From: Apium graveolens
Taxonomy: Eukaryota > Streptophyta > Magnoliopsida > Apiales > Apiaceae
Length of the DNA: 64,000 nt
Assembly: GCF_009905375.1 (NCBI RefSeq)
Contig: NW_027420805.1
Span: forward strand, 1-64,000
Reading direction: 5' to 3'
In this document: positions 1-64,000 of the stretch, in pieces
How the letters are laid out: each line of letters starts with the position of its first letter
Numbering within the stretch: position 1 is the first letter of the stretch
Program-made: the position numbers and the translations under genes
The notes under the pieces: generated by a model
Told to the model about the DNA's origin: nothing
Seen by the model: only the letters and a program-made list of their open reading frames with translations
The model's database searches: none

Positions 1-649
1 CATTAATTTAGTTTCGAATGAATGTGTGCAAGATCATTGGAGTGTGTTCAACTAAGGTTCTTTATTTAAGCTATAAATGAAATTTATTATAACTTACTTT
101 TTACATGATTTTTTTAATATAGTGTTGTGTTCAAGTATTATTGACGTATCAGTTTTGACTAGCAGGTCCTTTTTTAATCGTGTTTAGAAGGCTTTTTCTT
201 ATGTACCAAACTTCATGAATTTTGCATAAGTCAGTTTTGGGGAAATTAACATATGGAAGACATAATTAGGAAGACATGATTTTACTTGCGGAGGTTGGAT
301 GTAAGTTGAAATTCGAGTGAGATATTCTTAAATCTTCAAATTTTTAAGGTACGTAAAATTCAATCTGATCGATGCTCTGATCTTTTACCTTTCTCGGCTT
401 TAGTTGTCAACAACAATTGACCAATCTGAAATTTTAAAACATGGCTTTCTAAGAAAAAAATATGATAGATGAAACAATTTATGAAGAATATTTTTATGTT
501 CTTTCACTTGAGTGGTTAGTCCAAAAATTTGTGAAAAAAGTCGAGAGTGTAGACACCGCCATATTTTTTTCCGTAATTTATTTGCAATATATTAGGTAAA
601 AAGTGAATATCTATGGTATACTTCATAAAAGCACTATAAAAATTAAAAC

Positions 650-1378
650 CAATACAGATATTCTTCAATTTCGTAACATATCATCTGCAACAGCAAAGAG
701 CTAGTGTAGAGTTGATAATTCTTCAAAAGTAGGAGGGCAGCCATGGAAATAGACATGTGTACTTATCCTTTCCTTACCCAATCGACACCATAAAGGGAGT
801 GGGGTGAATGGTCAAACTGCATTCCAGCTTCCTCGGTTATGCTGCCTGGTGTACTTCTGAAGCGTTATCACCATACTTTGTAAATTAGATTTGAACCGGA
901 AATTCTTTAGTCTATGGTAGATGGATGTAGCACATTCTTCAACACAAGCTCCATTATATATTGAGCTGAATACATGAAATGCTAGAAACGAAAGTAAATG
1001 GTTGTGTGAAAGTTGTCGAAGGATGTATAGGTTATTTTCTGGATCTTTCCTTTGTAGAAGATGCTTACAGGCATCATAACACAGTGCATGATTTATACCT
1101 CTGATTTTGCATTCTTCAAGGAAAGCCGAGAATTTGTGTTGGGCAATTGGGTCCAAACTACTTTCATGAATATGGATATTTGATTAATCTATATGTTGTA
1201 GGATCATACATATATGTTTTGGAGTTTGATAGAATACCCATATCTGAAAGAAGTTTGCAAAATCTATGAAGTTATCATTCATGAGTAAGGAGAAGATGAT
1301 GATGACCAAATCTATGTCTAAGTTCAAGATCTGGTACTCAGGTGGTGCCATTTTTCTCATCTTGTACTGATTGTGCAT
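650..1378 (-). pseudogene. F-box-like (At2g35280-type) gene copy 1, broken
   Basis: Minus-strand homologue of the 240-residue open copy at 26764-27486. The start MHNQYKMRKMAPPEYQ and the F-box-like stretch are open from 1378 to 1184. Then a TGG codon has become TAA, just after residues LQHID. The frame reopens at 1156, covering the FLEECKIRGINHALCY region, and stops at 812, where the CGA of the other copies reads TGA. The last stretch (650-811) also carries small indels. The upstream TATA-like motif of copies 3 and 4 is missing here. The family assignment is from memory of the F-box plus Sel1-like layout of At2g35280/At1g67623 proteins. The decay is read directly. A nearly identical copy lies at 50560-51195. 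Confidence 0.6.
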
Positions 1379-1575
1379 AAAATTGTGTATATGTTATTTG
1401 TTTTGAGAAGCGTAAATGGTTATTGTATATTGACGGGCTTAAAATATTCTAAAAGGGATTCTTAGTAGGTGTATTTCACGGGATTTTAAATGATCTTTTT
1501 GGATGTTAAAGATATTCATATTTACTTAAATTAGATTTTAAGAAATTTAGAAAATCTTGTCGTATTTAATTAGAT

Positions 1576-1931
1576 GAGAAAAGTTGTATGGATACCACTT
1601 TTTAATCCGAGACCTTTGAGACCACATATGTTCTGCAATCAAAACACTATAAAATTTATTATTTTGTGAAGTATGTTCTACGAGTATCACTAATTCATTA
1701 AAATTATTGAAGATCATTTAATTTTAATAAGTAAAATGTGTATGTTCTGCAAGCTGAACAAATGTTCTGCAAACTTAACATATTTTGCAGAATAAAGTAT
1801 TTTTGTAATATTTTATATTTTACATGCAGTACATATATGATATTCAAGATTTTGAATAAAATAAAGATCTTTGTAGAGCATGATTTACAAAATAATATGT
1901 TTTGCACTGCTTTTATGCAACATTTAACTTG
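1576..1931. mobile_element. MITE, right end deleted
   Basis: Left part of the element described at 27642-28044, next to the left target copy (TTAATTAGAT at 1566-1575). A deletion joins AACTTG at 1926-1931 directly to the downstream host sequence AAAATATTGGG, removing the right terminal repeat and the right target copy. Two overlapping short open frames on opposite strands inside it (1704-1932) come from the near-palindromic MITE interior and are not genes. Confidence 0.75.
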
Positions 1932-3554
1932 AAAATATTGGGTATTCCACTAGGATTCCAAAATATTAAAAATTCCAGTATATTAGATTTGGATTGTAAA
2001 TTTAAATGTAATATCAATGTATTCGAGGATTTTTAAACTAAAAAATATGGATTTTAATATATTTGCTACAACTTTTTATAATTTATGTAATTTCTAAATC
2101 TCTCAATTTCAAAGTATTTGTAAAAGTATACACATACAGGACACGTTTTATAAAAGTAACAATCTTTTGAAGTTGGTATTATTAGCTCAATAACTCTAGC
2201 AACATAATCTCGATTTTTCTAGTTTTGGACCCTTTTCAACAAGTAAATGTTATTAATCTAATTTTCTAAAAAATAATATCTTTTTTTGCTAAATTTTTCA
2301 AAAAAATCAAATGATATAACAGAGAATTGTAAATTAAATTATAAAAACTTTAGACTACTTTCTATGGGGTTGTAGATATGCAAATGAGTGATTCTATGTT
2401 TACCATATGTACCATTCTTGACTATTTTTTTTTGACAAGGCCATTCTAGACAATTTAAATTTTGTAGAATGATTGACTTCAACGATAAGTCTAGGGGCTG
2501 CCTTCATCACTTCTTCTCTTCTTTGTGCAAAGTTAGTAGTTTTATCTCTAAACCCCGATGTGCTTATATAGCTTATCTGGGCTTATGATCTAAACTCTGG
2601 AAACTCGATGCTAAAGCCCTTCCCTGCAATTATTTACTTTCTTTTACAGCCAAGAAAGGCCCTTATCAAAAGCAAACCCCCTTTATTAGGAAAGGAATTC
2701 ATCATTTCAATCCTTCTTGCTCTTTCGCTTCTTATCGGACGGTACTATTGCTCTTCCCGGCTTGTTGACCATGACCTGCGTTACAAATTAAGATGCAATT
2801 TGTGTTAGATCATTAGTAACCTACAATTTTTCCACTCTTCCACCTTACACACCATCTTTCTTTACATCTTAATTATCTTCCTAGCAGTACACAATAACTT
2901 AACATGAACATATCCACTTAACACATTATGTGGGACCTAAATGTGTGACGAATTTTTATAAGCCTATACCATAGAATCTTTGTTTAAACTTGCTTTCCTT
3001 AATTCTGGAAGTTCTGTGTGCCATAAGTGGTGCAGTACTTCTTCTTTTGCAATATATCGCACACTGTGAAGTCCACCATAACCCTAAAAGTCTTAATTCT
3101 TATTAGGCTGTGAATTCCACATTTTCCCCTTTATTATTAACTGTACTGCGAATAGGCCTTCCCACGGATTGTGTTTTATCGAATCACCCTAAATATGCAT
3201 CAAAATCCATTTAATTTTTAAGAATGATTCAACTGTCATAATTTTAGAAGAGCCATCATATCCACTTCATTCAAATCAAATATCAAATTCATATAGATTT
3301 TAGTATGTGGAAAAATTAAGAAGGCACCAACGATTAAAGATCACTTAGATAAACCCAACTTATTAAAATGCTTCAACATTCTAGACTAACAACCACTATC
3401 AAATCATATACATTAATTATTTAAACTAAATTTAAGGGTCTGTTATTGTTGACGATATTAATATTTTTTTGAATACTATATGAGTGTATTTCTAATTAGT
3501 GTAAAATTTGTGAAACTGAAAGTTTTGGTTAGTCGTAGCAAATTATGTGTTGAA

Positions 3555-4000
3555 GTTGAGAGCTTAGAAAACTGCCATATTTTTTACTGTTTCTTGCAAT
3601 AGAATAAGTAAAAAATTGGTTAGTATAGTATACTTCATAAAATCATTATAATAGAAATTAATACAAGTACATATATTCTTAATAATTTTGTAACATATCA
3701 TCTGCAGACAACACAGAGGGCAAGTGAAGTTGATAATTTCTTTAAAAAGTTGAAGGCCAGCCATGGAAATAGAAATGTATGCAAGTTTATGCTTGCCCCT
3801 ACCAATGGACACAATAAAGGGAGTGGGGTGAATGGTCGAACTTCATTCCAGCTTTCTAAGTTGTGTTGTCTGTTGTACTTCTGAAGTCTTATCACCAAAC
3901 TCTGTAGATTAGATTTGAACCGCAAATTTCTTTAGCTTCTAGTGGCATGGATGTAGAAGATTCTTCAACACATTCTTCATTACATATTGAGCTCAATACA
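3555..4000 (-). pseudogene. Older diverged 3' end of the F-box-like gene
   Basis: Minus-strand sequence homologous to the C-terminal half of the F-box-like gene but clearly more diverged than the main copies. It reads NLQSLVIRLQKYNRQHNLES and then VRPFTPLPLLCPLVG, against VITLQKYTRQHNRGSW and VRPFTPLPLWCRLG in the main copies. The 5' half is absent. The same diverged fragment sits at the same place in units 3 and 4, so it was part of the unit before the array expanded. It is not expected to be functional. Confidence 0.7.
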
Positions 4001-6381
4001 TTAATGATTTAGTTCGCCACTGTACAATACCAAACTTTCACTTGGGTTACCAGCACAAAAAAGTTTTTAGTAAAAACACCCGAACAATAAAATATTTTAA
4101 ATATGTTACTCCCGTTAGTCCCCTTAAATGGATAACAAAAAGTGACGTGTAACTAATGTTGCATCAAGTTTAATACCGAATTTATCACTGAACTTTCTAT
4201 CATTTTCGGTAAGGTTACCGCCTAATTTCTTTAAAAATTATTTTCTTTTTCTTTTGAGAAAAAAAAAAACTCAAATAACTTTTTCGAAAATTTAAATTGA
4301 TTGAATAACATATATTTAATAATAGGTTTTTTCAAAATCGATAATTGTATCTGATGAATAAAGTTTTTATATGTTTATTTTTGTGAATAATTACACCTTT
4401 ACTTAAAAAAATTATTTTTTTTTACTTTTACTAATAATTTTTTTAAATTTTTTGAAAAGTGTGTACACCAATTCAAGCAATATACAAAATCCAAAGGATA
4501 GTCCACGATACTACAGGTTATTGAAGGCCCCGCACACCAACTTAGGGGCTCGAGGGTTAACAAAGACATATCATTACGAGAATCAATGACACTTGAAATG
4601 TGTGTACACCAATTCACGAAATATATAAAAGCCAAGGTCCTAAACTTTACAATAAAGAGGGCAATGGATTTCAAAATGATATTACTATACTTACACTTTT
4701 AAAATCTTAGAAAAATATATACCGAATATCGGTTCTCGCTTACTGTCATACTTGCACTCGCATACGGATTGTGAGCATTATAGTGCTCAATATTATTTAA
4801 TTTTCAAACATTAATCGGGTTTTCAACGATCGAGGGAAATTTGAAAGATCGAAGAATATTAGTTCTCCACTCCAGCAAGCTACACTGAAGAACCGGGGTC
4901 TAGTTATCATACCACATTTTCGCATGGCTTAATATCTCCAAATTTTTAACATTAAGTAATTATTAACTCTCATTAAAACTTTTGTGAATACTGTGAATAC
5001 AATATCAGTGTATTTGAAGAAATAATATCTTTATCTAGCATTATGATGAAGGTAGAAAATAGGTTTAGCGTATATAGTATGATAATTATAAGATGATCTA
5101 TTACAGTATTTTGATCAAATCACCTTAAATCTGCATCAAAATCCATTTAATTCTTCAAACTGGATCAACTGTCAGATTTTTTGAAAATCGATCATATCCA
5201 CTTCAATCGAATCAAAATATTTTTTTTTAGTATGAGAAAAAATTAAAAAGGCACCAACCATTGAATATCACTTAGACAAAACTTACAAAACGCTTCAATA
5301 TTTCGAAACTAACACCTAGTGCTAAAATCATATACATTAACTATTAAAACTCTTAGAGTATATTACTATTGACTGATATTAATAATTTTGTGAATCATAT
5401 ATAATATCAGTATATTTGTAGAATTAATGTTTTTATCTCGCATGATGACAAATATGAAAAAAGATTTAGAATATATAATACCATGTGCACTCATATTTAA
5501 TTTCTTTTCTATATTAGACTTTTATGTGCACAAGAAACTACTCCCCATAAATTATGAATTTATGATGTACGTGAAGAAGGCGGCTTTCCAGACAAGAAAT
5601 GTACTTAGTTTAGTCATTTTATTGTTGAGAATGATTTTAATTTATTAAAGTAATATAGATAATTTCCCTTTGTTCACTTAACAGTGTATAGATTAACTCT
5701 TGCCGTTGTAACTATTAGCTTTATCTCACATTAATTTAGTTCGAATGAATGTGTGCAAGATCATCTGGAGTGTGTATTCAACTAAGGTTTCTTTATTTTA
5801 AGCTATAAAATGAAATTTATTATAACTTACTTTTTACAATGATTTTTTTAATATAAGTGTTGTGTTCAAGTATTATTGACGTATCAGTTTTGACTAGCAG
5901 GTCCTTTTTAATCGTGTTTAGAAGGCTTTTTCTTATGTTCCAAAACTTCATGAATTTTGCATAAGTTAGGTTCGGGGAAATTAACATATGGTAGACATAA
6001 TTAGGAAGACATGATTTTACTTGCGGAGGTTGGATGTAAGTTGAAATTCGAGTGAGATATTCTTAATTCTTCCAAATTTTTAAGGTACATAAAATTCAAC
6101 CTGATCGATGCTCTGATCTTTTACCTTTCTCAGGATTTAGAGGTCAACCACAATTGAGCAATCTGAAATTTTAAACACGGCTTTCTAAGAAAAAAAATGT
6201 GATAGATGAAACAATTTATGAAGAATATTTTTATGTTCGTTCACTTGAGTGGTTAGTCCCAAAATTTGTGAAAAAAGTCGAGAGTGTAGACACCGCATAT
6301 TTTTTCCGTAATTTATTTGCAATACATTAGGTAAAAAAGTGAATATCTATGGTATACTTCATAAAAGCACTATAATAAAAA

Positions 6382-6735
6382 TTAAAACCAATACAGATAT
6401 TCTTCGAAAATTTCGTAACATATCATCTGCAGACAACAGAGAGGGCAAGTAGAGTTGATAATTTCTTCAAAAGTAGGAGGCCAGCCATGGAAATAGAAAT
6501 GTGTTCTTATCCTTTCCTTACCCAATCGACACCATAAAGGGAGTGGGGTGAATGGTCGAACTGCATTCCAGCTTCCTCGGTTGTGCTGCCTGGTGTACTT
6601 CTGAAGCGTTATCACCATACTTTGTAAATTAGATTGAACCGGAAAATTCTTTAGTCTATGGTATATGGATGTAGCAGATTCTTCAACACAAGCTCCATTA
6701 TATATTGAGCTGAATATATGAAATGCTAGAAATGA
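6382..6735 (-). pseudogene. F-box-like gene copy 2, C-terminal fragment
   Basis: Only the C-terminal third of the gene remains. It is open from about 6618 (MVITLQKYTRQHNRGSW) to the normal stop at 6382, ending CCLQMICYEIFEEYLYWF. At about 6735 the sequence switches from gene to downstream unit spacer (GAATTGTAAATTTAAATG). Near-identical fragments lie at 48150-48434 and 56208-56545, so the same deletion allele occurs three times in the window. Confidence 0.75.
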
Positions 6736-7310
6736 ATTGTAAATTTAAATGTAATATCAATGTATTGGAGGATTTTTTAATTAAAAAATATGGATTTTAA
6801 TATATTTGCTACAACTTTTATAATTTATGTAATTTCTAAATCTCTCAATTTGAAAGTATTTGTAAAAGTATACACATATTGGACAAGTTTTATAAAAGTA
6901 ATAATCTTTTGAAGTTGGTATTATTAGCTCAATAACTCTAGCAACATAATCTCTATTTTTCTAGTTTTGGACCCTTTTTACCAAATAAATGTTATTAAGC
7001 TAATTTTCTAAAAAATAATATCTTTTTTTGCTAATTTTTTTAAAAAAATAAAATGATATAACAAGAATTGTAAATTAATTTTATAAAAACTTTAGACTAC
7101 TTTGTATGGGGTTGTAGATATGCAAATTTTTGATTCTATGTTTACCATATGTACCATTCTTGACTATTTTTTTTGACAAGGCCATTCTTGACAATTTAAA
7201 TTTTGTAGAATGTTTGACTTTAACGATAAGGCTAGGGGCTGCCTTCATCACTTCTTCTCTTCTTTGTGCAAAGTTAGTAGTTTATCTGTAAACCCACATG
7301 TGCTTATATA

Positions 7311-7930
7311 CACTACAAGAAAAATATCCATAGACATCATTTTTGGCCGATGTCTATGCTATTTGGCAACGGATGTTGATTGTCGGTGATGTCTATTCTA
7401 GACATCGGCCATAACCCGATGTCTTTACTTGCTTAGACATCGTTTCTGGCAAAAAAACTGATGTCCATACATTGTTTTTTACAAAAAAAATGTTAGAAAT
7501 TAAATAATTTAATAAATAAATTACACATATTACAACAAATTAAACATATAATGAGCTATGTTTTTTTTTCACATAGACATCGAATATTTTCATTTAGGTG
7601 ATGTAAAATTAGATATTAAATATCGATTTATTAGTAAAAGGTGATGTCTATATTGGCACTTAGACATCGTTTTTATCCCAAACAAAGTGATGTCTATGTT
7701 TATTTTAGACTTGAACATGTCAGTCTTTGACATCAGTTTTTAGGAAAAAGCGATGTATATCAACTTTTTGACATCAGTTTTTCTTCAATAAAAGTGATGT
7801 ACAATTGTCTGTGTGACATCAGTATTTATATATTAAAAGTGATGTACAATTTTTTTTTGACATCAGTATTTATTCATTAAAAGTGATGTACAATTATTTT
7901 TTTGACATAAATATTTATTCATTGAAAGTA
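7311..7930. repeat. Left subterminal repeat array of CACTA A
   Basis: About twenty copies of short motifs of the GATGTC/GACATC type occur on both strands. Toward the interior they become a semi-regular series, GACATCAGTATTTATTCATT alternating with AAGTGATGTACAATT. In En/Spm elements such arrays bind the element-encoded regulatory protein. That role here is inferred from position and arrangement only. Confidence 0.75.
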
Positions 7931-8047
7931 TTTAAACAATGAACTAACTAAACACTTATATTGAGCAACATAAATATCAAGTATCTCGTTTTATTACAGA
8001 ATCGTTCAAAACCAAACAATTGTTATATGCTTGTTAAGACATCCTTG

Positions 8048-8215
8048 CTAACATAAATATCGAGAATATAGTGTCTTAGTTAAGCCATCCCTGCTAACAG
8101 CTGCACTAAGAGGATCAAGACTTCGTTTTATAACTTCTTCAGGAGTGATCATTACTCGTTTACACAATGCATCTTCTAGTCCTGCAGCTTCGCACCTAAC
8201 AGTGACAAATAGAAT
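8048..8215 (-). pseudogene. Chimeric exon: NAC-alpha start fused to class XI myosin motor sequence
   Basis: The minus-strand exon begins after an acceptor (TTTCAG, at 8217-8216) with residues ILFV, which is how NAC-alpha continues after its KSKN exon. It then runs through VRCEAAG into LEDALCKRVMITPEEVIKRS, followed by LDPLSAAVSRDGLTKTLYSR. That stretch is characteristic of plant class XI myosin motor domains, where the family continues with LFDWLV. Here it ends YLC and a stop at 8048. The NAC-to-myosin switch lies inside one exon, so it came from recombination, not splicing. It cannot form a motor, and any product would be a fusion peptide. The gene families are recognised from memory, and a database search would settle the exact breakpoint. 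Confidence 0.75.
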
Positions 8216-8317
8216 CTGAAAGAATAAATCAAAATTAGATGCTGAAAATGAGACTGATTCGTGAAGAGCAAAAAAATGGACGCACATTAAGTAAATGTTA
8301 CTGAGTAAGAAACTCAC

Positions 8318-8448
8318 ATTCTTGCTCTTCTTAACGGTGACACGGATGACCCCAGGGATGGGCTTCATCCCAAGCTTAAGAATGACCTTCAAATTCTTCT
8401 CCTCAATCCCACTCTGCTTTGATCTACCACTTACGCCTCCTTGGCCTC
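8318..8448 (-). pseudogene. Captured NAC-alpha exon
   Basis: This is a 131-bp minus-strand exon with an acceptor (CTTAG) at 8450-8449 and a donor (AAT|GTGAGT) at 8317-8316. It reads GRSKQSGIEEKN and then KLGMKPIPGVIRVTVKKSKN. This matches the start of the NAC domain in the alpha subunit of the nascent polypeptide-associated complex, the ribosome-bound factor that contacts emerging chains. The frame is open throughout. The spacer to the next exon (8216-8317) behaves as a short intron, and splicing would place KSKN directly before ILFV of the chimeric exon, as in genuine NAC-alpha. The rest of the NAC domain and the UBA domain are missing, so this is a captured gene piece, not a working gene. 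Confidence 0.8.
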
Positions 8449-9602
8449 CTAAGAATCAAATTTTCAATAACTTAGAAAGTAATGTGCTTGTGGATTACAG
8501 TTAACTGAAAAGCCAACTAGAGGCATATATTTATAACCGTCACTATAAGCTTTAGAAAGTAATGTGATTGTGGATTACGAAATTAAAAAATTAAAAAAAA
8601 TTAAAAACCAAAACAAACCTCGGAAATATTCTGATGCTGCAAGACATTAATATTGTAAAAAAAGAAACATGCAAACTGAAAAACCTAACCTGGGCAAGTG
8701 AACCTTCTCGGGCACAAACGTCATAGTATTTAGTGTCAACTCACAGTGAGTGCTTCATGTTTTAATTTTGTGGACATGTGTAGTTGCTCAAACCTACCAC
8801 AAAAAATATATGTTTGACTAATATTAACGATCTTGGCAGCAGCACAACCAACCAATAAATCAATTAAATATCATGTTCTATTTTGGCAGAAATGCATAAT
8901 AAACATCAACAATCACACTCACACCAGCTCCGTACTAACACCGGAACAAACATAAAAGGAAACCATCCTTAATTACAAAATAAATACAGCCTAGACGTTT
9001 ATCCAAATAATGGCACTTAGCAGTAATGTATAATAGTTAACGCAACTTGTTCTATCATGGATATTTTTTTACTGCTCCTGGCTGTAAATTTAGGAGACCG
9101 GATAAATGAAAAGCAATGTTGCAATGGGGAGGAGGCTCTTGAATTATTGAGCACTGGACACAATGTCTAAACCTTTTGACTTTTGAGTATGTTGCATAGG
9201 AAATTCTACCTATATTTTATGAATTAATTATGGTTATTAAAATGAAAATACATGAACTTTACCTCAACAGAATATGCTATTCCGATAAAAAAAGAGAAAA
9301 GTCCAATGAACAATGGTGCAGAATGAAACAAAATTTTAAACTATACAAAGTAAGAGATCATTAACAGCAGTTGGTAACTTTGTATTCTAGAATAGGATTC
9401 AGGACTCATTTGGTGAGTAAACTGATACTAATAGTAGACTTCTATGCAACAGGCAAATCATGAGCCACCTTCAGGAAAATTAAATATCAAAATTCTTTTT
9501 AGTGTCATTACATTAATTAGTCATCTTAAACTTATTTAATATCAGCCTTCATGAAAATGAAGGACAGTATCACTTCTAGAAGAATTTAAAACATGCATAT
9601 AC
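8449..9602. other. CACTA A interior without recognisable exon
   Basis: About 1.15 kb between the NAC-alpha and ABCG exons. A minus-strand stretch around 8690-8760 reads HCELTL-like and VCAREGSLAQV-like residues and might be part of another captured exon, but I cannot assign it to a family. The rest is AT-rich and broken in all frames. It is probably intron or captured non-coding sequence. Confidence 0.4.
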
Positions 9603-9691
9603 CTTCCTGGCTTCACTACACCGCCAATGTTATTCAGGATCGTGATCTTATACCTCTTTGGCTTATACATTCTCAATGCAGTTAACAGTCT
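9603..9691 (-). pseudogene. Captured ABCG (PDR-type) exon b
   Basis: An 89-bp minus-strand exon starts after a GATGCAG acceptor and ends before a GTATAT donor (GT at 9602-9601). It is open and reads RLLTALRMYKPKRYK followed by ITILNNIGGVVKPGR. In plant pleiotropic-drug-resistance ABCG transporters this block lies directly before the Walker A exon (MTLLLGPPGSGKTT). No Walker A sequence follows here, so no ATPase domain can be made. The exon phase matches the upstream exon at 9793-9873. The family is recognised from memory, and the exon borders are seen in the sequence. Confidence 0.75.
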
Positions 9692-9792
9692 CTGCATCAA
9701 GTTACAAGAAAGAATTATTACTAAAAAATATAGCACATTCCAAATACTGCCTTACAGCGGGCATTTAGAGATAAAAAGAATAAATTACAGAC

Positions 9793-9873
9793 CTCTACTA
9801 AATCACGAGTATAATTTATTAAGGTAGGTAAATCTCTGCTCCCAACTTGTACTTTTGTCGAGATTGTCAAGTC
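9793..9873 (-). pseudogene. Captured ABCG (PDR-type) exon a
   Basis: An 81-bp minus-strand exon of exactly 27 codons lies between a TTTCAG acceptor (AG at 9875-9874) and a GTCTGT donor (GT at 9792-9791). It reads DLTISTKVQVGSRDLPTLIN and then YTRDLVE. This is the segment of PDR-type ABCG N-terminal regions that carries the V-GSR-LPTL-N signature shortly before the first nucleotide-binding domain. With exon b it preserves two adjacent exons and the intron between them, which points to capture at DNA level rather than from mRNA. Confidence 0.75.
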
Positions 9874-10950
9874 CTGAAAGCATGCATCAGAAAAACCAAA
9901 TATTTCCATCCCCGGATATCAGAAAAAAGTAATACAGAGTTTAGGTACACGTAAATCAAGTTTATGCATTATTATCACTCAAGAAAGAGTCCATAACAAG
10001 ACTATCACGGAATTAAGCAGATGAAACTTACACTAAATAAATCAAAACAGTCACTTAAATTTTCAATTGAATAAATCATGAAATTAGCTTTCCTTTTTAA
10101 CTTTATGCAGCGATTTGAATCGGTGAATGCTGATAAGTCCGTTGTGCTTCCTTTGGGTGTGAACCTTGAAGGAGTATTACTTTTATCCCTACATTAAAAA
10201 ATAACAAAAGGCAAAATAATCTTGCTAACACTAGTGATAAAAGTGGTGTGTGAAGCAAGTTGTATGCATTTTTTTACTGATGGATGTAGGATTATATATT
10301 GGTTATCCTTCTGTCTATTCTCTAGCCTTTCTCTTGATTTCCAGCTTTAAAGTTCCTTCCTGTTGCAAATTAAGTTGGCATATTTCATTTATTCTGACTT
10401 TTAAGGGAACCTGTCCTGCCGGTACAACAATTAGAATCTAAAATTCCCAGGTACAGTTTAGTGAAGATGTCTAAAACCATGATGGTGAAATTGGACCACA
10501 AGATTGTGTATCATCTCTGGTTTCATACTAAAAATAGATTTATACTAACACTTATTTGGCCCATTTAAAAATCACTAACGCAACAAAAAAACCATAATTA
10601 TTTAGTATAGAATTAGAAGAAACAAGAACATGATAGGATAAAATAATTCAGTGACTGTAAATATTTTTGGACTTGTAGCCCACACCAAAATAGCCTGAAT
10701 AAATAGTAATGCTTAAACATTGTTCATATAGAACAAGAGAAAACATACTCGGCAATTAAAAAGGAATCTGGCTTTAAATAAGATTATACATGAAGATCTA
10801 AAATCCCAACAACTTATTACATCTATAAATCACCTTCTCCAAAAAGCAAAACAGCCTTTTTCAATGTAAGTGTCCTCACAATTGAAACAAGAAAATCATC
10901 ACATAGGTCATAGCCTTTATCTTCGAAAGCTTAATTGCTGAGTGAAGTGA
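9874..10950. other. CACTA A interior, unassigned
   Basis: I see no gene I can name here. Two stretches look somewhat coding. One is on the minus strand at about 10800-10925 (residues GYDLCDDFLVSIV, then TLTLKKAVLLFGEGD). The other is around 10120-10190, open on both strands. Both may be further captured fragments. The remainder is AT-rich and closed. Confidence 0.35.
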
Positions 10951-10959
10951 AGCCATATA

Positions 10960-11340
10960 ACAACAAATTTAGGGTTTCGAATAAGGAACTTCAAATAAAA
11001 TTTAATTTAATAAAAACATTTAGGGTTTCCAATTAAAAAAAACCCCAATTTTACAAATTAGGGTTTCGAATTCAAAAACCATCAATTTATAAAACTCGTT
11101 TCAAGTAGTGAAGATCAGTTCGATTCGAGTACATAGATAACTTACCAAAGTACAGTGCTTAACAGAGAGATCGTGAGTGGAGAGATTGTGACCAGTTGAG
11201 AGAGATGTGAGAGGAGGTGAGATGGTGAGCGGAGTTTACAGAGATTGTGAGTGGAGAGAGACGTTTGAGAGAGAGGGGTTCGAGAGAGAGTGAGCAGAGA
11301 GAGAGATTTTGTTTTTAGTTTTTAATTTTAGTTTTTAGCT
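10960..11340 (-). promoter_or_regulatory. CT-rich, telo-box-bearing region upstream of the captured exons
   Basis: Read on the minus strand, this region has a long CT-rich tract (GAGAGA on the plus strand, 11150-11310) followed by three AAACCCTA telo-box-like motifs (plus-strand TTAGGGTTT near 10969, 11022 and 11066). Such motifs are common in plant promoters and 5' leaders of translation-related genes. It lies upstream of all captured exons, in their orientation. It may be the captured 5' region of the NAC-alpha or another donor gene and could drive a chimeric transcript. This is inference from motif content and position. Confidence 0.4.
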
Positions 11341-11505
11341 TTTTGTTTTTAGATTTTAATTATCTGAAGTGAGGAATGGGGGGAACAAAAAATTGGTTAA
11401 GGGGGGAAATTTTGGGAGGGGAAAATTTTGGAAGGAGGGGATTTTGACTAAGGGGGGAAAATGAAGGTGAGCGAGAATTTTTATTTTTTGTTTGTAAAGT
11501 TTAGA

Positions 11506-11646
11506 CATTGGTTTAATTATAACCGATGTCTTTAAATAACAAAGACATCAGAAAAACACGGGGTGATGTCATTAAAACTTTTAACATCAGTGGCACCGTC
11601 AACCGATGTCTAATGTGTGATGTCTATTGACATTTTTGTTGTAGTG
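11506..11646. repeat. Right subterminal repeat array of CACTA A
   Basis: Inverted counterpart of the left subterminal array. AGACATTGG, CCGATGTC, GACATCAG and GTGATGTC motifs lead into the terminal repeat ending GTTGTAGTG at 11646. Confidence 0.75.
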
Positions 11647-12589
11647 ATAGATTATGTGGGCTTGTGATCTAAACTCTGGGAACAGGATGCTAAAGCCCTT
11701 CCCTACAATTATTTACTTTCTTTTACATCCAAGAAAGGCCCTTATGAAAAGCAAACCCCCTTTAGTAGTAGCAAAGGAATTCATCATTTCAATCCTTCTT
11801 GCTCTTTAGCTTCTTATCGGACGGTACTATTGCTCTTCCAGGCTTGTTGACCATGACCTGCATCATAAATTAAGATGCAATTTGTGTTAGATCATTAGTA
11901 ACCTACAATTTTTCCACTCTGCCACCTTACACACCATCTTTCTTTACATCTTAATTATCTTCCTAGCAGTACACAATAACTTAACATGAACATATCCACT
12001 TAACACATTATGTGGGACCTAAATGTGTGACGAATTTTTATAAGCCTATACCAGAGAATCTTTGTTTAAACTTGCTTTCCTTAATTCTGGAAGTTCTATG
12101 TGCCATAAGTGGACAGTACTACTTCTTTTGCAATATATCGCACACAGTGCAGTCCACGTTTCCCCTTTATTATTAACTATACTGCGAATAGGCCTTCCAA
12201 TGGATTATGTTCTGATCGAATCACCCAAAATATGCGTCAAAATCCATTTAATTTTTAAGAATGATTCAACTGTCATAATTTGAGAAGAGCCATCCTATCC
12301 ACTTCATTCAAATCAAATATCAAATTCGTATAGATTTTTAGTATGCGGAAAAATTAAGAAGGCACCAACGATTAAAGATCACTTAGATAAACCCAAGTTA
12401 TTAAAATGCTTCAACATTCGAGACTAACACCCACTATCACAATTATATACATTAATTATTTAAACTAAATTTAAGGGTGTGTGATTGTTGACGATATCAA
12501 TACTTTTTTGAATACTATATGAGTGTATTTCTAATTAGTGTAAAAATTTGTGAAAACTGAAAGTTTTGGTTAGTCGTGCAAATTATGTG

Positions 12590-12725
12590 TTGTCTGTTGT
12601 ACTTCTGAAGTCTTTTCACCAAACTCTATAGATAAGATTTGAACGCAAATTTCTTTAGCTTCTAGTGGATGGATGTAGCAGATTCTTCAACACATGCTTC
12701 ATTACATATTGAGCTCAATATATTA
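12590..12725 (-). pseudogene. Shortened older F-box-like fragment (unit 2)
   Basis: Homologue of the older 3' fragment at 3555-4000 from which about 300 bp is missing. AATTATGTGTTG joins directly to TCTGTTGTAC. In the longer copies TGTGTTG stands at both edges of the missing part, so a deletion between direct 7-bp repeats explains it. The same shortened form is found near 29330, 30255 and 62415. Confidence 0.7.
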
Positions 12726-15094
12726 ATGATTTAGCTCGCCACTGTACAATACCAAAACTTTCACTTGGGTTACCAGCCCAAAAAAGTTTTCAGTCAAACA
12801 CCTTAACAATAAAAATATTTTAAATATGTTACTCCCGTTAGTCCCCTTAAAATGGATAACAAAAAAGTGACGTGCAACTGATAAGGCATCAAGTTTAATA
12901 ACGAATTTATCACTGATCAACTCTGTATCATTTCCGGTAAGGTTACCGACTAATTTCTTTAAAAAACAAAATATTTTTTTCTCTTGAAAAAAAGAAACTC
13001 AAATAACTTTTTCGAAAATTTAAATTGATTGAATAACATATATTTAATAATAGTTTTTTTCAACATCGATAATTGTATCTGACGAATAAATTTTTTAAAT
13101 GTTTATTTTTTATGAATAGTTACACTTTTACTTAAAAATTATATATTTTTTATTTTTACTAATAATTTTTTTAAATTTTTTGAAAAGGTGTGTACGCCAA
13201 TTCAAGAAATATACAAAAATCCAAAGGATAGTTCATGATACTATAGGTTGTTGAAGGCCCCGCACACCAACTTAGGGACTCGAGGGTTAACAAAGACATA
13301 TCATTACGAGAATCATACAAAAAGCCAAGGTCCCAACTTGACAATAAAGAGGGCAATCGATTTCAAAATGATATTACTATACTCATACTTTTAAAATCTT
13401 AGAAAAATATATACCCTATATCGGGTTCTCCCATACTATCATACTTGCACTCGTATATGTATTGTGAGTATTATAGTGCTCAATATTATATACTTTTCAA
13501 ACATTAATCGGTTTTCAACGATCGAGGAAATTTGAAAGCTCGAAGAATTATTAGTTCTCCACTCCAGCAAGCTACACCAAAGAACCGGGTTTAGTTGTCA
13601 TACCACATTTTGGAATGGCTTAATATCTCCAAATTTTAACATTAAGTAATTATTAACTCTGATTAAAAATTTTGTGAATACTTGTGAATACAATATCAGT
13701 GTACTTGAAGAAATAATGTCTTTGTCTAGCATTTTGATTAAGGTAAAAAATAGGTTTAGCTTATATAGTATGATAATTATAAGATGATTTATTATAGTAT
13801 TTTGATCAAAATCCATTTAATTCTTCAAAAGGGATCAAGTGCCAGATTTTTTGAAAATCGATCATATCCACTTCAATCGAATCAAAATATTTATTTTTAG
13901 TATGAGAAAAAAATTAAAAAGGCACCAATCATTGAAGATCACTTGGAAAAAACTTACAAAACGCTTCAATATTCGAAACTAACACCTAGTGCTAAAGTCA
14001 TATACATTAACTATTAAAACTATTAAAACTCTTAAGAGTATATGATTATTGACCAATGTTAATAAATTTTTGAATCATATACAATATCAGTATATTTGTA
14101 GAATTAATGTCTTTATCTCGCACGATGACAAATATGAAAAAAGGTTTCGAATATATAATACCCGTGCACTCATATTTAATTTTTTTTCTATATTAGACTG
14201 TTATGTGCACAAGAAACTACTCCCCATAAATTATGAATTTATGATGTACATGAAGAAGGCGGCTTTCCAGACAAGAATGTACTTAGTTTAGTCATTTTAT
14301 TGTTGAGAATGAATTTAATTTATTAAAGTAATATAGATAATCTCTCCCTTTGTTCACTTAACAGTGTATAGATTAACTCTTGCCGTTGTAACTATTAGCT
14401 TTATCTCACATTAATTTAGTTTCGAATGAATGTGTGCAAGATCATCTGGAGTGTGTATTCAACTAAGGTTTCTTTATTTTAAGCTTTAAAATGAAATTTA
14501 TTATAACTTACTTTTTACATGATTTTTTTTAATATAGTGTTGTGTTCAAGTATTATTGAAGTATCAGTTTTGACTAGCAGGTCCTTTTTTAATCGTGTTT
14601 AGAAGGCTTTTTCTTATGTACCAAAACTTCATGAATTTTGCATAAGTCAGTTTTGGGGAAATTAACATATGGTAGACATAATTAGGAAGACATGAGTTTA
14701 CTTGCGGAGGTTGGATGTAAGTTGAAATTCGAGTGAGATATTCCTAATTCTTCCAAATTTTTAAGGTACTTAAAATTCAATCTGATCGATGCTCTGATCT
14801 TTTACCTTTCTCTGGCTTTAGATGTCAACAACAATTGACCAATCTGAAATTTTAAACATGGCTTTCTAAGAAAAAAATATGATAGATGAAACAATTTATA
14901 AAGAATATTTTTATGTTTTTTCACTTGAGTGGTTAGTCCAAAAATGTGTGAAAAAAGTCGAGGGTGTAGACACTGCCATATTTTTTTCCGTAATTTATTT
15001 GCAATATATTAGGTAAAAGTGAATATTTATGGTATACTTCATAAAAGCACTATAAGAAAAATTAAAACCAATACAGATATTCTTCGAAAATTTC

Positions 15095-15802
15095 TTAACA
15101 TATCATCTGCAGACAACAGAGAGGGCAAGTAGAGTTGATAATTTCTTCAAAAGTAGGAGGCCAGCCATGGAAATAGAAATGTGTTCTTATCCTTTCCTTA
15201 CCCAATCGACACCATAAAGGGAGTAGGGTGAATGGTCGAACTGCATTCCAGCTTCCTCGGTTGTGCTGCCTGGTGTACTTCTGAAGCGTTATCACCATAC
15301 TTTGTAAATTAGATTTGAACTCGAAATTCTTTAGTCTATGGTAGATGGATGTAGCAGATTCTTCAACACAAGCTCCATTATATATTGAGCTGAATACATG
15401 AAATGCTAGAAATGAATGGAAATGGTTGTGTGAAAGTTGTCGAAGGATGTATAAGTTATTTTCAGGATCTTTCCTTTGTAGAAGATGCTTACAGGCATCA
15501 TAACACAGTGCGTGATTTATACCTCTGGTTTTGCAGTCTTCAAGGAAGGCGGAGAATTTGTGTTGGGCAATTGGGTTTAAACTACTTTCATGAATATGGA
15601 TATTTGACCAATCTATATATTGTAGGGTAATAGATATATGTTTTGGAGTTTGATAGAATACCCATATCTGAAAGAAGTTTGCAAAATCTATGAAGTTATC
15701 ATTCAAGAGTAAGGAGAAGATGATGATGACCAAATCTATGTCTAAGTTCAAGATCTGGTACTCAGGTGGTGCCATTTTTCTCATCTTGTACTGATTGTGC
15801 AT
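15095..15802 (-). CDS. F-box-like protein (At2g35280/At1g67623-type), copy 3, near-complete
   Basis: A single-exon reading frame of 235 residues. It starts MHNQYKMRKMAPPEYQ and continues with an F-box-like segment (about residues 18-66: ILNLDIDLVIIIFSLLLND, then WVFYQTPKHI). A region resembling Sel1/TPR-like helices of this family follows (about 83-130, FSAFLEDCKTRGINHALCY), then a C-terminal part with TCPLCCLQMIC. Family members act as substrate receptors of SCF ubiquitin ligases. The F-box is weak here, so Skp1 binding is uncertain. The last codons are lost: TAC after QMIC is TAA, removing the YKIFEEYLYWF tail of copy 5. It is the only copy that keeps both a long open frame and the upstream TATA-like motif. 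Expression is unknown, and this may be a young pseudogene. Confidence 0.5.
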   Translation of the reverse strand: MHNQYKMRKMAPPEYQILNLDIDLVIIIFSLLLNDNFIDFANFFQIWVFYQTPKHISITLQYIDWSNIHIHESSLNPIAQHKFSAFLEDCKTRGINHALCYDACKHLLQRKDPENNLYILRQLSHNHFHSFLAFHVFSSIYNGACVEESATSIYHRLKNFEFKSNLQSMVITLQKYTRQHNRGSWNAVRPFTLLPLWCRLGKERIRTHFYFHGWPPTFEEIINSTCPLCCLQMIC

Positions 15803-15859
15803 AAAACTGTGTATATGTTATTTGTTTTGAGAAGTGTAAATGGTTATTGTAGAAAGGGG

Positions 15860-15870
15860 TATAAATATAT
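15860..15870 (-). promoter_or_regulatory. TATA-like motif upstream of F-box-like copy 3
   Basis: TATAAATATAT on the plus strand (ATATATTTATA on the gene strand), about 60 bp upstream of the start codon at 15802. It sits at a sensible distance for a short leader. The plus-strand reading fits the TATA consensus better, so the direction is uncertain. It is kept in copies 4 (21721), 8 (42861) and 9 (46943), and lost in copies 1, 5 and 11. Confidence 0.3.
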
Positions 15871-16014
15871 CGACGGGCCTAAAATATTCTAAAAGGGATG
15901 CTTAGTAGGTGTATTTGAGGGGATTTAAATGATCTTTTTGGATGTTAAAGATATTCATATTTACTTAAATTAGATTTTATGAAATTTAGAAAATCTTGTC
16001 GTATTCAATTAGAT

Positions 16015-16439
16015 GAGAAAAATTTTATGGAGACCATTTTTTAATGGGAGACCTTTGGAGACCACATATGTTCTGCAATCAAAACACTATAAAATTTATT
16101 ATTTTGTGAAGTATGTTCTAAGAATATCACTAATTCATTAAAATTATTGAAGATCATTTAAGTTTAATAAGTAAAATGTGTATATTCTGCAAGCTGAACA
16201 AATGTTCACAAATGTTCTGCAAACTTAACATGTTTTGCAGAATAAAGTATTTTTGTAATATTTTATATTTTACATGGAGTACATATATGGTATTCAAGAT
16301 TTTGAATAAAATAAAGATCTTTGTAGAGCATGATTTACAAAATACTATGTTTTGCAATGTTTTTATGCCACATTTAACTTGCAGAACACAAGTGGTCTCC
16401 AAGGTCTCCAAAAAAAGTGGTCTACATAGAACTTAACCC
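16015..16439. mobile_element. MITE, complete copy in unit 3
   Basis: A 425-bp element with inverted ends containing AAGTTYTATGGAGACC on the left and GGTCTACATAGAACTTAACCC on the right. Its flanks are TCAATTAGAT on the left and a slightly mutated TAGATTAGAT on the right. A second inner inverted pair is GGAGACCTTTGGAGACC and GGTCTCCAAGGTCTCC. It has no coding capacity. A 10-bp target copy and G-rich ends suggest a Mutator-like (MULE) MITE, but this is inferred from target length. Confidence 0.8.
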
Positions 16440-18091
16440 TAGATTAGATTTGTTAATTGTTTTTGAAAATATTGGGTATTCCACTAGGATTCCAAAATGT
16501 TAAAAATTCCAGTATATTAGATTTGATTTGTAAATTTAAATGTAATATCAATGTATTGCAGGATTTTTAAATTAAAAAATATGGATTTTAATATATTGGC
16601 TGCAACTTTTTATAATTTATGTAATTTCTAAATCTCTCAATTTCAAAGTATTTGTAAAAGTATACACATACAGGATAAGTTTTATAAAAGTAACAATCTT
16701 TTGAAGTTGGTATTATTAGCTCAATAACTCTAGCAACATAATCTCTATTTTTCTAGTTTGGACCCTTTTCAACAAGTAAATGTTATTAATCTAATTTTCT
16801 AAAAAATAATATCTTTTTTTGCTAATTTTTTCAAAAAAATCAAATTATATAACAGAGAATTGTAAATTAATTTTATAAAAACTTTAGACTATTCTGTATG
16901 GGGTTGTAGATATGCAATTGCGTGATTCTATGTTTACCATACGTACCATTCTTGACTATTTTTTTTGACAAGTCCATTCTTGACAATTTAAATTTTGTAG
17001 AATGTTTGACTTTAACGATAAGTCTAGGGGCTTGCCTTCATCACTTCTTCTATTCTTTGTGCAAAGTTAGTAGTTTTATCTGTAACCCCCATGTGCTTAT
17101 ATAGCTTATCTGGGCTTATGATCTAAACTCTGGAAACAGGATGCTAAAACCCTTCCCCTGCAATTATTTACTTTCTTTTACAGCCAAGAAAGGCCCTTAT
17201 GAAAAGCAAACCCCCTTTAGTAGTAGATAAGGAATTCATCATTTCAATCCTTCTTGCTCTTTCGCTTCTTATCGGACGGTACTATTGCTCTTCCCCGGCT
17301 TGTTGACCATGACATGCGTTACAAATTAACATGCAATTTGTGTTAGATCATTAGTAACCTATAATTTTTTCCACTCTTCCACCTTACACACCATCTTTCT
17401 TTACATCTTAATTATCTTCCTAGCAGGACACAATAACTTAACATGAACATATCCACTTAATACATTTTGTGGGACCTAAATGTGTGACGAATTTTTATAA
17501 GCCTATACGATATAATCTTTGTTTAAACTTGCTTTCCTTAATTCCGGAAGTTCTGTGTGCCATAAGTGGTGCAGTACTTCTTCTTTTGCAATATATGGCA
17601 CGCAGTGAAGTCCACCATAACCCTAAAAGTCTCAATTCTTATTAGGCTGCGAATTCCACATTTTCCCCTTTATTATTAACTGTACTGCGAATAGGCCTTC
17701 CTGCGTATTGTGTTCTGATCAAATCACCCTAAATATGCATCAAAATACATTTAATTTTTAAGAATGATTCAACTGTCATAATTTTAGAAGAGCCATCCTA
17801 TCCACTTCATTCGAATCAAATATCAAATTCGTATATATTTTTAGTATGTGGAAAAATTAAGAAGGCACCAACGATTAAAGATCACCTAGATAAACCAAAC
17901 TTATTAAAATGCTTCAACATTCGAGACTAACACCCACTATTAAAATCATATACATTAATCATTAAAACTAAATTTAGGGGTGTGTGATTGTTGACGATAT
18001 TTATAATTTTTTGAATACTATATGAGTGTATTTCTAATTAGTGTAAAAATTTGTGAAAACTGAAAGTTTTGGTTAGTCGTGCAAATTATGT

Positions 18092-18545
18092 GTTGAAATT
18101 GAGAGCTTAGAAACTGCCATATTTTTTGCTGTTTCTTTGCAATAGAATATGTAAAAATTGGTTAGTATAGTATACTTCATAAAATCATTATAATAGAAAT
18201 TAACACAAGTACATATATTCTTCAAAAATTTTGTAACATATCATCTGCAGACAACACAGAGGGCAAGTGAAGTTGATAATTTCTTTAAAAGTAAAAGGCC
18301 AGCAATGGAAATAGAAATGTATGCAATTTTATGCTTGCCCAAACTAATGGACACAATAAAGAGAGTGGGGTGAATGGTCGAACTTCATTCCAGCTTCCTC
18401 AGTTGTGTTGTATGTTGTACTTCTGAAGTCTTATCACCAAACTCTATAGATTAGATTTGAACCGCAAATTTCTTTAGCTTCTAGTGGATGGATGTAGCAG
18501 ATTCTTCAACACATGCTTCATTACATATTGAGCTCAATACATTAA
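18092..18545 (-). pseudogene. Older diverged F-box-like 3' fragment (unit 3)
   Basis: Equivalent of 3555-4000 in unit 1. It aligns with the C-terminal half of the gene on the minus strand, with scattered substitutions and stops and no 5' half. Confidence 0.7.
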
Positions 18546-20921
18546 TAATTTAGTTCACCACTGTGCAATACCAAAATTTTACTTGGGTTACCAGCCCAAA
18601 AAAGTTTTCAGTCAAACACCTGAACAATAAAAATATTTTAAATATGTTACTCCCGTTAGTCCCCTTAAAATGGATAACAAAAAGTGAAGTGTAACTATTG
18701 TGGCATCAAGTTTAATAACAGATTTATCACTGAACTTTGTATGATTTTCGGTAAGGTTACCGACTAATTTCTTTAAAAAATTATTTTCTTTTTCTTTTGA
18801 GAAAAAGAAACTCAAATAACTTTTTCGAAAATTTAAATTGATTGAATAACATATATTAAATAATAGGTTTTTTCAAAATCGATAATTATATCTGACGAAT
18901 AAATTTTTTAAATGTTTATTTTATGTGAATAATTACACCTTTACTTTAAAAAATTATTTTTTTTACTTTTACTAATAATTTTTTTAAATTTTTTGAAAAG
19001 TGTATTCCAATTGATGCAATATACAAAATCCAAAGGATAGTCCACGATACTATAGGTTATTGAAGGCCCTGCACACCAACTTAGGGGCTCGAGGGTTAAC
19101 AAAGACATATCATTACGAGAATCAATGACACTTGAAATATGTGTACACCAATTCACGAAATATATAAAAAGCCAAGGTCCCAACTTGACAATAAAGAGGG
19201 CAATGGATTTCAAAATGATATTACTATACTCACACTTTTAAAATCTTAGAAAAATATATACCCTATATCGGTTCTCCCATACTGTCATACTTGCACTCGC
19301 ATACGGATTGTGAGCATTATAGTGCTCAATATTATTTACTTTTCAAACATTAATCGGTTTTCAACGATCGAGGAAATTTGAAAGCTCGAAGAATTATTAG
19401 TTCTCCACTCCAGCAAGCTACACCGAAGAACCGGGGTCTAGTTATCATACCACATTTTGGCATGGCTTAATATCTCCAAATTTTTAACATTAAGTAATTA
19501 TTAACTCTCATTAAAAATTTTGTGAATACTTGTGAATACAATATCAGTGTATTTGAAGAAATAATGTCTTTATCTAGCATTATGATAAAGGTAGAAAATA
19601 GGTTTAGCGTATATAGTATGATAATTATAAGATGATCTACTACAGTGTTTTGATTAAATCACCTTAAATCCGCATCAAAATCCATTTAATTCTTCAAACT
19701 GGATCAAGTGTCACATTTTTTGAAAATCGATCATATCCACTTCAATCGAATCAAAATATTTATTTTTAGTATGAGAAAAAATTAAAAAGGCACCAACCAT
19801 TGAAGATCAGTTAGACAAAACTTACAAAACGCTTCAATATTCGAAAACTAACACCTAGTGTTAAAATCATATACATTAACTATTAAAACTCTTAAGAGTA
19901 TATTACTATTGACTGATATTAATAAATTTGTGAATCATATATAATATCAGTATATTTGTAGAATTAATGTCTTTATCTCGCATGATGACAAATATGAAAA
20001 AAGATTTAGAATATATATTACCATGTGCACTCATATTTAATTTCTTTTCTATATTAGACTTTTATGTGCACAAGAAACTACTCCCCATAAATTATGAATT
20101 TATGATGTACCTAAGAAGGCGGCTTTCCAGACAAGAAATGCACTTAGTTTAGTCATTTTATTGTTGAGAATGATTTTAATTTATTAAATTAATATAGATA
20201 ATCTCCTTTTATTCACTTAACAGTGTATATATTAACTCTTCTCATTGTAACTTTTTGCTTTATCTCATATTAATTTAGTTTCGAATGAATGTGTGCAAGA
20301 TCATCTGGAGTGTGTATTCAACTAAGGTTTCTTTATTTTAAGCTATGAAATGAAATTTATTATAACTTACTTTTTATATTATTTTTTTAATATAGTGTTG
20401 TGTTCAAGTATTATTGACCTATCAGTTTTGACTAGCAGGTCCTTTTTTAATCGTGTTTAGAAGGCTTTTTCTTATGTACCAAAACTTCATGAATTTTGCA
20501 TAAGTCAGGTTTGGGGAAATTAATATATGGAAGACATAATTAGGAAGACATGATTTTACTTGCGGAGGTTGGATGTAAGTTGAAATTCGAGTGAGATAAT
20601 CTTAATTATTCCAAATTTTTAAGGTACGGAAAATTCAATCTGATCGATGCTCTGATCTTTTACCTTTCTCGGACTTTAGAGGTCAACAACAATTGACCAA
20701 TCTGAAATTTTAAACACGGCTTTCTAAGAAAAAAAATGTGATAGATGAAACAATTTATGAAGAATATTTTTATGTTCTTTCACTTGAGTGGTTAGTCCAA
20801 AAATTTGTGAAAAAAGTCGAGAGTGTAGACACCGCCATATTTTTTTCCGTAATTTATTTGCAATAAATTAGGTAAAAAGTGAATATCTATGGTATACTTC
20901 ATAAAAGCACTATAATAAAAA

Positions 20922-21663
20922 TTAAAACCAATACAGATATTCTTCGAAAATTTTGTAACATATCATGTGCAGACAACAGAGAGGGCAAGTAGAGTTGATA
21001 ATTTCTTCAAAAGTAGGAGGCCAGCCATGGACATAGAAATGTGCTCTTATACTTGCATTACCTAATCGACACCATAAAGGGAGTGGGGTGAATGGTCGAA
21101 CTGCATTCCAGCTTCCTCGGTTGTGCTGCCTGGTGTACTTCTGAAGCGTTATCACCATACTTTGTAAATTAGATTTGAACCGGAAATTCTTTAGTCTATG
21201 GTAGATGGATGTAGCAGATTCTTCAACACAAGCTCCATTATATATTGAGCTGAATTACATGAAATGCTAGAAATGAAAGGAAATGGTTGTGTGAAAGTTG
21301 TCGAAGGATGTATAGGTTATTTTCACGATATTTCCTTTGTAGAAGATGCTTACAGGCATCATAACATAGTGCGTGATTTATACCTCTGGTTTTGCAGTCT
21401 TCAAGGAAGGCGGAGAATTTGTGTTGGGCAATTGGGTTTAAACTACTTTCATGAATATGGATATTTGACCAATCTATATGTTGTAGGGTTATAGATATAT
21501 GTTTTTGAGTTTGATAGAATACCCATATCTGAAAGAAGTTTGCAAAATCTATGAAGTTATCATTCAAGAGTAAGGAGAAGATGATGATGACCAAATCTAT
21601 GTCTAAGTTCAAGATCTGGTACTCAGGTGGTGCCATTTTTCTCATCTTGTACTGATTGTGCAT
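20922..21663 (-). pseudogene. F-box-like gene copy 4, one frameshift
   Basis: Minus-strand copy with the normal start MHNQYKMRKMAPPEYQ at 21663 and an open frame for 141 residues. It then breaks near 21253, where GAATTACATG has one T more than GAATACATG in other copies. The remainder stays open in the other frame to the full-length end YKIFEEYLYWF at 20922. Without that one base it would be full length, so a sequencing or polishing error is a real alternative to a pseudogene. A TATA-like motif is present at 21721. Confidence 0.55.
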
Positions 21664-21876
21664 AAAACTGTGTATATGTTATTTGTTTTGAGAAGTGTAA
21701 ATGGTTATTGTAGAAAGGGGTATAAATATATTGACGGGCCTAAAATATTCTAAAAGGGATGCTTAGTAGGTGTATTTGAGGGGATTTTAAATGATCTTTT
21801 TGGATGTTAAAGATATTCATATTTACTTAAATTAGATTTTATGAAATTTAGAAAATCTTGTCGTATTCAATTAGAT

Positions 21877-22286
21877 GAGAAAAGTTCTATGGAGACCATT
21901 TTTTAATCGGAGACCTTGGAGACCATATGTTCTACAAACAAAACACTATAAAATTTATTATTTGTGAAGTATGTTCTAGGAATATCACTAATTCATTAAA
22001 ACTATTGAAGATCATTTAAGTTTAATAAGTAAAATGTGTATGTTCTGCAAGCTGAACAAATGTTCTGCAAACTTAACATGTTTTGCACATTAAAGTATTT
22101 TTGTAATATTTTATATTTTACATGCAGTACATATATGATATTCAAGATTTTGAATAAAATAAAGATCTTTGTAGAGCATAATTTACAAATACTATGTTTT
22201 ACAATGTTTTTATGCCACATTTAACTTGCACAACACAACTGGTCTCCAAGGTCTCCAAAAAAAGTGGTCTACATAGAACTTAACCC
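21877..22286. mobile_element. MITE, complete copy in unit 4
   Basis: A 410-bp copy with both inverted ends. The left target TCAATTAGAT is at 21867-21876 and the right TAGATTAGAT at 22287-22296. Non-coding. The short open frames on both strands inside it mirror each other because of the inverted structure. Confidence 0.8.
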
Positions 22287-23936
22287 TAGATTAGATTTGT
22301 TAATTATTTTTGAAAATATTGGGTATTCCACTAGGATTCCAAAATATTAAAAATTCCAGTATATTAGATTTGATTTGTAAATTTAAATGTAATATCAATG
22401 TATTGCAGGATTTTTAAATTAAAAAATATGGATTTTAATATATTCGCTACAACTTTTTATAATTTATGTAATTTCTAAATCTCTCAATTTCAAAGTATTT
22501 GTAAAAGTATACACATACAGGACACGTTTTACAAAAGTAACAATCTTTTGAAGTTGGTATTATTAGCTCAATAACTCTAGCAACATAATCCCTATTTTTC
22601 TAGTTTTGGACCCTTTTCAACAAGTAAATGTTATTAATCGAATTTTCTAAAAAATAATATCTTTTTTTGCTAATTTTTTCAAAAAAATCAAATTATATAA
22701 CAGAGAATTATAAATTAATTTTATAAAAACTTTAGACTATTTTGTATGGGGTTGTAGATATGCAAATGTGTGATTCTATGTTTTCCATACGTACCATTCT
22801 TGACTATTTTTTTGACAAGGCCATTCTTCACAATTTAAATTTTGTAGAATGTTTGACTTTAACGATAAGTCTAGGGGCTGCCTTCATCACTTCTTCTCTT
22901 CTTTGTGCAAAGTTAGTAGTTTTATCTGTAAACCCTGATGTGCTTATATAGCTTATCTGGGCTTATGATCTAAACTCTGGAAACAGGATGCTAAAACCCT
23001 TCCCTGCAATTATTTACTTTCTTTTACAGCCAAGAAAGGCCCTTATCAAAAGCAAACCCCCTTTAGTAGTAGGAAAGGAATTCATCATTTCAATCCTTCT
23101 TGCTCTTTCGCTTCTTATCGGACGTACTATTGCTCTTCCGGCTTGTTGACCATGACCTGCGTCACAAATTAAGATACAATTTGGGTTAGATCATTAGTAA
23201 TCTATAATTTTTCCACTCTTCCACCTTACACACCATCTTTTTTTACATCTTAATTATCTTCCTAGGAGTACACAATAACTTAACATGAACATATCCACTT
23301 AACACATTATGTGGGACCTAAATGTGTGACGAATTTTTATAAGCCTATACCATATAATCTTTGTTTAAACTTGTTTTCCTTAATTCTGGAAGTTCTGTGT
23401 GTCATAAGTGGTGCAGTACTTCTTCTTTTGCAATATATCGCACGCTGTGAAGTCCACCATAACCCTAAAAGTCTTAATTCTTATTAGGCTGCGAATTCCA
23501 CATTTTCTCCTTTATTATTAACTGTACTGCGAATTCCTGCGTATTGTGTTCTGATCAAATCACCCTAAATATGCATCAAAATCCATTTAATTTTTAAGAA
23601 TGATTCAACTGTCATAATTTTAGAAGAGCCATCCTATCCACTTCATTCAAATCAAATATCAAATTCGTATATATTTTTAGTATGTGGAAAAATTAAGAAG
23701 GCACCAACGATTAAAGATCACCTAGATAAACCAAACTTATTAAAATGCTTCAACATTCGAGACTAACACCCACTATCAAAATCATATACATTAATTATTT
23801 AAACTAAATTTAAGGGTGTGTGATTGTTGACGATATTTATAATTTTTTGAATACTATATGAGTGTATTTCTAATTAGTTTAAAAATTTGTGAAAACTGAA
23901 AGTTTTTGTTAGTCGTGCAAATTATGTGTTGAAATT

Positions 23937-24385
23937 GAGAGCTTAGAAACTGCCATATTTTTTGCTGTTTCTTTGCAATAGAATAGGTAAAAATTGGTTA
24001 GTATAGTATACTTCATAAAATCATTATAATAAAAATTAACACAAGTACATATATTCTTCAAAAATTTTGTAACATATCATCCGCAGAACAACATAGAGGG
24101 CAAGTGAAGTTGATAATTTCTTTAAAAGTAAAAGGCCAACAATGGAAATAGAAATGTATGCAATTTTATGCTTGCCCAAACCAATGGACACAATAAAGAG
24201 AGTGGGGTGAATGGTCGAACTTCATTCCCGCTTCCTCAGTTGTGTTGTCTGTTGTACTTCTCAAGTCTTATCACCAAACCCTGTAGATTAGATTTGAACC
24301 GCAAATTTCTTTAGCTTCTAGTGGATGGATGTAGCAGATTCTTCAACACATGCTTCATTACATATTGAGCTCAATACATTAATAA
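23937..24385 (-). pseudogene. Older diverged F-box-like 3' fragment (unit 4)
   Basis: Same position and content as the fragment in units 1 and 3. No continuous reading frame. Confidence 0.7.
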
Positions 24386-26763
24386 TTTAGTTCACCACTG
24401 TGCAATACCAAAACTTTTTCTTGGGTTACCAGCCCAAAAAAGTTTTCAGTCAAACACCTGAACAATAAAAATATTTTAAATATGTTACTCCCGTTAGTCC
24501 CCTTAAAATGGATAACAAAAAGTGACGTGTAACTAATGTGGCATCAAGTTTAATAACAGATTTATCACTGAACTTTGTATCATTTTCGGTAAGGTTACCG
24601 ACTAATTTCTTTAAAAAATTATTTTCTTTTTCTTTTGAGAAAAAGAAACTCAAATAACTTTTTTGAAAATTTAAATTGATTGAATAACATATATTTAATA
24701 ATAGGTTTTTTCAAAATCGATAATTATATCTGACGAATAAATTTTTTAAATGTTTATTTTATGTGAATAATTACACCTTTACTTTAAAAAATTAATTTTT
24801 TTACTTTTACTAATAATTTTTTTAAATTTTTTTAAAAGTGTGTACGCCAATTGATGCAATATACAAAAATCCAAAGGATAATCCACGATACAATAGGTTA
24901 TTGAAGGCTCTGCACACCAACTTAGGGGCTCGAGGGTTAACAAAGACATATCATTACGAGAATCAATGACACTTGAAATGTGTGTACACCAATTCACGAA
25001 ATATATAAAAAGCCAAGGTCCCAACTTGACAATAAAGAGGGCAATGGATTTCAAAATGATATTACTATACTCACACTTTTAAAATCTTAGAAAAATATAT
25101 ACCCTATATCGCTTCTCCCATACTGTCATACTTGCACTCGCATACGGATTGTGAGCATTATAGTGCTCAATATTATTTACTTTTCAAACATTAATCGGTT
25201 TTCAACGATCGAGGAAATTTGAAAGCTCGAAGAATTATTAGTTCTCCACTCCAGCAAGCTACACCGAAGAACCGGGGTCTAGTTATCATACCACATTTTG
25301 GCATGGCTTAATATCTCCAAATTTTTAACATTAATTAATTATTAACTCTCATTAAAAATTTTGTGAATACTTGTGAATACAATATCAGTGTATCTGAAGA
25401 AATAATGTCTTTATCTAGCATTATGATGAAGGTAGAAAATTGGTTTAGCGAATATAGTATGATAATTATAAGATGATCTACTACAGTGTTTTGATCAAAT
25501 CACCTTAAATCCGCATCAAAATCCATTTAATTCTTCAAACAAGATCAAGCGTCAGATTTTTTGAAAATCGATCATATCCACTTCAATCGAATCAAAATAT
25601 TTATTTTTAGTATGAGAAAAAATTAAAAAGGCACCAACCATTGAAGATCAGTTACACAAAACTTAAAAAATGCTTCAATATTCGAAACTAACACCTAGTG
25701 CTAAAATCATATACATTAACTGTTAAAACTCTTAAGAGTATATTACTATTAACTGATATTAATAAATTTGTGAATCATATATAATATCAGTATATTTGTA
25801 GAATTAATGTCTTTATCTCGCATGATGACAAATATGAAAAAAGATTTAAAATATATAATACCATGTGCACTCATATTTAATTTCTTTTCTATATTAGACT
25901 TTTATGTGCACAAGAAACTACTCCACATAAATTATGAATTTATGATGTACCTAAGAAGGCGGCTTTCCAGACAAGAAATGCACTTAGTTTAGTCATTTTA
26001 TTGTTGAGAATGATTTTAATTTATTAAATTAATATAGATAATCTCCTTTTGTTCACTTAACAGTGTATAGATTAACTCTTCTCATTGTAACTATTAGCTT
26101 TATCTCATATTAATTTAGTTTCGAATGAATGTGTGCAAGATCATCTAGAGTGTGTATTCAACTAAGGTTTCTTTATTTTAAGCTATGAAATGAAATTTAT
26201 TATAACTTACTTTTTATATTATTTTTTTTAATATAGTGTTGTGTTCAAGTATTATTGACGTATCAGTTTTGACTAGCAGGTCCTTTTTTAATCGTGTTTA
26301 GAAGGCTTTTTCTTATGTACCAAAACTTCATGAATTTTGCATAAGTCAGGTTTGGGGAAATTAACATATGGAAGACATAATTAGGAAGACATGATTTTAC
26401 TTGCGGAGGTTGGATGTAAGTTGAAATTCAAGTGAGATAATCTTAATTCTTCCAAATTTTTAAGGTACGGAAAATTCAATGTGATCGATGCTCTGATCTT
26501 TTACCTTTCTCAGGCTTTAGAGGTCAACAACAATTGACCAATCTGAAATTTTAAACACGGCTTTCTAAGAAAAAAAATGTGATAGATGAAACAATTTATG
26601 AAGAATATTTTTATGTTCTTTCACTAGAGTGGTTAGTCCAAAAATTTGTGAAAAAAGTCGAGAGTGTAGACACCGCCATATTTTTTTTCCGTAATTTATT
26701 TGCAATAAATTAGGTAAAAAGTGAATATCTATGGTATACTTCATAAAAGCACTATAATAAAAA

Positions 26764-27486
26764 TTAAAACCAATACAGATATTCTTCGAAAATTTTGTAA
26801 CATATCATCTGCAGACAATAGAGAGGGCAAGTAGAGTTGATAATTTCTTCAAAAGTAGGAGGCCAGCCATGGAAATAGAAATGTGTTCTTATACTTGCCT
26901 TACCTAATCGACACCATAAAGGGAGTGGAGTGAATGGTCGAACTGCATTCCAGCTTCCTCGGTTGTGCTGCCTGGTGTATTTCTGAAGCGTTATCACCAT
27001 ACTTTGTAAATTAGATTTGAACCGGAAATTCTTTAGTCTATGGTAGATGGATGTAGCAGATTCTTCAACACAAGCTCCATTATATGTTGAGCTGAATACA
27101 TGAAATGCTAGAAACGAAAGGAAATGGTTGTGTGAAAGTTGTCGAAGGATGTATAGGTTATTTTCTGGATCTTTCCTTTGTTGAAGATGCTTACAGGCAT
27201 CATAACATAGTGCATGATTTATACCTCTGGTTTTGCAGTCTTCAAGGATGGTGGAGAATTTGTGTTGGGCAATTGGGTTTAAACTACTTTCATGAATATG
27301 GATATTTGACCAAACTATATGTTGTAGGATGATAGATATATGTTTTGGAGTTTGATAGAATACCCATATCTGAAAGAAGAATACAAAATCTATGAAGTAA
27401 TCATTCAAGAGTAAGGAGAAGATGACGACGACCAAATATATATCTAAGTTCAAGATCTGGTACTCAGGTGGAGCCATTTTTCTCAT
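26764..27486 (-). CDS. F-box-like protein (At2g35280/At1g67623-type), copy 5, full-length
   Basis: The only copy open from start to natural end: 240 residues, single exon, starting MRKMAPPEYQ at 27486. An F-box-like segment lies at about residues 11-60 (LDIYLVVVIFSLLLND). The FSTILEDCKTRGINHALCY block with predicted helices is at about 76-130. The C-terminal part holds HFYFHGWPPTFEEI, the cysteine cluster TCPLYC and the tail YKIFEEYLYWF. Related plant proteins are SCF ubiquitin-ligase receptors, and the target is unknown. The usual upstream Met (MHNQYKM) and the TATA-like motif are gone, because a deletion of about 90 bp ends right before the gene (at about 27495). The best reading frame therefore has lost its apparent promoter. 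Family call from memory, moderate certainty. Confidence 0.5.
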   Translation of the reverse strand: MRKMAPPEYQILNLDIYLVVVIFSLLLNDYFIDFVFFFQIWVFYQTPKHISIILQHIVWSNIHIHESSLNPIAQHKFSTILEDCKTRGINHALCYDACKHLQQRKDPENNLYILRQLSHNHFLSFLAFHVFSSTYNGACVEESATSIYHRLKNFRFKSNLQSMVITLQKYTRQHNRGSWNAVRPFTPLPLWCRLGKASIRTHFYFHGWPPTFEEIINSTCPLYCLQMICYKIFEEYLYWF

Positions 27487-27641
27487 CTTGTACTATTGAC
27501 GGGCCTAAAATATTCTAAAAGGGATGCTTAGTAGGTGTATTTGAGGGGATTTTAAATGATCTTTTTGGATGTTAAAGATATTCATATTTACTTAAATTAG
27601 ATTTTAAGAAATTTAGAAAATCGTGTCGTATTCAATTAGAT

Positions 27642-28044
27642 GAGAAAAGTTCTATGGAGACCAGTTTAATAGGAGACCTTGGAGATCACATATGTTCTGC
27701 AATCAAAACACTATAAAATTTATTATTTTGTGAAGTATGTTCTACAAGTATCACTAATTCATTTAAATTATTGAAGATCATTTAAGTTTAATAAGTAAAT
27801 ATGTATGTTCTACAAGCTGAACAAATGTTCTGCAAACTTAATATGTTTTGCAGAATAAAGTATTTTTGTAATCTTTTACATAAAGTACATATATGATATT
27901 CAAGATTTTGAATAAAATAAAGATCTTTGTAGAGCATGATTCAATAAATAATATGTTTTGCAATGTTTTTATGCAACATTTAACTTGCAGAACACAAGTA
28001 GTCTCCAAGGTCTCCAAAAAAAAGTGGTCTCCATAACTTAACCC
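27642..28044. mobile_element. MITE, complete copy with perfect 10-bp target duplication
   Basis: A 403-bp element whose ends read GAGAAAAGTTCTATGGAGAC at the left and, inverted, GGGTTAAGTTATGGAGACC at the right. Both flanks are TCAATTAGAT (27632-27641 and 28045-28054), identical in all ten bases. The same site with a single TCAATTAGAT and no element is present at 47180-47189. This establishes the borders and the target duplication. Non-coding. The 9-10-bp target points to a Mutator-like MITE. Confidence 0.88.
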
Positions 28045-29327
28045 TCAATTAGATTTGTTAATTGTTTTCAAAAATATTGGGTATTCCACTAGGATTCCAA
28101 AATATTAAAAATTCCAGTATATTAGATTTGAATTGTAAATTTAAATGTAATATCAATGTATTGGAGAATTTTTAAATTAAAAAATATGGATTTTAATATA
28201 TTTGCTACAACTTTTATAATTTATGTAATTTCTAAATCTCTCAATTTCAAAGTATTTGTAAAAGTATACACATACTGGACAAATTTTATAAAAGTAATAA
28301 TCTTTTGAAGTTGGTATTATTAGCTCAATAACTCTAGCAACGTAATCTCTATTTTTCTAGTTTTGGACCCTTTTTAACAAGTAAATGTTATTAAGCTAAT
28401 TTTCTAAAAAATAATATCTTATTTTGCAAATTTTTAAAAAAAAATCAAATGATATAACAAGAATTGTAAATTAATTTTATAAAAACTTTAGACTACTTTG
28501 TATGGGGTTGTAGATATGCAAATCCTTGATTCTATGTTTACCATATGTACCATTCTTGCTCTTTAGCTTCTTATCGGACGGTACTATTGCTCTTCCAGGC
28601 TTGTTGACCATGACCTGCGTCACAAATTAAGATGCAATTTGTGTTAGATCATTAATAACCTACAATTTTTCCACTCTGCCACCTTACACACCATCTTTCT
28701 TTACATCTTAATTATCTTCCTAGCAGTACACAATAACTTAACACATTATGTGGGACCTAAATGTGCCACGAATTTTTATAAGCCTATACCAGAGAATGTT
28801 TGTTTAAACTTGCTTTCCTTAATTCTGGAAGTTCTGTGTGCCATAAGTGGTGCAGTACTTCTTCTTTTCCAATATATCGCACAGAGTGAAGTCCACGTTT
28901 CCCTTTATTATTAATTATACTGCGAATAAGCCTTCCAACGGATTATGCTCTGATCGAATCACCCTAAATATGCGTCAAAATCCATTTAATTTTTAAGAAT
29001 AATTCAACTGTCATAATTTTAGAAGAGCCATCCTATCCACTTCATTCAAATAAAATATCAAATTCGTATAGATTTTTAATATGTGGAAAAATTAAGAAGG
29101 CACCAACGATTAAAGATCACTTAGATAAACCCAACTTATTAAAATGCTTCAACATTCGAGACTAACACCCACTATCAAAATCATATACATTAATTATTTA
29201 AACTAAATTTAAGGGTGTATGATTGTTGACGATATTAATACTTTTTTGAATACTATATGAGTCTATTTCTAGTTAGTGTAAAAATTTGTGAAAACTGAAA
29301 GTTTTGGTTAGTCGTGCAAATTATGTG

Positions 29328-29465
29328 TTCTCTGTTGTACTTCTGAAGTCTTATCACCAAACTCTATAGATAAGATTTGAACACAAATTTCTTTAGCTTC
29401 TAGTGGATGGATGTAGAAGATTCTTCAATACATGCTTCATTAGATATTGAGCTCAATATATTAAT
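29328..29465 (-). pseudogene. Shortened older F-box-like fragment (unit 5, first)
   Basis: Same shortened form as 12590-12725, with ATGTGTTC joined to TCTGTTGTAC. Minus strand, no open frame of note. Confidence 0.6.
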
Positions 29466-30017
29466 GATTTAGCTCACCACTGTACAATACCAAAACTTTC
29501 ACTTGGGTTACCACCAGCACAAAAAAGTTTCCAGTCAAACACCTGAACAATAAAAATATTTTAAATATTTTACTCCCGTTATTCCCCTTAAAATGGATAA
29601 CAAAAAAGTGACGTACAACTATGGCATCAAGTTTAATAACCAATTTATCACCGATCAACTCTGTATCATTTCCGGTAAGTTGAAATTCGAGTGAGATATT
29701 CCTAATTCTTCCAAATTTTTAAGGTACTTAAAATTCAATCTGATCGATGCTCTGATCTTTTACCTTTCTCTGGCTTTAGATGTCAACAACAATTGACCAA
29801 TCTGAAATTTTAAACATGGCTTTCTAAGAAAAAAATATGATAGATGAAACAATTTATGAAGAATATTTTTATGTATTTTCACTTGAGTGGTTAGTCCAAA
29901 AATTTGTGAAAAAAGTCGAGAGTGTAGACACCGCCATATTTTTTCCATAATTTATTTGCAATATATTAGGTAAAAAGTGAATATCTATGGTATACTTCAT
30001 AAAAGCACTATAATAAA

Positions 30018-30165
30018 AATTAAAAGCAATACAGATATTCTGCGAAAATTTCGTAACATATCATCTGCAGACAACAGAGAGGGCAAGTAGAGTTGATAAT
30101 TTCTTCAAATGTAGGAGGCCAGCCATGGAAATAGAAATGTGTTCTTATCCTTGCCTTACCCAATT
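30018..30165 (-). pseudogene. F-box-like gene copy 6, C-terminal scrap
   Basis: The last about 50 codons' worth of the main gene (the region of FHGWPPTFEEI and CCLQMIC) on the minus strand. It is cut at about 30165, where TACCCAAT switches to array spacer TTAATTATTTAAAC. It was brought in with the 29680-30165 block. Confidence 0.65.
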
Positions 30166-30254
30166 AATTATTTAAACCAAATTTAAGGGTGTATTTCTAA
30201 TTAGTGTAAAAATTTGTGAAAACTGAAAGTTTTGGTTAGTCGTGCAAATTATGT

Positions 30255-30395
30255 GTTGTCTGTTGTACTTCTGAAGTCTTATCACCAAACTCTATAGATA
30301 AGATTTAAACGAAAATTTCTTTAGCTTCTAGTGGATGGATGTAGTAGATTCTTCAACACATGCTTCATTACATATTGAGCTTAATATATTAATGA
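30255..30395 (-). pseudogene. Shortened older F-box-like fragment (unit 5, second)
   Basis: Second occurrence within unit 5 of the shortened older fragment, produced by the internal duplication of this unit. Confidence 0.6.
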
Positions 30396-32126
30396 TTTAG
30401 TTCGCCACTGTACAATACCAAAACTTTCACTTGGGTTACCACCAGCCCAAAAAAGTTTCCAGTCAAACACCTAAAAAATAAAAATATTTTAAATATTTTA
30501 CTCCCGTTATTCCCCTTAAAATGGATAACAAAAAAGTGACGTACAACTGTGGCATCAAGTTTAATAACCAATTTATCACTGATCAACTCTGTATCATTTC
30601 CGGTAAGGTTACCGACTAATTTCTTTAAAAAATTATTTTCTTTTTCTTTTGAAAAAAAGAAACTCAAATAACTTTTTCAAAAATTTAAATTGATTGAATA
30701 ACATATATTTAATAATAGGTTTTTTCAACATCGATAATTGTATCTGACGAATAAATTTTTTAAATGTTTATTTTTTATGAATAATTACACTTTTACTTAA
30801 AATTTTTTTTTTTATTTTTACTAATAATTTTTTTAAATTTTTTGAAAAGTGTGTACTCCAATTCAAGAAATATACAAAAATCCAAAGGATAGTCCAGGAT
30901 ATTATAGGTTATTGAAGGACCAGCACACCAACTTAGAGGCTCCAGGGTTAACAAAGACATATCATTATGAGAATCAATGACACTTGAAATGTGTGTACAC
31001 CAATTCACCAAATATACAAAAAGCCAAGGTCCCAACTTGACAATAAAGAGGGTAATGGATTTCAAAATGATATAACTATACTCACACTTTTAAAATCTTA
31101 GAAAAATATATACCCTATATCAGTTCTTCCATACTATCGTACTTGCACTCTATACGGATTGTGAGTATTATAGTGCTCAATATTATTTACATTTCAAACA
31201 TTAATTTGTTTTCAACGATCGAGGAAATTTGAAAGCTCGAAGAATTATTAGTTCTCCACTCCAGCAAGCTACACCAAAGAATCAGGTCTAGTTGTCATAC
31301 CACATTTTGGCATGGCTTAATATCTCCAAATTTTTAACATTAAGTAATTATTAACTCTGATTAAAATTATTGTGAATACTTATGAATACAATATCACTGT
31401 ATTTAAAGAAATAATGTCTTTATCTAGCATTATGATGAAGGTAAAAAATAGGTTTAGCTTATAGAGTATGATAATTATAAGATGATTTATTATAATATTT
31501 TGATCAAATCACCTTAAATCCGCATCAAAATCCATTTAATTCTTCAAAAGGGATCAAGTGTCAGATTTTTTGAAAATCGATCATATCCACTTCAATCGAA
31601 TCAAAATATTTATTTTTAGTATGAGAAAAATATTAAAAAGGCAACAACCATTGAAGATCACTTAGACAAAACTTACAAAATGCTTCAATATTCGAAACTA
31701 ACACCTAGTGCTAAAGTCATATACATTAACTATTAAAACTATTAAAACTCTTAAGAGTATATGATTATTGACCAATGTTAATAAATTTGTGAATCATATA
31801 CAATATCAGTATATTTGTAGAATTAATGTCTTTATCTCGCATGATGACAAATATGAAAAAAGGTTTCGAATATATAATACGAGTGCACTCATATTTAATT
31901 TCTTTTCTATATTAGACTTTTATGTGCACAAGAAACTACTCCCCATAAATTATGAATTTATGATGTACCTGAAGAAGGCGGCTTTCCAGACAAGAAATGT
32001 ACTTAGTTTAGTCATTTTATTGTTGAGAATGATTTTAATTTATTAAAGTAATATAGATAATCTCCCTTAGTTCACTTAACAGTGTATAGATTGATTCTTG
32101 CCGTTGTAACTATTAGCTTTATCTCA

Positions 32127-33640
32127 CATTAATTTAGTTTCGAATGAATGTGTGCAAGATCATCTGGAGTGTGTATTCAACTAAGGTTTCTTTATTTTAA
32201 GCTATAAAATGAAATTTATTATAACTTACTTTTTACATTATTTTATTTAATATAATGTTGTGTTCAAGTATTATTGACGTATCAGTTTTGACTAGCAGGT
32301 CCTTTTTTAATCCTGTTTAGAAGGCTTTTTCTTATGTACCAAAACTTCATGAATTTTGCATAAGTCAGTTTTGGGGAAATTAACATATGGAAGACATAAT
32401 TAGGAAGACATGATTTTACTTGCGGAGGTTTGATGTAAGTTGAAATTCGAGTGAGATATTCTTAATTCTTCCAAATTTTTAAGGTACGTAAAATTCAATC
32501 TGATCGATGCTCTGATCTTTTACCTTTCTCAGACTTTAGATGTCAACAACAATTTACCAATCTGAAATTTTAAACATGGCTTTCTAAGGAAAAAATATGA
32601 TAGATGAAACAATTTATGAAGAATATTTTTATGTTCTTTCACTTGAGTGGTTAGTCCAAAAATTTGTGAAAAAAGTCGAGAGTTAAGACACCGCCATATT
32701 TTTTTCGGTAATTTATTTGCAATATATTAGGTAAAAAGTGAATATCTATGGTATACTTCATAAAAGCACTATAATAAAAATTAAAACCAATACAGATATT
32801 CTTCGAAAATTTCGTAACAAATCATCTGCAGACAACAGAGACGGCAAGTAGAGTTGATAATTTCTTCAAAAGTAGGAGGCCAACCATGGAAATAGAAATG
32901 TGTTCTTATCCTTGCCTTACCCAATCGACACCATAAAGGGAGTGGATTATTAATCGATTTTCAACGATCGAGGAAATTTAAAAGCTCGAAGAATTATTAG
33001 TTCTCCACTCCAGCAAGCTACACCGAAGAACCGGGGTCTAGTTATCATACCACATTTTGGCATGACTTAATATCTCCAAATTTTTAACATTAAATAATTA
33101 TTAACTCTCATTAAAAATTTTGTGAATACTTGTGAATACAATATCTGTGTATTTGAAGAAATAATGTTTTTATCTAGCATTATGATGAAGGTAAAAAATA
33201 GTTTTAGCTTATATAGTATGATATTTATAAGATGATTTATTATAATATTTTGATCAAATCACCTTAAATCCGCATCAAAATCCATTTAATTCTTCAAACC
33301 GAATCAAGTGTTAGATTTTTTGAAAATCGATCATATCCACTTCAATCGAATCAAAATATTTATTTTTAGTATGAGAAAAAATTAAAAAGGCACCAACCAT
33401 TGAAGATCACTTAGAAAAAACTTACAAAATGCTTCAATATTCGAAACTAACACCTAGTGCTAAAATCATGTACATTAACTATTAAAATTCTTAAGAGTAT
33501 ATGACTATTGACCGATATTAATTAATTGGTGAATCAAATATAATATGAGTATATTTGTAGAATTAATGTCTTTATCTCGCATGATGACAAATATGAAAAA
33601 AGGTTTAGAATATATAATACCATGTGCACTCATATTTAAT
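32127..33640. repeat. Array unit 6, truncated and rearranged
   Basis: Normal unit start, then the gene's C-terminal end (32800-32943). A jump at about 32945 leads from GGAGTGG to sequence that lies about 1 kb before the next unit start in other units (ATTAATCG...TTTTCAACGATCG). It ends at 33640 in CATATTTAAT, where the second CACTA element begins. Confidence 0.8.
32800..32943 (-). pseudogene. F-box-like gene copy 7, C-terminal scrap
   Basis: Minus-strand tail of the gene (EEIINST and CCLQMIC region), cut off at 32943 by the rearrangement of unit 6. Confidence 0.6.
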
Positions 33641-34260
33641 CTGGATGACACAACGGTTAATTTAGAAAAACTATTGTTGGAACATTTTTAACATGATAGT
33701 TTTCTTAGTAATAAACAACGGTTTATTTACGTCAAGAGAAAGTTCTAAATTTTCTTTCCAATTTTAAATATCTTTTCCAAACAACAGTTATTTTATCCAT
33801 CTATTATTTATATAACAGAACAACAACAGTTATTTTCAGAGGTAGTAATATAAGTATCTTTTAGACAACAGTTTTAGGGTGGTGTTATAATGCAAAAGAG
33901 ATAACGGATTACTTTTCGGGAACCATTGAAGAAATATTTGTAACACCGCAGTTTTACTAAGTAATAGACAACGGGGAGCCAATGGCAAGAAAAAGTTCAA
34001 AACCAATTACTTATTATTCAAGCAATGGTTTGTTTAAAGCAACAGTTATGTAAAAACTTTTAAATCAATTCTTTTTATATTGTGTTCTAAGTCATGTCTT
34101 CATAGTTCAAACAGCAGTTAATAAGTAACTGGTGTTATTGAATTGCTGTTTAGACAATAGATTATATTTTGACAAAATTATGTACTTGAGGTAATCGTTG
34201 TCCGAAAATGATACAATGCTTACTTTTGTTTTAAAAAACCATTATCTTTTAGGTATATGC
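33641..34260. repeat. Left subterminal region of CACTA B
   Basis: Repeated motifs of the type ACAACGGTT, ACAACAGTT and AACCATTG, matching those at the right end (41600-42272) and around 40260-40440. No coding sequence. Confidence 0.65.
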
Positions 34261-34319
34261 ATTTTGCATATGAATTTTATATTTAATTAAAACCAGCTGC
34301 ATAAAAAATCACAAAATAT

Positions 34320-34450
34320 AGGCCCCTGCCAAAATAAAAACACCATAATCCATACCATAATCCAAAACAAAATCATACCATAATCTAGGCCCCTGCCAAA
34401 ACAAAACCAATTCATTACCATACCATAATCCATACCATACCATAATCCAT
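34320..34450. repeat. Short imperfect repeats (ACCATAATCC-type)
   Basis: Irregular reiteration of CCATACCATAATCC and of GGCCCCTGCCAAAA blocks between the subterminal region and the protease-like exons. Confidence 0.7.
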
Positions 34451-34570
34451 CCGTTCGACAATCCAAAACAACCAGATCTACCTACCAAACTACCGGCAAT
34501 CCACCGAACACAAAATACATTATCGTAAGTCTACTTATCACCAACTATATACATAAAACATCCACTTTAC

Positions 34571-34705
34571 GATAAGTTCAAACGAGTCTACTTGTCAACA
34601 TATGATAAGTTCAAACGAGTCTACTTGTCAACATATGATAAGTTCAAACGAGCCTACTTGTCACCAACTACATACATAAAACATCCAGTTTATGATAAGT
34701 TCAAA
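34571..34705. repeat. 33-bp tandem repeat, about three to four copies
   Basis: GATAAGTTCAAACGAGTCTA followed by CTTGTCAACATAT occurs at 34571, 34604 and 34637 (the third diverging near its end), with a partial fourth start at about 34694. Non-coding. Confidence 0.85.
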
Positions 34706-34709
34706 AGAA

Positions 34710-35960
34710 AAGAAAGGCGAGGACCTAGCTTGCACAATGTTTCATAAAATATTTTGGAAACTCAACCCTGATCTAGTTGATGTCATCCTCAGTGTAAACC
34801 AGGTTTGATCTACGCAGCCACTGAAAAATCATCCAAAATTTTGTATAAGTAACATGTTCTGCCCTTATAAGAGTAAATACAAAGTGGATGAAAAGGCCCA
34901 CAGATAGTCAATTGTCACCTTATTAGCAAAGTCCAGCTCCTTATCATGACATATATATCAAAACATAAAATAACCACTGCAAAATATGGTCGGACAAGAT
35001 TTACAAGTCAAGACTTAATAATCAAATTTTACAACGTGAACTCTTACTTATCGACAACATCCACCCATTCTCCATTTGTAATTTGGCGTTTAAGAGGGTC
35101 CATATAGTAGACTACCTATGCGTCTGGATTGACAACTGTCAAGGTCCAGTGGTTCCTACGAAAAATAAATAGAGGTGCTTGTTAAATAGTAAAGCCTAAA
35201 TTTGATGCTTTTTTGTCACCCAAACAACTTAAATATCATCAAAAAAAATTACATTTCTATTGAATTAAAATCAACCTAAAAATTATTTAAACTCACTAAT
35301 TGTGAAAAATAATCCAAAATGTGATACTAGTAGAGTGTAATTTACTGTAATAAACATGATCAGGTATAACATCAAAAATTGAAGGCTCATACTGATAAAA
35401 TTTAAATTCCGGTAAATAAATCAACTTTAAAACTGAACCTATACAATTATCATCAAATTTGAACTTCAAATATTACGAGGTTGAACTATACAATTGCCCC
35501 CGCCTTAGAAACAAACCTAACATCTAGTAACAAAATCAATTAAATACTGTAAGGCATTTGATTACTTTTATATTAACTTCAAAACTGTCAAGGCATTTGA
35601 TTATGTTTATACTAAACCAATGCAATTAATATAAATTTCAACAACAAATATTATCGAGTTTAACTATATAATTGAACCCATTCCTTAAAAATAAAAGCTA
35701 AATTCTTGAAAAAAATTAATAAAAAACTGGCAAGGCTTAATAGCTTAATAGCTTGGGATAGTAAAAATACTTACACATCATTGTACGGCATGAGAAAATG
35801 TTGCCCTTTCCTAGAATCTTTAAATCTTGTACACAATTCACGCGACCTCTATACTGCACTGCCACATCCAATGGCACCGATTGTGCCCGGATCTATAAAG
35901 CTAATCATGTTGACCATCTTATGCTTCTTCACATATTCATTCAAGAAGCTACAAATTAAA
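34710..35960 (-). pseudogene. Ulp1/C48 protease-like exons of CACTA B, decayed
   Basis: Several minus-strand blocks follow the order of plant transposon-borne Ulp1-like domains. From 35960 down: FLNEYVKKHKMVNMISFIDP, then KGQHFLMPYNDV before a GTAAG donor at about 35770. At 35155-35040: HWTLTVVNPDA, a stop, then VVYYMDPLKRQITNGEW, where the HW and the following Asp match catalytic positions of C48 peptidases. At 34965-34896: GYFMF, a stop, YICHDKEL, the place where the family has CGYYVMRY with the catalytic Cys. At 34830-34720: EDDIN, then IRVEFPKYFMKH. In-frame stops in at least three blocks show it is dead. The exon model is mine. Confidence 0.6.
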
Positions 35961-36035
35961 TTAAGCAGTCCTTAGTAAAGATTATCATATTTATTCCAAG
36001 GCTATATACTCCGAAAAAAACTTTGAATGAAAAGC

Positions 36036-36830
36036 TTACTGAATAAAAAGGCAAATGACACAGCCGGCCATTTCACCTCCAGAGCACACTGCGTGTATAT
36101 CAGATAAGAACATGATTTGCTTCTTTGTAAAGCCAAATGCTTCTTTGCTTAGCTCAAAAGAAATTATTCGGCCACCACTCAAGGCTTTCTTTGCCCATGT
36201 CCCCAAACATTTCATTGCAGAAGGATAATTCGGACCAATCTGAACAACAAGCTCTAGTTCCACATCTTCAATTACTTTATAGTTCTTCTTCATTTTCTTA
36301 GCATGGGATTTCTTGGTTTTCTAAAACAATTGCAAATAAAAATAATTAAAAAAACAGACTAAACAAACACATAGTACATATATTAACCATACTAAAAAAA
36401 CATTCTGACCTTCGCGGCCAAAACATGAGAAGTACTGCTATTGTTTCCTGCAATTATCATGTTTCTCGGCCATGCAATAAAAGTTCCCATGACTTCTTGA
36501 ACAGTCAAAATTTCATCCCCGATAGGGAAGAGAATCTTAGCATCTCCTTGAATGACTTTAGTGATAGACACCTTTGCGTTCTTTTCTCCAAGACTTAATC
36601 CATGGATAGTCTTCTCATGTCCTTCGGGAATGCGTACTTCATCAATTGTTGCACAAGCAACAATGTTGCTCAATGATCCACAGCCAATCGACATACAGAA
36701 CCACCCGAAGAATCTACTTTCATTTCCTCAACAACCCTTCCATTATCATCCTCACCCGCCACCTTTTTATTATCCTCAAGCTCCACCGCTAAATCCACAA
36801 ACAAATTATCTATAAATGTCACATTTTTAT
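36036..36830 (-). pseudogene. Transposon-associated domain (DUF8039-like) of CACTA B gene
   Basis: From 36830 downward the minus strand reads an acidic linker and then CRLAV. The frame shifts to GSLSNIVACATIDEV, IHGLSLGEKNAKVSI and VMGTFIAWPRNMII (36694-36392). This is the conserved block found between the Transposase_24-like and Ulp1-like parts of plant CACTA proteins. A second open stretch (36293-36036) carries SYPSAMK-like and WAKKALSGG sequence and ends at a GTAAGC donor. A frameshift near 36690 breaks the link with the upstream exon. The domain name is from memory and may be called differently in databases. Confidence 0.6.
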
Positions 36831-36999
36831 GAACACCTACATCCACATCAACCCCACCTTTAGAGTGACAGCTTGCCTGCTGGGAATTTGGTTTCGGACT
36901 ACAATCATGTTGTACACCATTTTCGATGAATGTGCATTATATTTTTCAAATTCAGCAGCCCAAAATGCATCTCTCTCTTTAATAATTTTTGGAGTCTCC

Positions 37000-38908
37000 T
37001 CTGCCATTTACTTTTGAATTACCTCACGTACCCTTTCTTCCACTGTCCTCGCTTTCTTTTCCCTCGGAAGATCAAAATAAACCGACTGCTTCACATAAAT
37101 TCCCTCACCATGTACTCTGCCTCCGTGCCCAGGCTTACCAAGCGCCATTGTTAACACATCATTAGTACCTTCAACTTTAAGTTTTCCTTCCTTAACCTCC
37201 TCCTTCATCTTTTTCTACAAAAAATTCAGTAATATTTTTTACCATAAGCACATACATCCTTTAATCACATTCATCCTTTAATTAAAATATTACACAACTA
37301 ACACCAATTTGTTTTTACTAGTTATAAGCATATTCATCCTTTAATATATTTAATTTAATAGATTCAATTGCAAGCACAAGAGACAACTTAGTTTACTTGG
37401 TGGTACAGGGGACCTAGTAAGTACATTCATTAACAAACTAATCCAAGGATAAAAAATATTAAAATAAAATATTAACCAACACAGAATACAAAATCTAGAC
37501 ATTTAATATTATGAACCAGTTTTCAATGTAAACATGTGTATTTGACTCTCGTAGTGAACAGGGGATTATTAAAATATATAACTAATTACTAATATTAAAT
37601 ATGATACAATCAACATGCTACTAGCACTAAAGGCATACAAACAAATCCTAAGTTAAACTAGAGACCACTAATTCGAATTATACATTATAACAGAAAAAAA
37701 TAAACTATAGATTTATAGGCTTCATGTGTATATAATTTATTAAAATTTTGAAACTTCAATTCTTTACTAAAAAATACACAAACATGTGCATCAAATAGAA
37801 TGGACAATTATATTAATAACTTACAATTTCCTTAGCTTTTTCTGCAACTTCATCATTTAAAAAATTATCATCTTCGTCCATCCTTGCTAGGATCCAAGTG
37901 TCCGACCGATCTACTTTCTCTGCATCTGGATGAGATTCAGTCTACATTTACATGTAAAGGATCACCTTAGTAATAACATAAACATGCTTATAAAATTAAT
38001 ATGAAGCAAAATGTGCATGTTGTTTCATTATCACTAACCCATTCATTCTCAAGATTAGCATAACCTTTTCGAGATATTCGATGTGGATATTTACTCAGCT
38101 TCCTTCTTTCTTGTTGTTCTTTATGAATGCTAAGTAGAAATATACCAGAAACTCAGGCGATGTGCGATCAGCAACAAATATGTCCCAGTGTGATTTTTCT
38201 ATAAAAGTAAAATCTGCAGGAGGATGTGCAAAAAATTGAGGTTGATCCAGATAAGGAAGAATGTAGTACTTGGTCAACCGACATTTAAATTCCCTCTATT
38301 TTGCCCCGACCAATGTGAATACAAACTTTTGTGCAGATTCAGGTACAATATAAGCCATCTACGTACATATACCAACAAATTTAAAGTTAAAAGGTGCTAG
38401 TTAATGAAGAACAAATAATAAAATTAAAAGTTAAAATGATGCAAGTTATTTATATTCATTTTACCTGCACACAGTCCCAAATTTTTGTCTTTGTCTCTTT
38501 AGGAACACATTTCCAAGAATCATGCGAGATCAGGGTTTTGGTTCTTGCCAAAACTCCAATATATGATTGCATCTCTTTACCTTATACACCATATGGCTCT
38601 CCTTTAGCATTAAAAGACACAGTAAGTTTGATCCCTCGGATCTTGCATTTCACAATTCGGTGTTTCGTTACACATCCTCGCTTCAATAGTTTTAGTACTT
38701 GAGTATTGTCCGGTTTGGTAACAGCTTTTTCTCGTTTTCTTTTCTTTGATATTTCTTTTGTAAGTTTTCAGAAATGGCCTTCTTCACAGTTTTTGGGGGA
38801 GAACTCAATGGAGTGGAGGTCTCGTTATTCGTGGACTTTGTCTTTCTTAAAGCCCTTAGCACACTCATTGTCCTTATCTGCCTTGGTCTTCTTCTTAGGA
38901 GTAACCAT
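37000..38908 (-). pseudogene. En/Spm-type CACTA protein, Transposase_24-like part, decayed
   Basis: A likely start MVTPKKKTKADKDNE lies at 38908. Below it follow VSFNAKGEPYGV, SYIGVLARTK and DSWKCVPKETKTKIWDCVQ, then (38277-38095) KYYILPYLDQP and SHWDIFVADRTSPEFLVYF, then (about 37945-37835) a DTWILARMDEDDNFL stretch, then (37208-37008) GTNDVLTMALGKPGHGGR. This order is typical of the Transposase_24 family in plant En/Spm elements. Stops at about 38820 and 38587 interrupt it. GT-AG introns are plausible between blocks. Neighbouring open frames on the plus strand are shadows. No protein with a Transposase_21 (TNP2) signature was found, so the element is not autonomous. Confidence 0.65.
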
Positions 38909-39449
38909 AACCTATAAAGTACACAAACAAGGAATGAGTACAACATTAACATGACAGTAAACTCAATAAAACTCAAAGACATTACAGGTAAAAGAACCTA
39001 AAAACAACAAAAGAATAACCATTTGAGATATCTTAACTTTCCAACTTAAAAGCGCATTATAAATTTTACTTAAAATGATGGTGTGTCACACTTTGAGTGC
39101 TTAAACTAACCAGAGATATACACAAACAAACATTCAACCAACAATAAAATCTAGCTTATAATCGTACAACTTACGGCATATGAATAAAGATAAATTATCC
39201 ATTTATTATAGGACAGTAGCACAGGGAACATTCAACTAACTAATCGACTGCAGAGTTATAACAAACAAACCAGTAATTTCATCTCAAAAATCAATAGAAT
39301 CACGAATCAAAAAACAAGAAATTAGCATAGTTACAAGATATCAAACAGAAATTAGCACCCTGTTAATATTCATTTGGAATAAAAAAACAAGAGAATAACA
39401 AGAACCAGGGGTTTCATCATGAGACAATTACAGTTTAAAACCAGGGGTT

Positions 39450-39600
39450 TCATCATCAACACTCAACACTCCACAATTGCATGCAAAATTTACATAATAA
39501 AACAAAGCAAAGACACTCCACAATACCATCAAACATTGCATGCAACATTCCACAAAGCAAAGACACTCCACAATACCATAAACATTACATGCAACATTTA
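39450..39600. repeat. Imperfect tandem repeat, about 55 bp
   Basis: Blocks of AAAGCAAAGACACTCCACAA and TGCATGCAACATT recur two to three times. Confidence 0.7.
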
Positions 39601-39883
39601 AATCTCATAAAACATTGAGTTCAAAATAAAAAAACCCCGACATATCATCAGATCTACACTCCACAAACATCATCACTGAGCTTAAATCAAAATTAAAAAT
39701 AAAAAAAAACCCCAAATAAATTGAAGAGGGTTTTAGAGTTCTAAAATAAATCAAAAAACCCCAAATAAATTGAATAGCATTTTAGAAACTTATTAAAAAC
39801 ATGTAAAAATCAAAAACCCCCAAATATAGATGAGGGCTTTACGGTCTCTAATTGAATTAGAAACATACCAGTATAATCGAATC

Positions 39884-39952
39884 GAAGAAGAGGAAGAAGA
39901 TTGTGTGAAGAAGAGGAAGAAGATTGTGTGAAGAAGAGGAAGAAGATTGTGT
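39884..39952. repeat. 23-bp tandem repeat, three copies
   Basis: GAAGAAGAGGAAGAAGATTG plus TGT repeated at 39884, 39907 and 39930. It lies upstream of the minus-strand En/Spm-type gene, so on that strand it is a CT-rich leader-like tract. Confidence 0.9.
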
Positions 39953-41599
39953 GAAGAAAATCTCCGTGAAGGAGAGTAACTGATGGGGAAGAAGTGTGTT
40001 GGGGAGTTATGACGAGGAGTAACTGATGGGGAAGAAGTTTGTTGGGGAGTAAAGTTTTTGGGGGGATATTTTGGGGGGATACTAAAAAAATAAAGGGGGG
40101 AGATGAAATTTAAAAGAGAGGGAAAATGAAAAAAAATTCAGTTCAAACCAACGGCCTAGATACAGATCTGGTTTAATCCAACAATCAACAAAATCTGTTA
40201 TTATTTAATTTTTTTAAAACCTAAAAATCAAAAAATTAAAATATATTTAAATTATCCATATATTTGGAGATATAGTAACTGTTGTAAGATCAACTATCAC
40301 ATAACGGTTCTTACAGGAAACCGTTATCGTATGCTATATTATTTAAATAGTAGTTGGGTAACAATTTCTAACACAAACCGTTGTTTCATATATTTTCCAG
40401 CAAGAGTTTTTTGTCCTAAACTGTTGTCTATAATCTAAAACAAAAATAAAAATAATCTATTGTAAAACTTTTAATTTTTAAATGTTCGATATTTGCGAGT
40501 GCACATATGTTGATAAAACATTTGATGTTATCCATAAAAGTTAAATTTTTGGTAGCTTAAAAGTTCGATAATCTGATTCGAACACTTCGATCATATCACT
40601 ACAAAGAAATAATAATAATAATTAAGAATATTACTATAAACAAACGTAGATTATGCTAAGAGAGACGTTTGTGAACAAACATTTATTAAACAAATAATAA
40701 TTAAGGATATTAAGTTTCTCTTTGTAAAATTTTAAAATAATTAAAGATGGAGTTGTAACTAGGGTGGAGCGCGGTTTGGTTCGGAACATTTTTGGCCAAA
40801 ACTGAAACTAAAACCGTATGTCCTTAATTTTAATATTTAATAATTATAAGTTGAATTTACGACTTATAAGTTGATAAGTTGAATGTTAGTAACGACGTAC
40901 TTTGTTCTGAACATATTTTGATTTTTCCTTCTTCATCTACTTTATTTTATAAAGTTATGTTTCAAGATGTCAATCTAATCAAAATTCATTAATTTTAATT
41001 AGATGTTGAATTGTTGAATTATGATTTTAGTGAAAATAAATGTAAATCTATTTTATTGAAAGCTGGAAAAGACTTTCATTCATAAGAAAAAAGACTTACT
41101 ATTGTTGGGATCTGATTCTACACCGTGAAAAAGCCTGTTTGATTGTATTATTGGTTTTATGGACATGCTTAATTAAAACAGTTGGTCGCTTGTCAAGGTT
41201 TTGGTTGGAATTCTAGATCGAATAAGGTGTTCAATATATGATACCCTGCTTCTTCTGTGCCAACAACTTGTTACATTTGTCCGCTTACTTCTGGAAGCTT
41301 TATATGGCATCATGAGAGCTTAATTAGGTTTTATATTTTTCGATTAATTATCTTGTCAAATTGTAATAGAATTTGGTTTGTGAATTATCCAATTGAAATT
41401 AGTTGTTGACTTGAGGAAATATTCTGATTTTCCAACTTGATTGAGGGTTTTTTGCTAGTCTATATTGGTTGGATGATATTTTGTTAGGTAGTCATTGGTT
41501 GGCTGCTTTTGGATTAATTTTCTGGGGATTAACATATATACAACTCATTATTTTTATTTTAACATTACTCAGAGACAAGAGTTTATAGATAATATATTA

Positions 41600-42272
41600 A
41601 ACCATCTTTTACCTAGAGTTTAGACAACATGCATGAAGAACCAAACCATTGTGTGTTTGAGTTTCTAACAAGTTTTTTACATCTCAAACCGTTGTCTATT
41701 AGTTGAGAGATGAAAAAAGTAAACTGATGAGTTGTTAAAATTTTGCGGGAGATTAAATTAAAATAGGAGGGAGAATGAAAAAAAAATAATTCAAAACAAC
41801 CTCTAAAAGTATCTTTTAAAGTGTGGTGTTTAGACAACGCATTATAAATCGGTTGTGTAAATCTTATAAATATAATGCTTTAAAACACTATTATCTGTGG
41901 CCTTTCCTTTTAACAATGATATAAACACACAGTTGTTTGATTTTAATGAGACAAGGGTAAGAATAAGCACTTGTCCAAATTACACAACATAAGCAGCAAA
42001 ACCATTGTCTTAATCTGATAAATGGTTGTTATTTAACAACAGTTCTAGCGTGTTGTCTTAGTATTCTAAGACAACAGTTTAGTTTGCACACTGTTGTCTG
42101 ATTCCATGGGAGGGAATAACAAAGACAACAGTTTTTGAACGGATAGATAACTATTGTCTGTCCCTAAGCTCACACAACTATTTTTTTTTTGCAAAATCAT
42201 TTCATCGTTTTTGTATTTTTTAGGACAACGGTATTTTTTTAACCGTTGTCTGATTGCATTTTTCTTGTAGTG
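41600..42272. repeat. Right subterminal region and terminal repeat of CACTA B
   Basis: GACAACAGTTT, ACAACGG and AACCGTTGTC motifs in both orientations lead into the terminus ending TTCTTGTAGTG at 42272. The next bases, GGT, fit a 3-bp target copy, since uninterrupted genes read GCCTGGTGTACTTC here. The left partner cannot be seen. Confidence 0.75.
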
Positions 42273-42803
42273 GGTGTACTTGTGAAGCGTTATCATCATA
42301 CTTTGTAAATTAGATTTGAACCGAAAATTCTTTAGTCTATGATAGATGGATGTAGCAGATTCTTCAACACAAGCTCCATTATATATTGAGCTGAATATAT
42401 GAAATGCTAGAAACGAAAGGAAATGGTTGTGTGAAAGTTGTCGAAGGATGTATAGGTTATTTTCAGGATCTTTCCTTTGTAGAAGATGCTTACAGGCATC
42501 ATAACACAGTGCATGATTTATCCCTCTGGTTTTGCAGTCTTCAAGGAAGGCGTAGAATTTGTGTTGGGCAATTGGGTCCAAACTACTTTCATGAATATGG
42601 ATATTTGACCAATCTATATGTTGTAGGATCATAGATATATGTTTTAGAGTTTGATAGAATACCCATATCTGAAAGAAGTTTGCAAAATCTATGAAGTTAT
42701 CATTCAAGAGTAAGGAGAAGATGATGATGACCAAATCTATGTCTAAGTTCAAGATCTGGTACTCAGGTGGTGCCATTTTTCTCATCTTGTACTGATTGTG
42801 CAT
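42066..42803 (-). pseudogene. F-box-like gene copy 8, C-terminus replaced by CACTA B sequence
   Basis: An open frame of 245 codons. It starts MHNQYKMRKMAPPEYQ at 42803 and follows the gene for about 177 residues, through the F-box-like segment and FYAFLEDCKTRGINHALCY. It then crosses the CACTA border at 42272 and continues for about 68 residues in transposon terminal sequence (HYKKNAIRQRLKKYRCPK and onward) to a stop at 42066. The normal end (VRPFTPLPLWCRLG to EEYLYWF) is lost. The TATA-like motif at 42861 is kept. The frame remains open by chance, so a chimeric protein is possible, but nothing shows it is made. Confidence 0.6.
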
Positions 42804-42869
42804 AAAACTGTGTATATGTTATTTGTTTTGAGAAGTGTAAATGGTTATTGTAGAAAGGGGTATAAATAA
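42273..42869. repeat. Array unit fragment between CACTA B and the LTR insert
   Basis: About 600 bp of array unit (5' three quarters of the F-box-like gene plus its upstream TATA-like motif). It ends abruptly at GGTATAAATA (42868), where non-array sequence starts. Confidence 0.8.
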
Positions 42870-42988
42870 GTGTAAAATATCTTCCTTTTTGGCCATTTTT
42901 CTCAATCTTTTTTCCCCAAGACCGTAACTCATGCATGTCAAAGTTATGTATTCATTTTTACACCTTTTTACCTATTTTCTCCGATAAG

Positions 42989-43159
42989 CTAGGGTTTTTC
43001 CATCGATTCATCATCTTTTTTTAACACACTTTCTTGAGAGATTGATTCTCCTTCATGTATATCGTCTTGATTCTCGAGATCTCTTGTTGATACACCATTC
43101 ATGGGCTCATTTGCAAGATTATCACATTTATTCTTCAAGGTATGACCATCGTCGGACAT
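42989..43159 (-). pseudogene. Start of a retrotransposon gag-like frame
   Basis: A minus-strand frame of 56 codons and a stop, from MSDDGHTLKNKCDN at 43159, acidic and polar, ending at TAG (42991-42989). It lies just downstream of a primer-binding-site-like sequence and an LTR, where gag starts in Ty3-type elements. The remainder is cut off at 42869. The gag assignment rests on position only. Confidence 0.45.
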
Positions 43160-43184
43160 CTTCCTCTCTAAAAATTATAATGAT

Positions 43185-43202
43185 CCCCTCCTTCTAGCGC
43201 CA
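43185..43202 (-). other. Primer-binding-site-like sequence
   Basis: TGGCGCTAGAAGGAGGGG on the minus strand, eight bases inside the LTR end. Ty3-type plant elements have a TGGCGC-starting primer site at this place. Confidence 0.55.
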
Positions 43203-43210
43203 AAATATTA

Positions 43211-44253
43211 TGAGAGGAATTTGGTAACGACACCCCGAGTAAATATTGCTGAAATAACTAATTTTACCCTTGGTTTTCAAGTATAAGAACGGATATTGTT
43301 GTTTCAAACTTTTTTATCGCAAGCGCAGCTCCAGGTTCGCCTGCTGGAGTGGGTCGAGAGATATGACATTTTGTGGGACTGAGTTTGCAAGGTTTCCAAG
43401 AATGGAGGCGGGGGTAATTCTTAGACGGCCGCGGGGATGCCCATAAATGCATATTGTTCCACTTTCTACGTGATCCTGATAGAGTAAATTGAGTGAGAAT
43501 CAACGTTTTCCCACCCTTGCAAAGTGCCTACATATCCTATATTTATAGGAATCAAGTCACATGTAGTTCACAGGTTTTGGACTCATTTACTTGATGAGAA
43601 AGCCATGTTTTGATAAGCCATTCCATGTGCCCAAATTAATCCAACTGCTTCCAAGCGAGCTTTCAGTGTCCTAACTAGGTTGGAAACTAGAAATCCATAT
43701 TAATCAATCACCAAAATATATTATCATAAAACCATATATTTATTCTTTAATAATGACTTATCACCATATTTTTAGTGGTAGAAATGCATTAGGAAACCAT
43801 TCCTTGAAAATAGAATCAATTATCCTTGATTTTAGGAGGTATAATCCTTGTCAAATACTAATTCTACCCAGGAGGTATGCTGGTACGCCTGTTCCAGTAC
43901 CTCTCCAGCCTGACCAGTTACCAGAGTGCTTCCAGCACCTCACCTTCCTAACCAAGGCTTCACCTGTTGATAAACAACACCTTCCATGACCATGCATGCC
44001 TACCCAAAATCTAGTTGAACTTCTGCTATTTAGCTTTAACTTCCTCTAGTGGCCTGCAGCTTCATATAGGTGAGAAAACCTCTCATAATAAGCTGCAGCT
44101 TCACATGGTACGCTGCACCTAAGTGTAAATACCTCCAAAAACAATAATCTTTGGGACAAAATTGCACCCAACCATGTCTTAATCCACGCCCTTTGGGCTC
44201 AATCCCCTTTATGGGCCTTAAATGAGCTCATGCGAGATTTTGAGCACAACACA
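43211..44253 (-). mobile_element. LTR of a truncated (probably Ty3-type) retrotransposon
   Basis: On the minus strand it starts about TGTTGTGCTCAAAATC (44251-44255, exact base uncertain) and ends CTCTCA at 43211, giving roughly 1.04 kb with TG...CA ends. A TATA-like CCTATAAATATAGG stands at about 43535-43550 with about 330 bp left to the LTR end, as expected for promoter and R-U5. A primer site and gag-like start follow. The other LTR and the pol region are absent. The upstream flank continues to 45790 with unrelated sequence. Confidence 0.6.
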
Positions 44254-44255
44254 CA

Positions 44256-45540
44256 TCGAGTGAGCTGCACAGTGGTGAGCCACCTTCTTATATTTTTCCA
44301 TATATATTTGCACGTGTAAGTATGCATGTGTAAGGGTTTTTTGTGAATTAAACTCTTAATGATTATTTTTATAGTATGTTGTGATTGAAGTTATGAATTT
44401 ACTACTGTTTGGGTTTTGTGATTTGTTTTGTAAGTCGAGGGACTCGTCTTAGGGTTCATTCTATAGTACTTTTTTAAGTAAATTAAGATTATTGTTTTGT
44501 TTTAAGTTTTTTATTATATTTATCGCTCAATTTTTAGGTTTGTTTAAATACTTTTTGTTTAATGTGATCATAAACACGCAGGTAACACGCATGTCAATCA
44601 AATAATTGATGAATGTCGGGAGTAGGACATGAAAACTCGAGGTTTATAAGAACACTGTGAAGCACAGTTTACTAGACGTTAGGGTCAGAATCAAGATTTC
44701 CGATGACAAGAAAATCATAGAAGAGTTTATAGAGCATTTCTTTAAAATTCTATATTATTCAGAATTTCAGAATGACCAACACGAAACTAGAAACCCAAAA
44801 AATATCATAATATTATTTTAAATTTTTATTTAAAAACACGTTTATAAGTTCGCTGCGAAGCACGGCATATCATAGTAAACTAGTTAAAACGAAAGGTGTA
44901 AAATGAATAGTTTTGAAGTAAAATGTGCAAAATGTTCGTGTTTAAAGTGCAAAACTAAAGCGTCTTTAGAATAAAATTTTTGGGATAACAATATGAAAAA
45001 ACTCTTTAATACTCACTATGTCCCAGTTATTTATTAATATACTTTTTCTTCATTCTTGACACTCATTTTAAGACTATTACAAAATATGATTCTATAATTT
45101 ATTTTTAAAATTTTCTTTTTCTGTATAAAAATTTAAACATTATATTTTTATTCAAAAGAAAAAAAATATTTAAAATTTTCTAAAAAACCATATTTTACGG
45201 GAGAATTAAAATACGTGTTGATCCCCATCCCCCGATATAAATAAAAAACGTGGAGGATCGGAGGGGAGGGAATGTATTATTCTAATTTCTACATCTGTTC
45301 ATCTCAAAAAGCCTGTACATGTATTTGGGCCACTTAGCAACCCATCCTAAAATCCAGAGGCCCAAAGCTCCACTTTCTTCAACTATCCCTCTTTTTCTTA
45401 CCCGTCCCAAAAATACAGAAAATCAACAACCTAAATAAACAATGCAAAGCCAAAAGAAACACAAAAGTTAGCACTTTCTGTCTTTTTTAAGACACCCCTT
45501 GTCTCTATAATCACTTCAATATGTTTATATTTGTATACAA
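44256..45540. other. Non-array intergenic sequence
   Basis: About 1.3 kb outside the array family. Two related stretches (GTGAAGCACAGTTTACTAG at about 44656 and TGCGAAGCACGG ending AAACTAGT at about 44884) resemble Helitron 3' ends weakly. No gene is recognised. Confidence 0.4.
45012..45274. mobile_element. Possible degenerate Stowaway-like MITE
   Basis: The left edge, TA then CTCACTATGTCCC, and the right edge, GATCGGAGGGGAGGG then TGTA, are both near the Stowaway end CTCCCTCCGTCCC in opposite orientation, and the interior is very AT-rich. The ends match only partly, so this is tentative. Confidence 0.25.
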
Positions 45541-45552
45541 ACATATGCTTAA

Positions 45553-45785
45553 GATAATGTGAGTGTGGTTGTTGCAATTACGAGGAATTCAAGGGTACTT
45601 AAGCATGATATACGTAAGACTTTAACACCTAATGTTGATTTACTGTTGAGTCTTGGGGTGCCTGAATGTAGAATTACGGGGATGTTGAGGAACAAGACTG
45701 CGAGTTTGGAACTTTCAACAAAAAAAATTAAAGCGATTATTGAAGAAATTAAGGAATTTGGGTTCGATCCAGAAAAGAGAAGTTT
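45553..45785 (+). pseudogene. mTERF-domain gene fragment
   Basis: A plus-strand open stretch of about 77 codons that reads VVAITRNSRVLKHDIRKTL, then NVDLLLSLGVPECRITGML, then IKAIIEEIKEFGFDPEKR. The P-N-LL-SLGV...I..ML spacing and the following EE-KE-GFDP block are typical of plant mTERF repeats, which bind organellar nucleic acid. Full proteins have several hundred residues. Here an upstream in-frame stop (45550) and an abrupt switch at about 45786 into a T tract and array sequence leave only a middle piece. It has no start, no organelle-targeting region and no continuation, so it is a remnant carried into or broken by the array. Confidence 0.65.
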
Positions 45786-46189
45786 TTTTTTTTTAATTCT
45801 TCCAAAGTTTTAAGGTACGTAAAATTCAATCTTATCGATGCTCTGATCTTTTACCTTTCTAGGGCCTTAGAGGTCAACAACGATTAACCAATCTGAAATT
45901 TTAAACATGGGTTTCTAAGAAAAAAATGTGATAGATGACAAAATTTATGAAGAAGATTTTTAAGTTCTTTCACTTGAGTGGTTAGTCTAAAATTTTGTGA
46001 AAGTTGAAAGTTTTTATTAGTCATGCAAATTATCGGTTGAAGTCAAGAGTGTAGACACCGCCATGTTTTTTTCTGTAATTTGTTTGCAATATATTAGGTA
46101 AAAACTGAATATGTATGGTAGATTTCATAAAATCACTATAATAAAAATTAAAACTAATACAGATATTCTTCAAAAATTTCATAACATAT

Positions 46190-46886
46190 CATCTGCAGAC
46201 AACAGAGAGGGCAAGTGGAGTTGATAATTTCTTCAAAAGTAGGAGGTCAGCCATGGAAATAGAAATGTATTATTATCCTTGCCTTGCCCAATTAACACCA
46301 TAAAGGGAGTGGGGTGAATGGTCAAACTTCATTCCAGCTTCCTCGGTTGTGCTGCCTGGTGTCCTTCTGAAGCGTTATACCATACTTTGTAAATTAGATT
46401 TGAACTGGAAATTCTTTAGCCTCTGGTAGATGGATGTAGCAGATTCTTCAACACAAGCTCCATTATATATTGAGCTGAATACATGAAATGCTAGAAATGA
46501 AAGGAAATGGTTGTATGAAAGTTGTCTAAGGATGTATAGGTTATTTTCAGGATCTTTCCTTTAGAGAAGATGCTTACAGGCATCATAACACAGTGCATGA
46601 TTTATACCTCTGGTTTTGCAGTCTTCAAGGAAGGCAGAGAATTTGTGTTGGGAAATTGGGTCCAGACTACTTTCATGAATATGGATATTTGACCAATCTA
46701 TTTTTGTAGGATCATAGATATATGTTTTGGAGTTTGATAGAATAAGCAAATCTGAAAGAAGTATACAAAATCTATGAAGTTATTTTTCAATAGTAAGGAG
46801 AAGATGATGATGACCAAATCTACGTCTAAGTTCAAGATCTGGTACTGAAGTGGTGCCATTTTTCTCATCTTGTACTGATTGTGCAT
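46190..46886 (-). pseudogene. F-box-like gene copy 9, broken
   Basis: Minus-strand copy with start MHNQYKMRKMAP at 46886. A small deletion near 46700 shifts the frame just after KHISMILQ. A TAA follows at about 46562-46564, after YDACKHLL. The C-terminal part down to 46190 contains further changes. The TATA-like motif is kept at 46943. This belongs to the older unit and has the most substitutions of the long copies. Confidence 0.6.
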
Positions 46887-47179
46887 AAAACTGAGTATAT
46901 GTTATTTGTTTGAGAAGTGTAAGTGATTATTCTAGATTGGGGTATAAATATATTGACCTGCCTGAAATATTTACATATTTGGTAAACAGGTTGGTTGCAT
47001 TTGTGCAATATATGGATGAATATTTTCCTAAAGGAAACTTGTAAAAAAGAACATAATTTATCTAAAAGGGATGCTTAATAGGTGTATTTGAGGGGATTTT
47101 ATATGATGTTTTTGGATGTTAAAGATATTCATATTTACTTAAATTAGATTTTAAGAAATTTAGAAAATCTTGTGGTATT

Positions 47180-47189
47180 TCAATTAGAT
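47180..47189. other. Empty target site of the MITE
   Basis: A single TCAATTAGAT followed directly by TTGTCAATTGTTTTTG, exactly the sequence that flanks the MITE in unit 5 but without the element. It defines the pre-insertion state. Confidence 0.85.
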
Positions 47190-48149
47190 TTGTCAATTGT
47201 TTTTGAAATATTGGGTATTCCACTAGGATTGCAAAATATTTAAAATTCCAGTATATTAGATTTGATTGGTCACTTTAAATGTAATATCAATGTAGTAGAG
47301 AATTTTTAAATTCAAAAATATGGATTTTAATATATTTGCTACAACTTTTTATAATTTATGTAATTTCTAAATCTCTCAATTTTAAAGTATTTGTAAAAGT
47401 ATACACATACTCAACAAGTTTTCAAGTGAACGTGTTGAATTAGCCCGTAGTTATAAAAGTAAAAATCTTTTGAAGTTGGTATTATTAGCCCAATAACTCT
47501 AGCAAATAATCTCTATTTTTCTAGGTTTTGGCCATTTTCAACAAGTAAATGTTATTAAGGTAATTTTCTAAAAAATAATATCTTTTTTTGCTAAATTTTT
47601 CAAAAAAATAAATGATATATCAGAGAATTTTAAATTAATTTTATACAAACTTTAGACTAATTGGTATGGGGTTGTAGATATGTAAATGCTTGATTCTATG
47701 TTTACCATGTGTACTATTCTTCACCTTTTTTTATCAGCCCATTCTTGACAATTTAAATTTTGTAGCATGTTTGACTTTAACAATAAGGCTAGGGGCTGCG
47801 TTCATCACTTCTTCTCTTCTTTGTGCAAAGTTAGTAGTTTATGTGTAAACCCGATGTGCTTATATAGCTTATGTGGGCTTGTGATCTAAACTCTGGAAAC
47901 AAGATGCTAAAGCCCTTCCCTACAATTATTTACTTTCTTTTATAGCCAAGAAAGGCCCTTATCAAAGCAAACCCCCTTTATTAGTAGGAAAGTAATTCAT
48001 CATTTCAATCCTTCTTGCTCTTTCGGTTCTTATCGGGCGGTACTCTTACTCTTCCCGGCTTGTTGACCATGACCTGCGTCACAAATTAAGATGCAATTTG
48101 TGTTAGGTCATTAGTAACCAACAATTGTTCCACTCTTCCACCTTACACA

Positions 48150-48434
48150 CTAGGAGGCAAGTAGAGTTGATAATTTCTTCAAAAGTAGGAGGCCAGCCAT
48201 GGAAATAGAAATGTGTTCTTATCCTTTCCTTACCCAATCGACACCATAAAGGGAGTGGGGTGAATGGTCGAACTGCATTCCAGCTTCCTCGGTTGTGCTG
48301 CCTGGTGTACTTCTGAAGCGTTATCACCATACTTTGTAAATTAGATTTGAACCGGAAATTCTTTAGTCTATGGTATATGGATGTAGCAGATTCTTCAACA
48401 CAAGCTCCATTATATATTGAGCTGAATATATGAA
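48150..48434 (-). pseudogene. F-box-like gene copy 10, C-terminal fragment
   Basis: Same deletion allele as copy 2. The left edge at 48150 is cut by the junction with the older unit, so the reading frame runs out of the gene after EEIINST into spacer-derived residues. Confidence 0.65.
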
Positions 48435-49021
48435 ATGCTAGAAATGAATTGTAAATTTAAATGTAATATCAATGTATTGGAGGATTTTTTAATTAAAAAA
48501 TATGGATTTTAATATATTTGCTACAACTTTTATAATTTATGTAATTTCTAAATCTCTCAATTTGAAAGTATTTGTAAAAGTATACACATATTGGACAAGT
48601 TTTATAAAAGTAATAATCTTTTGAAGTTGGTATTATTAGCTCAATAACTCTAGCAACATAATCTCTATTTTTCTAGTTTTGGACCCTTTTTACCAAATAA
48701 ATGTTATTAAGCTAATTTTCTAAAAATAATATCTTTTTTTGCTAATTTTTTTAAAAAAATAAAATGATATAACAAGAATTGTAAATTAATTTTATAAAAA
48801 CTTTAGACTACTTTGTATGGGGTTGTAGATATGCAAATTTTTGATTCTATGTTTACCATATGTACCATTCTTGACTATTTTTTTTTGACAAGGCCATTCT
48901 TGACAATTTAAATTTTGTAGAATGTTTGACTTTAACGATAAGGCTAGGGCTGCCTTCATCACTTCTTCTCTTCTTTGTGCAAAGTTAGTAGTTTATCTGT
49001 AAACTCACATGTGCTTATATA
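48150..49021. repeat. Third copy of the unit 2 left flank
   Basis: Near-identical to 6438-7310 and 56263-57134. It starts inside a gene end and runs to the CACTA terminal repeat. Confidence 0.85.
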
Positions 49022-49814
49022 CACTACAAGAAAAATATCCATAGACATCATTTTTTGGCCGATGTCTATGCTATTTGGCAACGGATGTTGATGTCGGTGA
49101 TGTCTATTCTAGACATCGGCCATAACCCGATGTCTTTACTTGCTTAGACATCGTTCTGGAAAAAAAAACTGATGTCCACACATTGTTTTTTACAAAAAAA
49201 ATGTTAGAAATAAATAATTTAATAAATAAATTACACATATTACAACAAATTAAACATATAATGAGCTATGTTTTTTTCCACATAGACATCGAATATTTTC
49301 ATTTAGGTGATGTAAAATTAGATATTAAATATCGATTTATTTAGTAAAAGGTGATGTCTATATTGGCACTTAGACATCGGTTTTATCCCAAACATAGTGA
49401 TGTCTATGTTTATTTTAGACTTGAACATGTCAGTCTTTGACATCAGTTTTTTTAGGAGAAAGCGATGTATATCAACTTTTTTGACATCAGTTTTCTTCAA
49501 TAAAAGTGATGTACAATTGTCTGTGTGACATCAGTATTTATATATTAAAAGTGATGTACAATTTTTTTTGACATCAGTATTTATTCATTAAAAGTGATGT
49601 ACAATTATTTTTTTGACATAAGTATTTATTCATTGAAAGTATTTTAAACAATGAACTAACTAAACACTTATATTGAGCAACATAAATATCAAGTATCTCG
49701 TTTTATTACAGAATCGTTCAAAACCAAACAATTGTTATATGCTTGTTAAGACATCCTTGCTAACATAAATATCGAGAATATAGTGTCTTAGTTAAGCCAT
49801 CCCTGCTAACAGCT
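49022..49814. mobile_element. CACTA A copy C, truncated to its left 0.8 kb
   Basis: It begins CACTACAAGAAAAATATCC and follows element A to the last codons of the myosin-like exon (equivalent of 8102). At AGCT (49811-49814) it switches to array unit start CTTTATCTCACATTAATT. Both parents carry AGCT at this point, so the join has 4-bp microhomology. It lacks the right end and could not transpose. Confidence 0.85.
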
Positions 49815-50559
49815 TTATCTCACATTAATTTAGTTTCGAATGATTGTGTGCAAGATCATCTGGAGTGTGTATTCAACTAAGGTTTCTTTATTTTAAGCTA
49901 TAAAATGAAATTTATTATAACTTACTTTTTACATGATTTTTTTAATATAGTGTTGTGTTCAAGTATATGACGTATCAGTTTTGACTAGCAGGTCCTTTTT
50001 TAATCGTGTTTAGAAGGCTTTTTCTTATGTACCAAACTTCATGAATTTTGCATAAGTCAGTTTTGGGGAAAATTAACATATGGAAGACATAATTAGGAAG
50101 AAAAGATTTTACTTGCGGAGGTTGGATGCAAGTTGAAATTCGAGTGAGATATTCTTAAATCTTCCAAATTTTTAAGGTACGTAAAATTTAATCTGATCGA
50201 TGCTCTGATCTTTTACCTTTCTCACGCTTTAGTTGACAACAACAATTGACCAATCTGAAATTTTTAAACATGGCTTTCTAAGAAAAAAATATGATAGATG
50301 AAACAATTTATGAAGAATATTTTTATGTTCTTTCACTTGAGGGGTTAGTCCAAAAATTTGTGAAAAAAGTCGAGAGTGTAGACACCGCCATATTTTTTTT
50401 CCATAATTTATTTGCAATATATTAGGTAAAAAGTGAATATCTATGGTATACTTCATAAAAGCACTATAAGAAAGATTAAAACCAATACAGATATTCTTCG
50501 AAAATTTCGTAACATATCATCTGCAGAGAGGGCAATTAGAGTTGATAATTCTTCAAAAG

Positions 50560-51195
50560 TAGGAGGGCAGCCATGGAAATAGACATGTGTACTTATCCTT
50601 TCCTTACCCAATCGACACCATAAAGGGAGTGGGGTGAATGGTCAAACTGCATTCCAGCTTCCTCGGTTATGCTGCCTGGTGTACTTCTGAAGCGTTATCA
50701 CCATACTTTGTAAATTAGATTTGAACCGGAAATTCTTTAGTCTATGGTAGATGGATGTAGCACATTCTTCAACACAAGCTCCATTATATATTGAGCTGAA
50801 TACATGAAATGCTAGAAACGAAAGTAAATGGTTGTGTGAAAGTTGTCGAAGGATGTATAGGTATTTTCTGGATCTTTCCTTTGTAGAAGATGCTTACAGG
50901 CATCATAACACAGTGCATGATTTATACCTCTGATTTTGCATTCTTCAAGGAAAGCCGAGAATTTGTGTTGGGCAATTGGGTCCAAACTACTTTCATGAAT
51001 ATGGATATTTGATTAATCTATATGTTGTAGGATCATACAATATGTTTTGGAGTTTGATAGAATACCCATATCTGAAAGAAGTTTGCAAAATCTATGAAGT
51101 TATCATTCATGAGTAAGGAGAAGATGATGATGACCAAATCTATGTCTAAGTTCAAGATCTGGTACTCAGGTGGTGCCATTTTTCTCATCTTGTAC
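50560..51195 (-). pseudogene. F-box-like gene copy 11 (duplicate of copy 1)
   Basis: Carries the same two nonsense changes as copy 1 (TAA after LQHID and TGA after WNAV) plus an additional missing T near 50862 (GGTATTTTC for GGTTATTTTC). It is dead by any reading. Confidence 0.65.
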
Positions 51196-51400
51196 TGATT
51201 GTGCATAAAATTGTGTATATGTTATTTGTTTTGAGAAGCGTAAATGGTTATTGTATATGACGGGCTTAAAATATTCTAAAAGGGATTCTTAGTAGGTGTA
51301 TTTCACGGGATTTTAAATGATCTTTTTGGATGTTAAAGATATCTATTTACTTAAATTAGATTTTAAGAAATTTAGAAAATCTTGTCGTATTTAATTAGAT

Positions 51401-51756
51401 GAGAAAAGTTGTATGGATACCACTTTTTAATCCGAGACCTTTGAGACCACATATGTTCTGCAATCAAAACACTATAAAATTTATTATTTTGTGAAGTATG
51501 TTCTACGAGTATCACTAATTCATTAAAATTATTGAAGATCATTTAATTTTAATAAGTAAAATGTGTATGTTCTGCAAGCTGAACAAATGTTCTGCAAACT
51601 TAACATATTTTGCAGAATAAAGTATTTTTGTAATATTTTATATTTTACATGCAGTACATATATGATATTCAAGATTTTGAATAAAATAAAGATCTTTGTA
51701 GAGCATGATTTACAAAATAATATGTTTTGCACTGCTTTTATGCAACATTTAACTTG
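51401..51756. mobile_element. MITE, right end deleted (duplicate of 1576-1931)
   Basis: Same truncation point AACTTG|AAAATATTGGG as in unit 1, as expected from the large duplication. Confidence 0.75.
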
Positions 51757-53379
51757 AAAATATTGGGTATTCCACTAGGATTCCCAAAATATTAAAAATT
51801 CCAGTATATTAGATTTGGATTGTAAATTTAAATGTAATATCAATGTATTCGAGGATTTTTAAACTAAAAAATATGGATTTTAATATATTTGCTACAACTT
51901 TTTATAATTATGTAATTTCTAAATCTCTCAATTTCAAAGTATTTGTAAAAGTATACACATACAGGACACGTTTTTATAAAAGTAACAATCTTTTGAAGTT
52001 GGTATTATTAGCTCAATAACTCTAGCAACATAATCTCGATTTTTCTAGTTTTGGACCCTTTTCAACAAGTAAATGTTATTAATCTAATTTTCTAAAAAAT
52101 AATATCTTTTTTTGCTAATTTTTCAAAAAAATCAAATGATATAACAGAGAATTGTAAATTAAATTTATTAAAAACTTTAGACTACTTTCTATGGGGTTGT
52201 AGATATGCAAATGAGTGATTCTATGTTACCATATGTACCATTCTTGACTATTTTTTTTTTTGACAAGGCCATTCTAGACAATTTAAATTTTGTAGAATGA
52301 TTGACTTCAACGATAAGTCTAGGGGCTGCCTTCATCACTTCTTCTCTTCTTTGTGCAAAGTTAGTAGTTTTATCTCTTAAACCCCGATGTGCTTATATAG
52401 CTTATCTGGGCTTATGATCTAAACTCTGGAAACTCGATGCTAAAGCCCTTCCCTGCAATTATTTTACTTTCTTTACAGCCAAGAAAGGCCCTTACAAAAG
52501 CAAACCCCCTTTATTAGGAAAGGAATTCATCATTTCAATCCTTCTGCTCTTTCGCTTCTTATCGGACGGTACTATTGCTCTTCCCGGCTTGTTGACCATG
52601 ACCTGCGTTACAAATTAAGATGCAATTTGTGTTAGATCATTAGTAACCTACAATTTTTCACTCTTCCACCTTACACACCATCTTCTTTACATCTAATTAT
52701 CTTCCTAGCAGTACACAATAACTTACATGAACATATCCACTTACACATTATGTGGGACCTAAATGTGTGACGAATTTTTATAAGCCTATACCATAGAATC
52801 TTTGTTTTAAACTTGCTTTCCTTAATTCTGGAAGTTCTGTGTGCCATAAGTGGTGCAGTACTTCTTTCTTTTGCAATATATCGCACACTGTGAAGTCCAC
52901 CATAACCCTAAAAGTCTTAATTCTTATTAGGCTGTGAATTCCACATTTTCCCCTTTATTATTAACTGTACTGCGAATAGGCCTTCCCACGGATTGTGTTT
53001 TATCGAATCACCCTAAATATGCATCAAAATCCATTTAATTTTTAAGAATGATTCAACTGTCATAATTTTAGAAGAGCCATCATATCCACTTCATTCAAAT
53101 CAAATATCAAATTCATATAGATTTTTAGTATGTGGAAAAATTAAGAAGGCACCAACGATTAAAGATCACTTAGATAACCCAACTTATTAAAATGCTTCAA
53201 CATTCTAGACTAACAACCACTATCAAAATCATATACATTAATTATTTAAACTAAATTTAAGGGTCTGTTATTGTTGACGATATTAATATTTTTTTGAATA
53301 CTATATGAGTGTATTTCTAATTAGTGTAAAAATTTGTGAAAACTGAAAGTTTTGGTTAGTCGTGCAAATTATGTGTTGA

Positions 53380-53825
53380 AGTTGAGAGCTTAGAAACTGC
53401 CATATTTTTTACTGTTTCTTTACAATAGAATAAGTAAAAATTGGTTAGTATAGTATACTTCATAAAATCATTATAATAGAAATTAATACAAGTACATATA
53501 TTCTTAATAATTTTGTAACATATCATCTGCAGACAACACAGAGGGCAAGTGAAGTTGATAATTTCTTTAAAGTTGAAGGCCAGCCATGGAAATAGAAATG
53601 TATGCAATTTTATGCTTGCCCCTACCAATGGACACAATAAAGGGAGTGGGGTGAATGGTCGAACTTCATTCCAGCTTTCTAAGTTGTGTTGTCTGTTGTA
53701 CTTCTGAAGTCTTATCACCAAACTCTGTAGATTAGATTTGAACCGCAAATTTCTTTAGCTTCTAGTGGATGGATGTAGAAGATTCTTCAACACATTCTTC
53801 ATTACATATTGAGCTCAATACATTA
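53380..53825 (-). pseudogene. Older F-box-like 3' fragment (duplicate of 3555-4000)
   Basis: Minus-strand fragment open for about 130 codons in this copy (53748-53356). Indels shift the frame differently in the partner copy, so the open stretch is not under evident selection. Confidence 0.65.
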
Positions 53826-56207
53826 ATGATTTAGTTCGCCACTGTACAATACCAAAACTTTCACTTGGGTTACCAGCACAAAAAAGTTTTTAGTAAAACA
53901 CCCCGAACAATAAAAATATTTTAAATATGTTACTCCCGTTAGTCCCCTTAAAATGGATAACAAAAAGTGACGTGTAACTAATGTGGCATCAAGTTTAATA
54001 CCGAATTTATCACTGAACTTTCTATCATTTTCGGTAAGGTTACCGACTAATTTCTTTAAAAAATTATTTTCTTTTTCTTTTGAGAAAAAAAAACTCAAAT
54101 AACTTTTTCGAAAATTTAAATTGATTGAATAACATATATTTAATAATAGGTTTTTTCAAAATCGATAATTGTATCTGATGAATAAATTTTTTATATGTTT
54201 ATTTTTTGTGAATAATTACACCTTTACTTAAAAAAATTATTTTTTTTTTACTTTTACTAATAATTTTTTTAAATTTTTGAAAAGTGTGTACACCAATTCA
54301 AGCAATATACAAAAATCCAAAGGATAGTCCACGATACTACAGGTTATTGAAGGCCCCGCACACCAACTTAGGGGCTCGAGGGTTAACAAAGACATATCAT
54401 TACGAGAATCAATGACACTTGAAATGTGTGTACACCAATTCACGAAATATATAAAAAGCCAAGGTCCTAACTTTACAATAAAGAGGGCAATGGATTTCAA
54501 AATGATATTACTATACTTACACTTTTAAAATCTTAGAAAAATATATACCGAATATCGGTTCTCGCTTACTGTCATACTTGCACTCGCATACGGATTGTGA
54601 GCATTATAGTGCTCAATATTATTTAATTTTCAAACATTAATCGGGTTTCAACGATCGAGGAAATTTGAAGATCGAAGAATTATTAGTTCTCCACTCCAGC
54701 AAGCTACACTGAAGAACCGGGGTCTAGTTATCATACCACATTTTCGCATGGCTTAATATCTCCAAATTTTTAACATTAAGTAATTATTAACTCTCATTAA
54801 AACTTTTGTGAATACTTGTGAATACAATATCAGTGTATTTGAAGAAATAATATCTTTATCTAGCATTATGATGAAGGTAGAAAATAGGTTTAGCGTATAT
54901 AGTATGATAATTATAAGATGATCTATTACAGTATTTGATCAAATCACCTTAAATCTGCATCAAAATCCATTTAATTCTTCAAACTGGATCAACTGTCAGA
55001 TTTTTTGAAAATCGATCATATCCACTTCAATCGAATCAAAATATTTTTTTTTAGTATGAGAAAAAATTAAAAAGGCACCAACCATTGAATATCACTTAGA
55101 CAAAACTTACAAAACGCTTCAATATTCGAAACTAACACCTAGTGCTAAAATCATATACATTAACTATTAAAAACTCTTAAGAGTATATTACTATTGACTG
55201 ATATTAATAATTTTGTGAATCATATATAATATCAGTATATTTTGTAGAATTAATGTTTTTATCTCGCATGATGACAATATGAAAAAAGATTTAGAATATA
55301 TAATACCATGTGCACTCATATTTAATTTCTTTTCTATATTAGACTTTTATGTGCACAAGAAACTACTCCCCATAAATTATGAATTTATGATGTACGTGAA
55401 GAAGGCGGCTTTCCAGACAAGAAATGTACTTAGTTTAGTCATTTTATTGTTGAGAATGATTTTAATTTATTAAAGTAATATAGATAATTTCCCTTTGTTC
55501 ACTTAACAGTGTATAGATTAACTCTTGCCGTTGTAACTATTAGCTTTATCTCACATTAATTTAGTTTCGAATGAATGTGTGCAAGATCATCTGGAGTGTG
55601 TATTCAACTAAGGTTTCTTTATTTTAAGCTATAAAATGAAATTTATTATAACTTACTTTTTACATGATTTTTTTTTAATATAGTGTTGTGTTCAAGTATT
55701 ATTGAAGTATCAGTTTTGACTAGCAGGTCCTTTTTTAATCGTGTTTAGAAGGCTTTTTCTTATGTTCCAAAACTTCATGAATTTTGCATAAGTTAGGTTC
55801 GGGGAAATTAACATATGGTAGACATAATTAGGAAGACATGATTTTACTTGCGGAGGTTGGATGTAAGTTGAAATTCGAGTGAGATATTCTTAATTCTTCC
55901 AAATTTTTAAGGTACATAAAATTCAACCTGATCGATGCTCTGATCTTTTACCTTTCTCAGGATTTAGAGGTCAACCACAATTGAGCAATCTGAAATTTTA
56001 AACACGGCTTTCTAAGAAAAAAATGTGATAGATGAAACAATTTATGAAGAATATTTTTATGTTCGTTCACTTGAGTGGTTAGTCCAAAATTTGTGAAAAA
56101 AGTCGAGAGTGTAGACACCGCCATATTTTTTTCCGTAATTTATTTGCAATACATTAGGTAAAAAGTGAATATCTATGGTATACTTCATAAAAGCACTATA
56201 ATAAAAA

Positions 56208-56545
56208 TTAAAACCAATACAGATATTCTTCGAAAATTTCGTAACATATCATCTGCAGACAACAGAGAGGGCAAGTAGAGTTGATAATTTCTTCAAAAGT
56301 AGGAGGCCAGCCATGGAAATAGAAATGTGTTCTTATCCTTTCCTTACCCAATCGACACCATAAAGGGAGTGGGGTGAATGGTCGAACTGCATTCCAGCTT
56401 CCTCGGTTGTGCTGCCTGGTGTACTTCTGAAGCGTTATCACCATACTTTGTAAATTAGATTTGAACCGGAAATTCTTTAGTCTATGGTATATGGATGTAG
56501 CAGATTCTTCAACACAAGCTCCATTATATATTGAGCTGAATATAT
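56208..56545 (-). pseudogene. F-box-like gene copy 12, C-terminal fragment (duplicate of copy 2)
   Basis: Open from 56444 to the natural end CCLQMICYEIFEEYLYWF at 56208, with the same 5' deletion as copy 2. Confidence 0.7.
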
Positions 56546-57875
56546 GAAATGCTAGAAATGAATTGTAAATTTAAATGTAATATCAATGTATTGGAGGATT
56601 TTTTAATTAAAAAATATGGATTTTAATATATTTGCTACAACTTTTATAATTTATGTAATTTCTAAATCTCTCAATTTGAAAGTATTTGTAAAAGTATACA
56701 CATATTGGACAAGTTTTATAAAAGTAATAATCTTTGAAGTTGGTATTATTAGCTCAATAACTCTAGCAACATAATCTCTATTTTTCTAGTTTTGGACCCT
56801 TTTTACCAAATAAATGTTATTAAGCTAATTTTCTAAAAAATAATATCTTTTTTTTGCTAATTTTTTTAAAAAAATAAAATGATATAACAAGAATTGTAAA
56901 TTAATTTTATAAAAACTTTAGACTACTTTGTATGGGGTTGTAGATATGCAAATTTTGATTCTATGTTTACCATATGTACCATTCTTGACTATTTTTTTTT
57001 GACAAGGCATTCTGACAATTTAAATTTTGTAGAATGTTTGACTTTAACGATAAGGCTTGGGGCTGCCTTCATCACTTCTTCTCTTCTTTGTGCAAAGTTA
57101 GTAGTTTATCTGTAAACCCACATGTGCTTATATACACTACAAGAAAAATATCCATAGACATCATTTTTTTGGCCGATGTCTATGCTATTTGGCAACGGAT
57201 GTTGATGCTCGGTGATGTCTATTCTAGACATCGGCCATAACCCGATGTCTTTACTTGCTTAGACATCGTTTCTGGCAAAAAAACTGATGTCCATACATTG
57301 TTTTTTACAAAAAAAATGTTAGAAATAAATAATTTAATAAATAAATTACACATATTACAACAAATTAAACATATAATGAGCTATGTTTTTTTTTTCACAT
57401 AGACATCGAATATTTTCATTTAGGTGATGTAAAAATTAGATATTAAATATCGATTTATTTAGTAAAAGGTGATGTCTATATTGGCACTTAGACATCGGTT
57501 TTATCCCAAACAAAGTGATGTCTATGTTTATTTTAGACTTGAACATGTCAGTCTTTGACATCAGTTTTTTAGGAAAAAGCGATGTATATCAACTTTTTTG
57601 ACATCAGTTTTTCTTCAATAAAGTGATGTACAATTGTCTGTGTGACATCAGTATTTATATATTAAAAGTGATGTACAATTTTTTTTTGACATCAGTATTT
57701 ATTCATTAAAAGTGATGTACAATTATTTTTTTGACATAAATATTTATTCATTGAAAGTATTTAAACAATGAACTAACTAAACACTTATATTGAGCAACAT
57801 AAATATCAAGTATCTCGTTTTATTACAGAATCGTTCAAAACCAAACAATTGTTAATGCTTGTTAAGACATCCTTG

Positions 57876-58043
57876 CTAACATAAATATCGAGAATATAGT
57901 GTCTTAGTTAAGCCATCCCTGCTAACAGCTGCACTAAGAGGATCAAGACTTCGTTTTATAACTTCTTCGGGAGTGATCATTACTCGTTTACACAATGCAT
58001 CTTCTAGTCCTGCAGCTTCGCACCTAACAGTGACAAATAGAAT
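57876..58043 (-). pseudogene. Chimeric NAC-alpha/myosin XI exon, second copy
   Basis: Same exon as 8048-8215: acceptor, ILFV start, then LEDALCKRVMITPEEVIKRS and the stop after TLYSRYLC. The protein-level sequence is the same as in the first copy. Confidence 0.75.
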
Positions 58044-58147
58044 CTGAAAAGAATAAATCAAAAATTAGATGCTGAAAATGAGACTGATTCGTGAAGAGCA
58101 AAAAAATGGACGCACATTAAGTAAATGTTACTGAGTAAGAAACTCAC

Positions 58148-58275
58148 ATTCTTGCTCTTCTTAACGGTGACACGGCTGACCCCAGGGATGGGCTTCATCC
58201 CAAGCTTAAGAATGACCTTCAAATTCTTCTCCTCAATCCACTCTGCTTTGATCTACCACTTAGCCTCCTTGGCTC
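58148..58275 (-). pseudogene. Captured NAC-alpha exon, second copy
   Basis: Equivalent of 8318-8448 but three bases shorter through three separate single-base losses (in CCC, ACGCC and GGCCTCC contexts). The frame of its 5' part is disturbed. The core motif is kept, with VSRV in place of VIRV. Confidence 0.75.
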
Positions 58276-59430
58276 CTAAGAATCAAATTTTCAATAACTT
58301 AGAAAGTAATGTGCTTGTGGATTACAGTTAACTGAAAAGCCAACTAGAGGCATATATTTATAACCGTCACTATAAGCTTTAGAAAGTAATGTGATTGTGG
58401 ATTACGAAATTAAAAAATTAAAAAAAATTAAAAACCAAAACAAACCTCGGAAATATTCTGATGCTGCAAGACATTAATATTGTAAAAAAAGAAACATGCA
58501 AACTGAAAAACCTAACCTGGGCAAGTGAACCTTCTCGGGCACAAACGTCATAGTATTTTAGTGTCAACTCACAGTGAGTGCTTCCATGTTTTAATTTTGT
58601 GGACATGTGTAGTTGCTCAAACCTACCACAAAAAATATATGTTTGACTAATATTAACGATCTTGGCAGCAGCACAACCAACCAATAAATCAATTAAATAT
58701 CATGTTCTATTTTGGCAGAAATGCATAATAAACATCAACAATCACACTCACACCAGCTCCGTACTAACACCGGAACAAACATAAAAGGAAACCATCCTTA
58801 ATTACAAAATAAATACAGCCTAGACGTTTATCCAAATAATGGCACTTAGCAGTAATGTATAATAGTTAACGCAACTTGTTCTATCATGGATATTTTTTTA
58901 CTGCTCCTGGCTGTAAATTTAGGAGACCGGATAAATGAAAAGCAATGTTGCAATGGGGAGGAGGCTCTTGAATTATTGAGCACTGGACACAATGTCTAAA
59001 CCTTTTGACTTTTGAGTATGTTGCATAGGAAATTCTACCTATATTTTATGAATTAATTATGGTTATTAAATGAAAATACATGAACTTTACCTCAACAGAA
59101 TATGCTATTCCGATAAAAAAAGAGAAAAGTCCAATGAACAATGGTGCAGAATGAAACAAAATTTTAAACTATACAAAGTAAGAGATCATTAACAGCAGTT
59201 GGTAACTTTGTATTCTAGAATAGGATTCAGGACTCATTTGGTGAGTAAACTGATACTAATAGTAGACTTCTATGCAACAGGCAAATCATGAGCCACCTTC
59301 AGGAAAATTAAATATCAAAATTCTTTTTAGTGTCATTACATTAATTAGTCATCTTAAACTTATTTAATATCAGCCTTCATGAAAATGAAGGACAGTATCA
59401 CTTCTAGAAGAATTTAAAACATGCATATAC

Positions 59431-59519
59431 CTTCCTGGCTTCACTACACCGCCAATGTTATTCAGGATCGTGATCTTATACCTCTTTGGCTTATACATTC
59501 TCAATGCAGTTAACAGTCT
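59431..59519 (-). pseudogene. Captured ABCG (PDR-type) exon b, second copy
   Basis: 89 bp, unchanged in length and splice sites compared with 9603-9691. Confidence 0.75.
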
Positions 59520-59619
59520 CTGCATCAAGTTACAAGAAAGAATTATTACTAAAAAATATAGCACATTCCAATACTGCCTTACAGCGGGCATTTAGAGATA
59601 AAAGAATAAAATTACAGAC

Positions 59620-59700
59620 CTCTACTAAATCACGAGTATAATTTATTAAGGTAGGTAAATCTCTGCTCCCAACTTGTACTTTTGTCGAGATTGTCAAGTC
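59620..59700 (-). pseudogene. Captured ABCG (PDR-type) exon a, second copy
   Basis: 81 bp, unchanged in length and splice sites compared with 9793-9873. Confidence 0.75.
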
Positions 59701-62414
59701 CTGAAAGCATGCATCAGAAAAACCAAATATTTCCATCCCCGGATATCAGAAAAAAGTAATACAGAGTTTAGGTACACGTAAATCAAGTTTATGCATTATT
59801 ATCACTCAAGAAAGAGTCCATAACAAGACTATCACGGAATTAAGCAGATGAAACTTACACTAAATAAATCAAAACAGTCACTTAAATTTTCAATTGAATA
59901 ATCATGAAATTAGCTTTCCTTTTAACTTTATGCAGCGATTTGAATCGGTGAATGCTGATAAGTCCGTTGTGCTTCCTTTGGGTGTGAACCTTGAAGGAGT
60001 ATTACTTTTATCCCTACATTAAAAAATAACAAAAGGCAAAATAATCTTGCTAACACTAGTTGATAAAAGTGGTGTGTGAAGCAAGTTGTATGCATTTTTT
60101 TACTGATGGATGTAGGATTATATATTGGTTATCCTTCTGTCTATTCTCTAGCCTTTCTCTTGATTTCCAGCTTTAAAGTTCCTTCCTGTTGCAAATTAAG
60201 TTGGCATATTTCATTTATTCTGAACTTTTAAGGGAACCTGTCCTGCCGGTACAACAATTAGAATCTAAAATTCCCAGGTACAGTTTAGTGAAGATGTCTA
60301 AAACCATGATGGTGAAATTGGACCACAAGATTGTGTATCATCTCTGGTTTCATACTAAAATAGATTTATACTAACACTTATTTGGCCCATTTAAAAATCA
60401 CTAACGCAACAAAAAAACCATAATTATTTAGTATAGAATTAGAAGAAACAAGAACATGATAGGATAAAATAATTCAGTGACTGTAAATATTTTTGGACTT
60501 GTAGCCCACACCAAAATAGCCTGAATAAATAGTAATGCTTAAACATTGTTCATATAGAACAAGAGAAAACATACTCGGCAATTAAAAAGGAATCTGGCTT
60601 TAAATAAGATTATACATGAAGATCTAAAATCCCAACAACTTATTACATCTATAAATCACCTTCTCCAAAAAGCAAAACAGCCTTTTTCAATGTAAGTGTC
60701 CTCACAATTGAAACAAGAAAATCATCACATAGGTCATAGCCTTTATCTTCGAAAGCTTAATTGCTGAGTGAAGTGAAGCCATATAACAACAAATTTAGGG
60801 TTTCGAATAAGGAACTTCAAATAAAATTTAATTTAATAAAAACATTTAGGGTTTCCAATTAAAAAAAACCCCAATTTTACAAATTAGGGTTTCGAATTCA
60901 AAAACCATCAATTTATAAAACTCGTTTTCAAGTAGTGAAGATCAGTTCGATTCGAGTACATAGATAACTTACCAAAGTACAGTGCTTAACAGAGAGATCG
61001 TGAGTGGAGAGATTGTGACCAGTTGAGAGAGATGTGAGAGGAGGTGAGATGGTGAGCGGAGTTTACAGAGATTGTGAGTGGAGAGAGACGTTTGAGAGAG
61101 AGGGGTTCGAGAGAGAGTGAGCAGAGAGAGAGATTTTGTTTTTAGTTTTTAATTTTAGTTTTTAGCTTTTTGTTTTTCGATTTTAATTATCTGAAGTGAG
61201 GAATGGGGGAACAAAAAATTGGTTAAGGGGGGAAATTTTGGGAGGGGAAAATTTTGGAAGGAGGGGATTTTGACTAAGGGGGGAAAATGAAGGTGAGCGA
61301 GAATTTTTATTTTTTGTTTGTAAAGTTTAGACATTGGTTTAATTATAACCGATGTCTTTAAATAACAAAGACATCAGAAAAACACGGGGTGATGTCATTA
61401 AAACTTTTAACATCAGTGGCACCGTCCAACCGATGTCTAATGTGTGATGTCTATTGACATTTTTGTTGTAGTGATAGATTATGTGGGCTTGTGATCTAAA
61501 CTCTGGGAACAGGATGCTAAAGCCCTTCCCTACAATTATTTACTTTCTTTTACATCCAAGAAAGGCCCTTATGAAAAGCAAACCCCCTTTAGTAGTAGCA
61601 AAGGAATTCATCATTTCAATCCTTCTTGCTCTTTAGCTTCTTATCGGACGGTACTATTGCTCTTCCAGGCTTGTTGACCATGACCTGCATCATAATTAAG
61701 ATGCAATTTGTGTTAGATCATTAGTAACCTACAATTTTTCCACTCTGCCACCTTACACACCATCTTTCTTTACATCTTAATTATCTTCCTAGCAGTACAC
61801 AATAACTTAACATGAACATATCCACTTAACACATTATGTGGGACCTAAATGTGTGACGAATTTTTATAAGCCTATACCAGAGAATCTTTGTTTAAACTTG
61901 CTTTCCTTAATTCTGGAAGTTCTATGTGCCATAAGTGGACAGTACTACTTCTTTTGCAATATATCGCAACAGTGCAGTCCACGTTTCCCTTTATTATTAA
62001 CTATACTGCGAATAGGCCTTCCAATGGATTATGTTCTGATCGAATCACCCAAAATATGCGTCAAAATCCATTTAATTTTTAAGAATGATTCAACTGTCAT
62101 AATTTGAGAAGAGCCATCCTATCCACTTCATTCAAATCAAATATCAAATTCGTATAGATTTTTAGTATGCGGAAAAATTAAGAAGGCACCAACGATTAAA
62201 GATCACTTAGATAAACCCAACTTATTAAAATGCTTCAACATTCGAGACTAACACCCACTATCACAATTATATACATTAATTATTTAAACTAAATTTAAGG
62301 GTGTGTGATTGTTGACGATATCAATACTTTTTGAATACTATATGAGTGTATTTCTAATTAGTGTAAAAATTTGTGAAAACTGAAAGTTTTGGTTAGTCGT
62401 GCAAATTATGTGTT

Positions 62415-62550
62415 GTCTGTTGTACTTCTGAAGTCTTTTCACCAAACTCTATAGATAAGATTTGAACGCAAATTTCTTTAGCTTCTAGTGGATGGATGTA
62501 GCAGATTCTTCAACACATGCTTCATTACATATTGAGCTCAATATATTAAT
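62415..62550 (-). pseudogene. Shortened older F-box-like fragment (duplicate of 12590-12725)
   Basis: Same 7-bp-repeat-mediated deletion form as in unit 2. Confidence 0.65.
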
Positions 62551-64000
62551 GATTTAGCTCGCCACTGTACAATACCAAAACTTTCACTTGGGTTACCAGC
62601 CCAAAAAAGTTTTCAGTCAAACACCTTAACAATAAAAATATTTTAAATATGTTACTCCCGTTAGTCCCCTTAAAATGGATAACAAAAAAGTGACGTGCAA
62701 CTGATAAGGCATCAAGTTTAATAACGAATTTATCACTGATCAACTCTGTATCATTTCCGGTAAGGTTACCGACTAATTTCTTTAAAAAACAAAATATTTT
62801 TTTCTCTTGAAAAAAAGAAACTCAAATAACTTTTTCGAAAATTTAAATTGATTGAATAACATATATTTAATAATAGTTTTTTTCAACATCGATAATTGTA
62901 TCTGACGAATAAATTTTTTAAATGTTTATTTTTTATGAATAGTTACACTTTTACTTAAAAATTATATATTTTTATTTTTACTAATAATTTTTTTAAATTT
63001 TTGAAAAGGTGTGTACGCCAATTCAAGAAATATACAAAAATCCAAAGGATAGTTCATGATACTATAGGTTGTTGAAGGCCCCGCACACCAACTTAGGGAC
63101 TCGAGGGTTAACAAAGACATATCATTACGAGAATCATACAAAAAGCCAAGGTCCCAACTTGACAATAAAGAGGGCAATCGATTTCAAAATGATATTACTA
63201 TACTCATACTTTTAAAATCTTAGAAAAATATATACCCTATATCGGGTTCTCCCATACTATCATACTTGCACTCGTATATGTATTGTGAGTATTATAGTGC
63301 TCAATATTATATACTTTTCAAACATTAATCGGTTTTCAACGATCGAGGAAATTTGAAAGCTCGAAGAATTATTAGTTCTCCACTCCAGCAAGCTACACCA
63401 AAGAACCGGGTTAGTTGTCATACCACATTTTGGAATGGCTTAATATCTCCAAATTTTTAACATTAAGTAATTATTAACTCTGATTAAAAATTTTGTGAAT
63501 ACTTGTGAATACAATATCAGTGTACTTGAAGAAATAATGTCTTTGTCTAGCATTTGATTAAGGTAAAAAAGGTTTAGCTTATATAGTATGATAATTATAA
63601 GATGATTTATTATAGTATTTTGATCAAAATCCATTTAATTCTTCAAAAGGGATCAAGTGTGCCAGATTTTTTGAAAATCGATCATATCCACTTCAATCGA
63701 ATCAAAATATTTATTTTTAGTATGAGAAAAAAATTAAAAAGGCACCAATCATTGAAGATCACTTGGAAAAAACTTACAAAACGCTTCAATATTCGAAACT
63801 AACACCTAGTGCTAAAGTCATATACATTAACTATTAAAACTATTAAAACTCTTAAGAGTATATGATTATTGACCAATGTTAATAAATTTTTGAATCATAT
63901 ACAATATCAGTATATTTGTAGAATTAATGTCTTTATCTCGCACGATGACAAATATGAAAAAAGGTTTCGAATATATAATACCCGTGCACTCATATTTAAT

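What the first reader, a model, noticed from the sequence alone, without database searches (positions are those of the whole stretch)
7311..11646. A Pack-CACTA element carrying pieces of at least three host genes
Seen: CACTA termini, ATA target copies, subterminal arrays, and minus-strand exons with GT-AG borders resembling NAC-alpha (8318-8448), myosin XI (8048-8215) and PDR-type ABCG (9603-9691, 9793-9873). All lie in one orientation. No transposase was seen. Known: CACTA and MULE elements can capture host exons. Inference: this is a multi-gene capture that may be transcribed as one chimeric unit. The combination appears undescribed as far as I can tell without a search.
Basis: partly seen in the sequence, partly recalled or inferred. 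Interest (0 to 1): 0.85.

Follow-up and report, generated by a model that had tools for sequence, protein, structure and literature searches.

The report
Pack-CACTA transposon with three gene fragments
A plant jumping gene, apparently from the celery-carrot family, has picked up pieces of three unrelated host genes, two of them fused in frame within one exon; it is a clear new example of a kind of element already known from soybean, morning glory, maize and Arabidopsis.

Summary
7311-11646 is a complete non-autonomous CACTA element: 29-nt inverted ends (90% complementary), ATA target duplication, subterminal arrays. The window proves its insertion: the locus is a tandem array, in which five sister sites are empty with a single ATA and three are filled (two full copies, one cut to 792 bp). 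Cargo is genuine: NAC-alpha, a myosin motor exon (XI by name of a hit and recall), and two exons plus intron of an Apiaceae ABC transporter (49 of 56 residues identical to a celery gene model), all on the minus strand. A celery gene model has the same junction and upstream element sequence, so the fused exon exists outside this window. A single in-frame transcript over all three genes is not supported: with predicted splice sites ABCG to NAC-alpha shifts frame and stops. The copies stem from one insertion; the 14-kb block holding both full copies differs mainly by single-base indels, so it is a very recent duplication or an assembly duplicate. Multi-gene CACTA captures are known (Tgm-Express1, Tpn1, Pack-CACTA): a new member of a known kind.

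The parts
7308..7310 (.). left target-site duplicate ATA
7311..7339 (+). left terminal inverted repeat, CACTACAAGAAAAAT...
   Evidence: I1, 29 nt, 90%
7340..7930 (.). left subterminal array: GACATCGG-type motifs and a 44-45-nt direct-repeat ladder
8048..8215 (-). chimeric exon: start of a NAC-alpha exon (ILFV), 7 nt ending in the likely myosin acceptor (CTGTTAG), then the myosin motor exon from 8195 down; open to the stop at 8048
8216..8317 (-). NAC-alpha intron (GT-AG)
8318..8448 (-). NAC-alpha exon (GRSKQSGIEEKNLKVILKLGMKPIPGVIRVTVKKSKN)
9603..9691 (-). ABCG exon, RLLTALRM...VVKPGR
9692..9792 (-). ABCG intron, GT-AG, captured with its two exons in donor order
9793..9873 (-). ABCG exon, DLTISTKVQVGSRDLPTLINYTRDLVE
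10959..11310 (.). AGGGTTT repeats and GA-rich stretch near the right end; possible promoter or 5' untranslated region for minus-strand transcription (by appearance only)
11500..11617 (.). short right subterminal region, GACATCGG motifs on the minus strand
11618..11646 (-). right terminal inverted repeat
11647..11649 (.). right target-site duplicate ATA
57135..61473 (+). second full copy, same flanks and TSD, 99.2% identical
49022..49814 (+). third copy, only the left 792 bp (97.5% identical); joined to array sequence at a 4-nt AGCT microhomology
2568..2570 (.). empty target site, single ATA
17101..17103 (.). empty target site, single ATA
22948..22950 (.). empty target site, single ATA
47864..47866 (.). 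empty target site, single ATA
52397..52399 (.). empty target site, single ATA (counterpart of 2568 in the repeated 14-kb block)

Best explanation
A non-autonomous Pack-CACTA element. Shown: it has CACTA ends, entered one ATA site in one unit of a tandem array, and was then copied with its unit. Shown: its interior consists partly of genomic DNA (exons with introns) resembling three unrelated host genes, the ABCG and NAC-alpha exons in donor order. Inferred: the pieces were gathered at DNA level in an Apiaceae plant, by fusion of neighbouring insertions or by aberrant repair at microhomologies, and transposase came in trans from an autonomous CACTA. Inferred: if transcribed from the right end, minus-strand exons can be spliced, and NAC-alpha plus the chimeric exon gives a short in-frame NAC-alpha/myosin peptide; ABCG exons spliced to it by the predicted sites would run into a stop.
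For: Ends and TSD; five empty sister sites with single ATA, three filled; left flanks of the other two filled copies 98.6 and 99.2% identical to the first, those of other units at most 95.8%, so one insertion then duplication; cargo homologies; introns kept with GT-AG; no transposase family in Pfam scans; the same NAC-alpha/myosin junction in celery P0001, 69 of 72 residues identical, whose residues 1-29 also match element-internal DNA of the second copy, 24 of 29.
Against: No RNA data. The myosin match alone is below Pfam's cut-off, and the ABCG piece is recognised only by two Apiaceae proteins. The two full copies differ in frame: 3 single-base deletions in the NAC-alpha exon of the second, 2 upstream in the first, so an open frame is not kept in every copy unless these are base errors. 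Donor DNA could not be fetched, so capture borders are read from proteins. Other genomic copies could not be searched (genome search did not complete).
Confidence: 0.93

Rival explanations
1. The NAC-alpha/myosin chimeric exon has become a host gene: transcribed, translated and kept by selection in celery and relatives.
For: Same in-frame junction in a celery gene model; in the first copy the frame is open for 135 codons from stop to stop, even through the intron; AgCh tags are used for cv. Challenger, whose annotation used Iso-Seq (PMC12148408, passages; the tag formats differ, so the link is inferred).
Against: The second copy has three single-base deletions in the NAC-alpha exon; the peptide keeps only a fragment of either domain; gene models inside transposons are common (general knowledge); no expression or dN/dS could be obtained.
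Confidence: 0.07
2. The two full copies are one copy assembled twice: the 14.2-kb block 1-14180 / 49823-64000 is an assembly duplicate or two alleles.
For: BLAST pieces over the block: 27 mismatches against 135 gap openings. MAFFT gives 102 substitutions to 107 indels, mostly one base beside the same base; three sister-unit pairs give 115 to 17, 214 to 41 and 105 to 17.
Against: The truncated third copy, with the same flanks, shows that true duplication of the filled unit did occur; a recent real duplication with base errors on top would look the same.
Confidence: 0.4
3. An assembly chimera mimics a multi-gene capture.
For: The assembly seems to have base errors.
Against: Empty sites match both element ends exactly; the same NAC-alpha/myosin junction occurs in a separate celery gene model. 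The joint between ABCG and NAC-alpha has no such second witness outside the window.
Confidence: 0.02

Closest known systems
Tgm-Express1, soybean CACTA in the wp allele (PMC1947982; abstract and passages seen)
   Same: Gene-carrying CACTA, 5.7 kb, intronic and exonic pieces of five unrelated host genes, spliced into many chimeric transcripts
   Different: Other cargo; sits in an intron of a known gene; expression shown there, not here; here two fragments are fused inside one exon
Tpn1 family, Japanese morning glory (PMC5105172; passages seen; Kawasaki and Nitasaka 2004 seen only in reference lists)
   Same: Non-autonomous CACTA, 28-bp TIRs, 3-bp AT-rich TSDs, interior replaced by captured genic DNA, chimeric transcripts in a known case
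   Different: Other family, host and cargo; transposase-bearing relatives are known there
Pack-CACTA / Pack-TYPE elements of Arabidopsis, rice and maize (PMC8903248, sections 9-10; PMC13317346, section 7 and passages; Catoni 2019 not held, known through these)
   Same: Non-autonomous CACTA with coding DNA, often from several loci in maize
   Different: Apiaceae cargo; multiplied here by tandem duplication of the host locus, re-transposition after capture not shown directly

Membership tests
CACTA (En/Spm) superfamily | terminal inverted repeats beginning CACTA | tested here: met
   29 nt, 90% complementary, both ends start CACTACAA
CACTA (En/Spm) superfamily | 3-bp target-site duplication | tested here: met
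   ATA on both sides; single ATA in 5 empty sister sites
CACTA (En/Spm) superfamily | subterminal arrays of short direct and inverted repeats | tested here: met
   definition in PMC8978399 (passages)
CACTA (En/Spm) superfamily | moved by a CACTA transposase | not testable with these tools
   no transposase inside; a second, cut-down CACTA in the window shares the first 15 nt of the terminus
Pack-CACTA | no own transposase | tested here: met
   no transposase family in Pfam scans, most but not all of each of six frames given
Pack-CACTA | fragments of host coding genes inside | tested here: met
   NAC-alpha, myosin, ABCG
Pack-CACTA | captured at DNA level, introns kept | tested here: met
   ABCG and NAC-alpha introns with GT-AG; likely myosin acceptor kept
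Pack-CACTA | present at other genomic loci with the same termini | tested here: inconclusive
   The genome search did not complete (8 tries); a celery protein with the same junction and upstream sequence implies another copy or the same one in another assembly
Pack-CACTA | captured exons transcribed | not testable with these tools
   no RNA data

The most novel reading that the evidence does not exclude
A CACTA capture joined the first 13 or so bases of a NAC-alpha exon to the tail of a myosin intron so that the frame runs on, making a new exon 'KKSKN-ILFV-T(V/I)RC-EAAGLEDALCKR' that travels with the element in celery-like plants and is expressed as a short new protein that could interfere with either donor.
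Probability: 0.07. Interest if true: 0.55.

Novelty: new member of a known kind. Interest (0 to 1): 0.36.

Why it matters
It is an unusually well-documented capture: empty and filled target sites lie side by side in one array, and the fused exon shows at base level how a transposon can make a new exon by joining an exon start of one gene to an intron end of another. If expressed, it would be a test case for exon shuffling by CACTA elements in Apiaceae crops.

Tried and rejected
Other cargo: GC-richer stretches at 8690-8780, 9080-9150, 10100-10170 and 10400-10470 (one search lists others too) look exon-like by eye; two pieces gave no PDB match, an earlier reading of the first gave none, and Pfam scans gave nothing. 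They are not claimed as genes.

One in-frame ABCG/NAC-alpha/myosin protein: rejected for the predicted acceptor (stop after eight codons); 3 of 11 other AG sites tested near the start of the NAC-alpha exon would restore the frame, but nothing supports their use.

Host species: the array's 229-residue ORF matched 2 proteins of 58 candidates, both unnamed and from short contigs, so the species was not settled; Apiaceae, near celery, is inferred.

Papers: celery + CACTA gave 54 papers, 15 listed, many of them hits to Cactaceae, none about celery CACTA elements by title; Apium graveolens + gene capture + transposon gave one unrelated paper.
Full report
What is there. The window (64,000 bases, 30.8% GC, no N) is largely a tandem array of units of about 5.8 kb, plus a 14.2-kb block (1-14180) that recurs at 49823-64000 at 98.8%. 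The element at 7311-11646 has 29-nt terminal inverted repeats, 90% complementary, beginning CACTACAAGAAAA at the left and CACTACAACAAAA at the right, and an ATA duplicate on each side. Left subterminal repeats include a ladder of 44-45 nt, and GACATCGG-type motifs occur at both ends.

Proof of insertion. The 500 bases on each side of the element match sister units in which left and right flank overlap by three bases, a single ATA: 2568-2570, 17101-17103, 22948-22950, 47864-47866 and 52397-52399. Three sites are filled: 7311, 49022 and 57135. Because the 14.2-kb block is repeated, the pairs 2568/52397 and 7311/57135 are not independent; counting each pair once leaves four empty and two filled sites. 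A further unit, near 28.56 kb, lacks part of the region and was not counted. The left 500 bases of the other two filled sites are 99.2 and 98.6% identical to the first, those of all other matches at most 95.8%, so one insertion was followed by duplication. The third copy keeps only its left 792 bp and is joined to array sequence at AGCT, four bases found on both sides: a microhomology deletion.

Cargo. NAC-alpha: Pfam PF01849, 27.7 bits against a cut-off of 21.3, and PDB NAC-alpha chains to 1.9e-07. Myosin: PDB 7dhw, 'Motor domain of myosin', 1e-10, residues 47-94 of the joined query; in the protein search (474 hits, 120 listed) 41 of the first 42 rows carry Pfam myosin head, one of them named myosin-11-like from Tanacetum; Pfam alone gives 17.4 bits, below its cut-off of 33.3. 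That the class is myosin XI rests on that name and on recall. ABCG: 58 residues from two exons match the celery protein AgCh_014659 (1.8e-23) and the carrot protein DCAR_0310090 (2.4e-21), the only 2 hits with E up to 10 among 26 candidates; over 56 residues 49 and 47 are identical. Pfam and PDB did not recognise this piece. That these are PDR-type is recalled. The exons have GT-AG borders, and the ABCG intron lies between its exons in donor order. All three genes lie on the minus strand.

The chimeric exon. Exon 8048-8215 begins ATTCTATTTGTCA, giving ILFV, which continues the NAC-alpha sequence KKSKN (compare P0043). Seven bases, CTGTTAG, follow, and then GTGCGA, where the myosin exon seems to begin. 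Among 25 fetched proteins with the myosin motif, P0001 included, 23 read R before C(D/E), the others W and K, and what precedes differs between them. This is as expected if gene finders often read through an intron ending in AG before GTGCGA, though one (P0007) reads AELLRCE, which looks like spliced myosin. I infer that the capture kept the 3' end of a myosin intron. With the NAC-alpha acceptor the frame runs on into myosin to a stop at 8048; with the myosin acceptor it stops soon.

A second witness. The celery protein P0001 (AgCh_010096, 96 residues) has the same junction, 69 of 72 residues identical to the first copy's spliced reading. It was the only one of 124 fetched proteins with both motifs; 354 further hits were not listed and not seen. 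Its residues 1-29 match a reading of the second copy upstream of the NAC-alpha exon, 24 of 29 (58520-58606), so it comes from a copy of this element, not only from a similar fusion. The AgCh tag is used for celery cv. Challenger, a PacBio HiFi assembly annotated with Iso-Seq (PMC12148408, passages), although the printed tag format there differs. Whether the window itself is celery was not settled.

Transcription. Joining both ABCG exons to the NAC-alpha exon at its predicted acceptor shifts the frame and stops after eight codons. Right-end GA-rich and AGGGTTT stretches could be a promoter region, by appearance only.

Copies and errors. The two full copies differ by 10 substitutions and 27 gap columns. 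Over the whole 14.2-kb block, BLAST pieces give 27 mismatches and 135 gap openings; MAFFT gives 102 substitutions and 107 indels; three sister-unit pairs give 115 to 17, 214 to 41 and 105 to 17. The indels are mostly one base beside the same base. I read this as base-calling errors on top of a very recent, or artefactual, duplication. Frame breaks in single copies, of which the second copy has three in the NAC-alpha exon and the first two upstream, should therefore not be over-read in either direction.

Known or new. A CACTA with five host fragments, alternatively spliced as chimeric exons, is known from soybean (PMC1947982, abstract and passages). Tpn1 elements of morning glory capture genic DNA and have 3-bp AT-rich duplications (PMC5105172, passages). 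[quoted passage not shown] PMC13317346, section 7 and passages). No paper in the library held CACTA, nascent polypeptide-associated complex and myosin together. The cargo combination and its chimeric exon were not met in the listings; the kind of element is not new.

Noticed in passing
about 33641-42272: A second CACTA-like insertion in the array: right terminus CACTACAAGAAAAATGCAATCAGACAACGG at 42272, ACAACGG/CCGTTGT motifs, left terminus missing together with about 1.1 kb of the unit. Minus-strand ORFs at 36036-36320 and 36392-36727 look like degraded CACTA proteins from recall only; Pfam gave just a weak POT-family match to the second (E 0.027).
   Followed up: partly
15095-15817, 20922-21678 (two pieces), 26764-27492, 42066-42818 and others, minus strand: The tandem array carries a repeated ORF, 240-250 codons where whole; one member had no Pfam match and only two protein hits, both unnamed (97% and 68% identity). 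At 42066-42818 the frame runs into the second CACTA. It recalls plant F-box-like proteins by eye only.
   Followed up: partly
1-14180 and 49823-64000: A 14.2-kb block repeated with differences dominated by single-base indels, unlike sister units: very recent duplication, alleles or an assembly duplicate.
   Followed up: partly
8472-8498 and 8552-8578; 7967-7989 and 8050-8072: Short direct repeats inside the element (27 nt at 96%, 23 nt at 83%), the second lying at the myosin fragment's border; possible traces of template switching during capture.
   Followed up: no
10105-10197, plus strand: A GC-richer stretch that reads as a 30-residue ORF with its own ATG on the plus strand; possible fourth fragment in the other orientation, no PDB or Pfam match.
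   Followed up: partly
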